Source of the DNA: Martelella sp. NC20 | GTDB lineage: Bacteria; Pseudomonadota; Alphaproteobacteria; Rhizobiales; Rhizobiaceae | NCBI RefSeq assembly: GCF_013459645.1 | Contig: NZ_CP054863.1 | Coordinates: 62,001 to 126,000, forward strand | Length of the DNA stretch: 64,000 bases | Direction of reading: 5' to 3' | In this document: piece after piece, positions 1-64,000 of the stretch | Numbering within the stretch: position 1 is the stretch's first letter | Layout: each line of letters starts with the position of its first letter | Notes under the pieces: model-generated | The model's database searches: none | What the model was told of the DNA's origin: nothing | Seen by the model: the letters and a program-made list of their open reading frames with translations, nothing else | Program-made: the position numbers and the translations under genes

Positions 1-405
1 ATGGCGGCATGGGATATTATCTCCAGCACGATGCGACCGAAGCGCTATTCGCGTGACAGGTTCTTCAAGACGGACGAAGACGGCGGCATCTCCCGCTTCA
101 AGGCCCAGATATCTGGAATGAGCCAAAAGGAAATCGACGACGATGCCCGCGCCTGGCTACGGGAGCGAACGGTTTACACGATCATCCCGTTTCTTTGTCT
201 CGCTGCGATCCCGGCCCTGTTTGCCTTCGGCATTTTCAGCATTTTCACGCTCATAGCACTCATCGTTTTGGCACTTTTGTTAGCGGCCAAGGCCATGAAA
301 GCTGACTTTGCCTACTGGCAAATCCGACAGGGCCGTTTCGGCCCCTTTGCGGACTACCTCCAGCACCGTCTTCCTTACGACATGCAGATAATCAGGAAGG
401 ATTGA
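1..405 (+). CDS. small membrane protein upstream of dotA/traY
   Basis: This 134-residue protein has a charged N-terminal half (about residues 12-56) and then one long hydrophobic stretch (about 58-98) that can form two membrane-spanning helices, followed by a short cytosolic-type tail. It ends 3 bases before the TTG start of the DotA/TraY gene, so the two are almost certainly co-transcribed. In IncI plasmids the gene before traY is traX, and this could be its positional equivalent, but I recognise no diagnostic motif. The ATG is the first base of the window, so the true start could lie further upstream. Function is unknown; a role in the type IVB transfer apparatus is inferred from position only. 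Confidence 0.7.
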   Translation: MAAWDIISSTMRPKRYSRDRFFKTDEDGGISRFKAQISGMSQKEIDDDARAWLRERTVYTIIPFLCLAAIPALFAFGIFSIFTLIALIVLALLLAAKAMKADFAYWQIRQGRFGPFADYLQHRLPYDMQIIRKD

Positions 406-408
406 ACC

Positions 409-2628
409 TTGCGGCGATTTTTCAAAGGTCTGCCCCTGGCCTTCATCTTTACCAGTTCCGGCGCGTTCGCACAGGAAATCGATGTCGTGGACATTCTGTC
501 CGGCGGCGGCGACGAACGGACGAACACCTATCTGAACATGATTTTTGGTCCGCTTTTTCCCGGACCGAACGACAAAACCCTGATCTCGGTGCTGATCTCG
601 GACTTCAATATTCTGTTCTTCGCCCTCGGTGCGATCCTGTTGGCCTACAACATTATTATCGGGACGATGGAATCGGCGCACCACGGCGAGGTCCTCGGCC
701 GACGTCATTCATCGCTGTGGGCGCCGATCCGCACATTGGTCGCAGCAGCGCTGCTCATTCCTATCCCTGCGACGGGGTACAATGGCGTTCAGCACGCAGC
801 CGCCTATCTGGTGCAGTTTGGTACGGGCACAGCATCGTATTTTTGGCAGAAAAGCGTGGATCTCGTCTTCAACGACCATATGCCGATCGTTGGCACGGAC
901 ATGTCCCAAAAGGACGGTCAGTTCATTCAGGCTGTTTGGCGCATGGAAATGTGCCGGGCTGTCTACAACGCTGAGGCTGCAAAGGGCGGGGCCGACATTG
1001 CCGGCATTACCAAAAACTGGCGGACAACCGCCAGCGGCAGCTTAGCGCTCTCCTATGACATGCCCAACTATCGGGGTGCGTGCGGCACGATCACGCTTCC
1101 TTCAGAAACCAAAGGTTTTCAAAGGGTCGCTGCCTCGTCGGACAAAACATACGCCGATTATGCAAAAGCCATGCGCGACGCAGTTACTCAGATCACCAAC
1201 AACTATGCGCCGATGGCGGATTCGGTCGCCTTGGCCGTTTCTCAACGGCAGCCTTTGCCCGAATATAGGGGCCTTGCAGATGACCTTGCGGAATGGCGCG
1301 AGCTCCATGCCAACATCCTCAAGGACTATATTGCAACAGACAAACTTCAAAAGGATGTGCAATCCGCGGCGGCCGAAACAGAAACGATCAACATCAACGG
1401 CATCGGCGACAAAGAGCAGAACGTCGACCTGTCGGCCAGCCTAAAGGATGGCGGATGGCTGCAAGCGGGCTACTACTATCAGCTGATCAGCCGCTTTACC
1501 GCAGACACATCAGCCGTGGCCGGAGGAATTCCGCAGACGACCCCCGGTGGCGCGATCGGGGCAACGGCCAATCCGAAAGGACGTGTCGGTGAGTCAATTG
1601 CCTCGCAGTATGACGACGCCAACTGGTATCTGTTCGGTTCAGCCCAGGGAGACGTCACGAAATTCCTTGAGAGTTTCGCCGGCACCTACAATGGTGTCGT
1701 CGAATGGTGGAACGAGAGCGTCGCCCGAAGCGATGTTCGCGCCTTTACCAACGAGCGCGCAGCCTTTGCGGATTCAACGGCCGACATGACATCCTATATG
1801 GTGTCTGCCGGCAATCTGTACGAAGCCTTCGACTTTCTGAACCCGGCTGCCAATGACGGCGACCCTATGGTGGGCCTGATCGCCGTCGGCAATCAGCTGG
1901 CGTTCTATAGCGGCGTCATCATGATTTCGCTTGCGGTACTGGCAGCGGTTCCTTTTCTCGGACAGTCCGTGATCGCGTTCGCCGGCTTCCTCGGCTGGGT
2001 TTTGAGCGGAATCTCGGTTGCCGGCTACTTCATGGCGTTTGTGCTGCCAATGATCCCGACAGTGATTTGGGTCATCGGCGTGACGGCCTTCTTCCTTTTG
2101 GTCGTGGAGATGATCTTCGCCGCACCACTGTGGGCGATCGCTCACTTGTCGATGGAAGGCGAAGGTCTGGGCGGTCGGCAGGCCAGGCGCGGATACGTCA
2201 TGTTGCTGGCGCTGACGGCAACACCGGTGCTTATGCTCTTCGGGCTTCTTGTGGGCATGATCATCTTCCGGATTGGAGGAACGCTTCTCAACGGGGGCTT
2301 TTACTACGCTATCACCGCAGCGCAGGCTCTGTCTGGTGACAGCTACACCCAAATCACCTGGTTCATCGGCATCTTGGCCATCATGGTGTTTATGCTCTTC
2401 GCATATGTCGTCATGCTGGAACGCTCTTTTGCCTTGATCGCCGAATTTCCTGGCAAAGTGTTCCGACTGATCGAGCCGGATGCCGTCAGCGATCTCGACA
2501 CGCATGCAGCCATGCGGGCCAATGTTGCCGCTGGTGGAACAGCCGGTTCAATGGGCAGCCTGACGAGTTCGGCAGGCGGCGGCTTTACTAGAAGAATTGC
2601 AAGTAAGGCCCCTAAAACAAATGAGTAA
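409..2628 (+). CDS. dotA: DotA/TraY-family type IVB secretion membrane protein
   Basis: A 739-residue polytopic inner-membrane protein, close in length to TraY of IncI plasmids and shorter than Legionella DotA. It begins with a signal-peptide-like segment ending in SGAFA, has a hydrophobic segment near residues 63-85, a large hydrophilic periplasmic-type middle region (about 130-470), and then a cluster of hydrophobic helices from about 490 to 680. DotA/TraY is needed for substrate transfer by Dot/Icm-type (type IVB) systems. The start codon is TTG, chosen because AGGAAGG lies about 9 bases upstream and because it gives a complete signal sequence. The family call rests on overall architecture and on dotB, dotC and dotD homologues at 31-34 kb. 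Confidence 0.8.
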   Translation: MRRFFKGLPLAFIFTSSGAFAQEIDVVDILSGGGDERTNTYLNMIFGPLFPGPNDKTLISVLISDFNILFFALGAILLAYNIIIGTMESAHHGEVLGRRHSSLWAPIRTLVAAALLIPIPATGYNGVQHAAAYLVQFGTGTASYFWQKSVDLVFNDHMPIVGTDMSQKDGQFIQAVWRMEMCRAVYNAEAAKGGADIAGITKNWRTTASGSLALSYDMPNYRGACGTITLPSETKGFQRVAASSDKTYADYAKAMRDAVTQITNNYAPMADSVALAVSQRQPLPEYRGLADDLAEWRELHANILKDYIATDKLQKDVQSAAAETETININGIGDKEQNVDLSASLKDGGWLQAGYYYQLISRFTADTSAVAGGIPQTTPGGAIGATANPKGRVGESIASQYDDANWYLFGSAQGDVTKFLESFAGTYNGVVEWWNESVARSDVRAFTNERAAFADSTADMTSYMVSAGNLYEAFDFLNPAANDGDPMVGLIAVGNQLAFYSGVIMISLAVLAAVPFLGQSVIAFAGFLGWVLSGISVAGYFMAFVLPMIPTVIWVIGVTAFFLLVVEMIFAAPLWAIAHLSMEGEGLGGRQARRGYVMLLALTATPVLMLFGLLVGMIIFRIGGTLLNGGFYYAITAAQALSGDSYTQITWFIGILAIMVFMLFAYVVMLERSFALIAEFPGKVFRLIEPDAVSDLDTHAAMRANVAAGGTAGSMGSLTSSAGGGFTRRIASKAPKTNE

Positions 2629-2641
2629 GGAAGGACAGGAA

Positions 2642-2818
2642 ATGGTTGGCACCAACTCGCCCGTTTCAGTTCGGTTGGATGTCGATACGCGCGAGAGACT
2701 GAACGCCTTGGCCAATCGACTGGACAGCACCCCACACGCACTAATGCGTCAAGCTGTTGCAGAATTTGTCGAAAGGCGCTCGACGGCAGTTCCGGCTCAA
2801 ACGCCAAAGCAAAACTGA
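2642..2818 (+). CDS. ribbon-helix-helix (CopG/Arc-type) DNA-binding protein
   Basis: A 58-residue protein whose core, VSVRLDVDTRERLNALANR, has the beta strand followed by two helices typical of ribbon-helix-helix repressors; the second helix region contains STPHALMRQAVAEF. Such proteins on plasmids usually repress transfer operons or act as antitoxins. The ATG at 2642 is preferred because GGAAGGACAGGAA lies directly upstream; an in-frame ATG at 2621 overlapping the dotA stop would add 7 residues. It directly follows dotA on the same strand with no toxin gene after it, so autoregulation of the transfer operon is the more likely job, but this is inference. Confidence 0.6.
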   Translation: MVGTNSPVSVRLDVDTRERLNALANRLDSTPHALMRQAVAEFVERRSTAVPAQTPKQN

Positions 2819-3487
2819 CGGTGGTCAAGTGTCCTTTGAGAACGGCCGACTAGATCAGCCGGGCGTTTCTAGTTTTCAGCGACTGATCTGATCATGCTAG
2901 GCGCATATCAGGAGTGCCGGCTGCGCCGCCGCGTCAATCCCTGAGCTTTCCGATTGCATATGCTATCTGTCGACGACTACTGGACACTGAAAAGCTAGGA
3001 GAAGAATGGCGGAAAAGCGCCCCCATTTCGGTCGTTCATCCTCACTTGACCTTATACTGAAAGCAGCCGTTCGTTGCACGCCGAGCGAAGCCCCATAAGA
3101 GTGGAAAGCGGTCAATGGCTGCGGTTGCGAGATTGCATTGCGAATAATTGAAAAAGCCGACGATTCAACGATTAAGGTTCCGATTTCGTCATTTTCACTT
3201 ACCTTGCGCTTGGATTTGGGAATCCTCCTCGGACGAGTGCAACCACAATTGCAGTTGACGATTGCCCAGCTTGGTGAACACAGGTATTGATGTCGTCTTG
3301 CGGGGAGCCCACCGGGGCCTCCTTCCGAGTGGATTCAAGCGCGCTCAGTACGCCAATCTTCTTTCCAAGGCCTTTCGAATGCGGCTAGGGCCAGTCGTGC
3401 GTCCTTGCCTGAAGCCACCATTTGATGTTGCGAGATGGATTGACCTACTGAGGTGTTGATTGCCACTGATGGGTTGGATGCCCGTTA
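2819..3487. other. intergenic region without a supportable gene
   Basis: About 670 bases separate the ribbon-helix-helix gene from the first cargo sequence. The open frames here are short, lack ribosome-binding sites and resemble no known protein. The stretch probably marks the junction between the conserved transfer block and the cargo region. No inverted repeat or integrase-like remnant was recognised. Confidence 0.5.
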
Positions 3488-3632
3488 GGTTTGCAGCCAT
3501 CTCGAACGAAAAGGCGTTTGCCACCTTCTTCCCCATATCGAAGCTGGGGAACATACTGACGCTCGAGAGTTGCCACGCGCTCGCGATCGCGATCAGTCTA
3601 GCATAGCTCGGCCCTCGGAGAGCACCCTGGGA
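3488..3632 (+). pseudogene. trpB 3'-terminal remnant
   Basis: Translated in one frame this stretch gives AAISNEKAFATFFPISKLGN followed by a segment containing LESCHALAIAISLA, which matches residues about 335-375 of the intact TrpB at 16693-17925 (AISNEEVIATFFRIAKSEG, LESCHALAFAINLA). Nucleotide similarity to about 17700-17845 is obvious and continues past an in-frame TAG into the CCCTCGGA...CCTGG part of the gene. Everything 5' of it is lost. It is a decayed copy, in the same orientation as the intact gene, and has no expected function. Confidence 0.8.
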
Positions 3633-3705
3633 GATCGAGACAGCCTTGAGAGCTAAGCCGGGACTGCGGCTCTGGGCGCTCGATCACGCTGTCCGGAAGC
3701 CATGG

Positions 3706-4740
3706 CTAACTTTCAGACATAAGCTCCGAGTTTTTCATTCGAGGCGAAGCCTGAAAGTTGCTTCGCGTTGTTCGTGCCTCTAGCTCTTCCAGTCCTTCCT
3801 CCCAGCCGACGATTGGCAGATAGTCGAGTTCGTGTTCCGCTTTGGAGATATCGAGCGTGATCTCAACAGCACTCGTCGCATATTCCTGAAAGCTCAGAGG
3901 CCCGCGCAGACGACCTCCGGACAAGCGATAAAAGCCATCGCCCACTCGCGCCAGCATGCGCAGCAAGAAGCGCGGTACTGATTTGTCAGGGGGCGAAATC
4001 CCCTGCGTCGCGAGCAGACCTGTCACGGTATCCCTAAACGGCCGGGCCGGGCCATCGCAGATATGATAGACTTCACCGCCCCGCCCATTGGCAAGTGCCA
4101 GATCGACCGCATGACAGAGGTTGGCCACATGCGTCGTGGAGGAAAGGTACTTTCCGCCGGAGATCCAGGCAAACTGTCCGCTTCGCACCATGGCTGCAAG
4201 CGTGGGCAGGGCTGTGGTGTCGTCTCGCCCCCAGATCATGCGGGGTCGAAGGACAATCACGGCCATAGCGTCACTGCTCCCGCTGAGCGCGGCCTTCTCC
4301 GCTTCGGCTTTGCCGGCGGAATAAGCGCCAGCATGATGTATAGGGATGGGACGTCTCTCGTTGACGTTGCACAGGGGGTGGCCGCCCTGCAGCACTGAAT
4401 CCGAACTGATGTGCACAAGACGCTGGATGCCCGCAGTAGAGGCGGCGGCGATGACGGCGGCAGTGCCATGGGCGTTGTCTGCATGAGCGACCCGGCCGGG
4501 TCCATGGTCAAGGTTAGCGGCCGCATGGACAAGTTCTGTTGCTCCGACCATGAGGGGTGAGAGGTTATCGCGCAGCATATCACCTCGAACCGAAGTGGCC
4601 CCCAATTTGGAGACTACCGCCGCACCGCTATCGCTGCGGGCGAGCCCCGTCACTCGGTGCCCGGCGCCTATGAAGTGTCGAATTAGGTTTCGCCCCACAT
4701 AGCCGCTCGCGCCGGTGATAAAGATGTGCCGTTCAGTCAT
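3706..4740 (-). CDS. extended-SDR NAD(P)-dependent epimerase/dehydratase-like protein
   Basis: A 344-residue extended short-chain dehydrogenase. The N-terminus carries the nucleotide-binding GASGYVG motif (residues about 10-16), and the catalytic YSAGK (Tyr-x3-Lys) follows near residue 140 with HISSDS upstream as the catalytic Ser region. The C-terminal substrate domain resembles sterol/3-beta-hydroxysteroid dehydrogenase-type and sugar epimerase-type SDRs; the substrate cannot be told. Its start overlaps the end of the TetR gene by 8 bases, so the two form one operon under the palindrome at 5314-5345. This pair lies exactly between the trpB and cupin remnants, suggesting it inserted into that older copy. 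Confidence 0.8.
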   Translation of the reverse strand: MTERHIFITGASGYVGRNLIRHFIGAGHRVTGLARSDSGAAVVSKLGATSVRGDMLRDNLSPLMVGATELVHAAANLDHGPGRVAHADNAHGTAAVIAAASTAGIQRLVHISSDSVLQGGHPLCNVNERRPIPIHHAGAYSAGKAEAEKAALSGSSDAMAVIVLRPRMIWGRDDTTALPTLAAMVRSGQFAWISGGKYLSSTTHVANLCHAVDLALANGRGGEVYHICDGPARPFRDTVTGLLATQGISPPDKSVPRFLLRMLARVGDGFYRLSGGRLRGPLSFQEYATSAVEITLDISKAEHELDYLPIVGWEEGLEELEARTTRSNFQASPRMKNSELMSES

Positions 4741-5305
4741 TTGCGTCCTCCCCGAGAGGGGTGCCTTTTTGGGCGAGCGTTCTTATGTCATCGAGAATTT
4801 CAGCGCGTTCGGTTTCGCTCCACGCAACCAGTCCCATGTGTTGCTGGAACTTGAATCCTTCGAGAGCAAGCCAAGCCAGCCGCGTCGTGCGGGCATCCGC
4901 AGCGGCCTCTATCAGTTCCGCGCGTAAATTTTCCTGGTTTGACCGAAACTCGCTACGAAGCGCTTCATCCTGCATCAACGCAGAGACCAGCCCAAGGACT
5001 GCGGCGTTGCCTCCATCGTCCCACGGCGTCCTCTTGGCGGCTTCGATTCTGCCGAGCAGCGGCGCATCCGGCTGCCCGGCGAACTCTGCTTCGCAACTCG
5101 TATTGAACGCGTTGTCAGCCTTGATCGTTCGCGTGACGAGGGCAGCCAGAAGATCCCGTTTGCTGGTGTGCTCGTACAGCACAGTCGCCTTGGAAACGCC
5201 GGCCTCTTTGGCAACGGCGCCGAGACTCAGCACGCCATCGCGGGCGATCACGCGTTCGACGGCGTTGAGGATATCGTCCTGATCATGTTTGCGGGGGCGT
5301 GGCAT
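4733..5305 (-). CDS. TetR-family transcriptional regulator
   Basis: A 190-residue TetR regulator. Residues about 10-55 form the helix-turn-helix DNA-binding domain (DDILNAVERVIARDG, then AKEAGVSKATVLYEHTSKRD); the rest is a helical ligand-binding and dimerisation domain of the TetR_C type. A perfect 14-bp-arm palindrome begins 9 bases upstream of its start codon, the expected place for autorepression. The downstream SDR gene overlaps its 3' end, so a ligand of the SDR pathway may be the inducer. The call is secure at family level only. Confidence 0.85.
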   Translation of the reverse strand: MPRPRKHDQDDILNAVERVIARDGVLSLGAVAKEAGVSKATVLYEHTSKRDLLAALVTRTIKADNAFNTSCEAEFAGQPDAPLLGRIEAAKRTPWDDGGNAAVLGLVSALMQDEALRSEFRSNQENLRAELIEAAADARTTRLAWLALEGFKFQQHMGLVAWSETERAEILDDIRTLAQKGTPLGEDAND

Positions 5306-5313
5306 ATGGCTTC

Positions 5314-5345
5314 TAATTTATTTCCGACCGTTCGGAAATAAATTA
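5314..5345. promoter_or_regulatory. palindromic operator upstream of tetR
   Basis: Perfect inverted repeat with arms TAATTTATTTCCGA (5314-5327) and TCGGAAATAAATTA (5332-5345) around the spacer CCGT. It lies just upstream of the TetR start at 5305. TetR proteins classically bind such palindromes, so this is the probable operator of the tetR-SDR operon. The AT-rich arms could also contain the promoter -10 region. Confidence 0.7.
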
Positions 5346-5395
5346 ACACATATTAATCTGTCAAGACGTTTCGTGACAAAAGCCGAATTCTGCGC

Positions 5396-5545
5396 CAACC
5401 TCTTGATTATCTTCCGGGACCCCAACGACGTCATCGACGACGATATCGGTCTCCAACGCTTGCTTGCAGCCATGCCGTCCTAACCTGTCCGTAGCCGCCC
5501 CCATGACGTTGATCCGCCAGGTTGGCGACAAAGATGTCGGCACTG
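5396..5545 (-). pseudogene. cupin gene remnant
   Basis: The plus-strand text here shares GACGTCATCGACGACGATAT plus CGGTCTCCA, and TTGATCCGCCAGGTTGGCG, with the intact cupin gene at 18049-18396, in the same order and orientation. On the minus strand one frame still reads LETDIVVDDV, the central cupin motif of the intact protein, and another encodes the ANLADQ region, so indels have destroyed the reading frame. It is a decayed paralogue and the partner of the trpB remnant at 3488-3632. Confidence 0.8.
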
Positions 5546-5606
5546 AGTAGTTGGGCCTTGAGTGAATAACCCACGCTGTAGATCGTCTATTATGCGAACA
5601 GAACCG

Positions 5607-6026
5607 TCATTCGGCGTCTGCGGCCATCCGTGCGATGTCGCCCAGGCTCATAGAGTTGTATCGCGCCAAGACTGCACGTGCTGCGTCGGAATCGATTTTG
5701 GCAAACGCGCTGTTCACGGCGCTCTCCACCGGGCAACCTGGGTGGTCGCGTGGCCCCGAAGAGGTGGACCAGCCAGGGCGACCAAGCGCCTCGAAAACCT
5801 CGGCAACGGATATGGAGTCTAGTGATCTTGTCACACACCAGCCGCCACTTCGTCCCCTTGTAGTTTCGATCAGCCCGTTCTCACGTAAGCCGGCCAGCAT
5901 GCGCCGGACCACGACTGCATTGATCGACAACATCTTCGCGATCTCGGCCGATGACATTACCCGCTCCCGGAGCGACAGATGAATCAGTGCGTGCAGAACA
6001 CGGGGAAGTCTGAGGTCAGGCGTCAC
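5607..6026 (-). CDS. Rrf2-family transcriptional regulator
   Basis: A 139-residue Rrf2 regulator. The N-terminal winged helix reads LPRVLHALIHLSLRE then SSAEIAKMLSINAVVVRRML, and GRSGGW is the wing signature. A GPRDHPGCPVESAV segment follows, where cluster-binding Rrf2 members have three cysteines; only one Cys is visible here, so it probably does not hold an iron-sulfur cluster. The GTG at 6026 is chosen because AAGGA lies 7 bases upstream and the protein then begins as family members do. It is divergent from the epoxide-hydrolase-like gene, which it probably controls through the 190-base intergenic region. Confidence 0.8.
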   Translation of the reverse strand: MTPDLRLPRVLHALIHLSLRERVMSSAEIAKMLSINAVVVRRMLAGLRENGLIETTRGRSGGWCVTRSLDSISVAEVFEALGRPGWSTSSGPRDHPGCPVESAVNSAFAKIDSDAARAVLARYNSMSLGDIARMAADAE

Positions 6027-6062
6027 GCAAATATCCTTAAATGTAGCATCAGGAATTACATT

Positions 6063-6081
6063 ATACGGCTTTGCCGTGTAT
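6063..6081. promoter_or_regulatory. possible operator between rrf2 and the hydrolase gene
   Basis: Interrupted inverted repeat ATACGGC-TTT-GCCGTGTAT in the divergent intergenic region, 37 bases upstream of the Rrf2 start. Rrf2 proteins bind dyad sites of this size, but no footprint evidence is available and the repeat is short. Confidence 0.35.
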
Positions 6082-6214
6082 ATGTTACCTCGCATGTCAC
6101 ATATTGGAGCGCCACGGTGAACCGTGGTCAAGCCATCAAAGTGCTCGCGGCCCCAGCCATTCTGTCTTTCATCGGGAGCAGGCGAGCAAGGGTTGCCCTT
6201 ACGGAGACAACGAG

Positions 6215-7210
6215 ATGACCAAGCTAAATTACCGAGATGTCGAGGCCAATGGCCTCCGGATGCGGGTTGCCGACCATGGCGAGGGGTCGCTTGTCCTGCT
6301 CTGCCACGGCTTTCCGGAATCGGCCTATGCGTGGCGCCACCAGCTTTTTGATCTTGCAGAGGCGGGATACCGCGCTGTTGCGCCTGACTTGCGGGGTATC
6401 GGGGGAACGTCGGCCCCCGCCGATACGGAGGCATATGCGCTTCAGCACCTCGTCGCCGATGTTGTTGCCTTGCTGGACGCGCTTGGCGCGGCCAAGGCGG
6501 TTATCGTTGGCAATGACTGGGGCGCAACGCTTGCTTGGCAGGCCGCGCTGTTGCGCCCGGACCGATTTCGTGCGGTCGCTGCTGTCGGCGTGCCGATCAT
6601 GAGCCAGCCTCCGGTGGCGCCGACACAGATATTTCCGCAGACCGAGGATGCTCTTTTCTACACGCTCTATTTCCAGAACGAGGGCGTTGCAGAGAAGGAG
6701 TTCGAAGCCGATATCCGCCGAACGCTGCTCAAGATCTACCATGCAGCATCGGACGGAGCAGGCCCCCGCATCGAGGGAGACGGGACGCCCAATCCATTCG
6801 GGATGGTTTCACAAGAAAGTGGCTTGCTCTCTTCTCTTCCGATGCCGGAGCGAGCCCCGTCATGGCTATCCGATGAGGACCTCGCTGTTTTCGTTTCAGA
6901 TTATGTTCAGAGCGGCTTTCGGGGTGGGCTGAACCTCTATCGCAACTTGGACCGGAATTGGGCGCTGCACGCGGCATTTGCTGGTCTTCCGGTCCAGGTG
7001 CCCGCCCTTTATATGGTCGGCTCTCGCGATACCGGACTCTCTATGTCGGGTATGCGACAGATGGTCGAGGCACAAAAAGACCTCGCGCCACAGCTACGCG
7101 AACCAATTTTCCTTGATGGCTGCGGGCACTGGGCGCCCCAAGAGCAGTCGGCGCGAGTTAGCGAGAACCTTCTCCGCTTTCTTGCAGAGGTCACGTCGCA
7201 AGAAATATAG
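6215..7210 (+). CDS. alpha/beta hydrolase, epoxide hydrolase-like
   Basis: A 331-residue alpha/beta-hydrolase. HGFPESAYAWRHQL (from residue 31) carries the oxyanion-hole HGxP motif, and GNDWGA contains the nucleophile Asp101 with the flanking Trp typical of soluble epoxide hydrolases and haloalkane/fluoroacetate dehalogenases. A C-terminal GCGHWAPQE supplies the catalytic His. The cap domain contains RNLDRNW, seen in epoxide hydrolases. The start at 6215 has GGAG 9 bases upstream. It is divergent from rrf2 and converges with the amidohydrolase. Epoxide hydrolase is the best guess; dehalogenase activity cannot be excluded. Confidence 0.8.
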   Translation: MTKLNYRDVEANGLRMRVADHGEGSLVLLCHGFPESAYAWRHQLFDLAEAGYRAVAPDLRGIGGTSAPADTEAYALQHLVADVVALLDALGAAKAVIVGNDWGATLAWQAALLRPDRFRAVAAVGVPIMSQPPVAPTQIFPQTEDALFYTLYFQNEGVAEKEFEADIRRTLLKIYHAASDGAGPRIEGDGTPNPFGMVSQESGLLSSLPMPERAPSWLSDEDLAVFVSDYVQSGFRGGLNLYRNLDRNWALHAAFAGLPVQVPALYMVGSRDTGLSMSGMRQMVEAQKDLAPQLREPIFLDGCGHWAPQEQSARVSENLLRFLAEVTSQEI

Positions 7211-7212
7211 TT

Positions 7213-8355
7213 TTAAACCTTTATGCCGAACAGCTTTGCCGCATTCCGGTAAGCGATTTTTTCCTTGGCTTCGCGTGGCAGGTCCACGGCCCGGAACCAG
7301 TCGGTTCCCTGCTTCATGTCTGCAAACGGGTAATCGATCCCGAACATCACCCGGTCCACGCTGATGTATCTCAGCAAGAGATGAAGCAGTTCGTCCTGGA
7401 AGAATGCGCTGGTCGTGTACCAGAAATTGTCGCTGAAATATTGCCCGAGGGGCTTGTTCAGCGCGTCTTGGGTCGACTCGCTCATATCGCCCACGATCCG
7501 CTCGTAGTAGAATGGAAGACCCTCTCCCATGTGGCCAATGATCATCTGCAGCTTGGGGTATCTGTCGAACACGCCCGTCAGGACGAGCCGAAGGCATTGC
7601 GTAAGCACCTCCTGGTGCCACCCATATCCCGAACCGCTGAAAATGTAATTCTGGAACTCCTGGTCATAGCCCGGCCGCACAGTATGGTAGTAGATATTGA
7701 AGACGGCTTCCGGCGGGAAACCTGGGTGCAGGTAAATGGGTACGCCAAGCGCTTCGGCGCGCGCCAGAAGGGGCTCGAAATCGGGATGGTCGAGAAATTT
7801 TTCGCCGATGAATCCATTGGTCATGGCGCCGACAAAGCCATCTTCCCGAACGGCGCGTTCCAGTTCGTCCGCTGAAGCTTCCGGGTTCTGCAGCGGCAGG
7901 GTTGCATAGGCCTGGAACCGCCCCGGATAGGCCTTCATCGGACCATCGGCGATCATCTTGTTCAGGCGAACCGCAAAATCAATGCCTTCCTGGCCGGGGA
8001 CATCCTGCACGCCCGGCGTATGCGCGGACAGGATTTGAACGTTGAGCCCGGCCGCATCCATGGCTGCGATGCGGCCAGCGCCGATTTCGTCGAGGCCGGT
8101 TTCCTTCAGATACGCGACGTGCTCGTCGTTGATCGCGTTCAGCGCAATGAGTTCGTCGGTGGTGTAGGTCTCTTCCGTGGCGATAAACGGCAGGTCCCGG
8201 TCACGATCCGCGATGACCGACGGCTCCGCCGCGGCAGCGCGGGAGATAATGGCAGGCGCCGACAGCCCAGCGCCAACGCCGAGGATTGTCGCGCCGCTCA
8301 GAAAGGTGCGGCGTCCCGTTGAAAGGGACATAAGAGGTTTCGCGATCGACTTCAT
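7213..8355 (-). CDS. Tat-exported amidohydrolase-2 family protein
   Basis: A 380-residue metal-dependent hydrolase/decarboxylase of the amidohydrolase-2 (ACMSD, gamma-resorcylate decarboxylase) type. The N-terminus has a twin-arginine signal (GRRTFLSG then a hydrophobic run ending SRAAAA). The mature part begins with FIATEETY, aligning with the metal-binding EEH of this family but with the His missing, then YLHPGFPP and a C-terminal FGIDYPF supply the expected His and Asp ligands. The ATG at 8355 is preferred over an upstream TTG because GGAG lies 9 bases before it. It converges with the hydrolase gene, ending 2 bases beyond it. The substrate is unknown, probably an aromatic acid or lactone. 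Confidence 0.75.
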   Translation of the reverse strand: MKSIAKPLMSLSTGRRTFLSGATILGVGAGLSAPAIISRAAAAEPSVIADRDRDLPFIATEETYTTDELIALNAINDEHVAYLKETGLDEIGAGRIAAMDAAGLNVQILSAHTPGVQDVPGQEGIDFAVRLNKMIADGPMKAYPGRFQAYATLPLQNPEASADELERAVREDGFVGAMTNGFIGEKFLDHPDFEPLLARAEALGVPIYLHPGFPPEAVFNIYYHTVRPGYDQEFQNYIFSGSGYGWHQEVLTQCLRLVLTGVFDRYPKLQMIIGHMGEGLPFYYERIVGDMSESTQDALNKPLGQYFSDNFWYTTSAFFQDELLHLLLRYISVDRVMFGIDYPFADMKQGTDWFRAVDLPREAKEKIAYRNAAKLFGIKV

Positions 8356-8419
8356 GTGCTTCAGCTCCAATGTTTACATTGATGGGTTTGGCTCGTCCCG
8401 GCCAATAGCGGCGGGCAGG

Positions 8420-9778
8420 TCACTTCGCCTCGCTCGCGATCCCGGAGTCGCCACGGATCGGGATCAGGATTTGAAAAATCAGGCCGTTCGGCGTGTTGTC
8501 CGAAAGAGAGATGGCGCCGCGATGGGCGTGGACGATATCGGCGACAATGGAGAGCCCGAGGCCGAAATCTTCCTTGTCCTCTCGTGCATTTTTATGGGAC
8601 CGCGCCTCATCGCCCTTGAAGAACGGCTCGAAAACCCGCTCTCTCAGATGTTCCGGAATGCCGGGACCGTTATCGGTGACACGGATCTCGCAGCCCGCCT
8701 TGCAGTCTCTGAGACTGACGGTGACATCCGTCGCGAACTTGACGCTGTTGTCGCAGAGGTTGGTGACCGCGCGCATGATGGCCATTGGCTTGCAGTCGAT
8801 GACCATCCGGTTGGGGCCCTCGAACCGGACCGGAAAACCGACATCGCTGAACTCCGCGCAAACGGTCTGCAGCAGGCTTGCAATATCGGCACGCTGTATC
8901 GGCTCGGTGGCATAATCATCCCTGAGATATTTCAGGACCTCGTTCAGGAGACCGTCGATGCGCATGATGTCGGACAGCAGCCCATCGCGCACGGGTCCTT
9001 CCTCCATGCGGTCGGCGCGCAGCCGCAACCGGGTCAACGGGGTTCGAAGATCATGACCGATGCCGCGCAGCATGCGTGTTCTCGATTCGACCATCACCCG
9101 TATCCGGCTTCGCATCGCATTGAGCGCATGGGCAAGCGTCACGATCTCGACAGGTCCGCGCTCTTCGAAAATCTCCGAAGTGTTGGCGATGTCCGCATGC
9201 ATGGCCGCTTCGGAAATCCGCTGGATCGGCTCGGTGATGACGCGAATGGCAAAGATGAAGAAGAACGCGATCAGAACGACGATCGCGACGGAGTAATATG
9301 GCCCCTCGTTGAGGATGGCGCTGTTCAGGATGGTATCCGGAAAGCCGGAAAGGATGAGAAGCGTGTCGTCGTCAACCTTTGCCGCAATCACTCTCTCCCC
9401 GTTCCAGAAGGTGCGCCAGCCGCCGACCGGCGGGCGAAGGTGATCGGTCGGAAACAGCAGGTCGATGGCCATGGCCAGCACGCCCTCCGGTTCCGACGGT
9501 CCGGTGAAACTCTCGCTCACCGAAAATGGCTCCAGCGAGAAATCCCATCCGGCCTCGCGCGATGCCGACAGGATGGCTTCGCGCGTGTCCGGCGGTGACG
9601 CTTTCAGGAGGGTCGCCATCGTATCCACGCGCGTGACGATATCTTCCATGTCGGGCGCGACATCCCGTGCCCATTGCTCCAATACCCTGCCGACAATGGT
9701 GACCACGATCAGCGCCACGATGATGATGAGCGTGATCTGGCCTCTAATCGTGTTGGGGAGGAAACGCTTCAGCCTCAT
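8420..9778 (-). CDS. sensor histidine kinase of a PmrB/EnvZ-like two-component system
   Basis: A 452-residue HisKA-type kinase. It has an N-terminal membrane helix (about 14-32), a periplasmic loop of about 130 residues, a second helix (about 160-180), a HAMP linker, the phospho-acceptor region RGIGHDLRTPLTRLRLR near residue 240, and an HATPase domain with N box (VTNLCDNSVKFA), DNGPGIP and GLGLSIV. It overlaps the response regulator by the ATGA of 9775-9778. Divergent genes for a lipid phosphatase and polyprenyl-linked glycosyltransferases suggest that it senses envelope stress or cationic peptides; this is inferred from context. Confidence 0.9.
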   Translation of the reverse strand: MRLKRFLPNTIRGQITLIIIVALIVVTIVGRVLEQWARDVAPDMEDIVTRVDTMATLLKASPPDTREAILSASREAGWDFSLEPFSVSESFTGPSEPEGVLAMAIDLLFPTDHLRPPVGGWRTFWNGERVIAAKVDDDTLLILSGFPDTILNSAILNEGPYYSVAIVVLIAFFFIFAIRVITEPIQRISEAAMHADIANTSEIFEERGPVEIVTLAHALNAMRSRIRVMVESRTRMLRGIGHDLRTPLTRLRLRADRMEEGPVRDGLLSDIMRIDGLLNEVLKYLRDDYATEPIQRADIASLLQTVCAEFSDVGFPVRFEGPNRMVIDCKPMAIMRAVTNLCDNSVKFATDVTVSLRDCKAGCEIRVTDNGPGIPEHLRERVFEPFFKGDEARSHKNAREDKEDFGLGLSIVADIVHAHRGAISLSDNTPNGLIFQILIPIRGDSGIASEAK

Positions 9779-10488
9779 AGTTCCTCGACAGTCGCGGTAA
9801 ACATGTAACCGCCCAGACGTATGGTCTTGATCACGACGGGGTCGCGGACATCATGTTCGATCTTCTGCCGCAATCGGCTGATGTGAACATCGATGCTGCG
9901 CTCGATCGGGCCGGCCAGACCGGCATGGGTGACGCCCAGGAGCTCCTCCCGCGTCAGAACGCGGCCCGGGTTTCGGCAAAAGGCGAGCAGGATATCGAAC
10001 TCATGCGTCGTCAGGCCAACGCGGGCGTTGGTCGGATCGAAGAGTTGCCGTCGAATGGGATCGACGAGCCATCCGTCAAAACGCAATTGCTTTTGTCTCG
10101 GCTCTTTCAGCGCAGGCAAGGCGGCGCGCCGCAGCAGGCCGCGTATCCTGGCGATAAGCTCCCGCACACTGAACGGTTTGGTGACATAGTCGTCGGCGCC
10201 GATCTCGAGGCCGACGATCCTGTCAATTTCAGCATCGGCCGCCGTCAGCATGACGATCGGAATATTCGTTGCGACCCGCAGCCGCCGACAGAGGCTGAGG
10301 CCGCTTTCGCCGGGCAGCATGACATCGAGGATCACCAGGTCGTAACTGGATGCGCGCATGCGTGCATCCATCGCGATGCCGTCCCGGGCGATCTCCGCGA
10401 TCATTCCGCTTTCGATAAGGCTATCGCGCAGCATCGCGGCGATCTGTGTGTCGTCCTCGACGATCAGAATTCGAGAGGCGTCCGACAA
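9775..10488 (-). CDS. OmpR/PhoB-family response regulator
   Basis: A 237-residue regulator with an N-terminal receiver domain (acidic VEDD near residue 10, phospho-acceptor Asp in YDLVILDVMLPG around 55, TAAD, and YVTKPF Lys around 104) and a C-terminal winged-helix domain (LTTHEFDILLAF, VLTREELL, SIDVHISRLRQKI, IKTIRLGGYMF). It is the first gene of the kinase operon. The lipid A-type genes start 311 bases away on the other strand and are its likely targets. Confidence 0.9.
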   Translation of the reverse strand: MSDASRILIVEDDTQIAAMLRDSLIESGMIAEIARDGIAMDARMRASSYDLVILDVMLPGESGLSLCRRLRVATNIPIVMLTAADAEIDRIVGLEIGADDYVTKPFSVRELIARIRGLLRRAALPALKEPRQKQLRFDGWLVDPIRRQLFDPTNARVGLTTHEFDILLAFCRNPGRVLTREELLGVTHAGLAGPIERSIDVHISRLRQKIEHDVRDPVVIKTIRLGGYMFTATVEEL

Positions 10489-10799
10489 GCTCCGGCTCCT
10501 TCACCGTCATATGGCACTTTGTCTGCTTTTGAATAGCACGGCGCAGCATGCGCGTTGGCTGAAGCAATATTAAGATTTGTTTCAGAACCCCCGGCTTTCA
10601 AATTCTCCGACACAAAACTTCACACAAGCAAACATCCCGGCGGTCCGGGTCGTGGCACAAGATAGGCATTGAAACCGCCTGTCCGGACTTGGCCATCGGC
10701 GAGCACGGGAGACTTGCAGTCGCCATGTCGCCCCACGGCGCAGGGCGAACGGACGCAAGCCCCGCATGAAAATCTGTTCAACAACCAGTTATTGAGAGG
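10489..10799. promoter_or_regulatory. divergent intergenic region between the response regulator and the PAP2 gene
   Basis: No gene is supported in these 311 bases. The location between the two-component operon and the lipid-modification operon means that both promoters must lie here. I could not pick a convincing direct-repeat response-regulator box by eye. Confidence 0.4.
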
Positions 10800-11579
10800 A
10801 TGGTCCTCGTGCATACTTCAAGTTCAGCGTCGAGGGACGTTAACCGGCTTCCCTCGCCAAAGATCGTTGCGCTCAGGCCCATTGATGGAATGGCTGACGG
10901 CAGTTGGCCTCCGCAAGGACGTTCCGCCCCTTTGCAGCCATCGCATGTGTTTGGAAAGCTGGTCCTCCTCTCGAGCATGCTGTTCGTCATGTTTCCGCAG
11001 ATCGACCTCGGCGTTTCGCGGCTCTTCACCGACGGTACGCACTTCTATCTTTCCGACCAAGGAATGCTGGTGCTGATCCGCGATGCCAATCGCATGCTTC
11101 CCTACCTTGTTGTGCCCGTGATGATCGTCGTGATGGTGACGAGACCAGTCAGGCGTTCGGCGCCTTTGACGTCGAAGCGCGCCCTCTTCGTTTTGCTCAC
11201 CTACGCGCTGGGTTCGGCCATCATGGTCCACGCCTTCAAGTTCTTCTTCGGCCGGGCCAGGCCCCAGCATGTGATCGAGTTTGGCGGCGCGATGGATTTC
11301 ACGCCGGCATGGCAGTTCGCATCGATGTGCGAGAGCAGCTGCTCCTTCCCGTCCGGGGAAGCGGCATCGGCGGCCGCGTTCATGGCCGTTCTGGTGTTCG
11401 TGCCGGACGCCTACCGCAAATACGCCGCTGCGGTGATCGTTCCGCTCTCCATCATCGTTGCCCTGAACCGCGTCGTCATGGGCGCTCACTTTCTGTCGGA
11501 TGCCGTGCTCGGATGGCTGCTCGTCTGCTGGCTGATGTTCTGGCTCCACGGAAAAATGGGGCTGAAGACCGGCGCGTGA
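10800..11579 (+). CDS. PAP2-family lipid phosphatase (LpxE/LpxF-like)
   Basis: A 259-residue membrane phosphatase with the three PAP2 motifs: KFFFGRARP (K-x6-R-P, near residue 142), FPSGEA (the PSGH motif with Glu in place of His) and RVVMGAHFLSD (R-x5-H-x3-D). About five to six hydrophobic segments place the active site in the periplasm. Rhizobial LpxE/LpxF remove phosphates from lipid A. It is followed by a GT2-GtrA and a GT39 gene, the set needed to replace a removed phosphate with a polyprenyl-linked sugar. The start is uncertain: the ATG at 10800 has AGAGG too close, and a GTG at 10809 or an ATG at 10887 are alternatives. Confidence 0.8.
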   Translation: MVLVHTSSSASRDVNRLPSPKIVALRPIDGMADGSWPPQGRSAPLQPSHVFGKLVLLSSMLFVMFPQIDLGVSRLFTDGTHFYLSDQGMLVLIRDANRMLPYLVVPVMIVVMVTRPVRRSAPLTSKRALFVLLTYALGSAIMVHAFKFFFGRARPQHVIEFGGAMDFTPAWQFASMCESSCSFPSGEAASAAAFMAVLVFVPDAYRKYAAAVIVPLSIIVALNRVVMGAHFLSDAVLGWLLVCWLMFWLHGKMGLKTGA

Positions 11580-11704
11580 TGGCGACGGAGCAACGCTGGA
11601 ATTCCCCAAGGCACATTCGAACCTGCGGATCAGCAAGAGTTGTTGGCGCGTCCAGCGGCGGCGGCGTGGAACGGTCGCGTCAAATCAAACAAGGATGTCA
11701 GCAT

Positions 11705-12841
11705 ATGGAAATGTTCCTTCAAGCCGCTCGGGCCCAAACAGAACGGCTTCTCTCAGCTCCGGACGTTTCGGTGATCATACCGACATTCAACGAGCGGGAT
11801 AATGTCGGCAAGCTTGTCGGCCACCTGATCGCAACCCTCAACGGCCTGAACTGGGAGGTGATATTCGTGGATGACGATTCTGCCGATCGCACCGTGGAGG
11901 TGCTGCGCGACATAGGCCATTATGAGCCGCGGATACGCTGCATTCGCCGCGTCGGCCGACGCGGGCTTTCTGGTGCGTGCATCGAGGGCATATTGTCCGC
12001 GCAGGGCGAGATCGTCGCGGTCATGGATGCCGATCTCCAGCACGACCACCGGCTCCTGCCGGATATGGTCGCCGCCATACGCGACGGAAATGATCTCGCC
12101 ATCGCCACCCGATACAGCGCGCCCGGTGAGGAAACGGCGCTCTCGCCATTCAGGAGCGCGATGTCCAGGGTCGGGACTTTCCTTGCCCAACGTCTGATCA
12201 CGGCGCGGACAACCGACCCGATGAGCGGCTTCTTCGCGACGCGCCGTGATCTGGTCGAAGCGGTGGCACCCCGGCTGAGCAACGGAGGGTTCAAGATCCT
12301 TTTTGATATCCTTTCAAATGCGGAACCGGATGTCCGTATAGCCGAACTGCCCTACCGCTTCGCCACCCGTTCGGCCGGACACAGCAAGATGGATCGTCGT
12401 GTCGCTCTTCAATTCCTGGGGCTACTTTTCACCAAGGCAACGAGAGGGCTGATCTCCCTCAGGCTGGTGTCCTTTCTCTTGATCGGAGCCGCCGGACTGG
12501 GCGTGCACATGGCGCTGCTCATCCTGGTTCTTGTGGCAGGCGTGAATTTCGCGGCCGCTCAGGCGATAGCGACCATCATCACCATGATCGTCAATTTTTC
12601 CGGCAACAACCTGTTGACCTATTATGACCAACAGTTGCGCGGCCGAGGCTTCTTCCAGGGATTGCTGTTATATATCGCGGTATGCGGCATTGGAGCGGTG
12701 GTCAATGTCGGTATCGCGACGGCGCTGTTCACAGTGGCCGGCCCCTGGTGGGTCGCGGGTCTTGCCGGCGCCTTCGTCAGCGGCCTTTGGAACTATCTGG
12801 TGACGCAGGCGCTCGTCTGGAATCGTTCGGGCGCGCTATGA
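11705..12841 (+). CDS. GT2 polyprenyl-phosphate glycosyltransferase with GtrA domain
   Basis: A 378-residue protein made of two parts. Residues about 20-245 form a dolichol-phosphate-mannose-synthase-type GT2 domain (VSVIIPTFNERDNV, VDDDS, MDADLQHD as the DxD metal site, and GFFATRRDLV). Residues about 255-375 form a four-helix GtrA-like membrane domain (a helix at about 260-285 and three more, ending with WNYLVTQALVW). It should transfer a sugar from a nucleotide donor to polyprenyl phosphate. In Rhizobium leguminosarum RgtE makes dodecaprenyl-phosphate-galacturonate for lipid A/core modification, and this is a candidate equivalent. The ATG at 11705 was chosen as the first Met before the GT2 domain; the frame stays open far upstream. 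Confidence 0.8.
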   Translation: MEMFLQAARAQTERLLSAPDVSVIIPTFNERDNVGKLVGHLIATLNGLNWEVIFVDDDSADRTVEVLRDIGHYEPRIRCIRRVGRRGLSGACIEGILSAQGEIVAVMDADLQHDHRLLPDMVAAIRDGNDLAIATRYSAPGEETALSPFRSAMSRVGTFLAQRLITARTTDPMSGFFATRRDLVEAVAPRLSNGGFKILFDILSNAEPDVRIAELPYRFATRSAGHSKMDRRVALQFLGLLFTKATRGLISLRLVSFLLIGAAGLGVHMALLILVLVAGVNFAAAQAIATIITMIVNFSGNNLLTYYDQQLRGRGFFQGLLLYIAVCGIGAVVNVGIATALFTVAGPWWVAGLAGAFVSGLWNYLVTQALVWNRSGAL

Positions 12842-12875
12842 CAGCCGGTTTTCTCCCTCTCCGCCGGAGTCCTAC

Positions 12876-14450
12876 ATGATGGCAACGCCAGCTCAGCCGG
12901 ACAATGGCAACGCGGACGTCCGTGCCGTCGAGAGACAACAGGTCGACTCCCCCTTTTTTGTCCAAACGCTATCCAGAGAGCTCTCCGCATCGCCGCGACG
13001 AATTGCTGTCGCGATCGTGCTTGCCTTCACGCTAGTGCGACTGGTGTGGGCCTATGCGCTCGGCTTTGGCATCGACGAAAGCTATACGATCGGCCAGTCG
13101 CGGTTTCTCGCGCTGTCGTATTTCGACCACCCGCCTCTGCACTATTGGATCGCCCACGCGGCCAGCGTTCTCTTCGGAACAGGCTGGGCGATCCGCATTC
13201 CCACAGTCCTGATGTTTTCGGCGACCTCGTGGTCAATCTTCTGCTTGACCGAGCGTCTCTTCGGTGGCGTGGCGGCGGTGTTTTCCGTCCTGTTCCTCAA
13301 CCTTTCGCTGTTCTTTCTTGTCTCTGCCGGCGCCTGGATCGTGCCCGATGGTCCTCTGATGTTCTTTCTGGCGTGCGGCGCTCAGGTCATGGTGAGGATC
13401 ATTTTCCCGTCCCCTGGGGAGAAAGAGCCCACGATAATCTGGTGGATCCTCGCGGGCGGGCTGTTCGGCCTTGCGGGTCTCGCTAAATACTCCGCGCTCT
13501 TCACACTCGCCGGCCTCGTCTTCTTCGTGATCGCAACACGGCATCGGCGGCAGTTGTTAACGGCGGGTCCATATGTCGCGTGCTTCGTGGGTCTGATTGC
13601 TATTATGCCCGTGCTGATCTGGAATGTTCAGCATGATTGGGCGTCGTTGCGTTTCCAGACCGGGCGAGGCAGCCCGCAATTTGCGCCTTCTGCCTTTGCC
13701 CGCATGGTTCTCGGGCAGATCGTCTGGCTCGGCCCCTGGATCGCCATTCCGCTCGTCCAGTCGGCCCTTCACGCCTTTCGAAAGGGGCGAACGGAAAGAG
13801 AGCTGTTTTGCGTGGCCCTTGCCGTTCCGGCCATCGGCTACACCACGCTCCAGGCGCTCTGGAGCGGTGCCGGGTTCCCGCATTGGCCGATGCCGGGGTG
13901 GCTGTTCGTCTTTCCATTGCTGGGCGCCAGGCTGAGCGGCCGCATCCGGCCGGCCATTCACTATGCGATCACGATCTCACTCCTGACGCTCACGCTCTTG
14001 GTAACGGCAGTCGCGTTGGGCGGCTCGGGAGCGCTTCATCGGCTGAATGTGCCCGCCCTGCATGATCCGACCGAGGACCTTATCGACTGGTCTCCGGTGG
14101 CAAAGGTCCTCACGCCTCTCAGGGTCGGCAGGCCGGATGGGCCTGCTGTCGCGGGACTGGACTGGGCGGAGGCCGGCAAGCTGGATTTCGCGGTGGGGGA
14201 AATCGCGCCCGTGCTTGTTCTGGGAAGGGACAAGCGGGGATTTGCAACACGGTCGGATCCGCGTCTTGCCGGCAGGCGGGGCCTTGTGATCGTCGCCAGC
14301 GAGGAAGCGTGGGCGAAAAAGGGCAGCGGCCTTTCGTGCCTGCCAGAAGATCCCCTTCCCGTTGCGCGCGTGCCGGTGGGCCGGGCAGGGCAGGCGGAAT
14401 TGACCCTGCTTGTCATCCCCGTCGAAGGATGCATTGGGGCGGCCCAATAA
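12876..14450 (+). CDS. ArnT/RgtD-like GT39 membrane glycosyltransferase
   Basis: A 524-residue polytopic protein of the PMT/GT39 type. After a cytoplasmic N-terminus, the first periplasmic loop contains GFGIDESYTIGQSR, where the Asp-Glu pair is the usual catalytic acid site, followed by SYFDHPPLHYWIA, the conserved DHPP motif. About ten more membrane helices follow, then a C-terminal periplasmic domain from about residue 395. These enzymes move a sugar from polyprenyl phosphate to lipid A or core. It starts 34 bases after the GT2 gene. By analogy with RgtD it may add a sugar to the lipid A position freed by the PAP2 protein; ArnT-like aminoarabinose transfer is the alternative. Confidence 0.8.
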   Translation: MMATPAQPDNGNADVRAVERQQVDSPFFVQTLSRELSASPRRIAVAIVLAFTLVRLVWAYALGFGIDESYTIGQSRFLALSYFDHPPLHYWIAHAASVLFGTGWAIRIPTVLMFSATSWSIFCLTERLFGGVAAVFSVLFLNLSLFFLVSAGAWIVPDGPLMFFLACGAQVMVRIIFPSPGEKEPTIIWWILAGGLFGLAGLAKYSALFTLAGLVFFVIATRHRRQLLTAGPYVACFVGLIAIMPVLIWNVQHDWASLRFQTGRGSPQFAPSAFARMVLGQIVWLGPWIAIPLVQSALHAFRKGRTERELFCVALAVPAIGYTTLQALWSGAGFPHWPMPGWLFVFPLLGARLSGRIRPAIHYAITISLLTLTLLVTAVALGGSGALHRLNVPALHDPTEDLIDWSPVAKVLTPLRVGRPDGPAVAGLDWAEAGKLDFAVGEIAPVLVLGRDKRGFATRSDPRLAGRRGLVIVASEEAWAKKGSGLSCLPEDPLPVARVPVGRAGQAELTLLVIPVEGCIGAAQ

Positions 14451-14634
14451 AGCGCTCCAGCCGAGATGGGGAGCCGGTTGCGCATCTTTCATGCGCGCGC
14501 CGAGCGACGGCGGACCCTGTGTGGAAGTCAACGTCCGCGACCATGGCTGCGCGGTCTCGTTTCCCGACAACGAACCGCAGGGGCTCGCTGTCGTGTTGAA
14601 ACGCAATAATGAACAAACGCCGCGGTCTGCGTGA

Positions 14635-15477
14635 TCAGAACTTGTAACCAAGCGAAAGCGAGACCTGCGGCTGCACCTTGCGTTTCACGATCGGGCTGTC
14701 GGCGGCATCGCCGACAAGCACCCCGACACCGGCGGCGGCCTGCATCAGCCAGTGTTCGTCAAAGAAATAGGTGGCGGAAACGTCGAAGTCGACGCGCTGC
14801 AGGCCGGCTTTCGCCTTGTACTGCGGCAGGCCGGAGGCTGCGGACTGGGCGGCGTTGATGCTGAAATAGCTGTCCATATAATTCTTGTCGGCAATCGTCG
14901 CCGCGACACCGGTCGCGACAACGAGCTTGTCACCCATATGCCAGCCGTAGTTTACGCCAATCTCACCCTTTAACCCCTCGCTGCCGCGGATGGTCTTGTC
15001 GAGCGCGCCATAGATCTCCCAGGCTCCCCATTCATAACCGGCCCGGAGCCCCGTGGTGATGCCGTAGTCGACATCGCCAAGGCCCTTGAGCAGGGCTCCG
15101 TCTTTTTCCGAACGTCCGGGTTCATAGCCGAGACGGGCATCGACGGTGAAGCCGCCATCCTTGTAGACGGTGGCAGCCAGGCCGCCGGGATCAAGCTGAA
15201 GCCAGTTGGCATAGCCGATCGACACGATCGGGATACCCCCGATTTTCATCTTGTCGCCGCCCTCATACTCGGGTTCGAAGGTTACGCCGCCGCCGAGGAT
15301 GACTTCCCAGCGGGATTCGAATGCATCTTTTTCGAGCGGTTGCGGGCCGGAAATAGCGGGCGGCGGGTCATCCCGGACGGCGAAATCTGCCGCATAGGTT
15401 CCGTCCGCAAGTCCGATCAGGGAAACGACGCCCGTCAACCCGGCTGCCGTGGCAGTGAAATGTTCTCGTTTTACCAT
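14635..15477 (-). CDS. MipA/OmpV-family outer membrane protein
   Basis: A 280-residue protein with a signal sequence (hydrophobic region about residues 9-28, then TYAADFAV) and a MipA/OmpV beta-barrel. It shows repeated amphipathic strands, GVTFEPEYEGGDKMKIGGIP, PGRSEKDGALLKGLGDVDYG, and a C-terminal SLSLGYKF ending in an aromatic residue, as required for outer-membrane insertion. It converges with the GT39 gene. MipA proteins are linked to murein scaffolds or small-molecule permeability and are often regulated together with envelope two-component systems. Confidence 0.85.
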   Translation of the reverse strand: MVKREHFTATAAGLTGVVSLIGLADGTYAADFAVRDDPPPAISGPQPLEKDAFESRWEVILGGGVTFEPEYEGGDKMKIGGIPIVSIGYANWLQLDPGGLAATVYKDGGFTVDARLGYEPGRSEKDGALLKGLGDVDYGITTGLRAGYEWGAWEIYGALDKTIRGSEGLKGEIGVNYGWHMGDKLVVATGVAATIADKNYMDSYFSINAAQSAASGLPQYKAKAGLQRVDFDVSATYFFDEHWLMQAAAGVGVLVGDAADSPIVKRKVQPQVSLSLGYKF

Positions 15478-15754
15478 CTGTCATCAAAGCTCCGATGAAA
15501 CACAAACGTACCGGGGGAACCGGCACAACCTGGGAGGTCGGCCCACAGTGACCTAGGGCGCGGCGGGTCAGTGTTTTCTTTGATGACAAAAGATTGCGGG
15601 CGCGCCACATATGTGGCGGCAAAGCGTCCTCGGGAGGGCTTTGGGACGAAGATGTCACCGCGCCGAATGACCGAAATAGGGCTTGCCAAGCGGGGGCATC
15701 CGCCGCATCAATTCAGTTCTTCTTCTGGAACTTGGCGCCAGCCGGACGCTTTCG

Positions 15755-16546
15755 ATGACGCAGCTTAAATCCCAAAGCTCTGCCGAGAAGCAACCTGAGC
15801 TGTTGCGCGTTCACGCGACCGCAAGTCGTTTTGATCCCCATTTCCACAGCACGTACTCGATCGTGGCGATCAAGCGGGGCTCGGCTGAGATCAGATCGGC
15901 CCGATGGAGCGGGACCGCCCGCGCGGGCGATGTCTTCTTTTTCAATCCGTTTGAGGTTCACGCGGCGCGTTGCTGTGAGGATGATGCGGAGTACGACACG
16001 TTATACCCATCCAAGGCGTTCCTCGTCCGGTGTCTTTCGATCGATCGCAGCGATGGTCCTCTCAGCATCCGGACGTCCCTCCTCAGGAAGGGCTCGGCGA
16101 CAAGGGAGCTTGTCGATGTCCTGGAAGCTCCAAGGGTTGAGGATAAAGTCATCGAGGTTTCGCTTCGACGCATGCTTTCAGCGTGTGTTTTTTCGACAAA
16201 TTCCGCGGAAGAAGGCGTCGGGGCGCTCGTGCAGAGGGCTTGCATGCTGATCCGGAGGAACTGCACACGCGCGATGCGGACCGAGGATCTCGCGCATGAA
16301 ATGGGGGTGCACAAGAGCCATCTCGTCCGGACTTTCAGCAGTGCGGTGGGCATGGCCCCCCAGACCTATATGCGCCAGGTGCGGGTGGCGAAGGCCAGGG
16401 AATTCATGACCGAGGGCGTTCCGCTCAGTGAGGTCGCGCTCATGCTGGATTTCAGCGATCAGGCCCACTTCACACGTGAATTCAAGAAGGTCTACGGCAT
16501 GCCACCCGGCGCATTCTCGCGCGCTCTTGGCAAATATCGACGATAG
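15755..16546 (+). CDS. AraC-family transcriptional regulator
   Basis: A 263-residue AraC regulator. The N-terminal cupin-like sensing domain includes HFHSTYSIVAIKRGSAEI and GDVFFFNPFEVHAA; the C-terminal domain (about residues 165-263) has two helix-turn-helix units, MRTEDLAHEMGVHKSHLVRTF and PLSEVALMLDFSDQAHFTREF, with the PQTYMRQVRVAKA linker. The ATG at 15755 gives the normal family length. It lies 146 bases before trpB on the same strand and is its probable activator. Confidence 0.85.
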   Translation: MTQLKSQSSAEKQPELLRVHATASRFDPHFHSTYSIVAIKRGSAEIRSARWSGTARAGDVFFFNPFEVHAARCCEDDAEYDTLYPSKAFLVRCLSIDRSDGPLSIRTSLLRKGSATRELVDVLEAPRVEDKVIEVSLRRMLSACVFSTNSAEEGVGALVQRACMLIRRNCTRAMRTEDLAHEMGVHKSHLVRTFSSAVGMAPQTYMRQVRVAKAREFMTEGVPLSEVALMLDFSDQAHFTREFKKVYGMPPGAFSRALGKYRR

Positions 16547-16692
16547 GCCGGCGCTTGCACCAACCAGGCGCCCCGACAGGATTGAACTGCCAAAGCGGCG
16601 CCCGACCGCAGCCAACACGTTATGCAAATCCTGTTCAATACGCCAAGCGATGGGTTGCGTAACGTCGGCACGCAAACGCCGAGGTTCCCGAG

Positions 16693-17925
16693 ATGCAGCA
16701 AGATGAGCTTTCGTATTTGATGAAATTCCCTGATGCCACCGGGCACTTTGGGCAGTTTGGCGGCAATCATTATCCGCCGGAAGTGTGGCCGGCCCTTGAA
16801 GAACTCACATCAACCTATCTGTCGCTGCGAGACACGCCGGACTTTCAGCATGACCTCGATACGGTGCGGGTCGGTTTGCAGGGGCGCCCGACGCCGGTCC
16901 ATTTTCTCAAGACCACCACGGCGGAAGTCGGCGGCGCGCGCATCTACATTAAGCGCGAGGACCTGAACCACACGGGTGCGCACAAGATCAATCACTGCGT
17001 GGGGTTCGCGCTGCTTGCCCACAGGATGGGCAAGCGCAAGCTGATTGCTGAAACGGGAGCGGGACAGCACGGGGTCGCACTGGCCTCTGCCGCCGCCTAT
17101 TTCGGTCTCGATTGCGAGATCCATATGGGCGAAGTCGACATGGCGAAGCAGGCCTCGAACGTCGGGCGCATGCGCCTCCTCGGCGCGCGGGTGGTCGCGG
17201 CAAGCGCTGGGCAGTCCGCCCTGAAAGAGGCGAGCGACGCCGCGTTCAGCGCCTATATCGAGCAGCATGAGCACGCCCTCTACGCGATCGGTTCGGCGAT
17301 AGGGCCGCACCCCTTTCCCATGATCGTGCGCGATTTCCAGTCAGTCGTGGGACGAGAGGCGCGTAGTCAGTTCCTGTCTCTGAGCGAAGGGCAGTTGCCC
17401 GACCATGTCGTGGCCTGCGTCGCGGGTGGATCGAACGCAATGGGCCTCTATTCAGGCTTCCTCGACGATCCAGCCGTTACGCTCCATGCCGTGGAACCGC
17501 TTGGTACGTCAAATGAGACCGGCAAACATGCCGCCACACTCTCCTTCGGAACGCCCGGCAAGCTCCATGGTGCACAGTCCCTCGTTTTGCAGCAGGAAGA
17601 CGGGACGCCTTCGAACGTGACCTCCGTCGCATCGGGTCTCGTCTATCCCGGGGTCGGACCGGAGATCGCGATGCTGCATGAGGAAGGCCACTTGAAGGTT
17701 ACGGCCATCTCGAACGAAGAGGTGATTGCCACCTTCTTCCGCATCGCAAAATCGGAAGGCATCATACCGGCGCTCGAGAGTTGCCACGCGCTGGCATTCG
17801 CGATCAATTTGGCAAAGCGCCGCCCGCCCTCGGAAACTATCCTGGTCAACCTGTCCGGCCGGGGCGACAAGGATGTCGATTTCGTTTTGAACGAGTTTCG
17901 GAATGCGGACGGCCCCGCGCGCTAG
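16693..17925 (+). CDS. trpB: tryptophan synthase beta chain (orphan TrpB)
   Basis: A 410-residue pyridoxal-phosphate enzyme of full TrpB length. HTGAHKIN contains the PLP Lys98, GAGQHGVA follows at about 115-122, AGGSNAMG is the phosphate-binding loop, and GVGPE and LESCHA are conserved C-terminal motifs. It makes tryptophan from indole and serine. There is no trpA or other trp gene nearby; it sits behind an AraC regulator and before a convergent cupin gene. That suggests a catabolic or detoxifying role, such as indole salvage, or resistance to a tryptophan-pathway inhibitor, rather than housekeeping synthesis. A decayed copy of its 3' end lies at 3488-3632. Confidence 0.9.
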   Translation: MQQDELSYLMKFPDATGHFGQFGGNHYPPEVWPALEELTSTYLSLRDTPDFQHDLDTVRVGLQGRPTPVHFLKTTTAEVGGARIYIKREDLNHTGAHKINHCVGFALLAHRMGKRKLIAETGAGQHGVALASAAAYFGLDCEIHMGEVDMAKQASNVGRMRLLGARVVAASAGQSALKEASDAAFSAYIEQHEHALYAIGSAIGPHPFPMIVRDFQSVVGREARSQFLSLSEGQLPDHVVACVAGGSNAMGLYSGFLDDPAVTLHAVEPLGTSNETGKHAATLSFGTPGKLHGAQSLVLQQEDGTPSNVTSVASGLVYPGVGPEIAMLHEEGHLKVTAISNEEVIATFFRIAKSEGIIPALESCHALAFAINLAKRRPPSETILVNLSGRGDKDVDFVLNEFRNADGPAR

Positions 17926-18010
17926 CCAGCTGCTTTCACTTGGCGGCCGCGTCTCGGAGACGATGTGACCTTCGGTCAGATGCTAGCAGAGGTCGTTTCC
18001 AACCAGACCA

Positions 18011-18033
18011 AGGCCGGAGCGTGCCTCCGGCCT
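18011..18033. terminator. bidirectional terminator between trpB and the cupin gene
   Basis: Perfect 9-bp-arm hairpin AGGCCGGAG-CGTGC-CTCCGGCCT placed between the convergent trpB stop (17925) and cupin stop (18049). No long T run follows, so termination strength is uncertain. Confidence 0.6.
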
Positions 18034-18048
18034 CATTCGCAATATATG

Positions 18049-18396
18049 CTATTCCGCTTCCGACCAGTGAGGATAGGTGACATAGGCGGTCAGCGCGCCT
18101 TCCGCGTGGGAGCGAATGATCACGGCATTCCCCTTCGGCATATAGATAATTTTGCCGGGGGCCGCGGTCATGGTCTCGCCGTCGGCTTCGACCGAAACCC
18201 TGCCTTTCAGGACCACCATGACGTCATCGACGACGATATCGGTCTCCAGGACCTGGTCGGGCCCGTACCGGCCATATCCGACCGTGATCGGACCTCCTTG
18301 CTCTTGATCCGCCAGGTTGGCGGCAAAAATGTCGGCCTCCTGTCCGGGCGAGCGTTCGAAAACGGCCTCGGCGGGTTCAAATCTGCGAACTTTCAT
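18049..18396 (-). CDS. small cupin-domain protein (EutQ-like)
   Basis: A 115-residue single cupin. VLETDIVVDDVMVVLKG forms the first conserved strand block and APGKIIYMPKGNAVIIRSH the second; it resembles the EutQ/DUF861 type, in which the metal-binding His residues are partly replaced. The reaction is unknown. An AAGGA site is placed before the ATG. It is the last gene of a minus-strand group with the 69-aa protein and the NmrA-type SDR. A frame-broken copy lies at 5396-5545. Confidence 0.75.
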   Translation of the reverse strand: MKVRRFEPAEAVFERSPGQEADIFAANLADQEQGGPITVGYGRYGPDQVLETDIVVDDVMVVLKGRVSVEADGETMTAAPGKIIYMPKGNAVIIRSHAEGALTAYVTYPHWSEAE

Positions 18397-18488
18397 TTCT
18401 TTCCTTTCTCAGCTTCGGCGCATTCAGAAGGCCAATCACCCGCTGGAAAACGGGGGAAGGCATGCGTTGCAGGTCGCTGCCGTTCTCG

Positions 18489-18698
18489 CTAATCACGTTT
18501 TGCGATTTCGGCATCGGCGAGCCCCGACATCTGTTCGCCCATCACCTTCAGGAACACGAGCGCCCGCTCGCGGTAGAGCGCATGTTTTTCAGGCGTCCTG
18601 TCCCAGGATTGCTGAATTGTGGTGCCGGGGGCGGCGATCTTCATTCCATCGCTGGCAAACAGAGCCAAGGCGACCTGGTCGATGACATTCGATGTCAT
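18489..18698 (-). CDS. conserved-looking small protein of unknown function
   Basis: A 69-residue, mostly helical soluble protein (MTSNVIDQVALALFASDGMK, then WDRTPEKHALYRERALVFLKV). AGGAGG stands 8 bases before the ATG, so it is very probably translated. I do not recognise a family. It lies between the NmrA-type SDR gene and the cupin gene on the same strand and may share their transcript. Confidence 0.65.
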   Translation of the reverse strand: MTSNVIDQVALALFASDGMKIAAPGTTIQQSWDRTPEKHALYRERALVFLKVMGEQMSGLADAEIAKRD

Positions 18699-18803
18699 TC
18701 CTGAACCTCCTCATTTGGTTGGATCGGTCAGCTAGCAACTGACATTGGCAATTCCGGGACCCCGCCAGTCGCGACATCCATAAACCGTTGGCTTTCTCCC
18801 GGA

Positions 18804-19694
18804 CTAGTTTTCGGTTTCAAGGTGGCGGGGAGTATGGCCTGCGCGCAGGTATTCGGCCGGCGTCACCGGCTTGCGGCCAAGGAGTTTTTCCAGATCCCCG
18901 CTCTCACTGTCCCATTCCCCGGCGTTGACGCCCTGCACCCACTTCAACACGAAAGCGGCAGCCGGTTCGGGCAGGCCCAGCGACATCAACTGCGCGATGT
19001 AGTCCTGGTCCGAAAGGACGTTGAACGGTAAGGCCTTGCCGCTGATCTCGGAGAGAATCTGCGCAATGTCGGCGAAGGACACGGCCGGACCGCCGCAGAG
19101 CGCGTAGTCCTTGTACGCATGCCCGCCTTCGCTCAGCACCACGGCATGCGCTTCTGCCAGATCCTCACGGCTGGCGTAAGCCGCCTTGCCCGTCCCGGCA
19201 GGCGCAAGGACGCCTTTCTCAAGGGGTGCTCCGCCTGAATAGCTTTCAATATTCTCGAGAAATGGCGGATGACGCACCAGCGTGTAGACTAGGCCGGACG
19301 CTTTCAGGCGCTCCTCGACGAAGCGGTCCTCTTCGGTGATTTGCGGCATGTGGAAGTCGGAACCCGCCTTTCGGATGATCGGCATGAAGACGACATGCCC
19401 GACGCCGGCCTGCCTTGCAGCTTTGATGACGTTGTCGTGCTGGGTATTGCGATCGGTAAAGGCTGTGGCGGACACGAGCATGACCTTGTCGATTCCCTCG
19501 AAGGCGCGTGCCAGCCCCTCTTGATCGAAATAGTCGCCCTGGCGAATCTCTATCCCCTTGGCGGCAAGATCCGCCGCCTTGGCCGGATCACGGGCAAGGC
19601 CGACCAGATCGCTGGCGAGCACGCGTTTCAGAAGATGTTGCAGGGTCATGCGGCCGATATTGCCGGTCGCGCCGGTGACGAGGATCCTGGTCAA
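18804..19694 (-). CDS. NmrA-type NAD(P)H-binding SDR
   Basis: A 296-residue atypical SDR. TGATGNIG near the N-terminus is the dinucleotide-binding loop; HVVFMPIIRKAG and VRHPPFLENI match the NmrA/quinone-oxidoreductase-2 (QorB) group, which lacks the Tyr-x3-Lys pair at its usual place. Such proteins reduce quinones or sense redox state. The start is TTG, supported by AAGGA 7 bases upstream. It is the first gene of the small group with the 69-aa protein and the cupin. Confidence 0.75.
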   Translation of the reverse strand: MTRILVTGATGNIGRMTLQHLLKRVLASDLVGLARDPAKAADLAAKGIEIRQGDYFDQEGLARAFEGIDKVMLVSATAFTDRNTQHDNVIKAARQAGVGHVVFMPIIRKAGSDFHMPQITEEDRFVEERLKASGLVYTLVRHPPFLENIESYSGGAPLEKGVLAPAGTGKAAYASREDLAEAHAVVLSEGGHAYKDYALCGGPAVSFADIAQILSEISGKALPFNVLSDQDYIAQLMSLGLPEPAAAFVLKWVQGVNAGEWDSESGDLEKLLGRKPVTPAEYLRAGHTPRHLETEN

Positions 19695-19766
19695 TGGATT
19701 TTCCTTTCGGTTGATGCGGTTTGTGCGGCGCGGTTGCGTTGCGCGTACAGTCGTGCATAGGATCGA

Positions 19767-20762
19767 TCAGACGACGATCACGATTTTTCCGATCGTTCGT
19801 CTGCTCTCGAGTTTTTCGTGTGCGATCCTCATGTTCTGTGCTGTAAGGCCATCGAGCCTCACCGCAGCGATCGGGCGCATTTCACCGAAGACAACGCGCC
19901 TGGCGATCTCGGCGAGAACTGCGCTCTGGCTTTGCGGATCGAAGCCGTTGATCACCCTCGCGAACACCATTTCGGTGTGAAGCGATATGGATTTCGACAC
20001 GATCGGGCTTACGTCGGACGGCGGAGCGATATCGATGGCCGTCAGGTGCCCGAAGGGCCGCAATAGCCCGGCGATCTGGCTCAGGTTTCGAGCGGTTCCC
20101 GCCGTCGAGAACACCATATCCACTTGCTCGATCCCTGCGGTATCGAGCTGGGCTGTTAGGTCCTGGCGGTGATTGACCACAAGGTCGGCCCCCATCGCTG
20201 CGCACCAATCCTTGGATTCCTGCCGTGAAGCGGTGGCAATGACAAATGCGTCGGTCCTGGCTTTCAGCAACTGGATCGCCATGGAACCCACACCGCCGGC
20301 GCCTCCGATAACGAGCACGCTGTCAACGCCGGACGGCAGCGTATCGCGATCGCGAAACACCGCCTCCCATGCCGTCAGGCCGCCGATGGGCAAGGAAGCG
20401 GCATCGACGAAAGCAAGCCGATCGGGGATCCTGGCGACGACACGGTGGTCGACGGCAAGGCGCTCTGCCCAGCATCCATCGCGAGTAACGTCGCCGGTGC
20501 CCATCACGCGATCACCGACGGAGAAACCTGTTGCCATCGGCCCGACCTGAAGCACCACGCCGGAAAATTCCCAGCCCAGAATGACGCGCCCACCCGGATC
20601 TGCGCTGCGCGTGCTTCTGATCAGGGCTTCGCCCGGATTGACCCCGACCGCTCGGATCTCGACCAGGAGATCGGCATCCCGCAGCTCCGGCTCGGCGACG
20701 TCCATCTCCTCGATCCCATAGGCATCGAGAGCATGGGCTTTTTCATAACCAAGCGCTCTCAT
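19767..20762 (-). CDS. zinc-type alcohol dehydrogenase/quinone oxidoreductase family protein
   Basis: A 331-residue MDR-family oxidoreductase. The GroES-like N-terminal half has GVNPGEALIRS and LGWEFSGVV; the cofactor half has VLVIGGAGGVGSMAIQL (about residues 150-165). Catalytic zinc ligands are absent, as in the quinone reductase branch that uses NADPH. It overlaps the upstream 202-aa gene by ATGA (20759-20762), so the two are translationally coupled. HxlR, divergent from this pair, is the likely repressor and quinones or aldehydes the likely inducers. Confidence 0.8.
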   Translation of the reverse strand: MRALGYEKAHALDAYGIEEMDVAEPELRDADLLVEIRAVGVNPGEALIRSTRSADPGGRVILGWEFSGVVLQVGPMATGFSVGDRVMGTGDVTRDGCWAERLAVDHRVVARIPDRLAFVDAASLPIGGLTAWEAVFRDRDTLPSGVDSVLVIGGAGGVGSMAIQLLKARTDAFVIATASRQESKDWCAAMGADLVVNHRQDLTAQLDTAGIEQVDMVFSTAGTARNLSQIAGLLRPFGHLTAIDIAPPSDVSPIVSKSISLHTEMVFARVINGFDPQSQSAVLAEIARRVVFGEMRPIAAVRLDGLTAQNMRIAHEKLESRRTIGKIVIVV

Positions 20763-21367
20763 AGCACGAACCGATCTTTGAGGGTCAGGTTGAGACCCGC
20801 CAGGGGACCACCGATCTGCTGTTGCCTGCCGCCGATCGCTAGGGTGCCGAGATCGACAGCGGCGAAGCCGACCTGTTCGAGCACGTCGCCCAGCGCTGTT
20901 TTCGCGCTGGCATCGTCGCCCGAGATGAACAGGACGGTTTTCGGTTTTTCGGGCGAAGCGTCAGCGATCCACTGCATGGGAATTGTGTTGAACGCCTTGA
21001 TCACGCTGGCGCCCGCCGCCTGTTCGGCAACGATCTCGCTCGATGTGGGGCCCGAGAGGTCGCCGAGATCTCCCGGATTGTCGGGATTGATCCGGTTTGT
21101 GGCATCGATCAGGGTGCGGCCGGACCAGTCCGGGATCGCAGCGAGCGCTTCAGGAACGCGGGCCCACGCGACGCTCAGCACCACCACGTCCTGATCGGCG
21201 GCCTGTTGCGGCGCGCCTGCGGACGCCCCCCGACCCAGACGGCTGACAACATCGGCCAGCGTGTCAGGCCCGCGGCTGTTGCTAAGCAGGACCTCGTGAC
21301 CGAATTGCAGCAGGTGGCGCGCGATCGTCTGCGCGACCACGCCCGCTCCTATAAATCGGAATTTCAT
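20759..21367 (-). CDS. NADPH-dependent F420 reductase-like NAD(P)-binding protein
   Basis: A 202-residue Rossmann protein of the F420-dependent NADP reductase family: FRFIGAGVVAQTIARHL at the N-terminus, SNSRGPDT for the NADP phosphate, VVLSVAW, and IKAFNTIP near residue 125. In bacteria lacking F420 such proteins reduce other substrates, which are unknown here. It is coupled to the quinone-oxidoreductase gene and divergent from HxlR. Confidence 0.8.
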   Translation of the reverse strand: MKFRFIGAGVVAQTIARHLLQFGHEVLLSNSRGPDTLADVVSRLGRGASAGAPQQAADQDVVVLSVAWARVPEALAAIPDWSGRTLIDATNRINPDNPGDLGDLSGPTSSEIVAEQAAGASVIKAFNTIPMQWIADASPEKPKTVLFISGDDASAKTALGDVLEQVGFAAVDLGTLAIGGRQQQIGGPLAGLNLTLKDRFVL

Positions 21368-21518
21368 GGTGGCCTCCTGTAAATCTGCATCCCGCTATGT
21401 TGGCGCGGCGATCATCGTACGCGTTGGGCGTCGACATCATCGTCCGACCCAGTTAAGACGTTGCAGACTTTCGTTCCAGTACCCACTATTTTGTAAGTAT
21501 CTAATTTGGGAGATCACA

Positions 21519-21878
21519 ATGAGCGAGACGCATTTCCAATGCGGCCTGGAAGCGGTGCTGGCCATCCTCGGCGGAAAGTGGAAGCCGCTTATCGTCTATC
21601 ATCTCGCCGGCGGCCCGAAACGCACCGGTCAATTGCGCAGGCTCATCACCAATGTGAGCGAAAAGATGCTGATCCAGCATCTGAAGGAGTTGACGGACGA
21701 CGGCGTCCTTCGCCGCATCGATTTCCAAAAAGTGCCGCCGCACGTAGAATATGAATTGACCGAATTTGGCCGAAGCTTGGCCCAGCTACTCGCACCGCTA
21801 TGCGAATGGGGAACGCACCACAACGCGGAGGTCGCAAGGATCGTACAAAACCGGGATCATGGGACGAAAGTGGCTTAG
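21519..21878 (+). CDS. HxlR-family transcriptional regulator
   Basis: A 119-residue winged-helix regulator with the HxlR signature: CGLEAVLAILGGKWKPLIVYHL, then RTGQLRRLITNVSEKMLIQHLKEL and PPHVEYELTEFGRSL. HxlR regulators respond to electrophiles and quinones. It is divergent from the two-gene oxidoreductase operon across 151 bases, where its operator should lie. Confidence 0.9.
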   Translation: MSETHFQCGLEAVLAILGGKWKPLIVYHLAGGPKRTGQLRRLITNVSEKMLIQHLKELTDDGVLRRIDFQKVPPHVEYELTEFGRSLAQLLAPLCEWGTHHNAEVARIVQNRDHGTKVA

Positions 21879-21993
21879 CGGCCCCGCACGAAGTGGCGCG
21901 ACGCCGTCTTGGGTTCCCGGGCGTAACGCTCCGCCGACGTGCAGGCGAAGGCAACCTCGATCGCCCGCGCCGCGGTTTCGTCCAAGTGCCGCA

Positions 21994-22806
21994 TCAATCG
22001 CACTCGGCCGACCGGGCGATCTCCTGCCGCAACTGATCGACCTTTGCGTTGGCCCACTGTCGGGCGTCATCTCCGAACACGAACCGCGATGGCGCCTCGT
22101 CCTGCAACGCAAGCGCCACGATCCGCGCGGCCAGCAGCTTCGGATCACCCGGCTGGTTGCCGTTTGCGCCGTCGACGAACGCGCGATACTGCGCGATCGC
22201 CTCGGCATAGTCCGGAATGTCGATGCTGCCGAAGCGCGCCGATTTCCCGTCCATGAAGTCGGTGCGCAGCATACCCGGCTCGACCAGCAGCGAGCGGACG
22301 CCCAGCGGCGCCAGTTCCTGCGCAAAACCTTCCATCCATCCCTCGACCGCGAATTTCGACGCCGAATAGACCGCGCCACCGCCATTGGAGACCAGCCCGC
22401 TGACGGACGAGATGGTGATGATGAGGCCAGCGCGGCGCTGACGCATGTGGGGGGCGACCGCGCGCGCCACGTTCATCGTGCCGAACAGGTTGACCTCGAA
22501 CTGCCGCCGCACCGCTTCGTCGGTAAAGGTCTCGAAGAAACCCAGCTCGGCATAACCGGCATTGTTGACCAGCACGTCGATCGCGCCGAACCGCTCCGCG
22601 GTCTCGTCGGCCGCCGCGTTGGCGACCTCGGCGTCGGTGATATCGAGCGCGAGGGCGTGTAGACGATCGTGTTCCCCGAAGGCACCGCGCACCGCATCGG
22701 CGGAACGCGCCGTCGCCACCACCGTTTCGCCGGCATCAAGTGCCGCGCGCGCGATCTCGCGTCCAAGTCCCCGGTTCGCCCCGGTCACCAACCAAACCTT
22801 TGACAT
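21994..22806 (-). CDS. short-chain dehydrogenase/reductase
   Basis: A 270-residue classical SDR with TGANRGLG (cofactor), NNAG (around residue 85), a catalytic Ser region (ITISSVSGLVS) and YSASK (Tyr-x3-Lys near 155). It lies back to back with a LysR gene, 101 bases apart, which points to LysR control. The substrate is unknown. Confidence 0.9.
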   Translation of the reverse strand: MSKVWLVTGANRGLGREIARAALDAGETVVATARSADAVRGAFGEHDRLHALALDITDAEVANAAADETAERFGAIDVLVNNAGYAELGFFETFTDEAVRRQFEVNLFGTMNVARAVAPHMRQRRAGLIITISSVSGLVSNGGGAVYSASKFAVEGWMEGFAQELAPLGVRSLLVEPGMLRTDFMDGKSARFGSIDIPDYAEAIAQYRAFVDGANGNQPGDPKLLAARIVALALQDEAPSRFVFGDDARQWANAKVDQLRQEIARSAECD

Positions 22807-22907
22807 CGTCGTCTCCTTGCTGTTGTACTGTTGTCGATTATGTAGCTATGCTAATGGATCAGTGTAACAGCCTAATGAGTAATAGGCCCCAGTAGCAGGA
22901 ATTATCA

Positions 22908-23819
22908 ATGCGTCCGGACCAGTTCGGCGACCTCGCCATCTTCGCGGCGATTGCCTCCGACCGCAGTTTCACCCGAGCCGCGCAACGGCTCGGCGTCACC
23001 CAGTCTGCATTGAGCCAGACCATGAAGCGGCTGGAGGACCAGCTCGGCTTTCGCCTGCTCACCCGCACAACGCGCAGCGTTGCCCCCACCGCCGCCGGCG
23101 AGCGCCTGCTCGCCACCCTGTCACCGGCTATTGCCGGGCTGGACGACGAGCTTGAGGCGCTAACCCAAGCACGCGGGGCCGCGATCGGCACTGTCCGGAT
23201 CACGACGGGCAAACACGCCGCGGGCACGGTTTTGTGGCCAATGCTTCCCGCCTTCATGCGTCGCCACCCGGGCATCGAGGTGGCGGTGAGCGTGGAGGAC
23301 GATATGACCGATGTCGTGGCGGGCCGCTATGATGCCGGCATCCGGCTCGGCGAACGGCTAGAGAAGGACATGATCGCGCTCGCGGTCGGGCCTCCGCTGC
23401 GTGTCGCGGTGGTGGCAGCCCCCAGCTATCTGCGTGATCATCCGGCGCCGATGGAGCCGGCCGATCTCACCGCCCATCGCTGTATCGCCTACGCCGACGC
23501 GCATGGCAGGCTGTCGCCCTGGTCATTCGATCGCGACGGCCGCGCGGTGACGGTCAAGCCAGGTCGCGGGCCGGTCTTCAACGACGGCGACCTGCTGGTT
23601 GCTGCTGCTCTCGAGGGTTTCGGCATCCTCTACATCGTGGAGGATCTGGTGGCGGCGCCGGTTGCCGATGGCCGTCTTGCCCGTCTGCTGGAGCCCTGGT
23701 GCGAGCCGTTTTCCGGATACCACCTCTATTATCCTGATCGGCACGGCACGACGGCTTTCGAACTGTTCAAGGAAGCGCTTCGCGCAGAAAGGGCTGCGCG
23801 CTTCGTGTGTCCGGAGTGA
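22908..23819 (+). CDS. LysR-family transcriptional regulator
   Basis: A 303-residue LysR regulator. The N-terminal winged helix reads FGDLAIFAAIASDRSFTRAA then LGVTQSALSQTMKRLEDQLG, followed by RLLTRTTRSVAPT and a periplasmic-binding-like effector domain from about residue 92. It belongs to the AaeR/DmlR-like group. It is divergent from the SDR at 21994-22806, its probable target. Confidence 0.9.
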   Translation: MRPDQFGDLAIFAAIASDRSFTRAAQRLGVTQSALSQTMKRLEDQLGFRLLTRTTRSVAPTAAGERLLATLSPAIAGLDDELEALTQARGAAIGTVRITTGKHAAGTVLWPMLPAFMRRHPGIEVAVSVEDDMTDVVAGRYDAGIRLGERLEKDMIALAVGPPLRVAVVAAPSYLRDHPAPMEPADLTAHRCIAYADAHGRLSPWSFDRDGRAVTVKPGRGPVFNDGDLLVAAALEGFGILYIVEDLVAAPVADGRLARLLEPWCEPFSGYHLYYPDRHGTTAFELFKEALRAERAARFVCPE

Positions 23820-24136
23820 GCTGGTCGTCTTGCTATTGTCGTAACGGGTTGAAGTTTCGACGGTTGTGCATCTCGCGATGATCAATGTGGCGAGGTACAT
23901 AGCATTGATGGTAAGCCCTTTTGACGGTTTCCAGAAAAGCATTCAGCTCACATAAAGCGAAGCGGTCAACCGTTCAGGGACTTCAGTGAACGGGTTGTCG
24001 GTTCATATCTGATTAAGACCTGAAGCAGTCCATCAGAATGAATCATATACCTGGAGCACAGCGGACGCTCTGAAGGCGGCTTCGCGCCGCCTATTCGGTC
24101 ATGAGACTGGATTTGGCGAACGCGGATAGGCCGACA
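23820..24136. other. intergenic region between convergent lysR and MFS genes
   Basis: These 317 bases separate two convergent genes. No supportable ORF, clear terminator hairpin or repeat was found. Confidence 0.4.
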
Positions 24137-25387
24137 TTAATTGGGGCAATGCTTGCTCTTGCGGCCAGGAAACCCACAGACGTCACTTCGCGTCGGCTTG
24201 GAGTTGCGGAGGAGAACCGTCAGGACACCGGCCAGTGGCAGCCAGGCAGACCAGACGAAGATGGTGTGGACGCTGGTAGCGTCTGCCAGCCAGCCGAATA
24301 CGGCAGAGGCAAGGCCTCCGACACCGAACGCCGTGCCGTAGAAAAGCCCGGAGATCATTCCTATACGTGCTGGCACCAGACTTTGGGCGTGAACAATGAT
24401 CGCGGGAAAGGCCGAGGCGATGACCGCAGCCGCCGTGATTGCCGCCGCTATCGCCCCGACCTGCCCCAAATAGGGAAAAGCCAGTGCGAAGGGCGCAGCC
24501 CCCCAAAACGAAAAGGCTATGACGCGCGCGGTTCCGAGCCGGTCGCTGAAGGCGCCTCCAACGAGCCCCCCTCCAGCAACGGCCGCATGAAAGCCAAACA
24601 GGACGATAAGCCCTTTCGAAGCTGGAAAGCCAAGTGTCGCCTCCAAATAGAAAACCAGGAAGCTACTGAAGCAGGCGATATAGATGTATTTCGCGCAGAC
24701 GAGAACAAACAGGAGCGTGAGTTGGCCTGCCGATCGCGCAGCGGGTGACGTTTGTCGACCAACCGAGTCGCCGGACGATTGCCTCGCCGCATGAGCTGTC
24801 TGCTCCGGTTCTGCTGCAGTGATCCGCACAGTCAGAAATACGCCGATCAAGGCAACGAGCAGGAACCAGGTGATCGATCCCTGACCATAGGGTAGTATGA
24901 TCGCCGCTGTCAGCAATGGTCCCGCCATGGTGCCGAGACTGCCACCGAGCTGGAACAGTGATTGGCCCCAGCCAACTTTTTCGCGTGCCCATTTGCGCGC
25001 AAGCCGAGCCGCTTCGGGATGAAAGACCGCAGACCCGAGACCGAGAAACAGGCTGGAAATCAGGAGATGCGTGTAACTCCCGGCCAAGCCGAGCATCAGG
25101 ATGCCAACGCCGCTCAGCGCCATTCCGAAAGCGAGGCTCCATCGCTGCGCACGACGATCCGTCAATGTGCCGACGATCGGTTGCAGCACCGAAGCCGTGA
25201 CCTGATAAGTCAGACTGAGTATGCCGATCTGCAGAAAGTCGAGGGAAAGCTCCGTGCGTAACAGCGGATAGCTTGCGATCAGCAAGGCCTGCATCAGATC
25301 GTTGAGAAAGTGCGAGGCGGCGATGCCGGAAAGCCGGAAACGGCCTTCACCATGCTCCCGCACAGAAGCCGTCGTTTGACTGGACAT
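24137..25387 (-). CDS. MFS efflux transporter, fosmidomycin-resistance (Fsr)-like
   Basis: A 416-residue, 12-helix major facilitator. SHFLNDLMQALLIASYPLL at about 24-43 is the Fsr signature start; LTDRRAQR between helices 2 and 3 is motif A, and HPEAARLARKW is also typical of Fsr. The central loop (about 205-230) is hydrophilic. Family members export fosmidomycin, bicyclomycin and other small molecules by proton antiport. It is divergent from an AraC gene 87 bases away. A fosmidomycin-type link would be notable next to a phosphonate operon, but the actual substrate is unknown. Confidence 0.85.
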   Translation of the reverse strand: MSSQTTASVREHGEGRFRLSGIAASHFLNDLMQALLIASYPLLRTELSLDFLQIGILSLTYQVTASVLQPIVGTLTDRRAQRWSLAFGMALSGVGILMLGLAGSYTHLLISSLFLGLGSAVFHPEAARLARKWAREKVGWGQSLFQLGGSLGTMAGPLLTAAIILPYGQGSITWFLLVALIGVFLTVRITAAEPEQTAHAARQSSGDSVGRQTSPAARSAGQLTLLFVLVCAKYIYIACFSSFLVFYLEATLGFPASKGLIVLFGFHAAVAGGGLVGGAFSDRLGTARVIAFSFWGAAPFALAFPYLGQVGAIAAAITAAAVIASAFPAIIVHAQSLVPARIGMISGLFYGTAFGVGGLASAVFGWLADATSVHTIFVWSAWLPLAGVLTVLLRNSKPTRSDVCGFPGRKSKHCPN

Positions 25388-25474
25388 TGGAAACTCCCGT
25401 TGGTTCCCGGTGTTCTTGCCCGCGCCCGTTCGGTATGATATCTATGATGAGCCAAAAAACATCGCGAGTGAGCC

Positions 25475-26224
25475 ATGACCGAAGACATCACCGGACCAGA
25501 GGACATTATTGCCCTCGGACGGCGATATGCCGGTGGCAGCCATCTGGAAGAGCATCGTCATGAGCGCTCGCAACTCCTCTATGGACTCACCGGAACCGCG
25601 ATCGTGACGACGCAGTCTGGCCTGTGGATGATGCCGCCCGATGCTGCGCTCTGGATCCCGGCTGAGACACCACACGAAGTCACAATGGTCGGCGAGGTGA
25701 ATATGCGCAGTCTCTACCTGAAGCCCGCGCTCTTGCCTCAGATGCCTCGCCATTGCGTTGTTCTCGAGGTGGGGACGCTTCTCAGAGCCCTGCTTGATGC
25801 GCTTGCGGCGACAACCGGGACTGAGGAGAGCAAGCGAAGACTTATGTCTGAACTGGTATTGCTGGAAATTGCCGGGCAACCTATCGTTCCGCTGACGCTT
25901 CCATTGCCGCCTGTGGGACCGTTGCGGAGCCACTGCCTGGCTTTCAGCGCCGCGCCGAATGTCCATGCAAAACTAGACGACTGGTGTGCAGCCCTGAATA
26001 TGAGCAGACGCAATTTCACCCGGGTATTTCGCGCAGGCATAGGCCTAAGCTTCGTGGAGTGGCGTAGCAGGGCCTGTGTGCTGGCAGCCATTTCCCGGCT
26101 ATCCGCAGGTGACCAGGTGACCCACATTGCATTCGACCTCGGCTATGACAGTTCCGCCTCATTCGCTGCAATGTTTCGCCGTGCAACAGGCAGTGTCCCA
26201 TCCCGCTTCAGGCAAAAGCAATAA
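25475..26224 (+). CDS. AraC-family transcriptional regulator with cupin sensor
   Basis: A 249-residue AraC regulator of the NimR/YidL kind. The N-terminal cupin includes HRHERSQLLYGLTGTAIV and WIPAETPHEV; the C-terminal helix-turn-helix pair is CAALNMSRRNFTRVFRAGIG and VTHIAFDLGYDSSASFAAMF. It is divergent from the Fsr-like pump and probably controls it, a frequent arrangement for MFS drug exporters. Confidence 0.9.
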   Translation: MTEDITGPEDIIALGRRYAGGSHLEEHRHERSQLLYGLTGTAIVTTQSGLWMMPPDAALWIPAETPHEVTMVGEVNMRSLYLKPALLPQMPRHCVVLEVGTLLRALLDALAATTGTEESKRRLMSELVLLEIAGQPIVPLTLPLPPVGPLRSHCLAFSAAPNVHAKLDDWCAALNMSRRNFTRVFRAGIGLSFVEWRSRACVLAAISRLSAGDQVTHIAFDLGYDSSASFAAMFRRATGSVPSRFRQKQ

Positions 26225-26507
26225 GGAGCCGAGTCTGCGTCGGCAGGCCCAATCACATGGGCTGATCAGGATGGTGAAAGCCGACGAACTAACCACGGCG
26301 GATATGCGCCCCCTTTCCGGTCGTTCCCCATTTGGAACCAAGCTCCCGTAAGCAGCCCTTGGCCTCGCTCGGCAGCAACGTCCTGATAGGGAGGAGGGCG
26401 GAAGTTCGGCTTGGATGACATGAAGGTCTGCAGAGCGGACGGAGCGGCTTTCGCTGCGGTTACTCGAACGGCCGCTTTGGCGTGAATCTAAATTCAAACA
26501 GCAAAGC

Positions 26508-26528
26508 GCCCGATGGGTTTCACCGGGC
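26508..26528 (-). terminator. terminator hairpin after the ABM gene
   Basis: On the minus strand GCCCGGTG and CATCGGGC form an 8-bp stem (one G-T pair) with a short loop, followed by GCTTTGCTGTTTG. It lies 26 bases past the stop of the ABM-domain gene. Confidence 0.55.
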
Positions 26529-26553
26529 ACTTCTTTCTCAAGTCACCTCGAGA

Positions 26554-27273
26554 TTACTTGGTAGCGAGGATGTCGAAATTGTGAACGTTTGCCACCACAC
26601 CGTCGTCCCATCCGCCTGAGACCAATTCTGAAGCCTTTTCATTCAGGAGTCCGGCGACTTGTCCGGCAAAGTGCGCTTCGCGGCCAGAGTTGTCGGCAAA
26701 AATGTCGAAGATGGCGAAGTTGTTCTCGTCAATCTGCAGCGCCGCCCAGAACAATGTCTTGGGTTCGGTATCTGCGACGATGGGGCCGGCGGCGGTCAGC
26801 AAGGCTGCCAATTCGGGGCCTTTACCTGGAGCAGCTTCGAGCTTGATGTAAGTTGCGGTCGTTGCCGTGTAGAGATCAACCGGCGCTTTTGCCGACAGGA
26901 CATCGGAGTTGTTGATATTCGCGACAACACCGTCGTCCCATCCTCCGTCGACCAACGTGTCGGCGTTTTGGTTCAAAGCCGCAGCAACCGCTCCTGAGAA
27001 GTGAGCGTCGCGTGCTTCTTCATCTACGAAGATGTCAAAGATTGCGAGCGTATCGTCGGCTTGCAGAGCAAACCAAAATACAGTGCCCGGCTCTGTTTCT
27101 CCCACGATAGGTGCGGCACCAGCCAGAAACTCCGCGAAGGCTCCGGTCTGGCCTTCGGCGGCGGGCATGGCGATGTAGCTGGCAGTGTGATTTTCCATTG
27201 GGTTGTCCTGTGCAGTTGCAGAAGTTGTGATCAGAGCCAGTGCGGCGAATGTCTGAAGGATTTGCGTTTTCAT
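26554..27273 (-). CDS. exported protein with two tandem ABM (monooxygenase-type) domains
   Basis: A 239-residue protein with a signal peptide (MKTQILQTFAALALITTSATA, then QDNP) and an internal duplication. Each half of about 100 residues contains TASYI/TATYI, AP-GTEP-type GETEPGTVFWFAL or ADTEPKTLFWAAL, AIFDIF, EAHF/DAHF and GGWDDGVVAN. This is the antibiotic-biosynthesis monooxygenase fold, which is usually a dimer; the fusion makes a built-in dimer. Export is unusual for this fold. The start at 27273 has GGGGA just upstream. It is divergent from a LysR gene. Confidence 0.8.
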   Translation of the reverse strand: MKTQILQTFAALALITTSATAQDNPMENHTASYIAMPAAEGQTGAFAEFLAGAAPIVGETEPGTVFWFALQADDTLAIFDIFVDEEARDAHFSGAVAAALNQNADTLVDGGWDDGVVANINNSDVLSAKAPVDLYTATTATYIKLEAAPGKGPELAALLTAAGPIVADTEPKTLFWAALQIDENNFAIFDIFADNSGREAHFAGQVAGLLNEKASELVSGGWDDGVVANVHNFDILATK

Positions 27274-27433
27274 GGTCGTCCCCTGATTTGAAGTGCATCG
27301 TGTTTGGTTTCGATGCACTCTTGTCCCATGCCGGATGCGCCGGGCTCCAATTCCGAAATTCTATTCTTTGATAGACATGGGCTATAGAAGTTGTTTTGAT
27401 GACCTGAGCCGAAATGTGACGGAGAATGCGGCG

Positions 27434-28339
27434 ATGGAAATGAACCAGATCAGGTATTTTCTCGCTGTCTGCGAGCACCGGAACTTCACCCATGCGGCCA
27501 GTGCCTCCAATGTCTCCCAACCTTCCTTGACGACTGCGATCAAGAAACTTGAAGACGAGCTTGGAGGTGACCTGTTTGTCAGGGACCGTGCGGGATGCAG
27601 GCTTACGGCACTCGGAAAACTCATGCAGCCAAGGTTGCAGACGGTTCATGATGAGACGCGACAGGCTAAGGCCGAGGCGGTCCGTCATATGCGCTTGGAG
27701 CGGGTTCCAATCTCTGTCGGTATCGGCGAAACGATTGGCCACAACAGGATTTCGGCAGCTTTGGAGCGTACTCGTACGCGATTGCCGCAAGCCGAAATCG
27801 AACTGATCGTTGCGTCATCTTCTGAGCTTCTTGCTGGGTTGCGAGATGGTGAATTTGACGTTGTCGTCACAGCAGAGAAGGTCAGCGAAGACCTCTATCG
27901 TATAGATCATCTCTATGATGAGGACTACAAGGTAGTGGTGTCAAAGTCGCACCCGTTGTCTGAACTAGATGCGATTTCTCTTTCGACTCTTGCTAAAACT
28001 GACATGCTTGACCGACTAAATTGCGAAATGCGGGATGCTTTGCATGCGACCTGCGCGGATCATGGTCACGAACTCTACGCGGCCTATCGGTCAAATCGCG
28101 TGGATTGGCTAGTTGAACTTGCTCGGCAAGGGTCAGGTGCGGTGATCCTGCCAGCCACCGCTATTCCTTCGGACATGGGCCTTGTGTCGAAACCCATCGA
28201 TGGCCTTGAAATATCAAGAACTGTTTTGGCCCTTCGATATCGGCACCAAACGACGAGACCAGAGACAAATGATCTGATCCGTGAGATGACGGTAAGCGGC
28301 AAGCCGAGGCCGTTCAGGCGTCGTAATTCCACGGCATAA
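27434..28339 (+). CDS. LysR-family regulator with IS66-derived C-terminus
   Basis: A 301-residue LysR regulator: MNQIRYFLAVCEHRNFTHAA then SNVSQPSLTTAIKKLEDELG form the DNA-binding domain, with the effector domain from about residue 90; it resembles the HTH regulators of the CysB/OxyR-like branch. GGAG lies 9 bases before the ATG at 27434. The IS66 element is inserted after codon 286 (at 28292), so the last 15 residues come from the IS terminus. Joining the flanks across the target duplication restores an ancestral end REMTRTPA and a TAA stop, so only about 4 native residues were lost. It is probably still functional and controls the divergent ABM gene. Confidence 0.85.
   Translation: MEMNQIRYFLAVCEHRNFTHAASASNVSQPSLTTAIKKLEDELGGDLFVRDRAGCRLTALGKLMQPRLQTVHDETRQAKAEAVRHMRLERVPISVGIGETIGHNRISAALERTRTRLPQAEIELIVASSSELLAGLRDGEFDVVVTAEKVSEDLYRIDHLYDEDYKVVVSKSHPLSELDAISLSTLAKTDMLDRLNCEMRDALHATCADHGHELYAAYRSNRVDWLVELARQGSGAVILPATAIPSDMGLVSKPIDGLEISRTVLALRYRHQTTRPETNDLIREMTVSGKPRPFRRRNSTA
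28284..28291. repeat. IS66 target-site duplication, left copy
   Basis: AGATGACG, directly before the left terminal repeat of the IS66 element, is identical to 30788-30795. Eight bases is the normal IS66 duplication length. Confidence 0.95.
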
Positions 28340-29906
28340 GCGCGTCGATTTCACTGCTCGGCCAACCGTTGGCGATGCGCTCGAGGGTCTGGGTAAGCCA
28401 GGCATTCGGATCGACATTGTTCATTCTTGCCGTCTGCAGCAGCGTAGCGATCGTCGCCCAGCTTCTTCCGCCGCCGTCGCTGCCGGCAAACAGCGCGTTC
28501 TTCCGCGTTATGGCCTGCGGCCGGATTGCCCGTTCAACGATGTTGGAGTCCAGCTCTATGCGGCCGTCGCTCAGGAAGCGCTCAAAGATGGCGCGGCGCG
28601 TGGTCGCATAGCGGATCGCCTCGGCGAGCTTCGATTTTCCGGATATCCGTGGCAGGGTCTTGTGCCAGAGATCGAAGAGCTCAGAGACAATTACGGCGGA
28701 GGTTTGCTGACGCACCGCGACGCGGGCGTCGGGACTTTGACCTCGAGCGGCCTCCTCGACCTGCCAGAGCTTTGCCATCCGTTCGACCGTCGCCGTTGCT
28801 ACCTCGGAGCTTTTCCCGACATGTAGCTCATAGAACTTGCGCCGACTGTGTGACCATCAACCAGCCAATGTGACGCCACCATTGCCACCGTCAGATCTCG
28901 CGAGCTTGTTGTAGGCGGCATAACCGTCGACCTGCAAAATGCCGTGATAGCCATTCAGGTGGCGGGCAACGCATTCGCCGGCTCGACTGTCCTCGAAGCG
29001 GTAGGCGACCATCGGCGGGCCGCTGCCGCCGAACGGACGATCATCCCTGGCATAGGCCCACAGCCATGCTGTTTTCGTTGCTCCCGAACCTGGAGCAAGC
29101 GTCGGCAACGTCGTTTCGTCGGCGAAGACCCGTTCGGCCTTCTTTATCTCGACAAGGATGTAATCGGCGAGGATTTCCAGCTCGAAGCCGAGCTTGCCCA
29201 TCCATTGCGCCATCAGCCTGCGGTCGAGTTCGACCTTGTCGCGGGCGTAGATCGCCTCCTGTCGATAGAGCGGCAGGCCATCGGCATACTTTGAGACGGC
29301 AATCTGCGCCAGAAGCGCCTCTGTCGGAATGCCGCTCTCGATGATGTGTGCCGGCGCCGGCGCCTGGACGACGCCGTCCTCGTTTCTGAAGGCATATTTC
29401 GGACGGCGGGTGACGATGACGCGGAACTTCGCCGGCACAACATCCAGCCGCTCGCTGACATCCTCGCCGATCAGCACCTTCTGCCTGCCGGCATGCTCCG
29501 GCAGCTCTTCCGGCTCGATCACCACTTCGACCCGTTCCAGATGCGGGGCGAAGCCTTTGCGCGGCCGCGGCGGACGCTTGCCACCGGCACGCTCGTGGCC
29601 CTTGTTGAGCCCGGCTTTGATCGCAGCAATGCCGGTCTCGATTTCCTCGAAGACGAAAGCCTGCTGTTCGTTGTCGGCGGCGGGGAAGCCAAGCTTTTCC
29701 GATCGCCGACCGAAGCGGGCACGATCGAACGCTTTCAGGATCTGCATCAGCGGCCCAATGCGCTCATCGGCATCGGCGTTTTGCGCCTTGAGATTGGCAA
29801 CCTCGGCTTCCAGAGCGTCGGCGCGCGCCGCCTTTTCTGCCATAGCAAGCGCAAACGCTTTCAGCGTTTCAATGTCATCAGGAAGCTGGAGGGCGGGCGG
29901 TGTCAT
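28314..29906 (-). pseudogene. IS66 transposase TnpC, interrupted by an in-frame TGA
   Basis: The first part (29906 to 28860) has the IS66 zinc-binding and DDE-type regions (GRRSEKL, LDVVPAKFRVIVTRRPKYAF, ADETTLPTLAPGSG, LQVDGYAAYNKL). It stops at TGA 28857-28859, after GVTLAG. The same frame then reads WSHSRRKFYELH and continues to 28314 with NIVERAIRPQAITRKNALFAGS. Intact relatives have GCWAHARR here, so TGA replaces the conserved Cys codon (TGT/TGC). No indel is involved. The full length with read-through would be 530 residues. Confidence 0.85.
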
Positions 29907-29978
29907 GGAGCTACCAGAGCACACTTTTTACCGGTTTTCCTGCCTTTTCAGGCTGGTGATTCACTTCGCCGCAGGACC

Positions 29979-30323
29979 TTATCCAACGATCTCCGGTGGC
30001 CTGACAGGCCGAGATCGAACCCGCTTCCAGTCCATGCCATCGATGAGAGCCAGAAGCTGAGCATGGTTGAGATGAATCCGGTTATGGCCGATGCGGGGCC
30101 AGCAGAACTGCGCTTTCTCCAGCCGCTTGGCGTAAAGGCACACGCCGGACCCGTCCCACCAGACGATCTTAATCCTGTCCGCACGTTTGGCCCGGAAGAC
30201 ATACAGCGCGCCGTTGAACGGATCGCTACCGGCATCCCGCACCAGAGACAGCAAACCGTCCGGTCCCTTGCGGAAGTCGACGGGATAGCTGGCAAGGAAG
30301 ACCTTCACACCCGCAGGGATCAT
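29979..30323 (-). CDS. tnpB: IS66 accessory protein TnpB
   Basis: A 114-residue IS66 Orf2 protein: VKVFLASYPVDFRKGPDGL, DPFNGALYVFRAKRADRIKI and WWDGSGVCLYAKRLEK are the family signature. It overlaps tnpA by ATGA (30320-30323). TnpB is needed for IS66 transposition although its biochemical role is unclear. Confidence 0.95.
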   Translation of the reverse strand: MIPAGVKVFLASYPVDFRKGPDGLLSLVRDAGSDPFNGALYVFRAKRADRIKIVWWDGSGVCLYAKRLEKAQFCWPRIGHNRIHLNHAQLLALIDGMDWKRVRSRPVRPPEIVG

Positions 30324-30703
30324 GACGAACGCACCGCACGGATAACCCGACGCAAGTGCGCTTCGCTGACATCTGCCCGAGCACGTATGACCGCCTCGCC
30401 GATGACAACTTCGATCAATGTGTCGCTGGCTTCTGTCACTGCAGCTTCACGACGTGTCGGTTCCGTCAAACCCGCCCGGGCATTCAGGACTGCACGACGC
30501 CAGCCAAAGAGCTGGGATGGATGGATGTCCAGTCGACGCGAGATTGCCGAAACATTTGCTCCTGGCTCGAGCGCCTCCGCCACGGCTTGGGCCTTAAAAT
30601 CATCAGACCAGCGTCGACGTAGCTGCCGAGGCGCACCCTCGAAGCGGCCGGCGACAGCTTCAATCATATGGAAAGTTCTAGTTTCAGGACCAGGCGCAGA
30701 CAT
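30320..30703 (-). CDS. tnpA: IS66 TnpA, helix-turn-helix protein
   Basis: A 127-residue protein with an IS3/IS911-type helix-turn-helix (RRRWSDDFKAQAVAEALEPG, then ISRRLDIHPSQLFGWRR) at about residues 27-70. It is the first IS66 gene and is coupled to tnpB. A second in-frame Met at 30667 could be the real start. Confidence 0.9.
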   Translation of the reverse strand: MSAPGPETRTFHMIEAVAGRFEGAPRQLRRRWSDDFKAQAVAEALEPGANVSAISRRLDIHPSQLFGWRRAVLNARAGLTEPTRREAAVTEASDTLIEVVIGEAVIRARADVSEAHLRRVIRAVRSS

Positions 30704-30787
30704 AGAAGCTCACTGCAGTTCAATATGTCTGATACTGTTATCTCAACGCCAGACCACTCGGCCAGATGGGGCCAGCTTGTCGCTTAC

Positions 30788-30795
30788 AGATGACG
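30788..30795. repeat. IS66 target-site duplication, right copy
   Basis: AGATGACG, identical to 28284-28291. Reading on from this copy, the ancestral lysR frame continues CGC ACG CCG GCG TAA. Confidence 0.95.
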
Positions 30796-31067
30796 CGCAC
30801 GCCGGCGTAATGAGGTCGGTAATCGACATTCGCCCATCGTGCAGCATTCGTCACTCTGGGCTCAGTGCTGCCTTTCACTGCGATGGACACGAACGGCAGC
30901 TAAGGGCCGAAAATGACGCCGCTCCTGTCAACGCGGAACGTCCGCTTTCCTGAGTTCGTTCCAACAAGGTGCCTGTCAGGTTACGGCCCCATTCCGGTCA
31001 TTCCAAAACCAGGCCAACTATGGAATCTGAATAGAGTGAGGACCATCACCCATTCTGCAAATGCCAA

Positions 31068-31373
31068 TTAAAGAATGAAGTACCGATGGATCACGTAGGC
31101 GAGCTTCCATAGCGACAGGATAGCCGCTGCGGCGAGAGCGATCAAAAACAGCATAAGCCAGTCATGATTTGTAATAGCAGTCTCAATGATGTTCAGAAAT
31201 TTCAAGAACAACAGGCCGAAGGATAGAGCAACAGCCGCCATCACGGCGGCGGCTGGCAAGCATAGAAGCAAGATGATTGGCCAATAGACAAGCTTTCGAA
31301 CAGCACGTTCTCCGACGCCGGCCTCATAGTTCTTCTGATCCCGGACGGGGCGAAGGTACTTTGGAATTTGCAT
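31068..31373 (-). CDS. two-helix membrane protein downstream of dotB
   Basis: A 101-residue protein with two hydrophobic segments (about residues 29-58 and 70-96) and a basic N-terminus. It follows dotB by 27 bases in the dotD-dotC-dotB operon. In IncI plasmids the gene in this place is traK (IcmT-like), but I do not see the IcmT signature, so this is only a positional guess. It shares no motif with the small membrane protein at 1-405. Function is unknown. Confidence 0.6.
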   Translation of the reverse strand: MQIPKYLRPVRDQKNYEAGVGERAVRKLVYWPIILLLCLPAAAVMAAVALSFGLLFLKFLNIIETAITNHDWLMLFLIALAAAAILSLWKLAYVIHRYFIL

Positions 31374-31400
31374 ATTTTCCTCCTTCCTGATCGGCGGCCG

Positions 31401-32609
31401 TCAGTGGCGCGGCAGCAATCGCCTGACGTCGTCATACGAAACCTTGCCCTCATCGACGTTCTGTTGGGCCGCATCATGCATGGAGCGGGCAAGAACGCGG
31501 TCGGCCGACTCCTGCATCAGACGGCTCACGACCTTCGGCCAGTCCCCGATAGGCGCCGAGACAAACTGATCGCGCACATAGTCGTCAAACAGCAGATACT
31601 CGCGCAATGGTACTCGGCCGCGATGGTCGCTGGTGCGGACCAGGTGCTGAACGACAAAGAGCTGGAGCGACGTGATCAGGTCGAACGCGCGCGCATCGCG
31701 TTCTTCGGCCGGGAAGTTCACGACCATGCGCCGCAAGCCCTCCGCCACCGATCCGGCATGCGTGGTGGTGTACACCAAGTGGCCGGTCAGACTGGCCTCC
31801 AGGCAACCCTCGAGGGAGGCTTTGTCTCGGGCCTCGCCCAGCGAAATAATATCAGGCGCACAGCGCAGCGCCGCCCACACCCCGTCGCCGAAAGATGGCA
31901 GGTTGCGACCTTCGCCGATTTCCGACTGCTCGATGGAGGATGCACAGTCGCTGTGATCCGTCAGCACGTCTGAATAGGTGAACTCGATAGGCGCCTGCAG
32001 ATCGACGATCGCTTTCGGATCAGCCGTGTTTTCAAGATGAAAGCGCGTGATCCCGGCAAGCGTCGTGGACTTTCCCTGGCCGGTCGCGCCGGCGACCACG
32101 ACAATGCCATGCTGAGGCGACATGTACGGGCGCACCTCACTGTCGAGGCCGACGTCATCGATCGTTGGCGTCTTTGTCGGCAACGGCCGCATCGTCATGG
32201 AAATGCCGTCGCCAGCCCCTTTCATCACGCCCTTGGCGTTTACGCGGAAACGCTGACGCCGGTGACGATCAATCGGAACCTCGAACGAGAAGTCCAGGGG
32301 CCGCCCTTGACGCAGGATGCTGAACGCATCTTCCGACCGCCACATATGGCTCAGGATACTCAAGACCTCGGAAGCGTTCAGTGGCTTTGCCGTCGCAAAA
32401 TGCTGCGTGCCGTGCATCTTGATCCGGATACGACTGTCGGTCTGTATCCTGATGTCCGACGCCCCTTTGATCGAGGCCCCGACCAGCAACTGCTGAAACG
32501 GCTCCATATCGCCGTCAAAGCGCAACGGCTCATGGTTCAGGACGCGAGCATAGGGCTCCTGTGGGTCATAGGCGTCTTCGGTCAAATTCGATAGATCAAC
32601 CGCCGGCAT
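31401..32609 (-). CDS. dotB: DotB/TraJ-type secretion ATPase
   Basis: A 402-residue ATPase of the GspE/PilT fold. GATGQGKSTT (Walker A), an Asp-rich segment (VDLQAPIEFTYSD), IISLGEARDKASLEGCLEASLTGHLVYTTTHA (Walker B, with the His box) are in the right order after an N-terminal PAS-like domain. DotB powers the type IVB apparatus from the cytoplasm. The ATG at 32609 shares its A with the dotC TAA stop (TAATG) and has AGGTGG upstream; an upstream ATG at 32648 would add 13 residues. Order dotD-dotC-dotB equals traH-traI-traJ of IncI plasmids. Confidence 0.9.
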   Translation of the reverse strand: MPAVDLSNLTEDAYDPQEPYARVLNHEPLRFDGDMEPFQQLLVGASIKGASDIRIQTDSRIRIKMHGTQHFATAKPLNASEVLSILSHMWRSEDAFSILRQGRPLDFSFEVPIDRHRRQRFRVNAKGVMKGAGDGISMTMRPLPTKTPTIDDVGLDSEVRPYMSPQHGIVVVAGATGQGKSTTLAGITRFHLENTADPKAIVDLQAPIEFTYSDVLTDHSDCASSIEQSEIGEGRNLPSFGDGVWAALRCAPDIISLGEARDKASLEGCLEASLTGHLVYTTTHAGSVAEGLRRMVVNFPAEERDARAFDLITSLQLFVVQHLVRTSDHRGRVPLREYLLFDDYVRDQFVSAPIGDWPKVVSRLMQESADRVLARSMHDAAQQNVDEGKVSYDDVRRLLPRH

Positions 32610-33523
32610 TACTTCGCCACCTGAAAACGTCTCTGGATTGGCTTCCATCGGGCCGGGTTTTTAACAAACCGGGCGGCATCATCGATCTCGACACGGCGCT
32701 CGCCAATATAGAGCTCGTTGACGTCGCCGGCCGCGCGGGTCTCGCTCGACTTCAGCACGAGGTTGGTAATAAGGCCGGCTTCCACTGCCTTGCGATACTC
32801 GACCATCCCGAGATAGTCACGCCGCAACAGGTTCATGTTTTCCTGTAAAGCGGCATCGGCCTGTTGCACACCTTGCGCCCAGCCTTCATCGAGATATTGC
32901 GACCAGATTTTCGTTTCATCAGCATCCTGCGGCAACAGCCGATCGTCAGGCTCGCGCGGCGTATCGAGCGGCAACACCAGATAGTCGCGCCAGGTCGGCA
33001 GAATGGCGACCAGTCGGCCGGGCTCCTCGATGCGGTAGTATTCGTCGGCGGCAACGCTCTTGCGGCCGTTGTCGGTGACGTTGATCGCAGCCGTTGCGCG
33101 GGTGATCACCGGCGGCAACACGTAGCCTGTTTCCCGCGGCGCCTTGAACGCGACCCGGTTGAAATTGAAGGTTTCAGAGAGCTTGACCGATTCACGCTCC
33201 AGATCGTTCATGATCTCCCAGCTGCGCCGCTCAAATCCTGCTTGTGCCCCATAGGCAAGGGCAGCGTCCCGAAGGACCGAATAGCGTTGCTCCTCAACCT
33301 CGGTCCCGCCAAGTTTTCCGCGTTTGGCCCGGGAAGCAAACTGCTTGTAGGACAAAGGCGCATATCTCGGACTGGTGAGGTCGTCAGGGCCGCCGAGCTG
33401 CGGGATGGGCGGCGGTTCCGGGGTTTCGTCCTTCATTGTTGCGCATGAAGACAAAAGCGCGGCCATAAGAATGCCTGTCAGCGTCATGGCACGAAGGCGA
33501 CGGTGAGAAAGGGGCTGGCTCAC
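32609..33523 (-). CDS. dotC: DotC/TraI-type outer-membrane lipoprotein
   Basis: A 304-residue lipoprotein: basic N-terminus, hydrophobic region and lipobox LLSSC (Cys at about residue 27), then a Pro-rich linker and the DotC domain (SFGAQAGFERRSWEIMNDLE-like segment, VLPPVITRA, GWAQGVQQADAALQENMNLLRRDYLGMVEY). DotC with DotD places the DotH secretin-like ring in the outer membrane. The start is GTG, overlapping the dotD stop as GTGA, with AGGAGG 11 bases upstream. Confidence 0.9.
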   Translation of the reverse strand: MSQPLSHRRLRAMTLTGILMAALLSSCATMKDETPEPPPIPQLGGPDDLTSPRYAPLSYKQFASRAKRGKLGGTEVEEQRYSVLRDAALAYGAQAGFERRSWEIMNDLERESVKLSETFNFNRVAFKAPRETGYVLPPVITRATAAINVTDNGRKSVAADEYYRIEEPGRLVAILPTWRDYLVLPLDTPREPDDRLLPQDADETKIWSQYLDEGWAQGVQQADAALQENMNLLRRDYLGMVEYRKAVEAGLITNLVLKSSETRAAGDVNELYIGERRVEIDDAARFVKNPARWKPIQRRFQVAK

Positions 33524-34023
33524 GGCTTGAGGTCCTCCTGATGCGGGATCGGGCTTTGCTCAGGGCGAGCGTAATAGATCGTCATATGTCTGGCGCCCTG
33601 ATCGATCACAAGGCGCGCCCGCCCCTTCGCCTGTCCGTAGGCTTCCCGAAGCAATCCCAAAGCCGTCAGATTGTAGAAATTGGTCGAGATCAAAATCGGA
33701 GCGCCGGACCTTTCCCCGGACGCTGACACGCTATAGTCCACTTCGCTGGCAACCCGCGTTGTCAGCTCATCCAATGTTCCCTGCCATTCGGCATCAACGA
33801 TCTTCATAAGCGGACCTTGGGCAATCTCCGGATTGCGCACCTCAACCGTATTCGTTGCGCGCGGTTCCAGGACATTTTGATAGAGCGCTGCGTCGTTCAA
33901 TTCGCTTCGAACGAGATGGACTTGGTTGTCGATGTAATTGATCGTAGGGGAATCCGACGGGATGTCTCTTGTGCTGGTACAGCCAGCGAGCACAGCCAGT
34001 GCCAGGCTGATCGCGATGCGCAT
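33520..34023 (-). CDS. dotD: DotD/TraH-type lipoprotein
   Basis: A 167-residue lipoprotein with lipobox LAVLAGC (Cys15) and a C-terminal N0/secretin-like domain (MKIVDAEWQGTLDELTTRVA, ISTNFYNLTALGLLREAYGQ). In Legionella DotD targets DotH to the outer membrane with DotC. It is the first gene of the dotD-dotC-dotB operon and starts 128 bases from the end of the relaxase gene on the same strand. Confidence 0.85.
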   Translation of the reverse strand: MRIAISLALAVLAGCTSTRDIPSDSPTINYIDNQVHLVRSELNDAALYQNVLEPRATNTVEVRNPEIAQGPLMKIVDAEWQGTLDELTTRVASEVDYSVSASGERSGAPILISTNFYNLTALGLLREAYGQAKGRARLVIDQGARHMTIYYARPEQSPIPHQEDLKP

Positions 34024-34151
34024 GGGGAAACCTCTTGCGGTGCGGAAAATGCAGCGTATTACATCTGCAATTCACCACACTGGCCGCCTTGATGCAACAT
34101 CCAAGAGAACAAAAGGGCGATTAGTCACCATTCTTGCCGATTTTGGAGCGC

Positions 34152-37100
34152 TTATCTCCCAATCGAATGATACTGCGACTTCGCGTGCTCAAGACGAATT
34201 TCGCGCCGTTGTGTCCGATCGATCTCGACACACCTGTCATAGGCAGCGCAGACCTGGCGGGCATCATGATAGATACCCGATCTTTCTTCTGGAGAAAGAT
34301 CCGGCATAGCACGCGCGATCATGTCTCGGTCCGGCACACCGCTGCTGTCACCAAACCGTGCCCTGATCTCACGCGCTAGACCCCGCAGTTGACCGACCGC
34401 TTCACTGTCTTCGATCGCCGCCCTTTCAAGCGCGCGACGTTCGTCAGAGCCTTCCGGTAGGTTAGAAGCTTTCGACAGAGACGCCACGACGTCCCTGGCG
34501 GCCGGAGACAGCCCGCCAACCGGCTCGGCCATCTGGCTCCGCAGCTTCCTTTCCAACTTTTCGGCACCCGCAATGCTCACCCTCAAAGACCCGATAAAGG
34601 CATCAGCGCTACTGGTTGCCGGCATCACCGCCGCAAGTGCTGCTTTCCGCTCATCATCAGGACGCCCCAGGAGGCTTGTTTTACCATGCAGCTCGCCTAG
34701 CGATACCGGGTTCTCATCCATCGCTCTCAGTACCTGAGTGACATCACCGCCACTCATTACCGCAGCGGCCAATCTGTCGAGGATCGGGGCAGGATCGCGC
34801 CAGACCTTGCCCATGTTCGTAAGCGCGGTTTGGCGCAGCGACTTGGTGACCGCCGCGTAATTGGCCGGATCACGGGCTACAGCTTCGACCGAAACGGACC
34901 ATTGCGTCACGGCCGGAATAAGCGGTTCATCCGGAAGGCGATAACGTGCCCGTTCTTTTTCATAATCGGCCTCAAGGCCAGCATCGCGCCGCTCCGTGAC
35001 CATGACGGACGCGACATCCACGCGGTTCTTGTCGGCGGCGGCCAGCTGACCGACATGCACCAGCTGCCAGTTTTCCTTGATGAAGGTCTGCGCCAATGGC
35101 GGAAGATGCGCGACAAGCGACTGAAGCTTATCCTCATCCGGATTGCGACCAAGAGATCGAACTTCCACCGGGGAAACGAGCGCTGCGATCTGGTCATTGA
35201 ACATGACCAGATCGACCGATGACGACATCTGCGTCAGCTCGGTTTCGGCAGCGCGGAACCAGCGTCCCCGTTTGCCGCTGTAGCCTTTCGTGTTGTGGTC
35301 CACTTCCGAAAGCCGCGAAAGCGCCTGACTGACCGCTGGCGTCAATTCGGGAAGCCTGATTTCACTTTCAGCTTCAACAGGCCGGGCGCCTTCGGCAGGC
35401 GGGACATTCGGCGAGACTTCAACCGCTTGCGGACGCGCAAGCGAAAGCCGTTCGGAAATAGTCCTGAACCGTTCCGCAACATCCGAGAACCGCGAACGCA
35501 TGGCATCGAGTGATCGACGCCAAAGACCGCGCAATTCGCCAATGTCCGGAAGGTCGCGCCGACGCACAAACGCGTCACGTTCGAGCTGATAGTCGGGCGT
35601 ATGCTCATAGGCCAGCGTAGAATCCTTGAGCCGATCGCGCGACAGCGTGTCCAGCAAATCCCTGGTTTCAGGAAAGTCATTCCGTCCGGCATAAAGCGTG
35701 ACCGCCTCGCGATGACGCGAAAGCGCGACATAGGAAAGCTGGGCATCCATCATCTGTGTGGCAAGCACATGCACCCGATCGACGGTCGACCCTTGCGACT
35801 TATGGATCGTCGTCGCGTAGCCATAATCAACGTTGTTGTAATGCTCATGGTTGACCGAAACGGTCCTGCCGTTGTCGAGCCGAACGTCAAGAATGCCGTC
35901 ATTCGTTTTCTCAACGGTTGCCAGCATTCCGTTCTTGACGCCAAGGTCACGATTGTTTTCCAGGAACAACAGCCGGTCGCCAACGGCGAAAGCGCGCGGG
36001 CCACGCACCGCGTCAAACGACACTTCGTTTTGAAGCCCCCCGTGGGCTTTGATGGTCTGGCGTGCCCGCTCATTCAGACTGAACACCGCGTCCTTGGTGT
36101 GCGCCAGCATCAGCGTATCGGCGCCGGCGCGCCAATCAGCTCCCCACGCACCAACCAACTCGGACATGGCATCGTCACGATGGCCCTGAAGACGAATGTG
36201 CCCGTTGTCTGCATAAGCTTCAAGCGCCGCGCGGCTCTCACCGCGCCCGAATGCGAGGGAAGCGTCCCGCATCCATGTTTCGCTTTGACGGCGCACCTCC
36301 GTCAGTTCGACAAACCCGGTATTATCGGCAATGGCGCGAAACGCAGCGCCAGCCTGAATAGGCTGAAGCTGCCGCGCATCTCCGACAAGAATAAGCTTGG
36401 CCTGTGCAGCGTTCACCGCATCAACCAACATCGCCATGTCGTTTGATGAGACCATTCCGGCTTCATCAAGAACGAACACGTCGCCTTTTTGAAGGCGGCG
36501 TTTATCGTGCTCCCAGGACATTCGCCAGGACGCGAGCGTCCGGCTCTCGATACCCGCCGATTCAGACAAGCCCTCGGCCGCCTTGCCGGCAAGCGCACCG
36601 CCAACCACACGACGTCCCTGCCCTTCGTAAACCTGACGCACGACATCCATCACCGTGGACTTACCCGCGCCCGCATAGCCGACCACCGTCGATACGCCGC
36701 GATCGGAAGCGACGGCGTGAACAACCATTGCCTGTTCGTCCGAAAGGGAAAACCCATGCGACTTCGAGAAGTCCGTGATCGCCTTGTCAACGTGACGCGG
36801 TAGGGCGCCGAAAGACTGATCCGTCGCACGCTGGCGGACGCCGTCAATCATACTCGCTTCCATCTGCAGAACTTCTCGTGTCGTCAGCTTCTCCCGTTCA
36901 AGAAGCTTGTTCGTGAACGGGTCGCGGATTTCCTGAGAAAGCGTCACAAGGTTTTCGAGCGCGCCAACCCGGAGGAAAAGCCCGGTAAATTCTTCAGACG
37001 TTGACGCATACCGGTGGATCAACTTTGCAACATCGCGCTCATCGAACACGGACTTTTCCGCCGTGATCATTTTCAAAACAAGCGAAGGATCTTCCGCCAG

Positions 37101-37907
37101 CTTGCGGAAATTCTCATGCATGACCTGTTGGTGCTGCTGCACCATCTCGGTCTGAATGCCGCGCGCCTCCATGTCGTCAACGGCGGGACCGCGATGCGTC
37201 GTCGGCTCCAGCGGAATGTCCCGATCTTCAAAGCTGCGATGATCAACCGTCACATCATAGCCATGCTCGACCAAATGACGATTGACCTCCTGTGACCACG
37301 CCGCGCGGATCTCGGGAAGCCGATCCTTCCAACCCGCGAAGTGGCGATAGACGATTTCCCCTTTTTGACCCTCCACCTTTGGCGGCCTTCGGACCGGTTC
37401 ACCGTCACCATCAAGAACCGGAACCCGTTTTGGCCCAAAGCCTGTCTCGGTCAGCGGCCGCAACGAAACCATGATGTGAACATGCGGATTGCCTGTAGCG
37501 TCGTGATAATTCCAATCTGCGACCTGCCCACGCGCCGCAAACTGATTGCGCACAAAGTCACGAACCAGAGCCTTATTCTGCTCTACGGACAACTCAACGG
37601 GCAGTGCGACGACGAACTCATGCGCGAGCTGGGCGTCATCGCGCTGTTCACTGGCTTCTACACGGTTCCAGAAACGCTCGGCAAACTCATGTGGCGAATA
37701 TCGATCATGCCAGGCATGTATCCACCGCGGCGCACCTTCGGGCAACACGACTTCACTGTGGATACAGCCCTTCTTTCGACTGTAGTCGGCAATCTCTCCG
37801 GAGCGCGCGACGTTCATATGTGTCGCGTGGCGGTATGCAGCCGCAGCAACCGCACTCTGCCCTTTACCACGAGAGATCTGATGAGCGCGCAAATGATAGA
37901 TCGCCAT
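34152..37907 (-). CDS. traA: MOBQ-type conjugative relaxase-helicase TraA
   Basis: A 1251-residue protein like Ti-plasmid TraA. Residues about 1-225 are the MobA/MobL relaxase: MAIYHLRAHQISRGKGQSAV at the start, an HxH metal site in NPHVHIMV, and catalytic Tyr candidates in AAAYRHATHMNV. Residues about 385-790 are a TraI/RecD-like helicase with GYAGAGKST (Walker A), FVLDEAGMVS (Walker B) and TIHKSQGSTVDRVHVL plus LSYVALSRHR. The C-terminal third is helical with no clear domain. It nicks oriT, stays on the 5' end and unwinds the plasmid during transfer. The likely oriT starts 19 bases upstream of its ATG. Confidence 0.95.
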   Translation of the reverse strand: MAIYHLRAHQISRGKGQSAVAAAAYRHATHMNVARSGEIADYSRKKGCIHSEVVLPEGAPRWIHAWHDRYSPHEFAERFWNRVEASEQRDDAQLAHEFVVALPVELSVEQNKALVRDFVRNQFAARGQVADWNYHDATGNPHVHIMVSLRPLTETGFGPKRVPVLDGDGEPVRRPPKVEGQKGEIVYRHFAGWKDRLPEIRAAWSQEVNRHLVEHGYDVTVDHRSFEDRDIPLEPTTHRGPAVDDMEARGIQTEMVQQHQQVMHENFRKLAEDPSLVLKMITAEKSVFDERDVAKLIHRYASTSEEFTGLFLRVGALENLVTLSQEIRDPFTNKLLEREKLTTREVLQMEASMIDGVRQRATDQSFGALPRHVDKAITDFSKSHGFSLSDEQAMVVHAVASDRGVSTVVGYAGAGKSTVMDVVRQVYEGQGRRVVGGALAGKAAEGLSESAGIESRTLASWRMSWEHDKRRLQKGDVFVLDEAGMVSSNDMAMLVDAVNAAQAKLILVGDARQLQPIQAGAAFRAIADNTGFVELTEVRRQSETWMRDASLAFGRGESRAALEAYADNGHIRLQGHRDDAMSELVGAWGADWRAGADTLMLAHTKDAVFSLNERARQTIKAHGGLQNEVSFDAVRGPRAFAVGDRLLFLENNRDLGVKNGMLATVEKTNDGILDVRLDNGRTVSVNHEHYNNVDYGYATTIHKSQGSTVDRVHVLATQMMDAQLSYVALSRHREAVTLYAGRNDFPETRDLLDTLSRDRLKDSTLAYEHTPDYQLERDAFVRRRDLPDIGELRGLWRRSLDAMRSRFSDVAERFRTISERLSLARPQAVEVSPNVPPAEGARPVEAESEIRLPELTPAVSQALSRLSEVDHNTKGYSGKRGRWFRAAETELTQMSSSVDLVMFNDQIAALVSPVEVRSLGRNPDEDKLQSLVAHLPPLAQTFIKENWQLVHVGQLAAADKNRVDVASVMVTERRDAGLEADYEKERARYRLPDEPLIPAVTQWSVSVEAVARDPANYAAVTKSLRQTALTNMGKVWRDPAPILDRLAAAVMSGGDVTQVLRAMDENPVSLGELHGKTSLLGRPDDERKAALAAVMPATSSADAFIGSLRVSIAGAEKLERKLRSQMAEPVGGLSPAARDVVASLSKASNLPEGSDERRALERAAIEDSEAVGQLRGLAREIRARFGDSSGVPDRDMIARAMPDLSPEERSGIYHDARQVCAAYDRCVEIDRTQRREIRLEHAKSQYHSIGR

Positions 37908-37925
37908 GGAACGGACCTACCATCT

Positions 37926-37979
37926 TACATTGTTGAAAACAATGTATAAGTGCGCATTTAACAAAACCATCGTTTTGTT
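37926..37979 (+). other. oriT: origin of transfer (oriT) with RSF1010-type nic site
   Basis: Perfect inverted repeat TACATTGTT (37926-37934), loop GAA, AACAATGTA (37938-37946), followed directly by TAAGTGCGC (37947-37955). RSF1010 oriT has the same layout: hairpin with GAA loop, then TAAGTGCGC with the nick after the last C. A second perfect repeat AACAAAAC-CATC-GTTTTGTT spans 37960-37979. The site lies between divergent traA and traC, where Ti-type plasmids keep oriT. The nick is predicted between 37955 and 37956. Confidence 0.85.
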
Positions 37980-38116
37980 CGCATGACGGAGTGCGGCATC
38001 GGCTGCGCCGATCCACCTAACACTTGATGGGTCCATTTTGATGCATCATCGGTGTTTACAAACACAGAACATCTCTGCAATCTTCTCACCGTTCAATGCC
38101 GAAAAGGAGAAAAGAC

Positions 38117-38356
38117 ATGGCCCGCGCCAAATCCCCTTCCGCGATCCGTGACCAGATCAGAACTCTGCAAAAGCAGCTGCGTGAAGCTGAAGACAAGGAA
38201 GCGCTCAGGATTGGACAAGTCGCCATGAAGGCCGGCGTCGAAACCCTTGATCTTTCGGAGAATGAACTTGAGGCGGCATTTGCCGAGATGGTTCACTCCT
38301 TTCGTTCCGGGCGGAAGAATGAGCAGCGACCTTCTGACGTTGCGCAGAACGCTTAG
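38117..38356 (+). CDS. traC: TraC-type oriT-accessory protein
   Basis: A 79-residue charged protein (MARAKSPSAIRDQIRTLQKQ, then LREAEDKEALRIGQVAMKAG) matching the TraC family of Ti-type transfer systems, which assists the relaxase at oriT. A coiled-coil helix covers about residues 8-30. AGGAG lies 8 bases before the ATG at 38117, so the upstream ATG at 38096 is not the start. The gene overlaps traD by 38 bases. Confidence 0.8.
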   Translation: MARAKSPSAIRDQIRTLQKQLREAEDKEALRIGQVAMKAGVETLDLSENELEAAFAEMVHSFRSGRKNEQRPSDVAQNA

Positions 38357-38573
38357 CAACCTGCAAAGCGAGTATAGAAAAATGCGCAAGCGCGAACGAA
38401 GCGAAGACACCCGCCAGAAGATCGAGCTTGGTGGACTGGTCATCAAAGCAAACCTCGGAGATGAGGACCGCGCCTACATTCTTGGCGTTCTGCTGACAGG
38501 AAATCGGAGAAAGGGTGACGCTCGACTTCGCGAACAAATGATCAAGCTGGGTCGCGAGGCGTTGCGCCAATGA
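38319..38573 (+). CDS. traD: TraD-type conjugation accessory protein
   Basis: An 84-residue protein of the small Ti-type TraD family: charged helix RRTLSNLQSEYRKMRKRERS, then DTRQKIELGGLVIKANLGDED, ending KLGREALRQ. The ATG at 38319 is within traC, and its stop overlaps the start of the coupling-protein gene as ATGA (38570-38573). It probably helps connect the relaxosome with the coupling protein. Confidence 0.8.
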   Translation: MSSDLLTLRRTLSNLQSEYRKMRKRERSEDTRQKIELGGLVIKANLGDEDRAYILGVLLTGNRRKGDARLREQMIKLGREALRQ

Positions 38574-40435
38574 TCACCAAACCCAGACGTTCCGAATTTG
38601 CTATTCTGCTCTATGCCGGTCTCTTCCTTGTGGGCATTTCGGCACTTGTCTGGGTTTATTTTTTTGCGCTTCGTTCATGGAACGCCACGAGCGGATCGGC
38701 CTACCGCCTATCGTTTTCGCAGGCGATCGACTGCCTCAAATTCTGGTCCTCCGATCTTTGCCGCAGTCGCTTTACTCAGGCTCTTGGCTACGTCCCGGCC
38801 GATCTGGTTAAACTGCAATGGTTGGTGGCTGCCACGCTTGTGGCGGGCATCATTGCTATTTCGATCGGCGGCTATATTGCCTTCCTCATGCCGCCGGATA
38901 AATGGATCAAATCCGGCCGAACTGTCGCCGGAATGCCCGAACTGCTGCGGGCCGCAAAGGCGGAAAAAATCGACAGCAGAGACGGCCTGCACTGGTTCAA
39001 TGGATGGCGGCTGGCGCTCGAACGTGAGGTGCGACACTTCATCATCTTTGGCTCCATTGGCGGCGGCAAGACACAGACCATGATCGGGCTGATCGTCTCC
39101 GCGATCGCGCGACATGACAAGGTTCTCGTCTTCGATATCAAGGGAGACTTTACCGAGAAGCTGCCTCCAACGATCAAGCCAAATGGCTCCAAGGTGCAGC
39201 CAATCATCATTGCTCCGCAGGATCGGCGTTCCCATGTTTGGGATATCGCCAAGGATCTGCGCATTGCAGAGGATGCCGTTGAGCTGGCCACGCGACTGAT
39301 CCCTGAATCAAGAGATCGGTTCTTTTCCAACTCGGCTCGTGCCGTGCTGGCCGCGTGCACCATACGCCTTATGCATGAGAACCCTGGAAGGTGGACGTGG
39401 GCCGATCTGGTAGCCGAGACGCGCCGTGACCATCTTGAACTTCTTGAGGTCGCGCATCGCTATCATCCCGATGCAGTTCGATTTCTGGACGCTGACTATC
39501 GACAAGTCGCCTCGACGCTTTCGACGCTCACCGCTGATACGAACACGCTGCGTCTGCTTGCAACGGCCTGGGCGAATTATGAAGGTCTGGAACGTTTTTC
39601 GTTGCGCGACTGGCTGCTCTACAAAACAGATCGGCGCACCGTCATCCTGCAAAAGTCCGGCCGGTTTTCTGACCAGTCTGACGGCTGGATCAGTGCGTTT
39701 CTTACCATTGCCTCCGGCATCGTGTCCGATCCGGAACTTGGCGACGCCAAGCTCCGTCGCATCTGGTTTTTCGTCGATGAGTTTGCCCAGCTGCCGAAGA
39801 TCAGCCGGTTTTCGGCGCTGCTGGATATCGGACGGTCGAAAGGTGTTTGCGTCTGTCTCGGCGTGCAGGATATCGCACAGATCCGTGACACCTATGGGCG
39901 CGAACGCGCAGATGCGTGGATGTCGATCGTCGGAACGAAGATCATCGCCAAGGTGAATTCGGGGCCGACCGCTCAGCGACTTGAAAGCGATGTCGGTCAG
40001 GCCACAGTGGTCTATAATCGTCGTGAGCCGAGAGGAAACGGGTTGGAATGGGTGCGCGACGAGCGGCGCGAGAACACGATTGAGCGCTCCGAATTCGAGA
40101 CGCAACTCGGGCCTCGCAAGAACGGTATCGATGTCCTCGTCACCGGCATTGGCGAGGACGTCTACAAGGTGCGCGTTCCCTATACCACCCTCCCCCATGC
40201 GCGCGATGCCCAAGCGCCAGCGCAATGGACCCTCGACCTTATCACTGCCAGCCGAGTTGAAGGTTTCACGACTGACGACGATACTGAGACCGGTCAGACG
40301 GACAGTGACGCAAACTATCCGAAACAGGCCATTGACGTTCTCAAGGGAATGGAGCCGGTCGGCACGCCCAGGAATACAACGATGGTAGAAGGCGACACGC
40401 TCGACCTGTTCGATGAACGATTGCCGGGGATCTGA
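38570..40435 (+). CDS. traG: conjugative coupling protein (VirD4/TraG superfamily)
   Basis: A 621-residue ATPase. Two membrane helices (about 10-35 and 84-106) flank a periplasmic loop; FGSIGGGKTQTM (about 162-172) is Walker A, VLVFDIKGDF follows, and RIWFFVDEFAQLPKISRFSALLDIGRSKGVCV is Walker B with the VirD4 signature. A long acidic C-terminal tail ends the protein. It brings the relaxosome to the transfer channel. Its N-terminus resembles the TraD coupling proteins found with MOBQ relaxases in Rhizobiales rather than DotL/TrbC, so the type IVB pore here seems to be served by a VirD4-like protein. Confidence 0.85.
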   Translation: MITKPRRSEFAILLYAGLFLVGISALVWVYFFALRSWNATSGSAYRLSFSQAIDCLKFWSSDLCRSRFTQALGYVPADLVKLQWLVAATLVAGIIAISIGGYIAFLMPPDKWIKSGRTVAGMPELLRAAKAEKIDSRDGLHWFNGWRLALEREVRHFIIFGSIGGGKTQTMIGLIVSAIARHDKVLVFDIKGDFTEKLPPTIKPNGSKVQPIIIAPQDRRSHVWDIAKDLRIAEDAVELATRLIPESRDRFFSNSARAVLAACTIRLMHENPGRWTWADLVAETRRDHLELLEVAHRYHPDAVRFLDADYRQVASTLSTLTADTNTLRLLATAWANYEGLERFSLRDWLLYKTDRRTVILQKSGRFSDQSDGWISAFLTIASGIVSDPELGDAKLRRIWFFVDEFAQLPKISRFSALLDIGRSKGVCVCLGVQDIAQIRDTYGRERADAWMSIVGTKIIAKVNSGPTAQRLESDVGQATVVYNRREPRGNGLEWVRDERRENTIERSEFETQLGPRKNGIDVLVTGIGEDVYKVRVPYTTLPHARDAQAPAQWTLDLITASRVEGFTTDDDTETGQTDSDANYPKQAIDVLKGMEPVGTPRNTTMVEGDTLDLFDERLPGI

Positions 40436-40437
40436 AG

Positions 40438-40689
40438 ATGCTGGGACAGTTTGACCTTTTCCCGACAGAAGTGCTCCTGCGCCGCATCGAGCCGGCCACG
40501 AACAAGTGGCGGTTCTATCATCTCAGCATCGAGGGCGGCCTGTTCGGAGACTGGTGCCTTGTGCGCCGCTGGGGCCGGATCGGAACCAGCGGTCAACTGA
40601 AGCTCGATTGGTTCACCTCGGCCGGACAGGCCCATGACGCACTCGCCATTCTGGAGCAAAGCAAGCGCAAGCGCGGCTACCGCGGCTGA
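40438..40689 (+). CDS. WGR-domain protein
   Basis: An 83-residue protein that is almost only a WGR domain: RFYHLSIEGGLFGDWCLVRRWGRIGTSGQ carries the Trp-Gly-Arg signature (about residues 38-42), followed by a conserved LDWFTSAGQAHDALA helix. WGR domains bind nucleic acids and occur in PARP and MolR. Stand-alone copies commonly follow coupling-protein genes on rhizobial plasmids. It begins 2 bases after the coupling protein stop, so it is in the tra operon. The role is unknown. Confidence 0.8.
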   Translation: MLGQFDLFPTEVLLRRIEPATNKWRFYHLSIEGGLFGDWCLVRRWGRIGTSGQLKLDWFTSAGQAHDALAILEQSKRKRGYRG

Positions 40690-40767
40690 CGCGTGGTTCA
40701 CGCACGGTGGTCACGCCATCAACAGGCATCAAACGGCCTTCCGCGCAGCAGGTCGGCAGAAATACAC

Positions 40768-41109
40768 TTAGGAAGCGGCTCGATGTTCTGAAGCGCTCGA
40801 AGCTGCTCCTGCAGACACGGCTGGAACAACCTGAATTTTAAGATCGAGCGCTTTGGCCACTTTCATCAAAGTTGCCATTGTCGGGTTCCCGTTGCCGGAA
40901 AGCGCGCGTGAAAGACCTTCCCGAGAAAGCCCGGTGTCACGCGCCAACTGGCTCATATTGCGCGCCCGCGCAATGGTTCCAAGAACGACAGCGATATATT
41001 CAGGGTCGTCTCCCCCTTCTTCCATCGCGGCATCCAGGAAGGCGGCAATATCCTCGTTGGTTTTCAGGTAATCGGCCGCATCGAAACGGCTAAAAACTTC
41101 CTTTGCCAT
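40768..41109 (-). CDS. HigA-like antitoxin (helix-turn-helix)
   Basis: A 113-residue antitoxin: N-terminal FSRFDAADYLKTNEDIAAFL binds toxin, and the helix-turn-helix is MSQLARDTGLSREGLSRALS then PTMATLMKVAKALDLKIQVV. It follows the toxin gene by 4 bases (toxin first, antitoxin second, as in HigBA). The antitoxin probably represses its own promoter at the direct repeats 41413-41458. Confidence 0.9.
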   Translation of the reverse strand: MAKEVFSRFDAADYLKTNEDIAAFLDAAMEEGGDDPEYIAVVLGTIARARNMSQLARDTGLSREGLSRALSGNGNPTMATLMKVAKALDLKIQVVPAVSAGAASSASEHRAAS

Positions 41110-41113
41110 AGTT

Positions 41114-41410
41114 TCAATCCTTCCATTCGTCGGCCAGCATTTTTGCGGCCTTGATGTCCTTTTTCTGCGTCGACTTGTCGCCACCGCAAAGCAAAACGAT
41201 AATCAACTCGCCGCGCCTCATATAGTAAACGCGATATCCCTTGCCGTAGTGAATTCGGAGCTCGGAAATCCCCGATCCCACGGGCTGCACATCACCGGGA
41301 TTGCCCATTGAAAGTCGCACGAGGCGAGCGGCGACCTTTGCGGCCACAGTTCGATCCTTCAGGCTCGAAAGCCAGTGATCAAATGTTGCCGTTTTGATTA
41401 ACTCGACCAT
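41114..41410 (-). CDS. RelE/HigB-superfamily toxin (addiction-module killer)
   Basis: A 98-residue toxin with the family pattern FDHWLSSLKDRTVAAKVAAR, GNPGDVQPVGSGISELRIHYGKGYRVYYM and LLCGGDKSTQKKDIKAAKML. Relatives are ribosome-dependent mRNA interferases or gyrase inhibitors; the Arg, Tyr and Lys residues of the HigB-like active face are present. The ATG at 41410 is preferred over an upstream one at 41428 because it gives the normal family start. With the antitoxin it forms a plasmid-stabilising module. Confidence 0.9.
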   Translation of the reverse strand: MVELIKTATFDHWLSSLKDRTVAAKVAARLVRLSMGNPGDVQPVGSGISELRIHYGKGYRVYYMRRGELIIVLLCGGDKSTQKKDIKAAKMLADEWKD

Positions 41411-41412
41411 AT

Positions 41413-41458
41413 GCCTACTATAGGTCACACTGGACTAAATTGCAAACTATAAGTCACA
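41413..41458. promoter_or_regulatory. promoter/operator direct repeats of the toxin-antitoxin pair
   Basis: GCCTACTATAGGTCACA (41413-41429) and GCAAACTATAAGTCACA (41442-41458) are direct repeats 29 bases apart, with 14 of 17 identical bases, directly before the toxin start. On the minus strand each contains TATAGT, a plausible -10 element. They are a probable antitoxin binding region. Confidence 0.55.
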
Positions 41459-41504
41459 GCCTGCTCATGTCACCTGTTCATTCAGCAATGCTCGATTTGT
41501 CGGT

Positions 41505-41678
41505 TCAATGGTTTTCCTGGCTTTGAGCTTTCTTTTTTGAACTAGCGCGCGCAATAGCAGCTTCCGCGCTCAAAATATTCGGCTTTTCGGGTGTCGGCCA
41601 GAGAACAGGAAGGCTGACAGCCTTCCTGAAACTGGCCTCATTCGAGGTCAGCGTTCCAAGCCGCCATGTCCTGCTCAA
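41505..41678 (-). CDS. possible 57-aa protein with TTG start
   Basis: An open frame starting at TTG with GAGGAG 7 bases upstream, ending NILSAEAAIARASSKKKAQS plus QENH. The middle reads FRKAVSLPVLWPTPEKP and the C-terminus is basic. It overlaps the preceding small gene by 41 bases in another frame. The good ribosome site and coding-like composition favour it, but I recognise no family. Confidence 0.4.
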   Translation of the reverse strand: MSRTWRLGTLTSNEASFRKAVSLPVLWPTPEKPNILSAEAAIARASSKKKAQSQENH

Positions 41679-41811
41679 ACTGACGCTCCTCTGCCGCTAC
41701 CAGTGCTTCAAGCTTTTCAAGTTCTGCTTCAGCATCCTGCCGCTCGCCCTTCGAGAAGTCGCAGTTCATCAGCTCGGTGCGAAGTTCATTGATCTGATCG
41801 ATGGTCGTCAT
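41638..41811 (-). CDS. small helical protein, 57 aa
   Basis: Starts at ATG 41811 with GGAG 8 bases upstream: MTTIDQINELRTELMNCDFS, then acidic helix KGERQDAEAELEKLEALVAA and EERQFEQDMAAWNADLE. It should form a coiled coil. It has no recognised family; its place in the plasmid-maintenance block between two toxin-antitoxin modules suggests a plasmid function. Confidence 0.6.
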   Translation of the reverse strand: MTTIDQINELRTELMNCDFSKGERQDAEAELEKLEALVAAEERQFEQDMAAWNADLE

Positions 41812-42090
41812 GTTTCCGTCTCCTTTTGTTAACGGAAACCGGACACGGGTGATCGCAGGGCAGTGTCAATGATCGCGAAGCGACCGGCAGCGCCGGAGGA
41901 TGGGGGTGCCGATTTTGTTACTGCCCGCAGGGCAGCGGCAAAATTGATGGGGGAACCGTTCGTCATTGACGCTCACCAAGGAGCCGTTCGCTATCCCGGC
42001 AGAAAAAGAAGAGAACCGCGGCCTCAACGGCCGCGACCGAATCCGGCGTCCAACCGGCAATCTACGCCGCGAGACCGCGAAGATGGGATT

Positions 42091-43005
42091 CTAGCCGAGG
42101 CCGTGCCCAAAGTCGTCGTCACGCCCCCTACTCTCTCGGGCGTTCGCGGGGGTCTTCTGTGGCGTTTCGAACACGACATGCTGGCCTTGCTCGGGCAACG
42201 GCCGTGGCAGGTCCTTTGTCTTGCCGACGAGAATATTCTTCTTGTCATGCATCATGAAATCCGACCCACCAACCCCGACAAGAACGCCATCATAGCGGCG
42301 GCCAGGCTCGGTCGTTGCCATATAGCGATTTTGCCAGTCAAAGCCTTGCGAGGTCAGGAACTTCTGCGCCTTCTCCAGCGCCTGCACACGTTCCGGATCA
42401 GAAATCTCGCGGAACATTCGCTTGAAGGCATCGACATCGCCGCGTTCATGACCGGCAATGCTGGCCTGCGCCATGCGCTCGGCCGACACGACATCAAAGT
42501 TCAGTTCGTGACCGGCGTTCCTCGCCAGCGCGATCATGAACTCCCTCTGCGTCCGGCCATTGCCCTCGCGAAACGGATGAATCGAGTTGAGCCGATTGAA
42601 GTAAACTGCGGCCTGGTCGGCAAACGTCTCCCTATTGAAACCGCGCAGGAAGTTCTGACCGCACAGGTCCTCGGAAAATCGGTCCAGTGCGCTGGAAATG
42701 GCCGGACCGATCGCGAATTGCTCGCCGTCGATCTTCTGCATGGTCGGCATTGTCGCGACAGTGCCATCAGAAAGCTGAACCCGCTCGTCTCGGGTGCGCC
42801 CGGCCCATTCATAGACGTCCTGAAAAAGATGATGGTGAAGCGCTTTCAGGTGCCGCGTATCAAAGGTCGGCTGCGGCCCGCCCCCAAGACGCAGTTCGAT
42901 CAGCCGGCCCGCGACCCGTTCCGCCTCAACGGCAGAGAGCTTGTCGGGATCGGTCAAGCCATCGATGTTCTTGAGGGTGCCGTTTTCGTAAGCGTAGTTC
43001 GTCAT
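42091..43005 (-). CDS. Fic-domain AMP-transferase toxin, VbhT-like
   Basis: A 304-residue Fic protein. The active-site loop HPFREGNGRTQR starts at catalytic His143 and keeps the Arg that binds nucleotide; the flap region lies near 70-90 (DERVQLSDGTVATMP). Residues about 205-304 resemble the small domain that follows FIC in Bartonella VbhT and Bep proteins, without a recognisable BID secretion domain. The gene overlaps the VbhA-type antitoxin gene by 4 bases. VbhT AMPylates gyrase/topoisomerase IV when freed from VbhA; the same is expected here. Confidence 0.9.
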   Translation of the reverse strand: MTNYAYENGTLKNIDGLTDPDKLSAVEAERVAGRLIELRLGGGPQPTFDTRHLKALHHHLFQDVYEWAGRTRDERVQLSDGTVATMPTMQKIDGEQFAIGPAISSALDRFSEDLCGQNFLRGFNRETFADQAAVYFNRLNSIHPFREGNGRTQREFMIALARNAGHELNFDVVSAERMAQASIAGHERGDVDAFKRMFREISDPERVQALEKAQKFLTSQGFDWQNRYMATTEPGRRYDGVLVGVGGSDFMMHDKKNILVGKTKDLPRPLPEQGQHVVFETPQKTPANARESRGRDDDFGHGLG

Positions 43006-43211
43006 CCGTTGGCGGCGCGGAACTCTTTGAGCATCGGAACGATGTCGGTGGCCTCGATCTCGCCGCGAATGAAAGCCTCGAAAATGTGGTCGGTGGCAGG
43101 ATCGCGCTTCAGGCCTTCCATGGTATTGGAATGATCGGCGCTGTCGACCAGCCGGCGTCGCTGTTCCATTTCGGCATCGGAGATGCGCGTCTTTTCAAGG
43201 GTGCTCGCCAT
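43002..43211 (-). CDS. VbhA-type antitoxin of the Fic protein
   Basis: A 69-residue antitoxin with the inhibitory helix motif [S/T]xxxE[G/N] as SNTMEG (Ser28 to Gly33), whose Glu32 blocks the ATP site of class I Fic proteins. RRRLVDSADHS before it and a second helical part (HIFEAFIRGEIEATDIVPML) match VbhA. It precedes and overlaps the Fic gene by ATGA, ensuring that antitoxin is made first. Confidence 0.9.
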   Translation of the reverse strand: MASTLEKTRISDAEMEQRRRLVDSADHSNTMEGLKRDPATDHIFEAFIRGEIEATDIVPMLKEFRAANG

Positions 43212-43417
43212 GGTCTTTTCCTTCTTCAGATCGGTGAGGTTTTGCAGTCAGGCCGGTCTTCCTGGAATCTCTCAACCCTTGAACCGGCACGGTCCTGCTA
43301 TCCACTCTCGCTCTTGGTCGACAAATCCAGCGTAGGTCTATTGACCACGCCAACTTTACCAGAACCAGAAGAATAATTCTCTTGTTTTTTATATGTTTGA
43401 CCCGGTTATCGGGTGCC

Positions 43418-43849
43418 TCAATCGTCTTTGCGGAGCCGTTTCGCTGGCAACGGAACGAACAGGTCATGAAACACGACCAACGCCGTATCAGGCTCGACAG
43501 CGTAGCGGCCGTTCTTCGTGACCTTATAGAACAGCCCCATTTCCTCGAGCACGACGCAGTTGCGCGGGATCGTAAACCGGCTGACACCAAGACGGTCGGC
43601 AAGCATTTGGAGAGGCAGGATGCCGCCATCGAGCTGCGGATCATAGATCAGCCCGATCAGGCTCATTCGCAACATGGGCAACAGATTCACATACCGGCTT
43701 GGCCGGTTCTCGATGACACTCGCAATCTTGATCGAGTTCACGCCCACTGTACCAGGCGGAATCTGCTCCAGTACAGGTGGTCCGTCGAACCACACAAACG
43801 GGTCATGCGGTTGCGCGCCCAATCCTTTGATGATTTCGTCTCTGGTCAT
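43418..43849 (-). CDS. uncharacterised DNA-binding-like protein
   Basis: A 143-residue soluble protein. A helix-turn-helix-like stretch LPLQMLADRLGVSRFTIPRN is followed by VLEEMGLFYKVTKNGRYAVEP, which looks like a wing. No family is recognised. The ATG at 43849 is preferred because the protein then begins MTRDEIIKGLG after GAGA. It is a solitary gene on the maintenance block and may regulate transfer or copy number; this is a guess. Confidence 0.6.
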   Translation of the reverse strand: MTRDEIIKGLGAQPHDPFVWFDGPPVLEQIPPGTVGVNSIKIASVIENRPSRYVNLLPMLRMSLIGLIYDPQLDGGILPLQMLADRLGVSRFTIPRNCVVLEEMGLFYKVTKNGRYAVEPDTALVVFHDLFVPLPAKRLRKDD

Positions 43850-43917
43850 TCTCTCGCGACAGCTATTAAAGCCCACATAGTGCTTCTTCTATATGCGTCA
43901 ACGCCCGTCATGAACCA

Positions 43918-43937
43918 CGACACCCCCACGGGTGTCG
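43918..43937. promoter_or_regulatory. perfect inverted repeat upstream of the 143-aa gene
   Basis: CGACACCC-CCAC-GGGTGTCG, 8-bp arms, 69 bases before the start at 43849. It could be an operator for the encoded DNA-binding-like protein or a terminator for upstream transcription. Confidence 0.4.
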
Positions 43938-44041
43938 GTCGTTGACTTGATAATGGCGGGCATTTCTCAAGGCATGATACTTAATTTGAGTAGAGCTGGG
44001 ACACAAGTGCGGACTATTCGGGCCGGCCCGGATTTGCCAGA

Positions 44042-44070
44042 ACCGGCGCGGCGGATACCGCCGCGCCGGT
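44042..44070 (-). terminator. strong hairpin after the DUF736 gene
   Basis: Perfect 13-bp-arm inverted repeat ACCGGCGCGGCGG-ATA-CCGCCGCGCCGGT, 6 bases beyond the stop codon of the DUF736 gene. It lacks a T run but is GC-rich and placed as a terminator or mRNA-stabilising hairpin. Confidence 0.65.
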
Positions 44071-44076
44071 GGAGCC

Positions 44077-44397
44077 TTAGCTCCAGGGGATCACGGTCAG
44101 CAGGTCATCGTCGTCTTGGCCGGGAAATTTGCCGAGGTTTGCACGGAAGGCCCGGCTCGGGGTCGCAGCAGTCAGCTGCAGGTACTCTTCGCCGTTCTGG
44201 TTCGTCTGACGCCAGATGCCGCCAACCTCGATCTTCCGGCCTCGCGGGGACACGCCATACAAGCGGTAGACAGGCGCTTTCGGGTTCGTGCTGTTGAGCT
44301 CTTCGCCGGTGATGTCGAAGTCGAAGTCCAGCGCGGCGATGTTGCCTTCCAAAGTGCCGTTGTCGTTGAAGCGGATGAAGTTGATCAGGTCTGCCAT
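44077..44397 (-). CDS. DUF736-family protein
   Basis: A 106-residue protein of the DUF736 family, common on plasmids and genomic islands of Rhizobiales and other alphaproteobacteria: FIRFNDNGTLEGNIAALDFD, NPKAPVYRLYGVSPRGRKIEVG, and GEEYLQLTAATPSRAFRANLG. The function is unknown, but its presence usually marks conjugative elements. The ATG at 44397 gives the usual family start. A terminator hairpin follows. Confidence 0.85.
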   Translation of the reverse strand: MADLINFIRFNDNGTLEGNIAALDFDFDITGEELNSTNPKAPVYRLYGVSPRGRKIEVGGIWRQTNQNGEEYLQLTAATPSRAFRANLGKFPGQDDDDLLTVIPWS

Positions 44398-44765
44398 TGG
44401 TATGTCTCCGTTGTTTGATCGAATTGACAGGGACGCCAGGAAGGACCGGAAAAGGATGACTGCACCCTTCGGGGCCGCAGCGAAGCGAAGGACGGCGGAG
44501 AACACAAAAAGACGGAGGGTTTGCCGAAGGCGGAAACCGTCTTTTTTGGGCGGGGACGTTGCTGACAGACACCGGGCCTTACAGTCCCATCGTCAATTGA
44601 TCCCAACAACAACGGCGAGACAGTCCTACGCCATGGCAGTTTGCATCAGCTTTGCGCAAAAAGCGCCGCAACTGGAAAGAAAACAGTCCGGATGGACAAC
44701 GAAGCAGGGGGCGTGTCTATCAAAGCCCAATCGAAAGCACTCTCTCCATGTAGGGTTCGCAGCGA
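44398..44765. other. intergenic region upstream of DUF736
   Basis: Besides the hairpin at 44506-44547 this stretch shows no supportable gene. It must contain the DUF736 promoter and the junction between the plasmid-maintenance block and the IS256/phn region. Confidence 0.4.
44506..44547. terminator. bidirectional rho-independent terminator
   Basis: A5-GACGG at the left and ACCGTC-T6 at the right frame a hairpin with an inner GCC-GAA-GGC stem-loop. With A-rich and T-rich flanks it can end transcription on either strand. Confidence 0.65.
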
Positions 44766-44905
44766 TCATCGAAAATCCCGCGTCTTCACGTTGATCTCAT
44801 CGATATGCCCATACGGGTCGAACATATCGCGCGGCTTCGGCATCCCGCGCGGATCAGGCGCCGGCGATCCATGATGAAACTCGTCGCCCCGGCCGCGCGG
44901 AAGCG
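44766..44905 (-). pseudogene. 3' remnant of an unidentified gene
   Basis: An open frame ends at TGA 44766-44768 with a coding-like tail GMPKPRDMFDPYGHIDEINV followed by KTRDFR. Upstream it runs into the IS256 remnant, so the 5' part was probably removed. I cannot name the family. Confidence 0.35.
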
Positions 44906-45488
44906 GAAAGGCCGTATCCCGGCTGCCGACGCTTGGAAACGGAGGATTTGGAAATCCCCGTCATGCCCATGGCCTGCACCAGCTCATCGACCTTGCGCGT
45001 CGAAACGCCGTTGATCCAGGCCTCCTGGATGACGGCCACCAGTGCCTTCTCCACCATCTTCCTTGGCTCCAGGAAGCCGGGAAAGTAGGCTCCCTGCCGC
45101 ATCTTCGGTATCTTCAGGTTGAGCGTGCCGAGCCGGGTGTCGAGGGAGCGGTCGCGGTAGCCGTTGCGCCAGGTCTGGCGGCCATCGCCACGTTCATAGC
45201 GCCCAGCGCCGATCAGGCCATCCACGTCGGCCTCCATGATCAGTTGCAGCACGCTTTCGGCAATGGCCCGCAGGAAATCGCTGTCGCCGCTCTTCGCGGC
45301 AAGCTCGGAAAGAGCTAATCTGTCGTCGGTCATCGGGGTTCCTTTCGGCTGGTTGAAGTCTTGCAACTCCACCTTCTCCGACAGGCCCGGTGCCCACCTT
45401 GCGCTCAACGAATACGGCAGCTCATTCTCCACCGCCGATTCCGCCTCAATGCGCCTCCGAAATTACACCACGTGCGCGGACGCTACCC
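44906..45488 (-). mobile_element. truncated IS256-family element
   Basis: The right end carries GTGCGCGGACGCTACCC (45472-45488), the terminal repeat form of IS256-family elements, and a transposase 5' part follows on the minus strand. The other end is missing: transposase homology stops near 44950. The inner boundary is approximate. The element lies directly against the end of phnL. Confidence 0.7.
44950..45333 (-). pseudogene. IS256-type transposase, N-terminal fragment
   Basis: The fragment starts at ATG 45333 with AGGAA upstream and covers about 128 residues: MTDDRLALSELAAKSGDSDF, LMEADVDGLIGAGRYERGDG-like start region, WRNGYRDRSLDTRLGTLNLK, PRKMVEKALVAVIQEAWING and VSTRKVDELVQAMGMTGISK. 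After SSVSKR the sequence leaves the family, so the catalytic DDE part is lost. The frame stays open to 44854. Confidence 0.85.
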
Positions 45489-46134
45489 TTTTGTTAGATC
45501 CAGTGAGATCGCTGTCCTTGCCGTTGGGATGCCGTCCTCGGTTTGGTGCACGCCGATGAGCGACGCGGTGCCCGCTCTCGCCAAGTCCGATAGGAAAGAC
45601 CAAATGATGGGGGTGCAGCGGTCGATCGAGCGAGGCGAAGGGCTCATCGAGTAGAAGTATTCGCGGTCGCCGCAAGGCGGCGAGCGCGATGTTGAGACGT
45701 TGCTTCTCTCCACCGGACCAGGTCACGGCAGGCAGGTCCCAGATATGTGGCGGCAGCGCCAACTGCTCAAAGAGCCCTTCTATTTCGGTGAGGCAAGTGC
45801 CGGGCGCGGCCATCTCTCGGGCAAGGTCGAGTCCGGACTTGCCCGGAATAGCTGTCAGAAACTGCGTGCAATAGCCAATGGTCGAACGCCTGATCGAGAT
45901 CAGTTCCACCACGGAAAGGGTGAGAAGATCGCGCCGCCACCCGCCGGTATCCAGGATCGCCGTGCCCGCGCTCGCCACGCGAGTACCGTAGATAAGGTCC
46001 AGCAGCGTCGATTTTCCCGAGCCCGAGCCGCCGACGACCAGTCCCACCTCGCCCGCCGTCAGCGTGAAGGTCGCCGGGCCGATTGTCCGGTCGCCATAAC
46101 GTTTCGCAAGGCCTTCGACACACAGGATCGTCAT
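45483..46134 (-). pseudogene. phnL: phnL, frameshifted and truncated at the 3' end
   Basis: PhnL-type ABC ATPase of the C-P lyase system: VVGGSGSGKSTLLDL (Walker A), VTWSGGEKQRLNIA (signature) and RILLLDEPFASLD (Walker B). Just after LDR, near 45620, one extra C shifts the frame; the original reading continues as CTPIIWSFLSDLARAGTASL then IGVHQTEDGIPTA and ends SLDLTKG at 45483. The annotated-frame product would instead end in unrelated residues at 45463. The last codons run into the IS256 end, so the native C-terminus is also missing about 10 residues. A sequencing error could explain the shift but not the IS truncation. Confidence 0.8.
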
Positions 46135-46142
46135 TCGAACAC

Positions 46143-46910
46143 TCAAATCATCGACGCGACGAGATCGCGACTTGCTGGATGGCAGGGATCGGCAACCAAT
46201 CGGTCCGGCGGCGCTTCCTCGACGATCCGCCCCTCGTGCAGAACGATGACGCGGTGCGCGAGGAGTCGGGCTATGCGCAAGTCGTGGGTCACGAGCAGCA
46301 TCGCCACGCCCGTCCGGCGCTGGAGTTCGGACAAGAGCCTCAGGAGCCGCGCCTGGGCGGACGTGTCGAGGCCCGTCGTCGGTTCGTCCAGGAGCAGGAT
46401 GTCCGGCTCGTGCACGAGCGCGCGAGCGATTTGCAGCCGCTGCTGCTTGCCGCCGGAAAAGGCGCCTGGCAGGTCCCGCATCCGCGCTTCATCAAGGTCC
46501 AGTGCCCCAAACCAGTGCCGTGCAGCCTCCAAGGCCCGGCCGAAGTGGCGTTCGCCATTGTCGAAGAGCGTCTGGGCGATGTTGGCGGCAGCGCTCGCGG
46601 CCAGGTCGAGCGTCTCGCGGGCATCCTGTGCGACGAAGCCGAACCGCCGGCGGCGGAGCGGGACGAGGGCCTGCTCCGGCAGATCGTAGAGAGACAGCGG
46701 CGTCCCGTCATCGACGGAGAGCAGGACCTGACCCTTCGTCGGAGGCAGGCATCCGGCCGCCGTGCGCAGCATTGTCGACTTTCCCGCGCCGGATTTTCCA
46801 ACGAGACAAAGAACCTCGCCTGGATAGAGCGAAAGCGAAGCACCTCGCACGATGCGCCCGCCGAAGGAGATATGGTCAAGCGTCAGGAGGGGCTGCGGTA
46901 GGTCAGGCAC
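46143..46910 (-). CDS. phnK: C-P lyase ABC-type ATPase PhnK
   Basis: A 255-residue ABC ATPase, close to E. coli PhnK (252). LVGKSGAGKSTML is Walker A, FSGGKQQRLQIARAL the signature and ILLLDEPTTGLD Walker B. PhnK binds the PhnGHIJ core and helps turnover rather than transport. The GTG at 46910 is chosen: it has GAGGA 8 bases upstream and lies in the junction GTGCCTGA with the phnJ stop, the same junction used at phnG. An ATG at 46937 would add 9 residues. Confidence 0.9.
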   Translation of the reverse strand: MPDLPQPLLTLDHISFGGRIVRGASLSLYPGEVLCLVGKSGAGKSTMLRTAAGCLPPTKGQVLLSVDDGTPLSLYDLPEQALVPLRRRRFGFVAQDARETLDLAASAAANIAQTLFDNGERHFGRALEAARHWFGALDLDEARMRDLPGAFSGGKQQRLQIARALVHEPDILLLDEPTTGLDTSAQARLLRLLSELQRRTGVAMLLVTHDLRIARLLAHRVIVLHEGRIVEEAPPDRLVADPCHPASRDLVASMI

Positions 46911-47748
46911 TGGCGGCTTCCTCCGCACGCTCGGCACAGCATTCCGTGTCGGAGCAGACCCATTCGCTCGTTCCGTCGTCCTTGAGGAGAAGGTGGTCGA
47001 GATGGCTCGTGGCGCACCCGCATATCACGCATTGCCGTCCGTCCGAGGGATGACTGGTGTTAAAGGGAACGTCCTCGAAGGCGATGCTTTCCACGCGCGT
47101 ATAGGGTGGCAGCGCATAGAGTCGGCGTTCGCGTGCCGCGCCGAAGATCTGGATGGCCGGTGAATTGTCGAGGCGGACATTGTCGCGCTTGGGGATAGGA
47201 GAAGGTGACATCAGATAGCGACCTTCCACCATGACGGGATAGTCATAGCCGGGCTGGGCGACGCTTCCGCTTCCCGCCCTCTCCTCGAAGAGCCGCGTAT
47301 AGACCCGACCGTAGTCAGATGCCGCGTGCATGCGGGCCGCCTCGCCGGCTGAATTGACGAAGGCGCGCAGCGGGTCCGGCCGCGGCACCTGGTAGACGAC
47401 GACCTGTCCCTCTGCGAGCATCGCCTCGGGCACGCGCTGGCGGACCTGGATCAGCGTTGCCTCACGGGTCCGGGTCGTGGTGGCAACGAAGGCGGTGCGC
47501 GTGAAGAAGGCGCGGATATTGACGGCATTCACGGTCTCGTCGGAGCCGTGGTCGGTCACTTTCAGACGGTCGTCTGCACCGATGAGGCTTGCGGTCACGA
47601 CCATGCCGCCAACACCCCAACCATAGGCGATCGGCATTTCCGGCGCGATGAAGGGCACCTGGTAACCGGGAACGGCTAGTGCCTTCAGAATGGTACGACG
47701 GACGGAGCGTTTGCTGTCTTCATCGAGATAGGCGAAGGTCTCAGTCAT
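46903..47748 (-). CDS. phnJ: carbon-phosphorus lyase PhnJ
   Basis: A 281-residue radical-SAM enzyme that cleaves the C-P bond. The four conserved cysteines C240-x2-C243-x21-C265-x5-C271 match the spacing of E. coli PhnJ (241, 244, 266, 272), and GYQVPFIAPEMPIAYGWGVGG at the N-terminal part is the family signature (split here as GYQVPFIAPEMPI and AYGWGVGG). The start at 47748 overlaps phnI by 8 bases. All catalytic residues I can check are present, so this gene looks functional. Confidence 0.95.
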   Translation of the reverse strand: MTETFAYLDEDSKRSVRRTILKALAVPGYQVPFIAPEMPIAYGWGVGGMVVTASLIGADDRLKVTDHGSDETVNAVNIRAFFTRTAFVATTTRTREATLIQVRQRVPEAMLAEGQVVVYQVPRPDPLRAFVNSAGEAARMHAASDYGRVYTRLFEERAGSGSVAQPGYDYPVMVEGRYLMSPSPIPKRDNVRLDNSPAIQIFGAARERRLYALPPYTRVESIAFEDVPFNTSHPSDGRQCVICGCATSHLDHLLLKDDGTSEWVCSDTECCAERAEEAASA

Positions 47749-48754
47749 CGTCGGCAAGCCTCCGGATCGTTTCGAGATCGGCCTGGAAATCGGAGTAGTG
47801 CGGCAGCTTGAGATGCGAGACGTAGCCGCTCGCCTCGACCCCGTCGCCATGCGTCAGCACCAGGTCCGGGTCGAGCCCAGATTTCATCGCCTGATCGACT
47901 GTCGCCATCGCCACGGCCTTGCGCTCGTTGGCGCCGAAGGCAACGCCGAAGCCCGGGGACAGATGCGATTGCCGCCCGTCGAGTACCGGGGCCACCATGC
48001 GGCAGGCCGTCACCTCGATATCGCCGACAGAGACGGTGAGGCCGAGCTCCTCCAACTCGACGAAAACCTCGACTTCCCCTGCGGAAAGCTCCTCGACATA
48101 GGGATGGGACGCGCCGGCGGTGCGAAGGCGCGTATAGGCAATGCCCGTCAAGAAGCCTTCCTCGCCCCGCACCAGATGGCCGAGCGTTTCGGATGCACCG
48201 TAGGGAGGACGCAGCGGCACCCGCGTGATGTCGACCGGCGCCTCCTCCCGCTCCTGACTCTCCCCGGGAAGGCGATCGCGGCAGCGGGATGAGGAAGGCG
48301 CGCATGGAGTGCTCGCAACCTCCTCGGGAAGAGGAAAAAAAGCCGCCTCCTCCATGAGCGAGAAATCGAGCAGCCGGTGGGTATAGTCGTAGGTCGCCCC
48401 CAGAATCTGGCCGCCCGGCAGTTCCTTCACCGCGGCTGAGATATGCCGGTCGTGACGGATGGCCGAAAAGTCGATAGGCGCGCTATGGCCCATACGCCGC
48501 AAGGTCGCACGATGGGCGCGCAGCAGGAACGTCGCCTCTGCCACGTCGCCCTGTGCCTGTTTAAGCGCAAGGGCTGCGAGGTCCCGATCGTAAAGCGCAC
48601 CTTCGGTCATAACCCTGTCCACTGCACCGCGCATCTGCTCACCTATCTGGGCAACCGTGAGCTCCGGCACGGAGGGATCACCCCGACGCCTGCGCGCCAG
48701 CGCATCAAGACTTGCAGCGATAGCGGCCTCGCCGCCCTTAACGGGAACGTACAT
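47741..48754 (-). CDS. phnI: C-P lyase nucleosidase subunit PhnI
   Basis: A 337-residue subunit of the PhnGHIJ core. MYVPVKGGEAAIAASLDALA at the start and RRRRGDPSVPELTVAQIGEQ, GYVSHLKLPHYSDFQADLE at the end are conserved. PhnI exchanges the adenine of ATP for the phosphonate with PhnG, H and L. It overlaps phnH by 17 bases and phnJ by 8. Confidence 0.95.
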   Translation of the reverse strand: MYVPVKGGEAAIAASLDALARRRRGDPSVPELTVAQIGEQMRGAVDRVMTEGALYDRDLAALALKQAQGDVAEATFLLRAHRATLRRMGHSAPIDFSAIRHDRHISAAVKELPGGQILGATYDYTHRLLDFSLMEEAAFFPLPEEVASTPCAPSSSRCRDRLPGESQEREEAPVDITRVPLRPPYGASETLGHLVRGEEGFLTGIAYTRLRTAGASHPYVEELSAGEVEVFVELEELGLTVSVGDIEVTACRMVAPVLDGRQSHLSPGFGVAFGANERKAVAMATVDQAMKSGLDPDLVLTHGDGVEASGYVSHLKLPHYSDFQADLETIRRLADDD

Positions 48755-49313
48755 CGGATATCTCCAGCCTCACGCTACGGGGAAGGCAGGCGCACCAATC
48801 TCCCGCCGTCAGGATGAGGTCGACGCCGAGCGGATAGGCAGCGTTGTTGCACGTCCATTGCGCGAGAAACGTCGCCGGCAGGCCAAGGGGGGCGAGGGTC
48901 CGACCCCCGGGTCCGATTCCCGGCCCCGAAAGGTTGAGCGCCGCACCGCCCGAAAGGCCCGTGACCTCCGCAATGACCGTGGCGGAAAGATGCGGGTCGG
49001 CCGGGCTTCCCTTCGGAAAGATATCGATCCGATCCAGCATCTCGCCACGACAGAGGGCAAAGGTGCAGGACTTTCTATCCACCATCGGCCACCGCGCCGC
49101 GATTGCGCGATCCCGAATATCCACGAAGCTTTCGTCGATCCAGAGCGGTGTCGTAGTGTCGGCCAATGTTGACAGAACGACCGCGTGCGCCGCCTTGCCT
49201 TCAGCAAGGACCACGACTTTGCCGGGGTAGGAGAAGGCTTCCAGAAGCCGGCGGAATACGCGCTGGTCCTCGTGGATACGATCCGTGCCTCGCCGGTCGA
49301 TCTCGATTTTCAC
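48738..49313 (-). CDS. phnH: C-P lyase subunit PhnH
   Basis: A 191-residue subunit (E. coli 194). HEDQRVFRRLLEAFSYPGKV at the N-terminus and GPGIGPGGRTLAPLGLPATF in the C-terminal half are family motifs. PhnH is a PLP-transferase-like fold without cofactor in the GHIJ core. The GTG at 49313 overlaps the phnG stop as GTGA. Confidence 0.9.
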   Translation of the reverse strand: MKIEIDRRGTDRIHEDQRVFRRLLEAFSYPGKVVVLAEGKAAHAVVLSTLADTTTPLWIDESFVDIRDRAIAARWPMVDRKSCTFALCRGEMLDRIDIFPKGSPADPHLSATVIAEVTGLSGGAALNLSGPGIGPGGRTLAPLGLPATFLAQWTCNNAAYPLGVDLILTAGDWCACLPRSVRLEISDVRSR

Positions 49314-49771
49314 GGTGCACTTCCTTGTCTCGCCGCGGTGAAGAAATGCGCCGCCGTCTTCTGCGCCTCCTCGGCCTTGCGGCATCGCCGCGCCATGATG
49401 GCGTCTTCGGCCGGCTGCAGCAGCTCCAATGCGAGCAGGGCGTGCGACTGCGGATCCTGCAGCAGCGCGTCGAAGAAGGCGGCGAGTTCAGCCCGCTCCG
49501 GATCGCGGCCGAGCACCACGGCATAACCGCGCCGACCGTCGATCTCCACGATGCAGCGCGTCATGGTCGCCTCGCCGAGATGGAAGGGCGTTCCCGTCAC
49601 GGGCGCTTTCGCACACAACTGAAGAAGGCCGACCTCCGGTCCGACAAACCGGCGCGCCGCATGGCGCTGCCGGCTGCCGTCGAAGGCCGATCTCAAGAGG
49701 TCGATAGGGGCGCGGGCAAGCACCCCCATCCATTCACGACGCCCGCCCTCGGTGGAACAGTGCTCAGGCAC
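49310..49771 (-). CDS. phnG: C-P lyase subunit PhnG
   Basis: A 153-residue subunit (E. coli 150). REWMGVLARAPIDLL near the N-terminus matches the conserved WMSVLA region; GTPFHLGEATMTRCIVEIDG and GYAVVLGRDPERAELAAFFD follow. GTG 49771 is preferred over ATGs at 49789 and 49795 because it has AAGG 7 bases upstream, gives the normal length, and forms GTGCCTGA with the stop of the preceding gene. Confidence 0.9.
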   Translation of the reverse strand: MPEHCSTEGGRREWMGVLARAPIDLLRSAFDGSRQRHAARRFVGPEVGLLQLCAKAPVTGTPFHLGEATMTRCIVEIDGRRGYAVVLGRDPERAELAAFFDALLQDPQSHALLALELLQPAEDAIMARRCRKAEEAQKTAAHFFTAARQGSAP

Positions 49772-50279
49772 GGCTGACCTTGGCGTCATAGACATCCTCG
49801 GGAGAGAGTGGCACCAGACGATCACCCATTTCGCGCTTCAACGCGGCAAGCTGTATCTCGTCTTCGGCTGTCCTGTCCTCCTTGCGAGCCAGCGTGATAA
49901 ACTCGGGGCGGACATGGCCGGGACGGATCGTCACCTCAACGACGGTACCCCGATAGGTGAAGCGGAAGTAGTATTTGCCCTTGGGGCTTTCCTCGATGCC
50001 ATCCCAACCGAGCGACCGGTCAACCGTGTAGCGGTCGTCCGTCAGGGCGCGCGTGACGAATTCGATGGCGTCGCGGCCGCCGGGGCCGGGAAACGCCGTA
50101 TCGATGCGCACCTCGCGGCGCTCGATCGGCCGGCCCTCGTCGAGCAGCGGAAAGGCGCGTTGCATCACTTTCAGGCCATGCGCCACGCCGCCCGGAAAGG
50201 TGGTGCCGTGATAGTTCAGTAGTTCGGCAAAGCTGACGGTGAAGGTTTCGCCGTTTTCGAGATAGGTGATCGTGTCCAA
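49764..50279 (-). CDS. FmdE-like protein between importer and C-P lyase genes
   Basis: A 171-residue soluble protein. LLNYHGTTFPGGVAHGLKVM (about residues 18-37) resembles the FHGHxCPG-x-A-x-G start of the FmdE family (formylmethanofuran dehydrogenase subunit E domain), and RDAIEFVTRALTDDRYTV plus GKYYFRFTYRGTVVEVTI fit the rest of that fold. The family's metal-binding Cys is Phe here. The TTG at 50279 is chosen because AGGAG stands 6 bases upstream. It lies 20 bases after the importer ATPase and is coupled to phnG. Function is unknown; a ligand- or metal-handling role for the imported substrate is inferred. Confidence 0.55.
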   Translation of the reverse strand: MDTITYLENGETFTVSFAELLNYHGTTFPGGVAHGLKVMQRAFPLLDEGRPIERREVRIDTAFPGPGGRDAIEFVTRALTDDRYTVDRSLGWDGIEESPKGKYYFRFTYRGTVVEVTIRPGHVRPEFITLARKEDRTAEDEIQLAALKREMGDRLVPLSPEDVYDAKVSRA

Positions 50280-50299
50280 GATTGGCTCCTGTCTTGCGG

Positions 50300-51052
50300 T
50301 TATGATGGAAGGGGCGCCGCCCCGAAGATCGGGGAAACGACATCTGGCCGGCCGGGGTCGGGAGTATGGCGGGCAAACGGCACGCCGTAGAGACGGGCGA
50401 GTTCTCCGTCCGTCATCATCGCGGAGGCTTGGCCATAGCGGACCTCGTCTCCGGCATGCATCATCAGCGCCCGGTCCGCAAGGAACAGGCCGTGCTGCGG
50501 ATGGTGGGTCGTAAAGATGATCGTATGGCCGCGCGCCTGCCGCAGGCGCATGAGGACTCCGAGCAGAAGGTCCTGATTGGCGAGGTCGAGCGAGGCGGCC
50601 GGCTCGTCGAGCACCAGTACTTTCGTTTCCGTCGCCAGCGCCCGGGCAAGCAGCACAACCTGCCGCTCGCCGCCGGAAAGCTGGCCGAAGGGCCGCCCGG
50701 CGAAACACTCGGCGCCCACGGCCGCGAGCGCGGAGAGCGCCGCCGCCTCGTCCTGCTTGCCCGGCAGGCCGAAAAGCCCGAGCCGCCCGGCCCGTCCCAT
50801 CGTCACGATATCGAGGCAGCGATGCTGCTCGCCGCCACTTTGCAACTGCGGCACATAGCCGACGAGCGCCGGCATGGTGCGCTCACCCTCGGTCAATGTC
50901 AGCGAACCGAGCAAGGTGCGCAGCAGCGTCGTCTTGCCCCGTCCGTTACGGCCGAGGATCGCCAGCACCTCACCCTCCGCCAGCTTGAAGCTGACATGGC
51001 GGAAGATCCAGCGCTCACCCCTTCGAAGGCCGGCATCCTTGAGTGTGATCAT
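50300..51052 (-). CDS. FecE/BtuD-type ABC importer ATPase
   Basis: A 250-residue ATPase: ILGRNGRGKTTLLRTL (Walker A), LSGGERQVVLLARAL (signature), KVLVLDEPAASLD (Walker B), TTHHPQHG (H loop). It starts at ATG 51052, overlapping the permease stop as ATGA. With the permease and binding protein it forms a type II importer for metal chelates or similar bulky ligands. Confidence 0.9.
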   Translation of the reverse strand: MITLKDAGLRRGERWIFRHVSFKLAEGEVLAILGRNGRGKTTLLRTLLGSLTLTEGERTMPALVGYVPQLQSGGEQHRCLDIVTMGRAGRLGLFGLPGKQDEAAALSALAAVGAECFAGRPFGQLSGGERQVVLLARALATETKVLVLDEPAASLDLANQDLLLGVLMRLRQARGHTIIFTTHHPQHGLFLADRALMMHAGDEVRYGQASAMMTDGELARLYGVPFARHTPDPGRPDVVSPIFGAAPLPS

Positions 51053-52101
51053 CGGGCAGGGCCTCCCTGCGTCTGGCGCGTGCACAGGAGATAGATGAAG
51101 ACGGGTGCGCCTATGACCGCCGTCAGGATACCGAGCGGCAGTTCCGCGCTCGTCACGGTGCGGGCGAGCGTATCGACCGTCACCATGAAGCTGGCGCCGA
51201 GCAGCGCCGCCGTACCGTGGAAGCGGCGATGGCTTTCGCCGACGAGCAGGCGCGCGGCATGGGGAATGACGAGGCCGACCCAGCCGATGACGCCGGAAAC
51301 CACAACGCAACCGCCGATGATCACCGAGATGACCGCAAAGACAAGCCAGCGCGAGAAGCCGACATTGACGCCGAAGGACCGCGCCTCCTCTTCCCCCATC
51401 GAGAGCACCGCGATGCGGAAACGCAGGCGATAGAGAAGCGCGATGGCGACGAGGATGACCGGACCATGCTCACCGACTTTTTGCCAGCTTGACGAGGAAA
51501 AGCTGCCCATCAGCCAGAAGACGATGGCGGGAAGCGAGGTCTCCGGATCGGCGACATATTGCGTGAGCGAGATCATGGCGGAAAACAATGCGTCTATGAC
51601 GATGCCGGCCAGGACGATGGAAAGGATCGAACGCCCTGCCATATGCGAAATCACCGCCACCAGGACCAGCGCCGTAAGCGCCGAGGCGAAGGTGGCCGCA
51701 AACAGCATCGCGGCACTGCCTCCGACGAGCAGGGTCAGCGTGCCGCCCAGTGCCGCGCCGGAGGAAAGACCCAGGACACGGGGCGAGACGAGCGGATTGC
51801 GAAAGAGCGCCTGCAGGGCCGCCCCGCAGAGCGCAAGTCCCGCTCCGACGATCGCTGCGAGCAGGATCCGCGGCAGGCGCACATTGATGAGTATGCGCTC
51901 TTCCATCGTTTCCGGTGCGGCCATGCTGGAAAGCCAGCGGCCGAGAATCTGCCATACGTCGGCAAGCGGTATGTGGAACCGCCCGGTGGCGGCGGAGACG
52001 AAAGCCGCCACCGCAAGGACAAGCACGAGCGACAGCCAGTGAAGGGCACCGCCAGCCGCCTGCCCGTTCGAAAGCCGGGCCTCGGTCAGGGCGGACGTCA
52101 T
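51049..52101 (-). CDS. FecCD/BtuC-type ABC importer permease
   Basis: A 350-residue, roughly ten-helix permease. VRLPRILLAAIVGAGLALCG and ALQALFRNPLVSPRVLGLSS plus GAALGG are the FecCD signatures, and GVIGWVGLVIPHAARLLVGES is the ATPase-contacting loop. It overlaps the binding protein gene by ATGA. No PhnE-type permease is present in this operon. Confidence 0.9.
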   Translation of the reverse strand: MTSALTEARLSNGQAAGGALHWLSLVLVLAVAAFVSAATGRFHIPLADVWQILGRWLSSMAAPETMEERILINVRLPRILLAAIVGAGLALCGAALQALFRNPLVSPRVLGLSSGAALGGTLTLLVGGSAAMLFAATFASALTALVLVAVISHMAGRSILSIVLAGIVIDALFSAMISLTQYVADPETSLPAIVFWLMGSFSSSSWQKVGEHGPVILVAIALLYRLRFRIAVLSMGEEEARSFGVNVGFSRWLVFAVISVIIGGCVVVSGVIGWVGLVIPHAARLLVGESHRRFHGTAALLGASFMVTVDTLARTVTSAELPLGILTAVIGAPVFIYLLCTRQTQGGPAR

Positions 52102-53195
52102 TTGCGGGCAAACTGCTCGTAGTTGGCGGCACCCTTGTTGAGTTCGAGCTTCAGCACGGCATCAATCTCTTCATCGGTGGGCGTATAGTTATAGAGCCGC
52201 TCGAAGCCGCTCTTCACCTCGGTGCGCAGGTCGAAATGGAAGAGGTCCGGATGGGCGAGATTGGCGAGCCACATCCAGGTGAAGGGGCTTTCATGGCTGG
52301 CGCTGTCCCAGACATAACCGCCGTTCGGCGTCTTGTAGACGCGACCAGCCTTTGCCGCGGCTGTCTGCGACAGGATAGAATCCTCCAGGATCGTTTCGCG
52401 GCCGGCGTCGGCTTCGTGCGCCGTCAGCATGATAAGGTCGGGGTTCCAGGCCGCGATCTGCTCTGCATTGACCTCGGCCCGGACGCCAAGACCTGCGGCG
52501 ACATTTTCGCCGCCCACCAATGTGATGTAGAAGTTCTGGTAGCTCTTCTCACCGGTCGCCGTGAACTTGCTCTTGGAGGAGCGCAGGTGCAGGATTCTCG
52601 GTCTTGTGGCGTCCTGATGCGCGGCAAGCGTCGCCTTGATCTCGTCGATCACCGCGTCACGCCATTTGAACAACGCCTCCGCCTTGTCTTGCTTGCCAAG
52701 GATATTGGCGACGAGGCGGATATTCTCCCGCGCCAGTTCCTCCGTGCCACCATTGCCGCCACCGACCATCAGCGCGACGGGAATACCGGCATTGCGCAGG
52801 GGGGCCACCAGTTCGTCGCCACGTCCGCCCCACTGGATGACGAGGTCCGGCTTCAGCGCAGCGATCGCCTCGACATTCGGCATCCACCCGTTGCCGCCCT
52901 CCGCGACAATGCCGCTCTCGATGGACGCGGCATCCGGGAACATCTTTTTGAGAAGACCTGTTTCGAAGGCCTTGCGCGAAACAGGATTCATGCCGACCAG
53001 GTGCTCCGAGGAGCCGTCCACCGCAATGACAGTCGCGGCACCGGGCTGCGGCAGCGTTACGATCCGCTTCGCTGGTCCGGGCAGCGTAATCTCCGCGCCC
53101 GTAACATCCTTGAAGGTGACGGAATCAGCAAGGAGCGGCGCCGGCGAAAGGGCGAGAAGGAAAAAGGCGGCAGACAGGCGCAGTTTTAAAGTCAT
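52098..53195 (-). CDS. FecB/BtuF-type substrate-binding protein
   Basis: A 365-residue periplasmic protein with a signal peptide (hydrophobic core AAFFLLALSPAPLLA, cleavage after ADS region) and a class III binding fold: VTFKDVTGAEITLPGPAKRI, ALKPDLVIQWGG, AAWNPDLIMLTAHEAD, and RVYKTPNGGYVWDSASHESP. This group binds siderophores, cobalamin, haem or molybdate/tungstate. ATG 53195 is preferred over 53207 because GGGG lies upstream. First gene of the importer-FmdE-phn operon. Confidence 0.85.
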   Translation of the reverse strand: MTLKLRLSAAFFLLALSPAPLLADSVTFKDVTGAEITLPGPAKRIVTLPQPGAATVIAVDGSSEHLVGMNPVSRKAFETGLLKKMFPDAASIESGIVAEGGNGWMPNVEAIAALKPDLVIQWGGRGDELVAPLRNAGIPVALMVGGGNGGTEELARENIRLVANILGKQDKAEALFKWRDAVIDEIKATLAAHQDATRPRILHLRSSKSKFTATGEKSYQNFYITLVGGENVAAGLGVRAEVNAEQIAAWNPDLIMLTAHEADAGRETILEDSILSQTAAAKAGRVYKTPNGGYVWDSASHESPFTWMWLANLAHPDLFHFDLRTEVKSGFERLYNYTPTDEEIDAVLKLELNKGAANYEQFARK

Positions 53196-53211
53196 CGGTT
53201 GCCCCATTATT

Positions 53212-53230
53212 CATGATAATAATACTCATG
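53212..53230. promoter_or_regulatory. operator-like dyad upstream of the importer-phn operon
   Basis: CATGATAATAATACTCATG, an imperfect palindrome (CATGA ... TCATG) 17 bases upstream of the binding-protein start. It matches 17 of 19 bases with the reverse complement of 54763-54781, in the promoter region of the divergent genes next door. Confidence 0.6.
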
Positions 53231-53388
53231 TTTTTCTGTACAAAGGGGAAGGCGTCGTATCAAGTCGAACAAATCGGACAATGTGGAAAGGAATTTCGAA
53301 CAGCGGCGCCATCGGGAAAGCTGCTGCCAGACAACTGTCGATCGCATTAATGCCGACGACAGGTGACCGCCATTGACGGGAAATCGTG

Positions 53389-54698
53389 TCAAGCATTCGC
53401 ACAGGCCCTCAGATTGGGTGCAAAGCGGTCGAGGAAGCGGGTCGTTGCCGGCATGAAGCGTGAACCGTGATGGTACATCGGGTCGAGCGAGGAGATGACC
53501 ATCGTGCCGGCCGTCGAAATCGTGTCCATGTAGAGGATGGCGCGCCCCTCGCCGTCGCGAGCCAGAACCGGTGCGCCTTCCGGTGGCGTGAACCAGCCGT
53601 GCAGATGCCAGGTCACGTCCTGCTTGCCGATGTGGCGCATCAATGGGTGTGTCTTAGCCTGATCGGTCAGTTCGACCCCGAGATCAGCCCCAGGGGTGAG
53701 CCACCACCACCAATTTGTCGGCGTTCTGGTGAAATGGACCGCAGGAAGCCATAATTCCGACTGGCTTTCTACCAACGCGATCACCGTGCCGCCGGCATCA
53801 AGATGGCGCGCGATGACAGCCCTCTGCTTGATCATGCGCTGGGCCGGGGTTCGGCATGGCACCCAGAGGATATCCTGGGGGCGCAGTACGTTAACGAGGC
53901 CCTCGGGTGCGCAGATGACATCGAAAATACCGGTATAGGCCGACCCTTCCAGACTATGGATATGATAGTAGGTTCCGGAACTCGACGCGACGATGCGTGG
54001 GCCCACCCTGCCTGTATCGCGCGCGCCGCCATAGCTCTCGGCCCTGGTCAGCGGCAAGTCTTCGAGCGGCAGTGTCAGCGCGAAGCAATTCGAGGAGAGG
54101 CAGGAACCGCCGTTTGCCCAGTTGATAATGCGCCGCCTCAGGTCCGGGGCGAGATTCCATTCAAGCCCGATCGTGCCGAGGTCATTGCCGGCATGTGAGA
54201 AGAACCGGCCACCCCGCGGCCTTGCCCACACCCAATCGACCGGGACTTGCGTGGGACCCAGCCCATTGACGGCCACCGCGCCCTCCGGTGGCGGATTGCA
54301 GCCGCGTCCGTAGAAACCCGCGACGCCCCTGTTGGTCTCGATCTTCTTCAGGTCGATACCGTCATAGAGCGAATGAGGATTGATCGACGACAGATCGAAA
54401 TTTTGTCGTTTTGGTGCGACGATCGAACGATACTGACCGATGCCATCAACCAGCGGACGCGCCATATGGCCATTGAAGAACCAGCGCCCACCGTGATCGA
54501 GAAAAGACGCGAGCGCATCCTTGAGCGCCGCATGGCATTCTGGTCGAGCTGATTACCGGTGATCAGCCCCTTGTGCGACATGAGAATCTCGGCCGTGAGA
54601 TCGGCTTGCTCTGTGATGGCGACTTCTCCACGGAGCACGGCAGCCCGAACCGTCTCGGATGGCTCTTCGAAAGTGGATTTCAAGAAAATCGTGGTCAT
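53389..54698 (-). pseudogene. uncharacterised gene split by a frameshift
   Basis: The first part starts at ATG 54698 (MTTIFLKSTFEEPSETVRAA) and reads to SHKGLITGNQLDQNA; near 54535 the coding frame changes and continues as AALKDALASFLDHGGRWFFN then GHMARPLVDGIGQYR through to 53389. The joined product is about 435 residues. It contains FDVICAPEGLVNVLRPQDIL, HLHGWFTPPEGAPVLAR and a GTMVISSLDPMYHHGSRFMP end. The layout resembles glutamine-amidotransferase/ThuA-like domains, but I am not certain. It shares the 19-bp dyad with the phn operon and is divergent from the LysR gene. Confidence 0.6.
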
Positions 54699-54762
54699 GC
54701 TGCCCCCTACCGATCAGTTCTGTCTGCAAGGCAAAGTCATGAGCCAGCATGGTTCTGAATAT

Positions 54763-54781
54763 CATGACTAGTATTATCATG
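54763..54781. promoter_or_regulatory. second copy of the operator-like dyad
   Basis: CATGACTAGTATTATCATG lies between the frameshifted gene (start 54698) and the LysR gene (start 54823). Its reverse complement matches 53212-53230 at 17 of 19 positions, suggesting one regulator, probably the adjacent LysR protein, acts at both promoters. Confidence 0.6.
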
Positions 54782-54822
54782 TTTTTTCGAATAGGAGATG
54801 AGGTGGCGTTTGGACAAGTCGA

Positions 54823-55800
54823 ATGAATAGAACAGATCGAACGATCATATCGAACAAGCTATCGGCGGTCTCGATACGGGATTTTCTCCTTGTTACGACC
54901 GTCTGGAAGCGCTCCAGCTTTAGGGTCGTTGCGCGGGAGTTAGGGATAAGCCCGTCGGGCCTCTCCCATCAGGTTCGCAAGGTCGAGGAAGCTCTTGGCA
55001 CGACCTTATTCGAACGGTCCAGCCAGCAGGTGAAGGCGACCCTGGAAGGTGAGGTTCTCTTGTCTCACATTCAGGATGTCCTCGGGGTGGTTGGTAAACT
55101 TGACCTCCTCGCCGTGAAGACGAGCCGGCCCTTCGGAGGGCACCTTAAACTTGGCGCGATCTCAACGATCGGTGCCTACGTTTTGCCTCACGTCGTAAAT
55201 CTGTTCGAGGCAAACTTTCCTGATGTCAGAATTGATCTCCTGGAAGGCAAGACCGAAGGGGTCACCCAACGTCTGCGCGGAAGTGAAATTGACATGATGT
55301 TATCTTGCCGTTTCGCTGACAATGCGGATCTGGAAACAAAACCTCTGTTCACCGAGCGCTTTGATTTGATCGCCAACGTAGCTCATCCGCTTGCGGCAAA
55401 GACATCAATAAACGTTCAGGATCTTGATGCATCTGAGTTTATGACGATGGCAGACGGCGAGGGTTATAGCGAAGATACGCTACCTGCAGCGATACGCACG
55501 ACACAGCACGACTACAATGCTTGTCGCACCGAAATCAGAGGGTTGAGTCTCGAAACAATCGGTGCGCTCGTTTCAATGAAAGGGGGGGCTAGTATGGTTC
55601 CTTCGTTAGCCTCTCCCCGGCTAAGTACCTTTCCTAATGTAAAAATTGTGAGCATCTCCGGCCGCGCGCCACAACGAACCATATACGCTTCTTGGCGCAG
55701 ATCGTCGCCTCATCAGGAGGCATTTCATCAGTTGTGCCATATTTTGAGCGAGATGCAGGCGGTATGCGATCTTCCGATCGCAGGCGCGAGTTCCTTATAG
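54823..55800 (+). CDS. LysR-family regulator next to the phn operon
   Basis: A 325-residue LysR protein: ISIRDFLLVTTVWKRSSFRV-like start (IRDFLLVTTVWKRSSFRVVA), then LGISPSGLSHQVRKVEEALG, LFERSSQQVKAT, and an effector domain with GGHLKLGAISTIGAYVLPHV. It belongs to the OxyR/CysB-like branch with a hydrogen-peroxide-inducible-gene-activator-type domain. It is divergent from the frameshifted gene, with a copy of the 19-bp dyad between them. It probably responds to the importer's substrate. Confidence 0.85.
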   Translation: MNRTDRTIISNKLSAVSIRDFLLVTTVWKRSSFRVVARELGISPSGLSHQVRKVEEALGTTLFERSSQQVKATLEGEVLLSHIQDVLGVVGKLDLLAVKTSRPFGGHLKLGAISTIGAYVLPHVVNLFEANFPDVRIDLLEGKTEGVTQRLRGSEIDMMLSCRFADNADLETKPLFTERFDLIANVAHPLAAKTSINVQDLDASEFMTMADGEGYSEDTLPAAIRTTQHDYNACRTEIRGLSLETIGALVSMKGGASMVPSLASPRLSTFPNVKIVSISGRAPQRTIYASWRRSSPHQEAFHQLCHILSEMQAVCDLPIAGASSL

Positions 55801-56240
55801 TTGGTTAGAAAAGTTGCAAGGTCGTATTTGGTCTCCATTGGAGCACTGTTCTTGGAGCGTTACCTGATCCGTTTTTCGGATGTGAAAGCAGCCTGTCGGA
55901 TGCAAGTGTCGCGGAAATCCTGAAACCAGATGTGGCTCGGGAAATCTGTACAGTCAGGATAAGTGGAATTTCTGCCTGACTTCGGCTTAGATGCCGTTAA
56001 CAGGAGATACCATGACGAGACGACCGCGCCGGAACCATAGCCCGGCTTTCAACGCCGATTGACATCATACCGTTCAAGGGTCCTCGGCATCGCAGGATGC
56101 GCGAATAGCCGGTCGCACTGCGTCAACTTGACCCGCCGGTCAGGTGATCATTGACCGTCGCCATAAAAGATGAGTATAAAATACATGTTTTATCCTGGCT
56201 CGGCCGCTAGCGACTGGCCGATACTCTGACCGGTGTATCC
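55801..56240. other. intergenic region upstream of pseudoazurin
   Basis: These 440 bases hold no supportable gene. The part close to pseudoazurin contains the NsrR-like dyad at 56167-56189. Confidence 0.5.
56167..56189. promoter_or_regulatory. possible NsrR operator
   Basis: AAGATGAGTAT-A-AAATACATGTT fits the 11-1-11 dyad layout of NsrR sites (AAGATGC half-sites); 7 of 11 positions are symmetric. It lies about 50 bases upstream of the pseudoazurin start, and an NsrR gene is at 62584. Confidence 0.5.
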
Positions 56241-56669
56241 ATGTTCCGCATCTTCGCCCTTTCGTTTCTCGCGCTAACCACCACGATGGCTCCGGTGTGG
56301 GCCGAGGATCATGTCGTGAACATGCTCAACCGAGGTGACGATGGCATCATGGTGTTCGAGCCCGGTCTGCTCGTCATTGAGCCCGGTGATACAGTGCGCT
56401 TTGTTGCCGCCGAACGGGGACACAATGCCGAAACCATTGACGGCATGATCCCGGAAGGCGCTCTGGGCTTTGAGGGTCGGCTGAACGAGGAAGTCGTGTT
56501 TTCGCCCGATATCGAGGGCGTTTACGCCATCAAGTGCAAACCGCATTACGCCATGGGCATGGTCATGATCATCGCGGTCGGTGAAGCTCAGGCGCCTGAG
56601 GAATTCGTCGCCCGTCGTGTCCCGCCACGCGCACGCAAGCGGTTCGAGGCTTATCTCGACACGCTTTGA
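56241..56669 (+). CDS. pseudoazurin (blue copper protein)
   Basis: A 142-residue exported type 1 copper protein. The signal peptide ends PVWA, and mature ligands are His61 (RGHNAE), Cys99, His102 and Met107 (KCKPHYAMGM). Pseudoazurin carries electrons to copper nitrite reductase or nitrous oxide reductase in the periplasm. No nirK or nos gene is in the window. It heads the nitric-oxide-related cluster and has an NsrR-like site upstream. Confidence 0.95.
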   Translation: MFRIFALSFLALTTTMAPVWAEDHVVNMLNRGDDGIMVFEPGLLVIEPGDTVRFVAAERGHNAETIDGMIPEGALGFEGRLNEEVVFSPDIEGVYAIKCKPHYAMGMVMIIAVGEAQAPEEFVARRVPPRARKRFEAYLDTL

Positions 56670-56754
56670 ACGCCACGACGTGCAAAAGGAAATCTTCGAT
56701 GGCGCATCCCGACAAGCAGATCGACTGTCCTGAAGCAGTCGAAAGGAATCCGTC

Positions 56755-57771
56755 ATGAACGGCCTGACAAACTTCCCACTTCGCCGCCGCACGTTCCTTA
56801 CAGGAATGGCCGGCATGGCAAGCCTGCCCGCAATCGGCTTTGGCGCGGGCCATGCAGCGGCCGCGGCGCCGCTTGCGCAAATATCGCTATCCGGGCCGCC
56901 TGCCGGACCGTCGGTCACGCTCGCGCAGGCCGCGGTCACGGGCGCGTTTTCGAAGATCGCTGACAAGGCCGCATTCAACGTCTGGCGCAATCCCGACGAA
57001 GTCCGTGCCGGGATCACTTCCGGCCAGATGTCGCTGGTGGTGATGCCAGTCCAGGCCGCCGCCAACATGTATAATCGCGGCTTCGGCGTTCGGCTTGTCA
57101 ACACGCTGACCGACGGACTGCTCTATATCATTGCCACCGACCCGTCTCTGCAAACGATAGAGGCCTTGCGCGGCAGGAAGCTTGCGGTTCCCTTCCGCAA
57201 CGACACGCCCGATCTGATCCTCAAGCGACTTCTCAAGGCTCATGATATCGATCCAGAACAGGATTTGTCGCTAGACACCACTGGCACGCCCGTCGAAGCC
57301 ATGCAGCTCCTGCTGAGCGGCAGGATCGATGCCGCGCTTGTGCCGGAACCGGCCGCCTCGGCCGCCATCATCAAAGGAAAGGCCTCCGGTGTGACAGTCA
57401 CCCGCGTGATCGACGTACAGAAAGCCTGGGGCGAGACGATGCATGTGCCGCCGGTTTTGCCGCAGGCAGGCCTTGCGGTGACAGAGCCATTCTTCGAAGA
57501 CAATGGAAGCCTCATTCCGGAACTTCATCAGTCACTGGTTGCGGCAACGGCCGCCGTCAACGCAGAGCCGGCGGAAGCCGCCAACAACGCTGCCTCTGCG
57601 CTTGGCATGCCCTGGCCCGTTCTGAAAGAAGCGATCGGCTATTCCAACCTGACGGCAACACAGGCAACCACGGCGCGACCGGCAATCGAATCCCTGTTGT
57701 CGATCCTTGCCGACAGCGATCCCGGCATTATCGGCGGAAAGCTTCCTGATGACGGATTTTACGCACTTTAG
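56755..57771 (+). CDS. Tat-exported NMT1/SsuA-type ABC substrate-binding protein
   Basis: A 338-residue binding protein with a twin-arginine signal (RRRTFLTGMAG, then a hydrophobic run ending AAAA). The NMT1/OpuAC-type fold shows FNVWRNPDEVRAGI, GLLYIIATDPSLQTIEALRG, KLAVPFRNDTPDLILKRLLK and MQLLLSGRIDAALVPEPAAS. Tat export suggests folding with a cofactor or metal before export. It overlaps the permease gene. Its substrate is unknown; the neighbours suggest something used in denitrification or nitric-oxide defence. Confidence 0.8.
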   Translation: MNGLTNFPLRRRTFLTGMAGMASLPAIGFGAGHAAAAAPLAQISLSGPPAGPSVTLAQAAVTGAFSKIADKAAFNVWRNPDEVRAGITSGQMSLVVMPVQAAANMYNRGFGVRLVNTLTDGLLYIIATDPSLQTIEALRGRKLAVPFRNDTPDLILKRLLKAHDIDPEQDLSLDTTGTPVEAMQLLLSGRIDAALVPEPAASAAIIKGKASGVTVTRVIDVQKAWGETMHVPPVLPQAGLAVTEPFFEDNGSLIPELHQSLVAATAAVNAEPAEAANNAASALGMPWPVLKEAIGYSNLTATQATTARPAIESLLSILADSDPGIIGGKLPDDGFYAL

Positions 57772-58591
57772 CGCAAGCGTCTTGCGCCCCGTGCTGGATC
57801 GTCTCGGCCGGACCGGGCAGTTTCTCTGGTCCGGCTTTGCGGGGCTGGCAGCATTCTCGCTGCTTGCCGCCGTCTGGCAATACGGGCACGAGCAATGGGG
57901 GGCGTTCATACTGCCCTCCCCGCTCGCAACGCTTGCCGCCACATGGTCGATCCTGTCCGATCCGGCCGCATGGTCGCTGATCGCGCAGACTGTCGGACGT
58001 GCGCTCCAGGGCTTCCTCCTCTCCGCTTTGTCCGGTGCGTTGCTCGGCATGGTCGCCGGCCATTCCCCGGCGACCATCCGGTTGGCGCGGCCGCTGATCA
58101 CGATCCTGATCGGCGTGCCGCCGATCGCCTGGATTGTTCTGGCCCTGATCTGGTTCGGCGCGGGCGACGGAACCGTCATCGCAACTGTGGTGGTGACAGC
58201 CGTCCCCATCATCTTCGCGGGAACGGCCGAAGGTATTCTAAGCCGCGACCGGAAGCTCGATGACATGGCGCGCGTCTTCGGCGCAAATGCCTGGCGCAGG
58301 ATGACAAGCCTGCGCCTGCGACAACTCACCGCCCATCTGTTTCCCGCCCTGACGCTTGCCCTCGGCATGTCTTTCAAGGTCGCGGTCATGGCCGAACTGC
58401 TAGCCAATGTCGGCGGGATTGGCGGAGAACTGTCGGCAGCCCGCAGCTATCTCGATATCACGCAGGCGCTCGCTTGGGTCATGATCGCGGTGATCGCGCT
58501 GCTGATTTTCGAATATGGCGTCATCCATCCAATCCGGTCCGAGTTCGAGCGCTGGCGACACGCCGAAATCCCGTGGGGGGTCAAACGATGA
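57749..58591 (+). CDS. SsuC/TauC-type ABC permease
   Basis: A 280-residue permease with about six helices; EAA-loop VFGANAWRRMTSLRLRQLTA and GVPPIAWIVLALIWFGAGDG are typical of NitT/TauT permeases. It starts at ATG 57749 within the end of the binding-protein gene and overlaps the ATPase gene by ATGA. Confidence 0.85.
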   Translation: MTDFTHFSASVLRPVLDRLGRTGQFLWSGFAGLAAFSLLAAVWQYGHEQWGAFILPSPLATLAATWSILSDPAAWSLIAQTVGRALQGFLLSALSGALLGMVAGHSPATIRLARPLITILIGVPPIAWIVLALIWFGAGDGTVIATVVVTAVPIIFAGTAEGILSRDRKLDDMARVFGANAWRRMTSLRLRQLTAHLFPALTLALGMSFKVAVMAELLANVGGIGGELSAARSYLDITQALAWVMIAVIALLIFEYGVIHPIRSEFERWRHAEIPWGVKR

Positions 58592-59340
58592 AGACCGGCC
58601 TCACCCTGAAAGGGCTCCGTCATGCCTATCTCGGCCGCACGGTGCTGGACCATATCGACCTTGAGGTGCCAGCGTCCGAGATCGTCGCCCTGGTTGGTCC
58701 CTCCGGCAGTGGAAAGAGCACGCTGGTTCACCTTGCTGCTGATCTGCTGTCGCCAATTGGCGGTCGAGTTGAGCGCAATTACAAACGCCATGCGATGATC
58801 TTTCAGGAACCGCGCTTGCTGCCCTGGGCCACGGCGGCCGAAAACATCGCCTACCCCTTGAGGATCTCCGGCCCCTCGCGGACGGAAATCAGGGCGAGGT
58901 TGAAGACTGTTGCAGCCAAGGTTGCACTCCAACCGGACGATCTTGATAAATATCCGGGCGAGCTTTCCGGCGGAATGCGCCAGCGCTGCGCAATCGCACG
59001 AGCGCTGATCGTCGCGCCGGACTTCATCTATTTCGATGAGCCTTTCACCGCCCTGGATGTTGCGCTGAAGCGGCGGATGCAGGATCTCGTGATCGCCGCG
59101 ACGCAATCGTCCAGTTTCGGCGGTATCTTCGTGACCCACGACCTGATGGAAGCCGCCCGGATCGCCCATCGAGTGGCCGTGCTGGATGTCGGCGGCGCCG
59201 GGATTGTCGGCGAACGTCTGGTTCCCGGAACGCCTGGCATGCGCGACGATACCGAGCTTTTCGCGCTTTCGCAACGCTGGATGCGGGAAGACCCCGCCTT
59301 TCGTCATATTCACGACGTCGACGAAAGGATGAGCGGATGA
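58588..59340 (+). CDS. SsuB/TauB-type ABC ATPase
   Basis: A 250-residue ATPase: LVGPSGSGKSTLVHL (Walker A), LSGGMRQRCAIARAL (signature), FIYFDEPFTALD (Walker B), VTHDLMEA (H loop). The ATG at 58588 overlaps the permease stop, and its own stop overlaps the nnrS1 start (ATGA), so the importer and NnrS genes are one operon. Confidence 0.9.
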   Translation: MKTGLTLKGLRHAYLGRTVLDHIDLEVPASEIVALVGPSGSGKSTLVHLAADLLSPIGGRVERNYKRHAMIFQEPRLLPWATAAENIAYPLRISGPSRTEIRARLKTVAAKVALQPDDLDKYPGELSGGMRQRCAIARALIVAPDFIYFDEPFTALDVALKRRMQDLVIAATQSSSFGGIFVTHDLMEAARIAHRVAVLDVGGAGIVGERLVPGTPGMRDDTELFALSQRWMREDPAFRHIHDVDERMSG

Positions 59341-60557
59341 GCCTTGTCGACACGTCCGTTCTGCGCGGCCGGCTCAGCCTCCTGCACGTTCTTGGCGATG
59401 AAGGTTTCCGGCTGTTCTTCCCCTTGAGCGCTCTCTACGCGGCTGTCTGGCCGTTCCTGTGGGTCGTGATCCATGGCTATGGCCTCCCTGTAGCTGGGGC
59501 AATACCACCGAGCATCTGGCACGTGCACGAGATGATCATCGGAGCGTTCGGCGCAGCACTTCTCGGCTTCATAACAACGGCCATCCCCGAATGGACGGAC
59601 ACGCCGCGCCTTCGCGGCAAGGCGCTCTATGCACTTGCGGCAATCTGGGGCGTTGCACGCATTTGCGGGCTGGTTGGCACCGAGGGCTTCATGTGGATAG
59701 GCGCCTTCGCGGATATTGTCTGGACCGGCTTTCTTGCCGCCTATGTGCTTCGCGTCAGCCTGGACAAAAACAACAGCAAACTGACTGGTTTTATCCTTTG
59801 GCTTGCAGGCCTGTGGCTTTGCGAAACGGCAACGCGTTATGCCTTCGCCACCGGGAATGTGGAACATGCGCAGCTTTTCACCCATCTTTCGGGTTTCATC
59901 TTCCTCGGGCTGCTCGGTCTTGCGCTGGCACGCATCACCGTGCCCGTCACCAACGATATTCTGGATCCTTCCGGAGAGACATCCCCGTTCAGACCGCACC
60001 CCGGACGTCTCAATCTCGCCCCCGGTGTGATGACCATCCTGATCGCGGCGGAACTTTCCGGATTGTCCCCCGAGGTCACGGGATTTGTCTTCATCGCCGC
60101 CGGCGCGGCCTTTCTCGACCGCGTGGCCGAAGCTTTCGTCGGACGCGCGTTTTTCCGGGCTGAAATCGCCGTACTGGCCGGATCAAGCGCGCTGGCAGGA
60201 ATCGGCCTCATCGCGATCGGCTGCGCCCGGCTCGGACTGCCGGTGATGGAGACCACCGGCCTGCACATAGCCCTGATGGGAGGGCTCGGGCTCGGCGTCA
60301 TCGCGGTGTTCTGCATTGCCGGATTGAGGCACACGGGTCAGCCGCTCGCATTTTCCGTGAAGACGGGGATAGCAATCGCACTGATCGTCATCGCGATTGC
60401 AATCCGGTCTCTTCCTGAATTCGGGATCGCATCCGAGCTCGTCGGTCACCACCACGCAGTGGCGGCAATTTTCTGGGCCGGCGGCTTTCTGCTCTGGCTC
60501 AGGGTCTACTGGCCGGCTTTCTCCGATCCCGCAACACTGAACCAACACGATTGCTGA
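59337..60557 (+). CDS. nnrS: NnrS-family haem-copper membrane protein, copy 1
   Basis: A 406-residue protein with about 12 membrane helices. FFPLSALYAAVWPFLWVVIH and SIWHVHEMIIGAFGAALLGF match the NnrS signature (WHxHEM-x-G-x-x-x-A-x-x-x-GF); His residues in WHVHEM and HHHAVAAIFWAGGFLLWL may bind haem. NnrS proteins protect against nitric-oxide stress. It is coupled to the ABC ATPase upstream and to a second nnrS downstream. Confidence 0.9.
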   Translation: MSLVDTSVLRGRLSLLHVLGDEGFRLFFPLSALYAAVWPFLWVVIHGYGLPVAGAIPPSIWHVHEMIIGAFGAALLGFITTAIPEWTDTPRLRGKALYALAAIWGVARICGLVGTEGFMWIGAFADIVWTGFLAAYVLRVSLDKNNSKLTGFILWLAGLWLCETATRYAFATGNVEHAQLFTHLSGFIFLGLLGLALARITVPVTNDILDPSGETSPFRPHPGRLNLAPGVMTILIAAELSGLSPEVTGFVFIAAGAAFLDRVAEAFVGRAFFRAEIAVLAGSSALAGIGLIAIGCARLGLPVMETTGLHIALMGGLGLGVIAVFCIAGLRHTGQPLAFSVKTGIAIALIVIAIAIRSLPEFGIASELVGHHHAVAAIFWAGGFLLWLRVYWPAFSDPATLNQHDC

Positions 60558-60565
60558 GAAAAACA

Positions 60566-61759
60566 ATGACGACAATGGCAAGACAGCGCGCATGGCAGGG
60601 ACCGGCGATTTTCAGCTATGGCTTCCGGCCCTTCTTCCTTTTCGGCGCGCTTGACGCCGCCCTGCTGATCGCGCTCTGGGTGCCTTGGTATCTGGGCTTC
60701 ATCCAGGTGCCGAGCATGTTCACGCCGGTCTCATGGCATGTCCACGAACTGCTTTACGGCTATGTTCCGGCGATCATCGCGGGCTTTCTTCTGACCGCCG
60801 TTCCCAACTGGACGGGCCGTCTGCCGGTTGTCGGCTGGCCGCTTGCGGGCCTGTTTGGCCTCTGGCTTGGCGCACGGGTCGTTGTCGCCTTTTCGGCTTC
60901 GCTCCCGCCCGCCCTTGTCTATCTCGCTGCCCTGGCTTTCCCCCTGGCGCTGATCGGGTTTCTGACGCGGGAGATTCTGGCAGGCCGCAATTGGCGGAAC
61001 CTGAAGGTGGTGGTGGTCCTTTCGCTGTTCACCGCCACGCAGATCCTGTTTTACTACGAAAACATCCGCTACGGCACGTCGGTCTATGCCGAACGCGCCG
61101 CGATTGCCCTCGTCATCATGCTGATCCAGATCATCGGCGGCCGCGTGGTTCCGAGCTTCAGCCGCAACTGGCTCAAGAAGCAGGGTTCTCCGGCGCTGCC
61201 GCCCGCTTTCGGCGAATTCGACCGGTTCGTGATGGTGATGAGCGCCGCCGGTCTCGGCGCATGGATCGTGTTTCCCGCATTCGACATAGAAGAACCGGTG
61301 CTGGGCTTGCTTCTGATGGCCATCGGTGCCCTCAACCTGTTCCGGCAATGGCGCTGGCGACCTCTGCAAACCTTTACCGAGCCGCTGGTCTTCATCCTGC
61401 ATCTTGCCTTCCTGCCGGTCAGTCTCGGCTTTGTCTTCGCCGGCTATGCTGCCTTTACAGGCGATGGGGGCGCAGAAAGCGCTGCGATACACTGCTGGAC
61501 CGTCGGCGCCATCGGCGGCATGACGCTTGCGATCATGACCCGCGCCAGCCGCGGCCATACCGGCCATCCGCTGACGGCACCGCCGGCCACGACGGCGGTC
61601 TATCTGGCGATCATGATCGCATTGGTCCTGCGTCTTGCGGCCGCTTTCAATCCCAACTGGACATTCACGCTGATGCCTTTAGCAGGACTGGCATGGGTTT
61701 TCGCCTTTGCGGGCTTCTGCGTGGTTTACGGTCCAATGCTGTTCAAGCCCCGCAGCTGA
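60566..61759 (+). CDS. nnrS: NnrS-family haem-copper membrane protein, copy 2
   Basis: A 397-residue NnrS: FSYGFRPFFLFGALDAALLI and SWHVHELLYGYVPAIIAGFL are the family start, RVVPSFSRNWLKKQ and RASRGHTGHPL follow. About 12 membrane helices are visible. Start ATG 60566 is preferred; a TTG at 60551 overlaps the previous gene. It differs clearly from copy 1, so the pair is an old duplication rather than a recent one. Confidence 0.9.
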   Translation: MTTMARQRAWQGPAIFSYGFRPFFLFGALDAALLIALWVPWYLGFIQVPSMFTPVSWHVHELLYGYVPAIIAGFLLTAVPNWTGRLPVVGWPLAGLFGLWLGARVVVAFSASLPPALVYLAALAFPLALIGFLTREILAGRNWRNLKVVVVLSLFTATQILFYYENIRYGTSVYAERAAIALVIMLIQIIGGRVVPSFSRNWLKKQGSPALPPAFGEFDRFVMVMSAAGLGAWIVFPAFDIEEPVLGLLLMAIGALNLFRQWRWRPLQTFTEPLVFILHLAFLPVSLGFVFAGYAAFTGDGGAESAAIHCWTVGAIGGMTLAIMTRASRGHTGHPLTAPPATTAVYLAIMIALVLRLAAAFNPNWTFTLMPLAGLAWVFAFAGFCVVYGPMLFKPRS

Positions 61760-61764
61760 AACGG

Positions 61765-62454
61765 TTACAGCCAGGCCAGCGGGTCGACGCCGATCAGCAG
61801 GCGATGGCCTTGCAACAGGAACCAGACGTAAAGGGCCAGCCCAAGACCGGTCCAAAGCCAGACGCTTCGATCCGCATAAAAATGCGCGCGCCCTTCAACG
61901 ATTGCCAGAAACGGCACACCGGAGGTTTGCGCGCGGACGGTCGCCCATTCGGCGTCGCCGAGCCGACGCCGCGCACGGCGGTCGAGCACAGGCATTCCCG
62001 CGAACGCGAGCAGCCCCATGCCGCCAAACAGGATCAGCGACACGACATCCCCGTTCGGCGGAATATGCGCGAGCGACCAGAGGAGGAAACCGACAAGCAC
62101 GGGGTGGCGGGTTATCGCGGTGATCGTGCCTTGGGAGGCTCCCTCACCACTGCGCCGGAAGGTGATGGAAAGCCGGTTTTGCGCCGCGAGCCCCGCAGCA
62201 ATGAACCAGAAAGCGAACGGCATCGCGATCACCGGAACAAGGGCCTGCCAGGGCGCTGGATACCAGAGGTAAATCAATGGTGCCTGCCGGGCGGCGACAA
62301 TGACCCAGACCAGAAGCAGGGTCGACAGGAAAGAATAGAGGGTGAGATAGACACGGCGTCCCAGCAGGGCGATCAGCCTGGCACGCACAGGTGGCGCCGG
62401 CGGAACCACATGGGCCAGCAGGAAAGCAGAGATCGCGAGCAGAAAATTCGTCAT
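61765..62454 (-). CDS. nnrU: NnrU-family membrane protein
   Basis: A 229-residue membrane protein with about six helices. FAFWFIAAGLAAQNRLSITF, GTITAITRHPVLVGFLLWSL and HIPPNGDVVSLILFGGMGLL match NnrU, a family met beside nitrite- and nitric-oxide-reductase genes and related to isoprenylcysteine methyltransferases. It converges with nnrS copy 2, 5 bases apart, and is divergent from nsrR. Confidence 0.9.
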   Translation of the reverse strand: MTNFLLAISAFLLAHVVPPAPPVRARLIALLGRRVYLTLYSFLSTLLLVWVIVAARQAPLIYLWYPAPWQALVPVIAMPFAFWFIAAGLAAQNRLSITFRRSGEGASQGTITAITRHPVLVGFLLWSLAHIPPNGDVVSLILFGGMGLLAFAGMPVLDRRARRRLGDAEWATVRAQTSGVPFLAIVEGRAHFYADRSVWLWTGLGLALYVWFLLQGHRLLIGVDPLAWL

Positions 62455-62482
62455 GTTTTGGTCCCCTCTCTCGCCGAAAGAT

Positions 62483-62494
62483 AAGATTCATCTT
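62483..62494. promoter_or_regulatory. short dyad between nnrU and nsrR
   Basis: AAGATTCATCTT is a near-palindrome with the AAGAT half-site of NsrR operators, in the 129-base gap between the divergent nnrU and nsrR genes. It is shorter than a full NsrR site, so confidence is low. Confidence 0.3.
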
Positions 62495-62583
62495 CGATAT
62501 ATGATAATACCGACAACAGAAAAAATGCCCGGATGCGGAATGTCCTCTGCGTTCCGCTGCCGCAGCATCCACGGAGTGCGCCG

Positions 62584-63027
62584 ATGCGTCTGACAACCTT
62601 TTCCGATTATGCGCTGCGCGTGCTGATGTATGCGGCATCGGCCGGCGACCGTCTGATCACGATCGAAGAGACATCGGCCGCCTATTCGATCTCGAAGACA
62701 CATCTGATGAAGGTCGTGAATGTGCTGACCAGAAACGGATACCTGATCAGTGTTCGCGGACGCTCGGGCGGTTTCCGTCTGTCACTGCCGCCCGAGCGGA
62801 TCAATCTCGGCGCGGTGATCCGCGCAACGGAAGCCGATTTCGCACTTGTCGAGTGCTTTGCGACCGGAAACCAGTGTGTGGTCACGAAAAACTGCAAGCT
62901 ACCGGCGATACTGAACGAAGCACTCACATCCTTCTTAAACGTCTTCGATCACTACACACTCGCCGACATTGTCCTCTCGCCTCAGGTCTTCGCCACGGGT
63001 TCACCGGCACGATCCTCTCCGCCATAA
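62584..63027 (+). CDS. nsrR: NsrR-type Rrf2 nitric-oxide-sensing repressor
   Basis: A 147-residue Rrf2 protein. MRLTTFSDYALRVLMYAAS is the NsrR start, ISKTHLMKVVNVLTRNGYLI the recognition region and GRSGGFRL the wing. Three cysteines, in VECFATGNQCVVTKNCKLP, match the iron-sulfur ligands of NsrR. Nitric oxide breaks the cluster and releases DNA. It is the probable regulator of the pseudoazurin-nnrS-nnrU genes. Confidence 0.9.
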   Translation: MRLTTFSDYALRVLMYAASAGDRLITIEETSAAYSISKTHLMKVVNVLTRNGYLISVRGRSGGFRLSLPPERINLGAVIRATEADFALVECFATGNQCVVTKNCKLPAILNEALTSFLNVFDHYTLADIVLSPQVFATGSPARSSPP

Positions 63028-64000
63028 GGCGAGACGACAAGACAGATCCGTCTCGCCTCCTCTATGGCCAGCGTATGGCGGGAATGGCTCGCTTTCGATA
63101 CCGCGCTGACGCCGCCAGATGCACAGGTCGATCGCGCCTGGTGATGCGGTATCATGCCGGGCGCGAAAGCCACGCCCGGATCGTCATAGCGCAAGCCGTC
63201 CATCATCTCTTCATGCATCCCCATCATCGACTGTTCGTAGGCTTCGATCACCGTCAGAGTGCCAGCTCCGGAGCGCCTGCCCCCAGCTCGCCATCGCCTC
63301 CGTTCATATCCGCCAGAGCCAGCGGTCCGCGCGGAAAAAGGCGGCATGAAGACCCCAATAGACGGTCAAGAAAATCACCAGCGCCGAAGCAAGACCGAGT
63401 GGGACGCCGATGAGCGAACGCAGGGGCGAATGATCTACGAAGGTTACGGATGGGCAAGAAAAGCCGCTTCGAGTCCATGCAACGTTCGACCTTGTGAAAC
63501 CCGTTCCTGGCATGGCTGGCATCGCCACGTCTCGCTCGTCATGCTCGCCTTCGCCATGATGGCCACCATCCGCCATCATGCCAACGCCGCGCCACCCCCA
63601 AAAACGGTGCGTCGCATCGCCAACCGCCTCGCGCGTCAGCAAATCCGACCCGCACACATCATCTCATGGTCGCTCTGGCGACGAGCCCATATCAAATCAA
63701 AATCGCAACTGTAATGCTAACATCAGACACTTCGCCGCACCGGCTCCCACGCCAGCCCACTTGACTTTGATCGATTGCGAGGACACACCTTATCACTATG
63801 AACTATACGAGTTTCCATCTCCGCTCCCAACGGGTTCGCCTTATCGTAGGCAAATAGCCCCCGGCCTGGTCGCGTCGCGCCCCGGTCGCAGGGCACAGGC
63901 ATTTTGCCACCGGGCGCTCGAAACAGCGCCTGTCAAGCGACACAAATCCCTAGATAGCAGAGATAACGCCCGCACTCGCGGCCTTCATTTTGCTGATGAT
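63028..64000. other. decayed region at the right edge
   Basis: No intact gene is supported. Besides the DUF305 remnant, a minus-strand stretch at about 63304-63435 encodes SPLRSLIGVPLGLASALVIF followed by LTVYWGLHAAFF, which looks like a membrane helix of a broken gene. The remaining sequence shows only short unrelated frames. Confidence 0.5.
63040..63260 (-). pseudogene. DUF305 gene remnant
   Basis: One frame encodes EAYEQSMMGMHEEMMDGLRY then DDPGVAFAPGMIPHHQ, the DUF305 signature with its metal-binding His pair. Directly after HHQ the family sequence (GAIDL) continues in another frame, so a 1-base indel has broken it near 63130, and the rest is not conserved. DUF305 proteins are exported and linked with copper handling. 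Confidence 0.65.

Follow-up and report, generated by a model that had tools for sequence, protein, structure and literature searches.

A mobile C-P lyase cassette with a siderophore-type importer and a candidate iron-type operator on a Martelella plasmid

C-P lyase is generally regarded as a phosphorus-starvation enzyme supplied by PhnCDE, and the biochemical roles of PhnG to PhnM have been established for Escherichia coli. To our knowledge, AepXVW, PhnSTUV and similar importers do not include any of the FecCD class. According to passages of a review (PMC10574752), in whose text the words "siderophore" and "FecB" are absent, these are phosphonate importers other than PhnCDE, some of which are insensitive to phosphate. 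No paper joining phosphonate, FecCD and C-P lyase was found in the literature searched, and none of the matches listed (title and start of abstract) dealt with phn genes in one operon with FecBCD or with phn regulated by iron; the literature search likewise found no paper on phosphonate metallophores, with none among the matches listed in related searches.

Gene content of the operon

The window (i.e. the complete stretch of 64,000 nucleotides analysed here) is part of NZ_CP054863.1, a plasmid of Martelella sp. NC20, and contains a single compact minus-strand operon composed of a FecB/FecC/ATPase importer, an FmdE-fold gene, phnG-H-I-J-K and a phnL-like gene. The importer consists of a periplasmic binding protein of the FecB/BtuF type (52098..53195, minus strand; PF01497, 5.3e-28), a FecCD-type permease (51049..52101, minus strand; PF01032, 2e-81) and an ATPase of the FecE/BtuD type (50300..51052, minus strand; PF00005, 7.1e-24), a combination which assigns it to the FecBCD/BtuFCD class. 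The preliminary description of this DNA had proposed such an importer within a phnG-H-I-J-K operon, and both the Pfam matches and the gene order bear this out; its list of phn genes was correct from phnG to phnK, yet it overlooked phnL, as well as the absence of phnM, the cassette's mobility and a probable switch in regulation.

The importer genes are followed by a gene for a 171 aa FmdE-fold protein (49764..50279, minus strand), which gives no match to the Pfam FmdE model (PF02663) at the gathering score, a Methylosinus relative scoring 22.2 against a gathering score of 22.9. Next, on the same strand, are phnG (49310..49789; PF06754, 1.7e-36, and TIGR03293 above cut-off, both on 49310-49777, with the start mapped from NC18), phnH (48738..49313; PF05845, 5e-39, and TIGR03292 above cut-off), phnI (47741..48754; PF05861, 1.9e-113) and phnJ (46903..47748; PF06007, 2.1e-111). 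These are followed by a phnK-like ATPase gene (46143..46910, minus strand; TIGR02323 scores best among the NCBIfam models, at 197 bits against a cut-off of 302.85) and a phnL-like ATPase gene (45483..46134, minus strand; best NCBIfam match TIGR02324, 124 bits in a shifted frame, cut-off 256), the latter being frameshifted in the window and encoding 216 aa in NC18. A truncated Mutator-family transposase (44854..45432, minus strand; PF00872, 6.7e-35, profile positions 8-139 of 379) forms the boundary directly downstream and is outside the cassette. Upstream of the binding protein is hyp436 (53389..54698, minus strand), with two GATase1/ThuA-like domains assigned via the related chromosomal protein P0184, for which model matches to GATase1-like chains provide fold information only; this gene is split across two frames in the window and intact in Labrenzia (L022). 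Further upstream lies a divergent LysR-family regulator (54823..55800, plus strand; PF03466/PF00126).

Distribution of the cassette and its C-P lyase core

A search for FecBCD-type genes joined to phnGHIJK operons, as the preliminary description had suggested, recovered the same order, i.e. a divergent LysR followed by FecBCE, FmdE-like and PhnGHIJKL, on plasmids of several hosts: the alphaproteobacterial carriers are Martelella, Labrenzia, Rhizobium and Agrobacterium, and the enterobacterial ones Klebsiella, Proteus and E. coli. As judged from sequence, this C-P lyase cassette is mobile and plasmid-borne. None of the 8 cassette clusters inspected has an annotated PhnCDE. The replacement of PhnCDE by a siderophore/cobalamin-type importer, as claimed earlier, is real and conserved across cassettes; no TonB receptor is annotated in the cassettes. 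In the PhnI+PhnJ tree, from which near-copies and cut sequences (L009, L011, L025, L026 and L071) were excluded, the 15 cassette sequences form one clade (support 100). Two other matches were rejected: the FecBCD adjoining phn in Shinella HZN7 is a different system (permease just 36% identical, PhnCDE present, no FmdE-like match at the locus), and the PhnJ matches of Falsirhodobacter and Paracoccus TOH belong to canonical operons.

A plain iron or cobalamin importer, co-transcribed with phn genes through accidental gene order, would agree with the zinc, heme and corrinoid ATPase models that score highest against the window ATPase and with distant matches to BtuC, every one of these below cut-off. 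However, importer, FmdE-fold and phn genes are linked and co-stranded from Rhizobiales to K. pneumoniae (FecB 58%, PhnJ 57% identical), and a conserved motif sets the binding protein apart from its relatives without phn (see below), which makes this account improbable.

PhnJ Gly32 and the C-terminal cysteines, which are regarded as required for C-P cleavage, are kept in the window and conserved in alignments of the cassettes. The same applies to the PhnI residues corresponding to E. coli His328 and His333, histidines named in a passage of PMC9947105. The cassette PhnJ is the sole PhnJ of the genome, and because the cassette is the only C-P lyase of this Martelella, its role is testable through simple gene removal. 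The gene phnM is present in 7/9 canonical phn loci and in none of the 14 cassette loci whose sequence extends 1 kb or more past phnL (L002, L006, L012 and L026, with less than 1 kb, being excluded; L071 and L072 judged by annotation alone). The downstream transposase remnant was dismissed as a general cause of this loss, since cassettes with other neighbours also lack phnM. A repurposed Phn complex, in which PhnGHIJKL acts on an imported non-phosphonate chelator, for instance by a ribosylation that releases metal, would be consistent with the missing phnM, with the below-cut-off scores of PhnK and of the frameshifted PhnL frame, and with gaps that the PhnL sequences of NC18, A. vitis and K. 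pneumoniae show in the alignment where the N-terminal hairpin of E. coli PhnL binds PhnK, according to a passage of PMC9947105. Little probability is given to this alternative, against which stand the conservation of the residues taken as needed for C-P cleavage and the presence elsewhere of PhnM, encoded above cut-off on the chromosome of the own genome and detected above cut-off in all 11 carrier genomes searched, a co-occurrence that is little informative given that such a PhnM is present in 177 of the 297 genomes from this order.

Promoter sites and the binding-protein motif

A candidate RirA iron-responsive operator, TGA-N9-TCA, is located at 53214..53228 (no strand assigned), 19-33 bp upstream of the binding-protein start, and a second one at 54765..54779 (no strand assigned) in the LysR/hyp436 intergenic region. 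The motif is described as the RirA operator in passages of PMC8822346 and PMC6386902, and RirA is encoded in the genome (NF008886, 272 bits versus a cut-off of 193). Both window sites also fit a Fur consensus (14/19), so that by sequence RirA is one candidate regulator. In 14/14 alphaproteobacterial cassettes examined the motif lies no more than 150 bp from where FecB starts, representing 6 distinct sequences and, due to shared descent, approximately six observations, with a chance expectation in 150 bp of about 0.07 per cassette. The count excludes L003 and L004, whose contigs start past the FecB start, and L026, an enterobacterial locus of the L031 type; L021 is the operon of the window itself. 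The same motif is found in 1/17 canonical promoters of phnG or phnC, taken as 200 bp, from carrier genomes and, being loose, 31 times across the 64 kb window versus 14 expected from shuffles. None of the 3 enterobacterial cassettes contains it, their top Fur match being 13/19 (chance 7-12%).

Scored against a Pho box consensus, the top match upstream of the cassettes did not exceed 10/14 in any of 14, as opposed to a score of at least 11/14 in 8/10 canonical operons (better of phnG and phnC promoters; 7/9 for phnG promoters alone), a comparison biased in favour of the canonical operons, which were given longer stretches and mostly two promoters each (L101 phnC only; L096 and L102 phnG only). 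The cassette has likely been switched from a Pho-type to an iron-type control, and the conserved motif suggests RirA binding and an iron response. New here is the putative RirA-type operator at cassette promoters, with Pho-like sites showing the opposite distribution.

The TGA-N9-TCA site could, alternatively, belong to the adjoining LysR. In that case the cassette would encode a C-P lyase of the usual kind for ordinary phosphonates, with an importer recruited by chance, LysR would sense phosphonate and TGA-N9-TCA would be its operator, an explanation with which the divergent LysR of all 8 annotated cassettes viewed (alphaproteobacterial and enterobacterial), the LysR matches that include the aminoethylphosphonate-linked TIGR03339 (far below cut-off) and the ordinary catalytic residues are in agreement. 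We nevertheless deem it unlikely: the motif also precedes phn-free FecBCE operons for which no LysR was annotated or detected just upstream (10 frames scanned on the chromosome), it is kept although the window LysR is 36-39% identical to that of Rhizobium-type cassettes, and the kin of the importer are siderophore-type. The LysR proteins beside the Paenochrobactrum and K. pneumoniae cassettes are 32-33% identical to that of the window.

In tblastn comparisons, the cationic motif LHLRS[SA]KxK was recovered in 19/19 cassette FecB rows, including the window protein, and in 0/9 rows, representing 8 genes, of FecB-like proteins from outside the cassettes. Phn-free FecBCE-hyp436-FmdE operons exist in Martelella, Rhizobium, Agrobacterium and on methanotroph plasmids, and two of the importer relatives are located inside siderophore clusters. 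TGA-N9-TCA precedes FecB in 2/5 of these relatives (Martelella chromosome and A. vitis) and, in Rhizobium SL42, the gene directly upstream of FecB; no iron-responsive operator was detected in the 150 bp upstream of FecB in Methylosinus, Methylocystis or SL42. A zincophore or CobW reading was considered for the relative on the Martelella chromosome: CobW and an S11 peptidase are encoded nearby, an arrangement that fits metal supply. The earlier suggestion that the importer points to a metal-bound phosphonate stands as a best guess, founded on the siderophore-cluster relatives, the iron-type operator and the cationic motif, while the ligand itself is a prediction.

Proposed working and comparison with known systems

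Gene content, conservation, the single clade, the retained catalytic residues, the operator-like sites and the genomic RirA and PhnM were computed directly. Interpreted together, they may describe a mobile C-P lyase system under iron control, which takes up a phosphonate that is metal-chelated or itself chelating and destroys it, a model whose substrate, iron response and activity are predicted and to which we assign an even chance. In this model, the Pho-regulated PhnCDE would have been swapped for a siderophore-type FecB-FecC-FecE importer with an FmdE-fold helper, and in Rhizobiales a RirA operator would place the cassette under iron control. At low iron RirA would release the promoter, the binding protein would capture an anionic, metal-chelated or chelating phosphonate, and FecCE would bring it into the cell, where the FmdE-fold protein may handle either the chelate or the metal in it. 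Ribosylation of the phosphonate by PhnGHI(L) would come next, after which the PhnM encoded on the host chromosome would presumably trim the triphosphate and PhnJ, with PhnK/L, would cleave the C-P bond, so that the chelator would be destroyed and the cell would gain metal and phosphate. More tentatively, and as a possibility we hold to be doubtful, the enzyme could be a siderophore-destroying C-P lyase, part of a plasmid-borne system controlled by iron, which imports a foreign-made metallophore containing C-P bonds and cuts these, thereby freeing metal and phosphorus; if true, phosphonate metallophores would have to exist as a class.

A conserved mobile C-P lyase that combines a siderophore-type importer with an iron-type operator would tie the breakdown of phosphonates to the supply of metal. 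It would also suggest that unknown phosphonate chelators exist, and could broaden the conditions under which methane or other products are released from phosphonates.

Compared with the canonical phnCDEFGHIJKLMNOP operon of E. coli K-12 and Rhizobiales, the cassette shares the PhnG-H-I-J-K-L order and the catalytic residues, whereas PhnCDE, PhnF, PhnM and PhnN are not seen; it starts instead with a siderophore-type importer and an FmdE-fold gene, carries a predicted iron-type operator rather than Pho-like sites, and belongs to a separate PhnI/J clade. The phn-free FecBCE-hyp436-FmdE operons share the importer type, an FmdE-fold protein 51-59% identical and, in some, the same operator, but have no adjoining phn genes seen and no cationic binding-protein motif, two of them being in siderophore clusters. 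Like AepXVW and PhnSTUV, as covered in passages of PMC10574752, the cassette would import without PhnCDE. The FecCD-type importers of opine zincophores, according to a passage of PMC7438024, have the PF01032/PF01497 pair in common with the cassette and are predicted there to take up a metal chelate; these are tied to chelator synthesis, whereas the cassette importer is tied to a degrading enzyme.

Organization and distribution of the cassette

A ten-gene operon, arranged head to tail on the minus strand from 53195 to about 45483, encodes in order a FecB/BtuF-type binding protein, a FecCD permease, an ATPase, an FmdE-fold protein of 171 residues, PhnG, PhnH, PhnI, PhnJ, PhnK and a PhnL-like ATPase, directly beyond which lies a truncated Mutator-family transposase. 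A broken gene, here named hyp436 (53389-54698), is located upstream, as is a gene for a LysR regulator (54823-55800) which is divergent from the operon. The operon is found at 100.0% identity and 100% coverage (7951 bases) on a 263,333-base plasmid of Martelella sp. NC18 (NZ_CP054859.1), the contig of the window being 263,340 bases in length. The window copy of phnL contains a frameshift that may have arisen recently or may reflect a difference in sequencing, since phnL is unbroken in NC18 (216 aa). By eye, the region preceding FecB (about 53230-53300) looks similar to the 5'-terminal portion of the FecB-adjoining LysR gene of other cassettes, as if hyp436 and a different LysR had been substituted for that gene in the window. 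On the other side of LysR from the cassette (56241-61759) are encoded a plastocyanin/azurin-type copper protein, an NMT1/phosphonate-binding-like substrate-binding protein with a permease, and two NnrS proteins.

A tblastn comparison of the window proteins with the fetched loci revealed that the order FecB-FecC-FecE-FmdE-PhnG-H-I-J-K-L is common to many hosts (Martelella, Labrenzia, Agrobacterium, Nitratireductor, Rhizobium, Metarhizobium, Peteryoungia, Paenochrobactrum and a Klebsiella pneumoniae plasmid), the exceptions being loci cut by contig ends and one locus (L012) in which PhnH was without match. Annotated plasmids of Labrenzia (22.6 kb), Rhizobium ZX09, A. vitis and Rhizobium WL3 are in agreement, and the same order is present on annotated plasmids of K. 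pneumoniae, P. mirabilis and E. coli M15. A query spanning LysR to phnG matched 3 of 5426 E. coli genomes, every match being plasmid-borne. The FmdE-like protein is rare, being detected in 12/297 genomes at order level (E ≤ 0.001) and in 5/385 at class level (E ≤ 1e-20). It was matched in 38 plasmid records, in 17 of them at 70% or above; 16 of these 17 were among the 60 PhnJ matches listed, the remaining one being NZ_CP066134.1. In a midpoint-rooted PhnI+PhnJ tree of 37 loci, all 15 cassette leaves are placed in a single clade (support 100), with enterobacterial and Paenochrobactrum copies forming the sister group. Between the window and K. pneumoniae cassettes the FmdE-fold protein is the most conserved (70%), followed by FecC (59%), FecB and PhnI (both 58%) and PhnJ (57%), with PhnG, PhnH and PhnL at 31-36%. 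Near the K. pneumoniae cassette (L031) are genes annotated for microcin B17 processing (24491-28510). Among the matches listed from the open-access literature, no account of this FecBCE-FmdE-phn system was found.

Promoter sites and proposed function

PMC8822346 and PMC6386902 describe TGA-(N9)-TCA as the RirA operator, the former placing it in five of ten RirA peaks. RirA is encoded in the genome of strain NC20, and this motif was found within 150 bp upstream of FecB in all 14 alphaproteobacterial cassettes (53214-53228 in the window, where a second copy, 54765-54779, precedes hyp436). Six different sequences are represented among these cassette sites; all six fixed bases are invariant, as are two of the nine in the spacer. 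Across the window the motif occurs 31 times (about 0.07 per 150 bp), as compared to 14 in shuffled sequence; the two window sites also resemble the Fur box (14/19). As controls, the 200 bp phnG or phnC promoters of canonical phn operons from ten carrier genomes were used, of which 1/17 contained the motif. A Pho-like score of at least 11/14 was obtained for 8/10 canonical operons (better of two promoters; 7/9 for phnG alone), whereas none of the 14 cassettes reached it. In another six canonical operons (300 bp; two nearly alike) the motif was present in 0/6 and a Pho-like score of at least 12/14 was obtained in 5/6. Among five phn-free importer relatives the site precedes FecB in Martelella and A. 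vitis, and in Rhizobium SL42 the gene immediately before FecB, while the Methylosinus and Methylocystis relatives have no site in 150 bp. The site is absent from the three enterobacterial cassettes, where a Fur-like match is weak only.

Since RirA acts as a repressor under iron-rich conditions, the operon would be expressed under iron limitation, and such expression would be odd for an Fe-S enzyme unless its purpose is metal supply. The simplest story, given the combination of predicted RirA control, a siderophore-type importer and C-P lyase, would be the uptake and then destruction of a metal-holding phosphonate; its main rival is a plain phosphonate system under control of LysR. As ligands of the metal-holding kind, man-made aminopolyphosphonates are possible, although the alphaproteobacterial and enterobacterial PhnJ are 57% identical, which suggests a natural ligand.

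Importer, FmdE-fold protein and hyp436

The phn-free relatives of the importer are FecBCE-hyp436-FmdE operons. FecBCE relatives on methanotroph plasmids lie amid TonB siderophore receptors, one of them also adjoining siderophore synthesis genes, and that of the NC20 chromosome has CobW and an S11 peptidase in its neighbourhood. Other importers, too, accompany the FmdE-fold protein: one of the NrtA/SsuA type on an E. coli plasmid and, in a Paracoccaceae strain, one annotated as NikA/Dpp-type, where there are also two hypothetical genes whose sizes fit a split hyp436 (a likeness by size alone). Given these several importer types, the FmdE-fold protein and hyp436 look like a cargo-handling module. 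By fold, hyp436 consists of two GATase1/ThuA-like domains; it is dispensable, being broken in the window and absent from Rhizobium-type and enterobacterial cassettes.

All 19 rows of cassette binding proteins contain LHLRS[SA]KxK, in a stretch which, by comparison with related proteins, would lie at the ligand cleft, as compared to LYLQRA, LYLGRA or similar in other FecB-like proteins (9 rows, 8 genes). This cationic change would fit an anionic ligand.

Two further loci were observed. On the Shinella HZN7 plasmid (L030, 4163-17960), a FecBCD set that is only a distant relative of the window importer lies, with pseudoazurin and methyltransferase genes, directly before canonical phnF-GHIJKL and phnCDE. 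On the E. coli ED1a plasmid (L074, 9001-12436), whose record has two FmdE-like matches and which carries colicin-like and pentapeptide-repeat genes, a distant FmdE-fold relative (33%) is the first gene of a set that includes an NrtA/SsuA-type importer.

The C-P lyase and its relation to canonical operons

Alignment of the Martelella, A. vitis and K. pneumoniae copies, with the NC18 PhnL replacing the frameshifted window copy, showed conservation of Gly32 and the four C-terminal cysteines of PhnJ, presumably functional residues. Also conserved are His328 and His333 of PhnI and, in both PhnK and PhnL, the Walker B glutamate, residues named in PMC9947105. Cassette PhnL has gaps at the N-terminal hairpin which, according to that paper, binds PhnK.

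The NC20 genome encodes a single PhnJ, located in the cassette, and a single PhnM over the cut-off, located on the chromosome (L069, 15386-18508) and adjoined by a DUF1045 gene, an acetyltransferase gene and a phnN-like kinase gene (identity assigned by eye; weak AAA_18 match only, below cut-off). No phnGHIJK is found beside this phnM, as might be expected after loss of the canonical lyase, with the plasmid cassette now taking its place. A canonical-scoring PhnJ (about 493-501 bits; other PhnJ 332-380 bits) is present in 10 of the 11 carrier genomes searched, the exception being another Martelella. One locus (L062) encodes a PhnJ of yet another, third type (380 bits, 41% identical), which groups with Roseovarius copies in the PhnI+PhnJ tree, a PhnM match being located 1.6 kb away on the same contig. 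PhnM over the cut-off in all 11 carriers is only permissive, since the background is already 177/297 genomes for PhnM and 161/297 for PhnJ. Of the cassette loci, 14 extend at least 1 kb past phnL, and none of these has a PhnM match, as compared to seven of nine canonical loci that do. The cassette apparently relies on the PhnM of its host.
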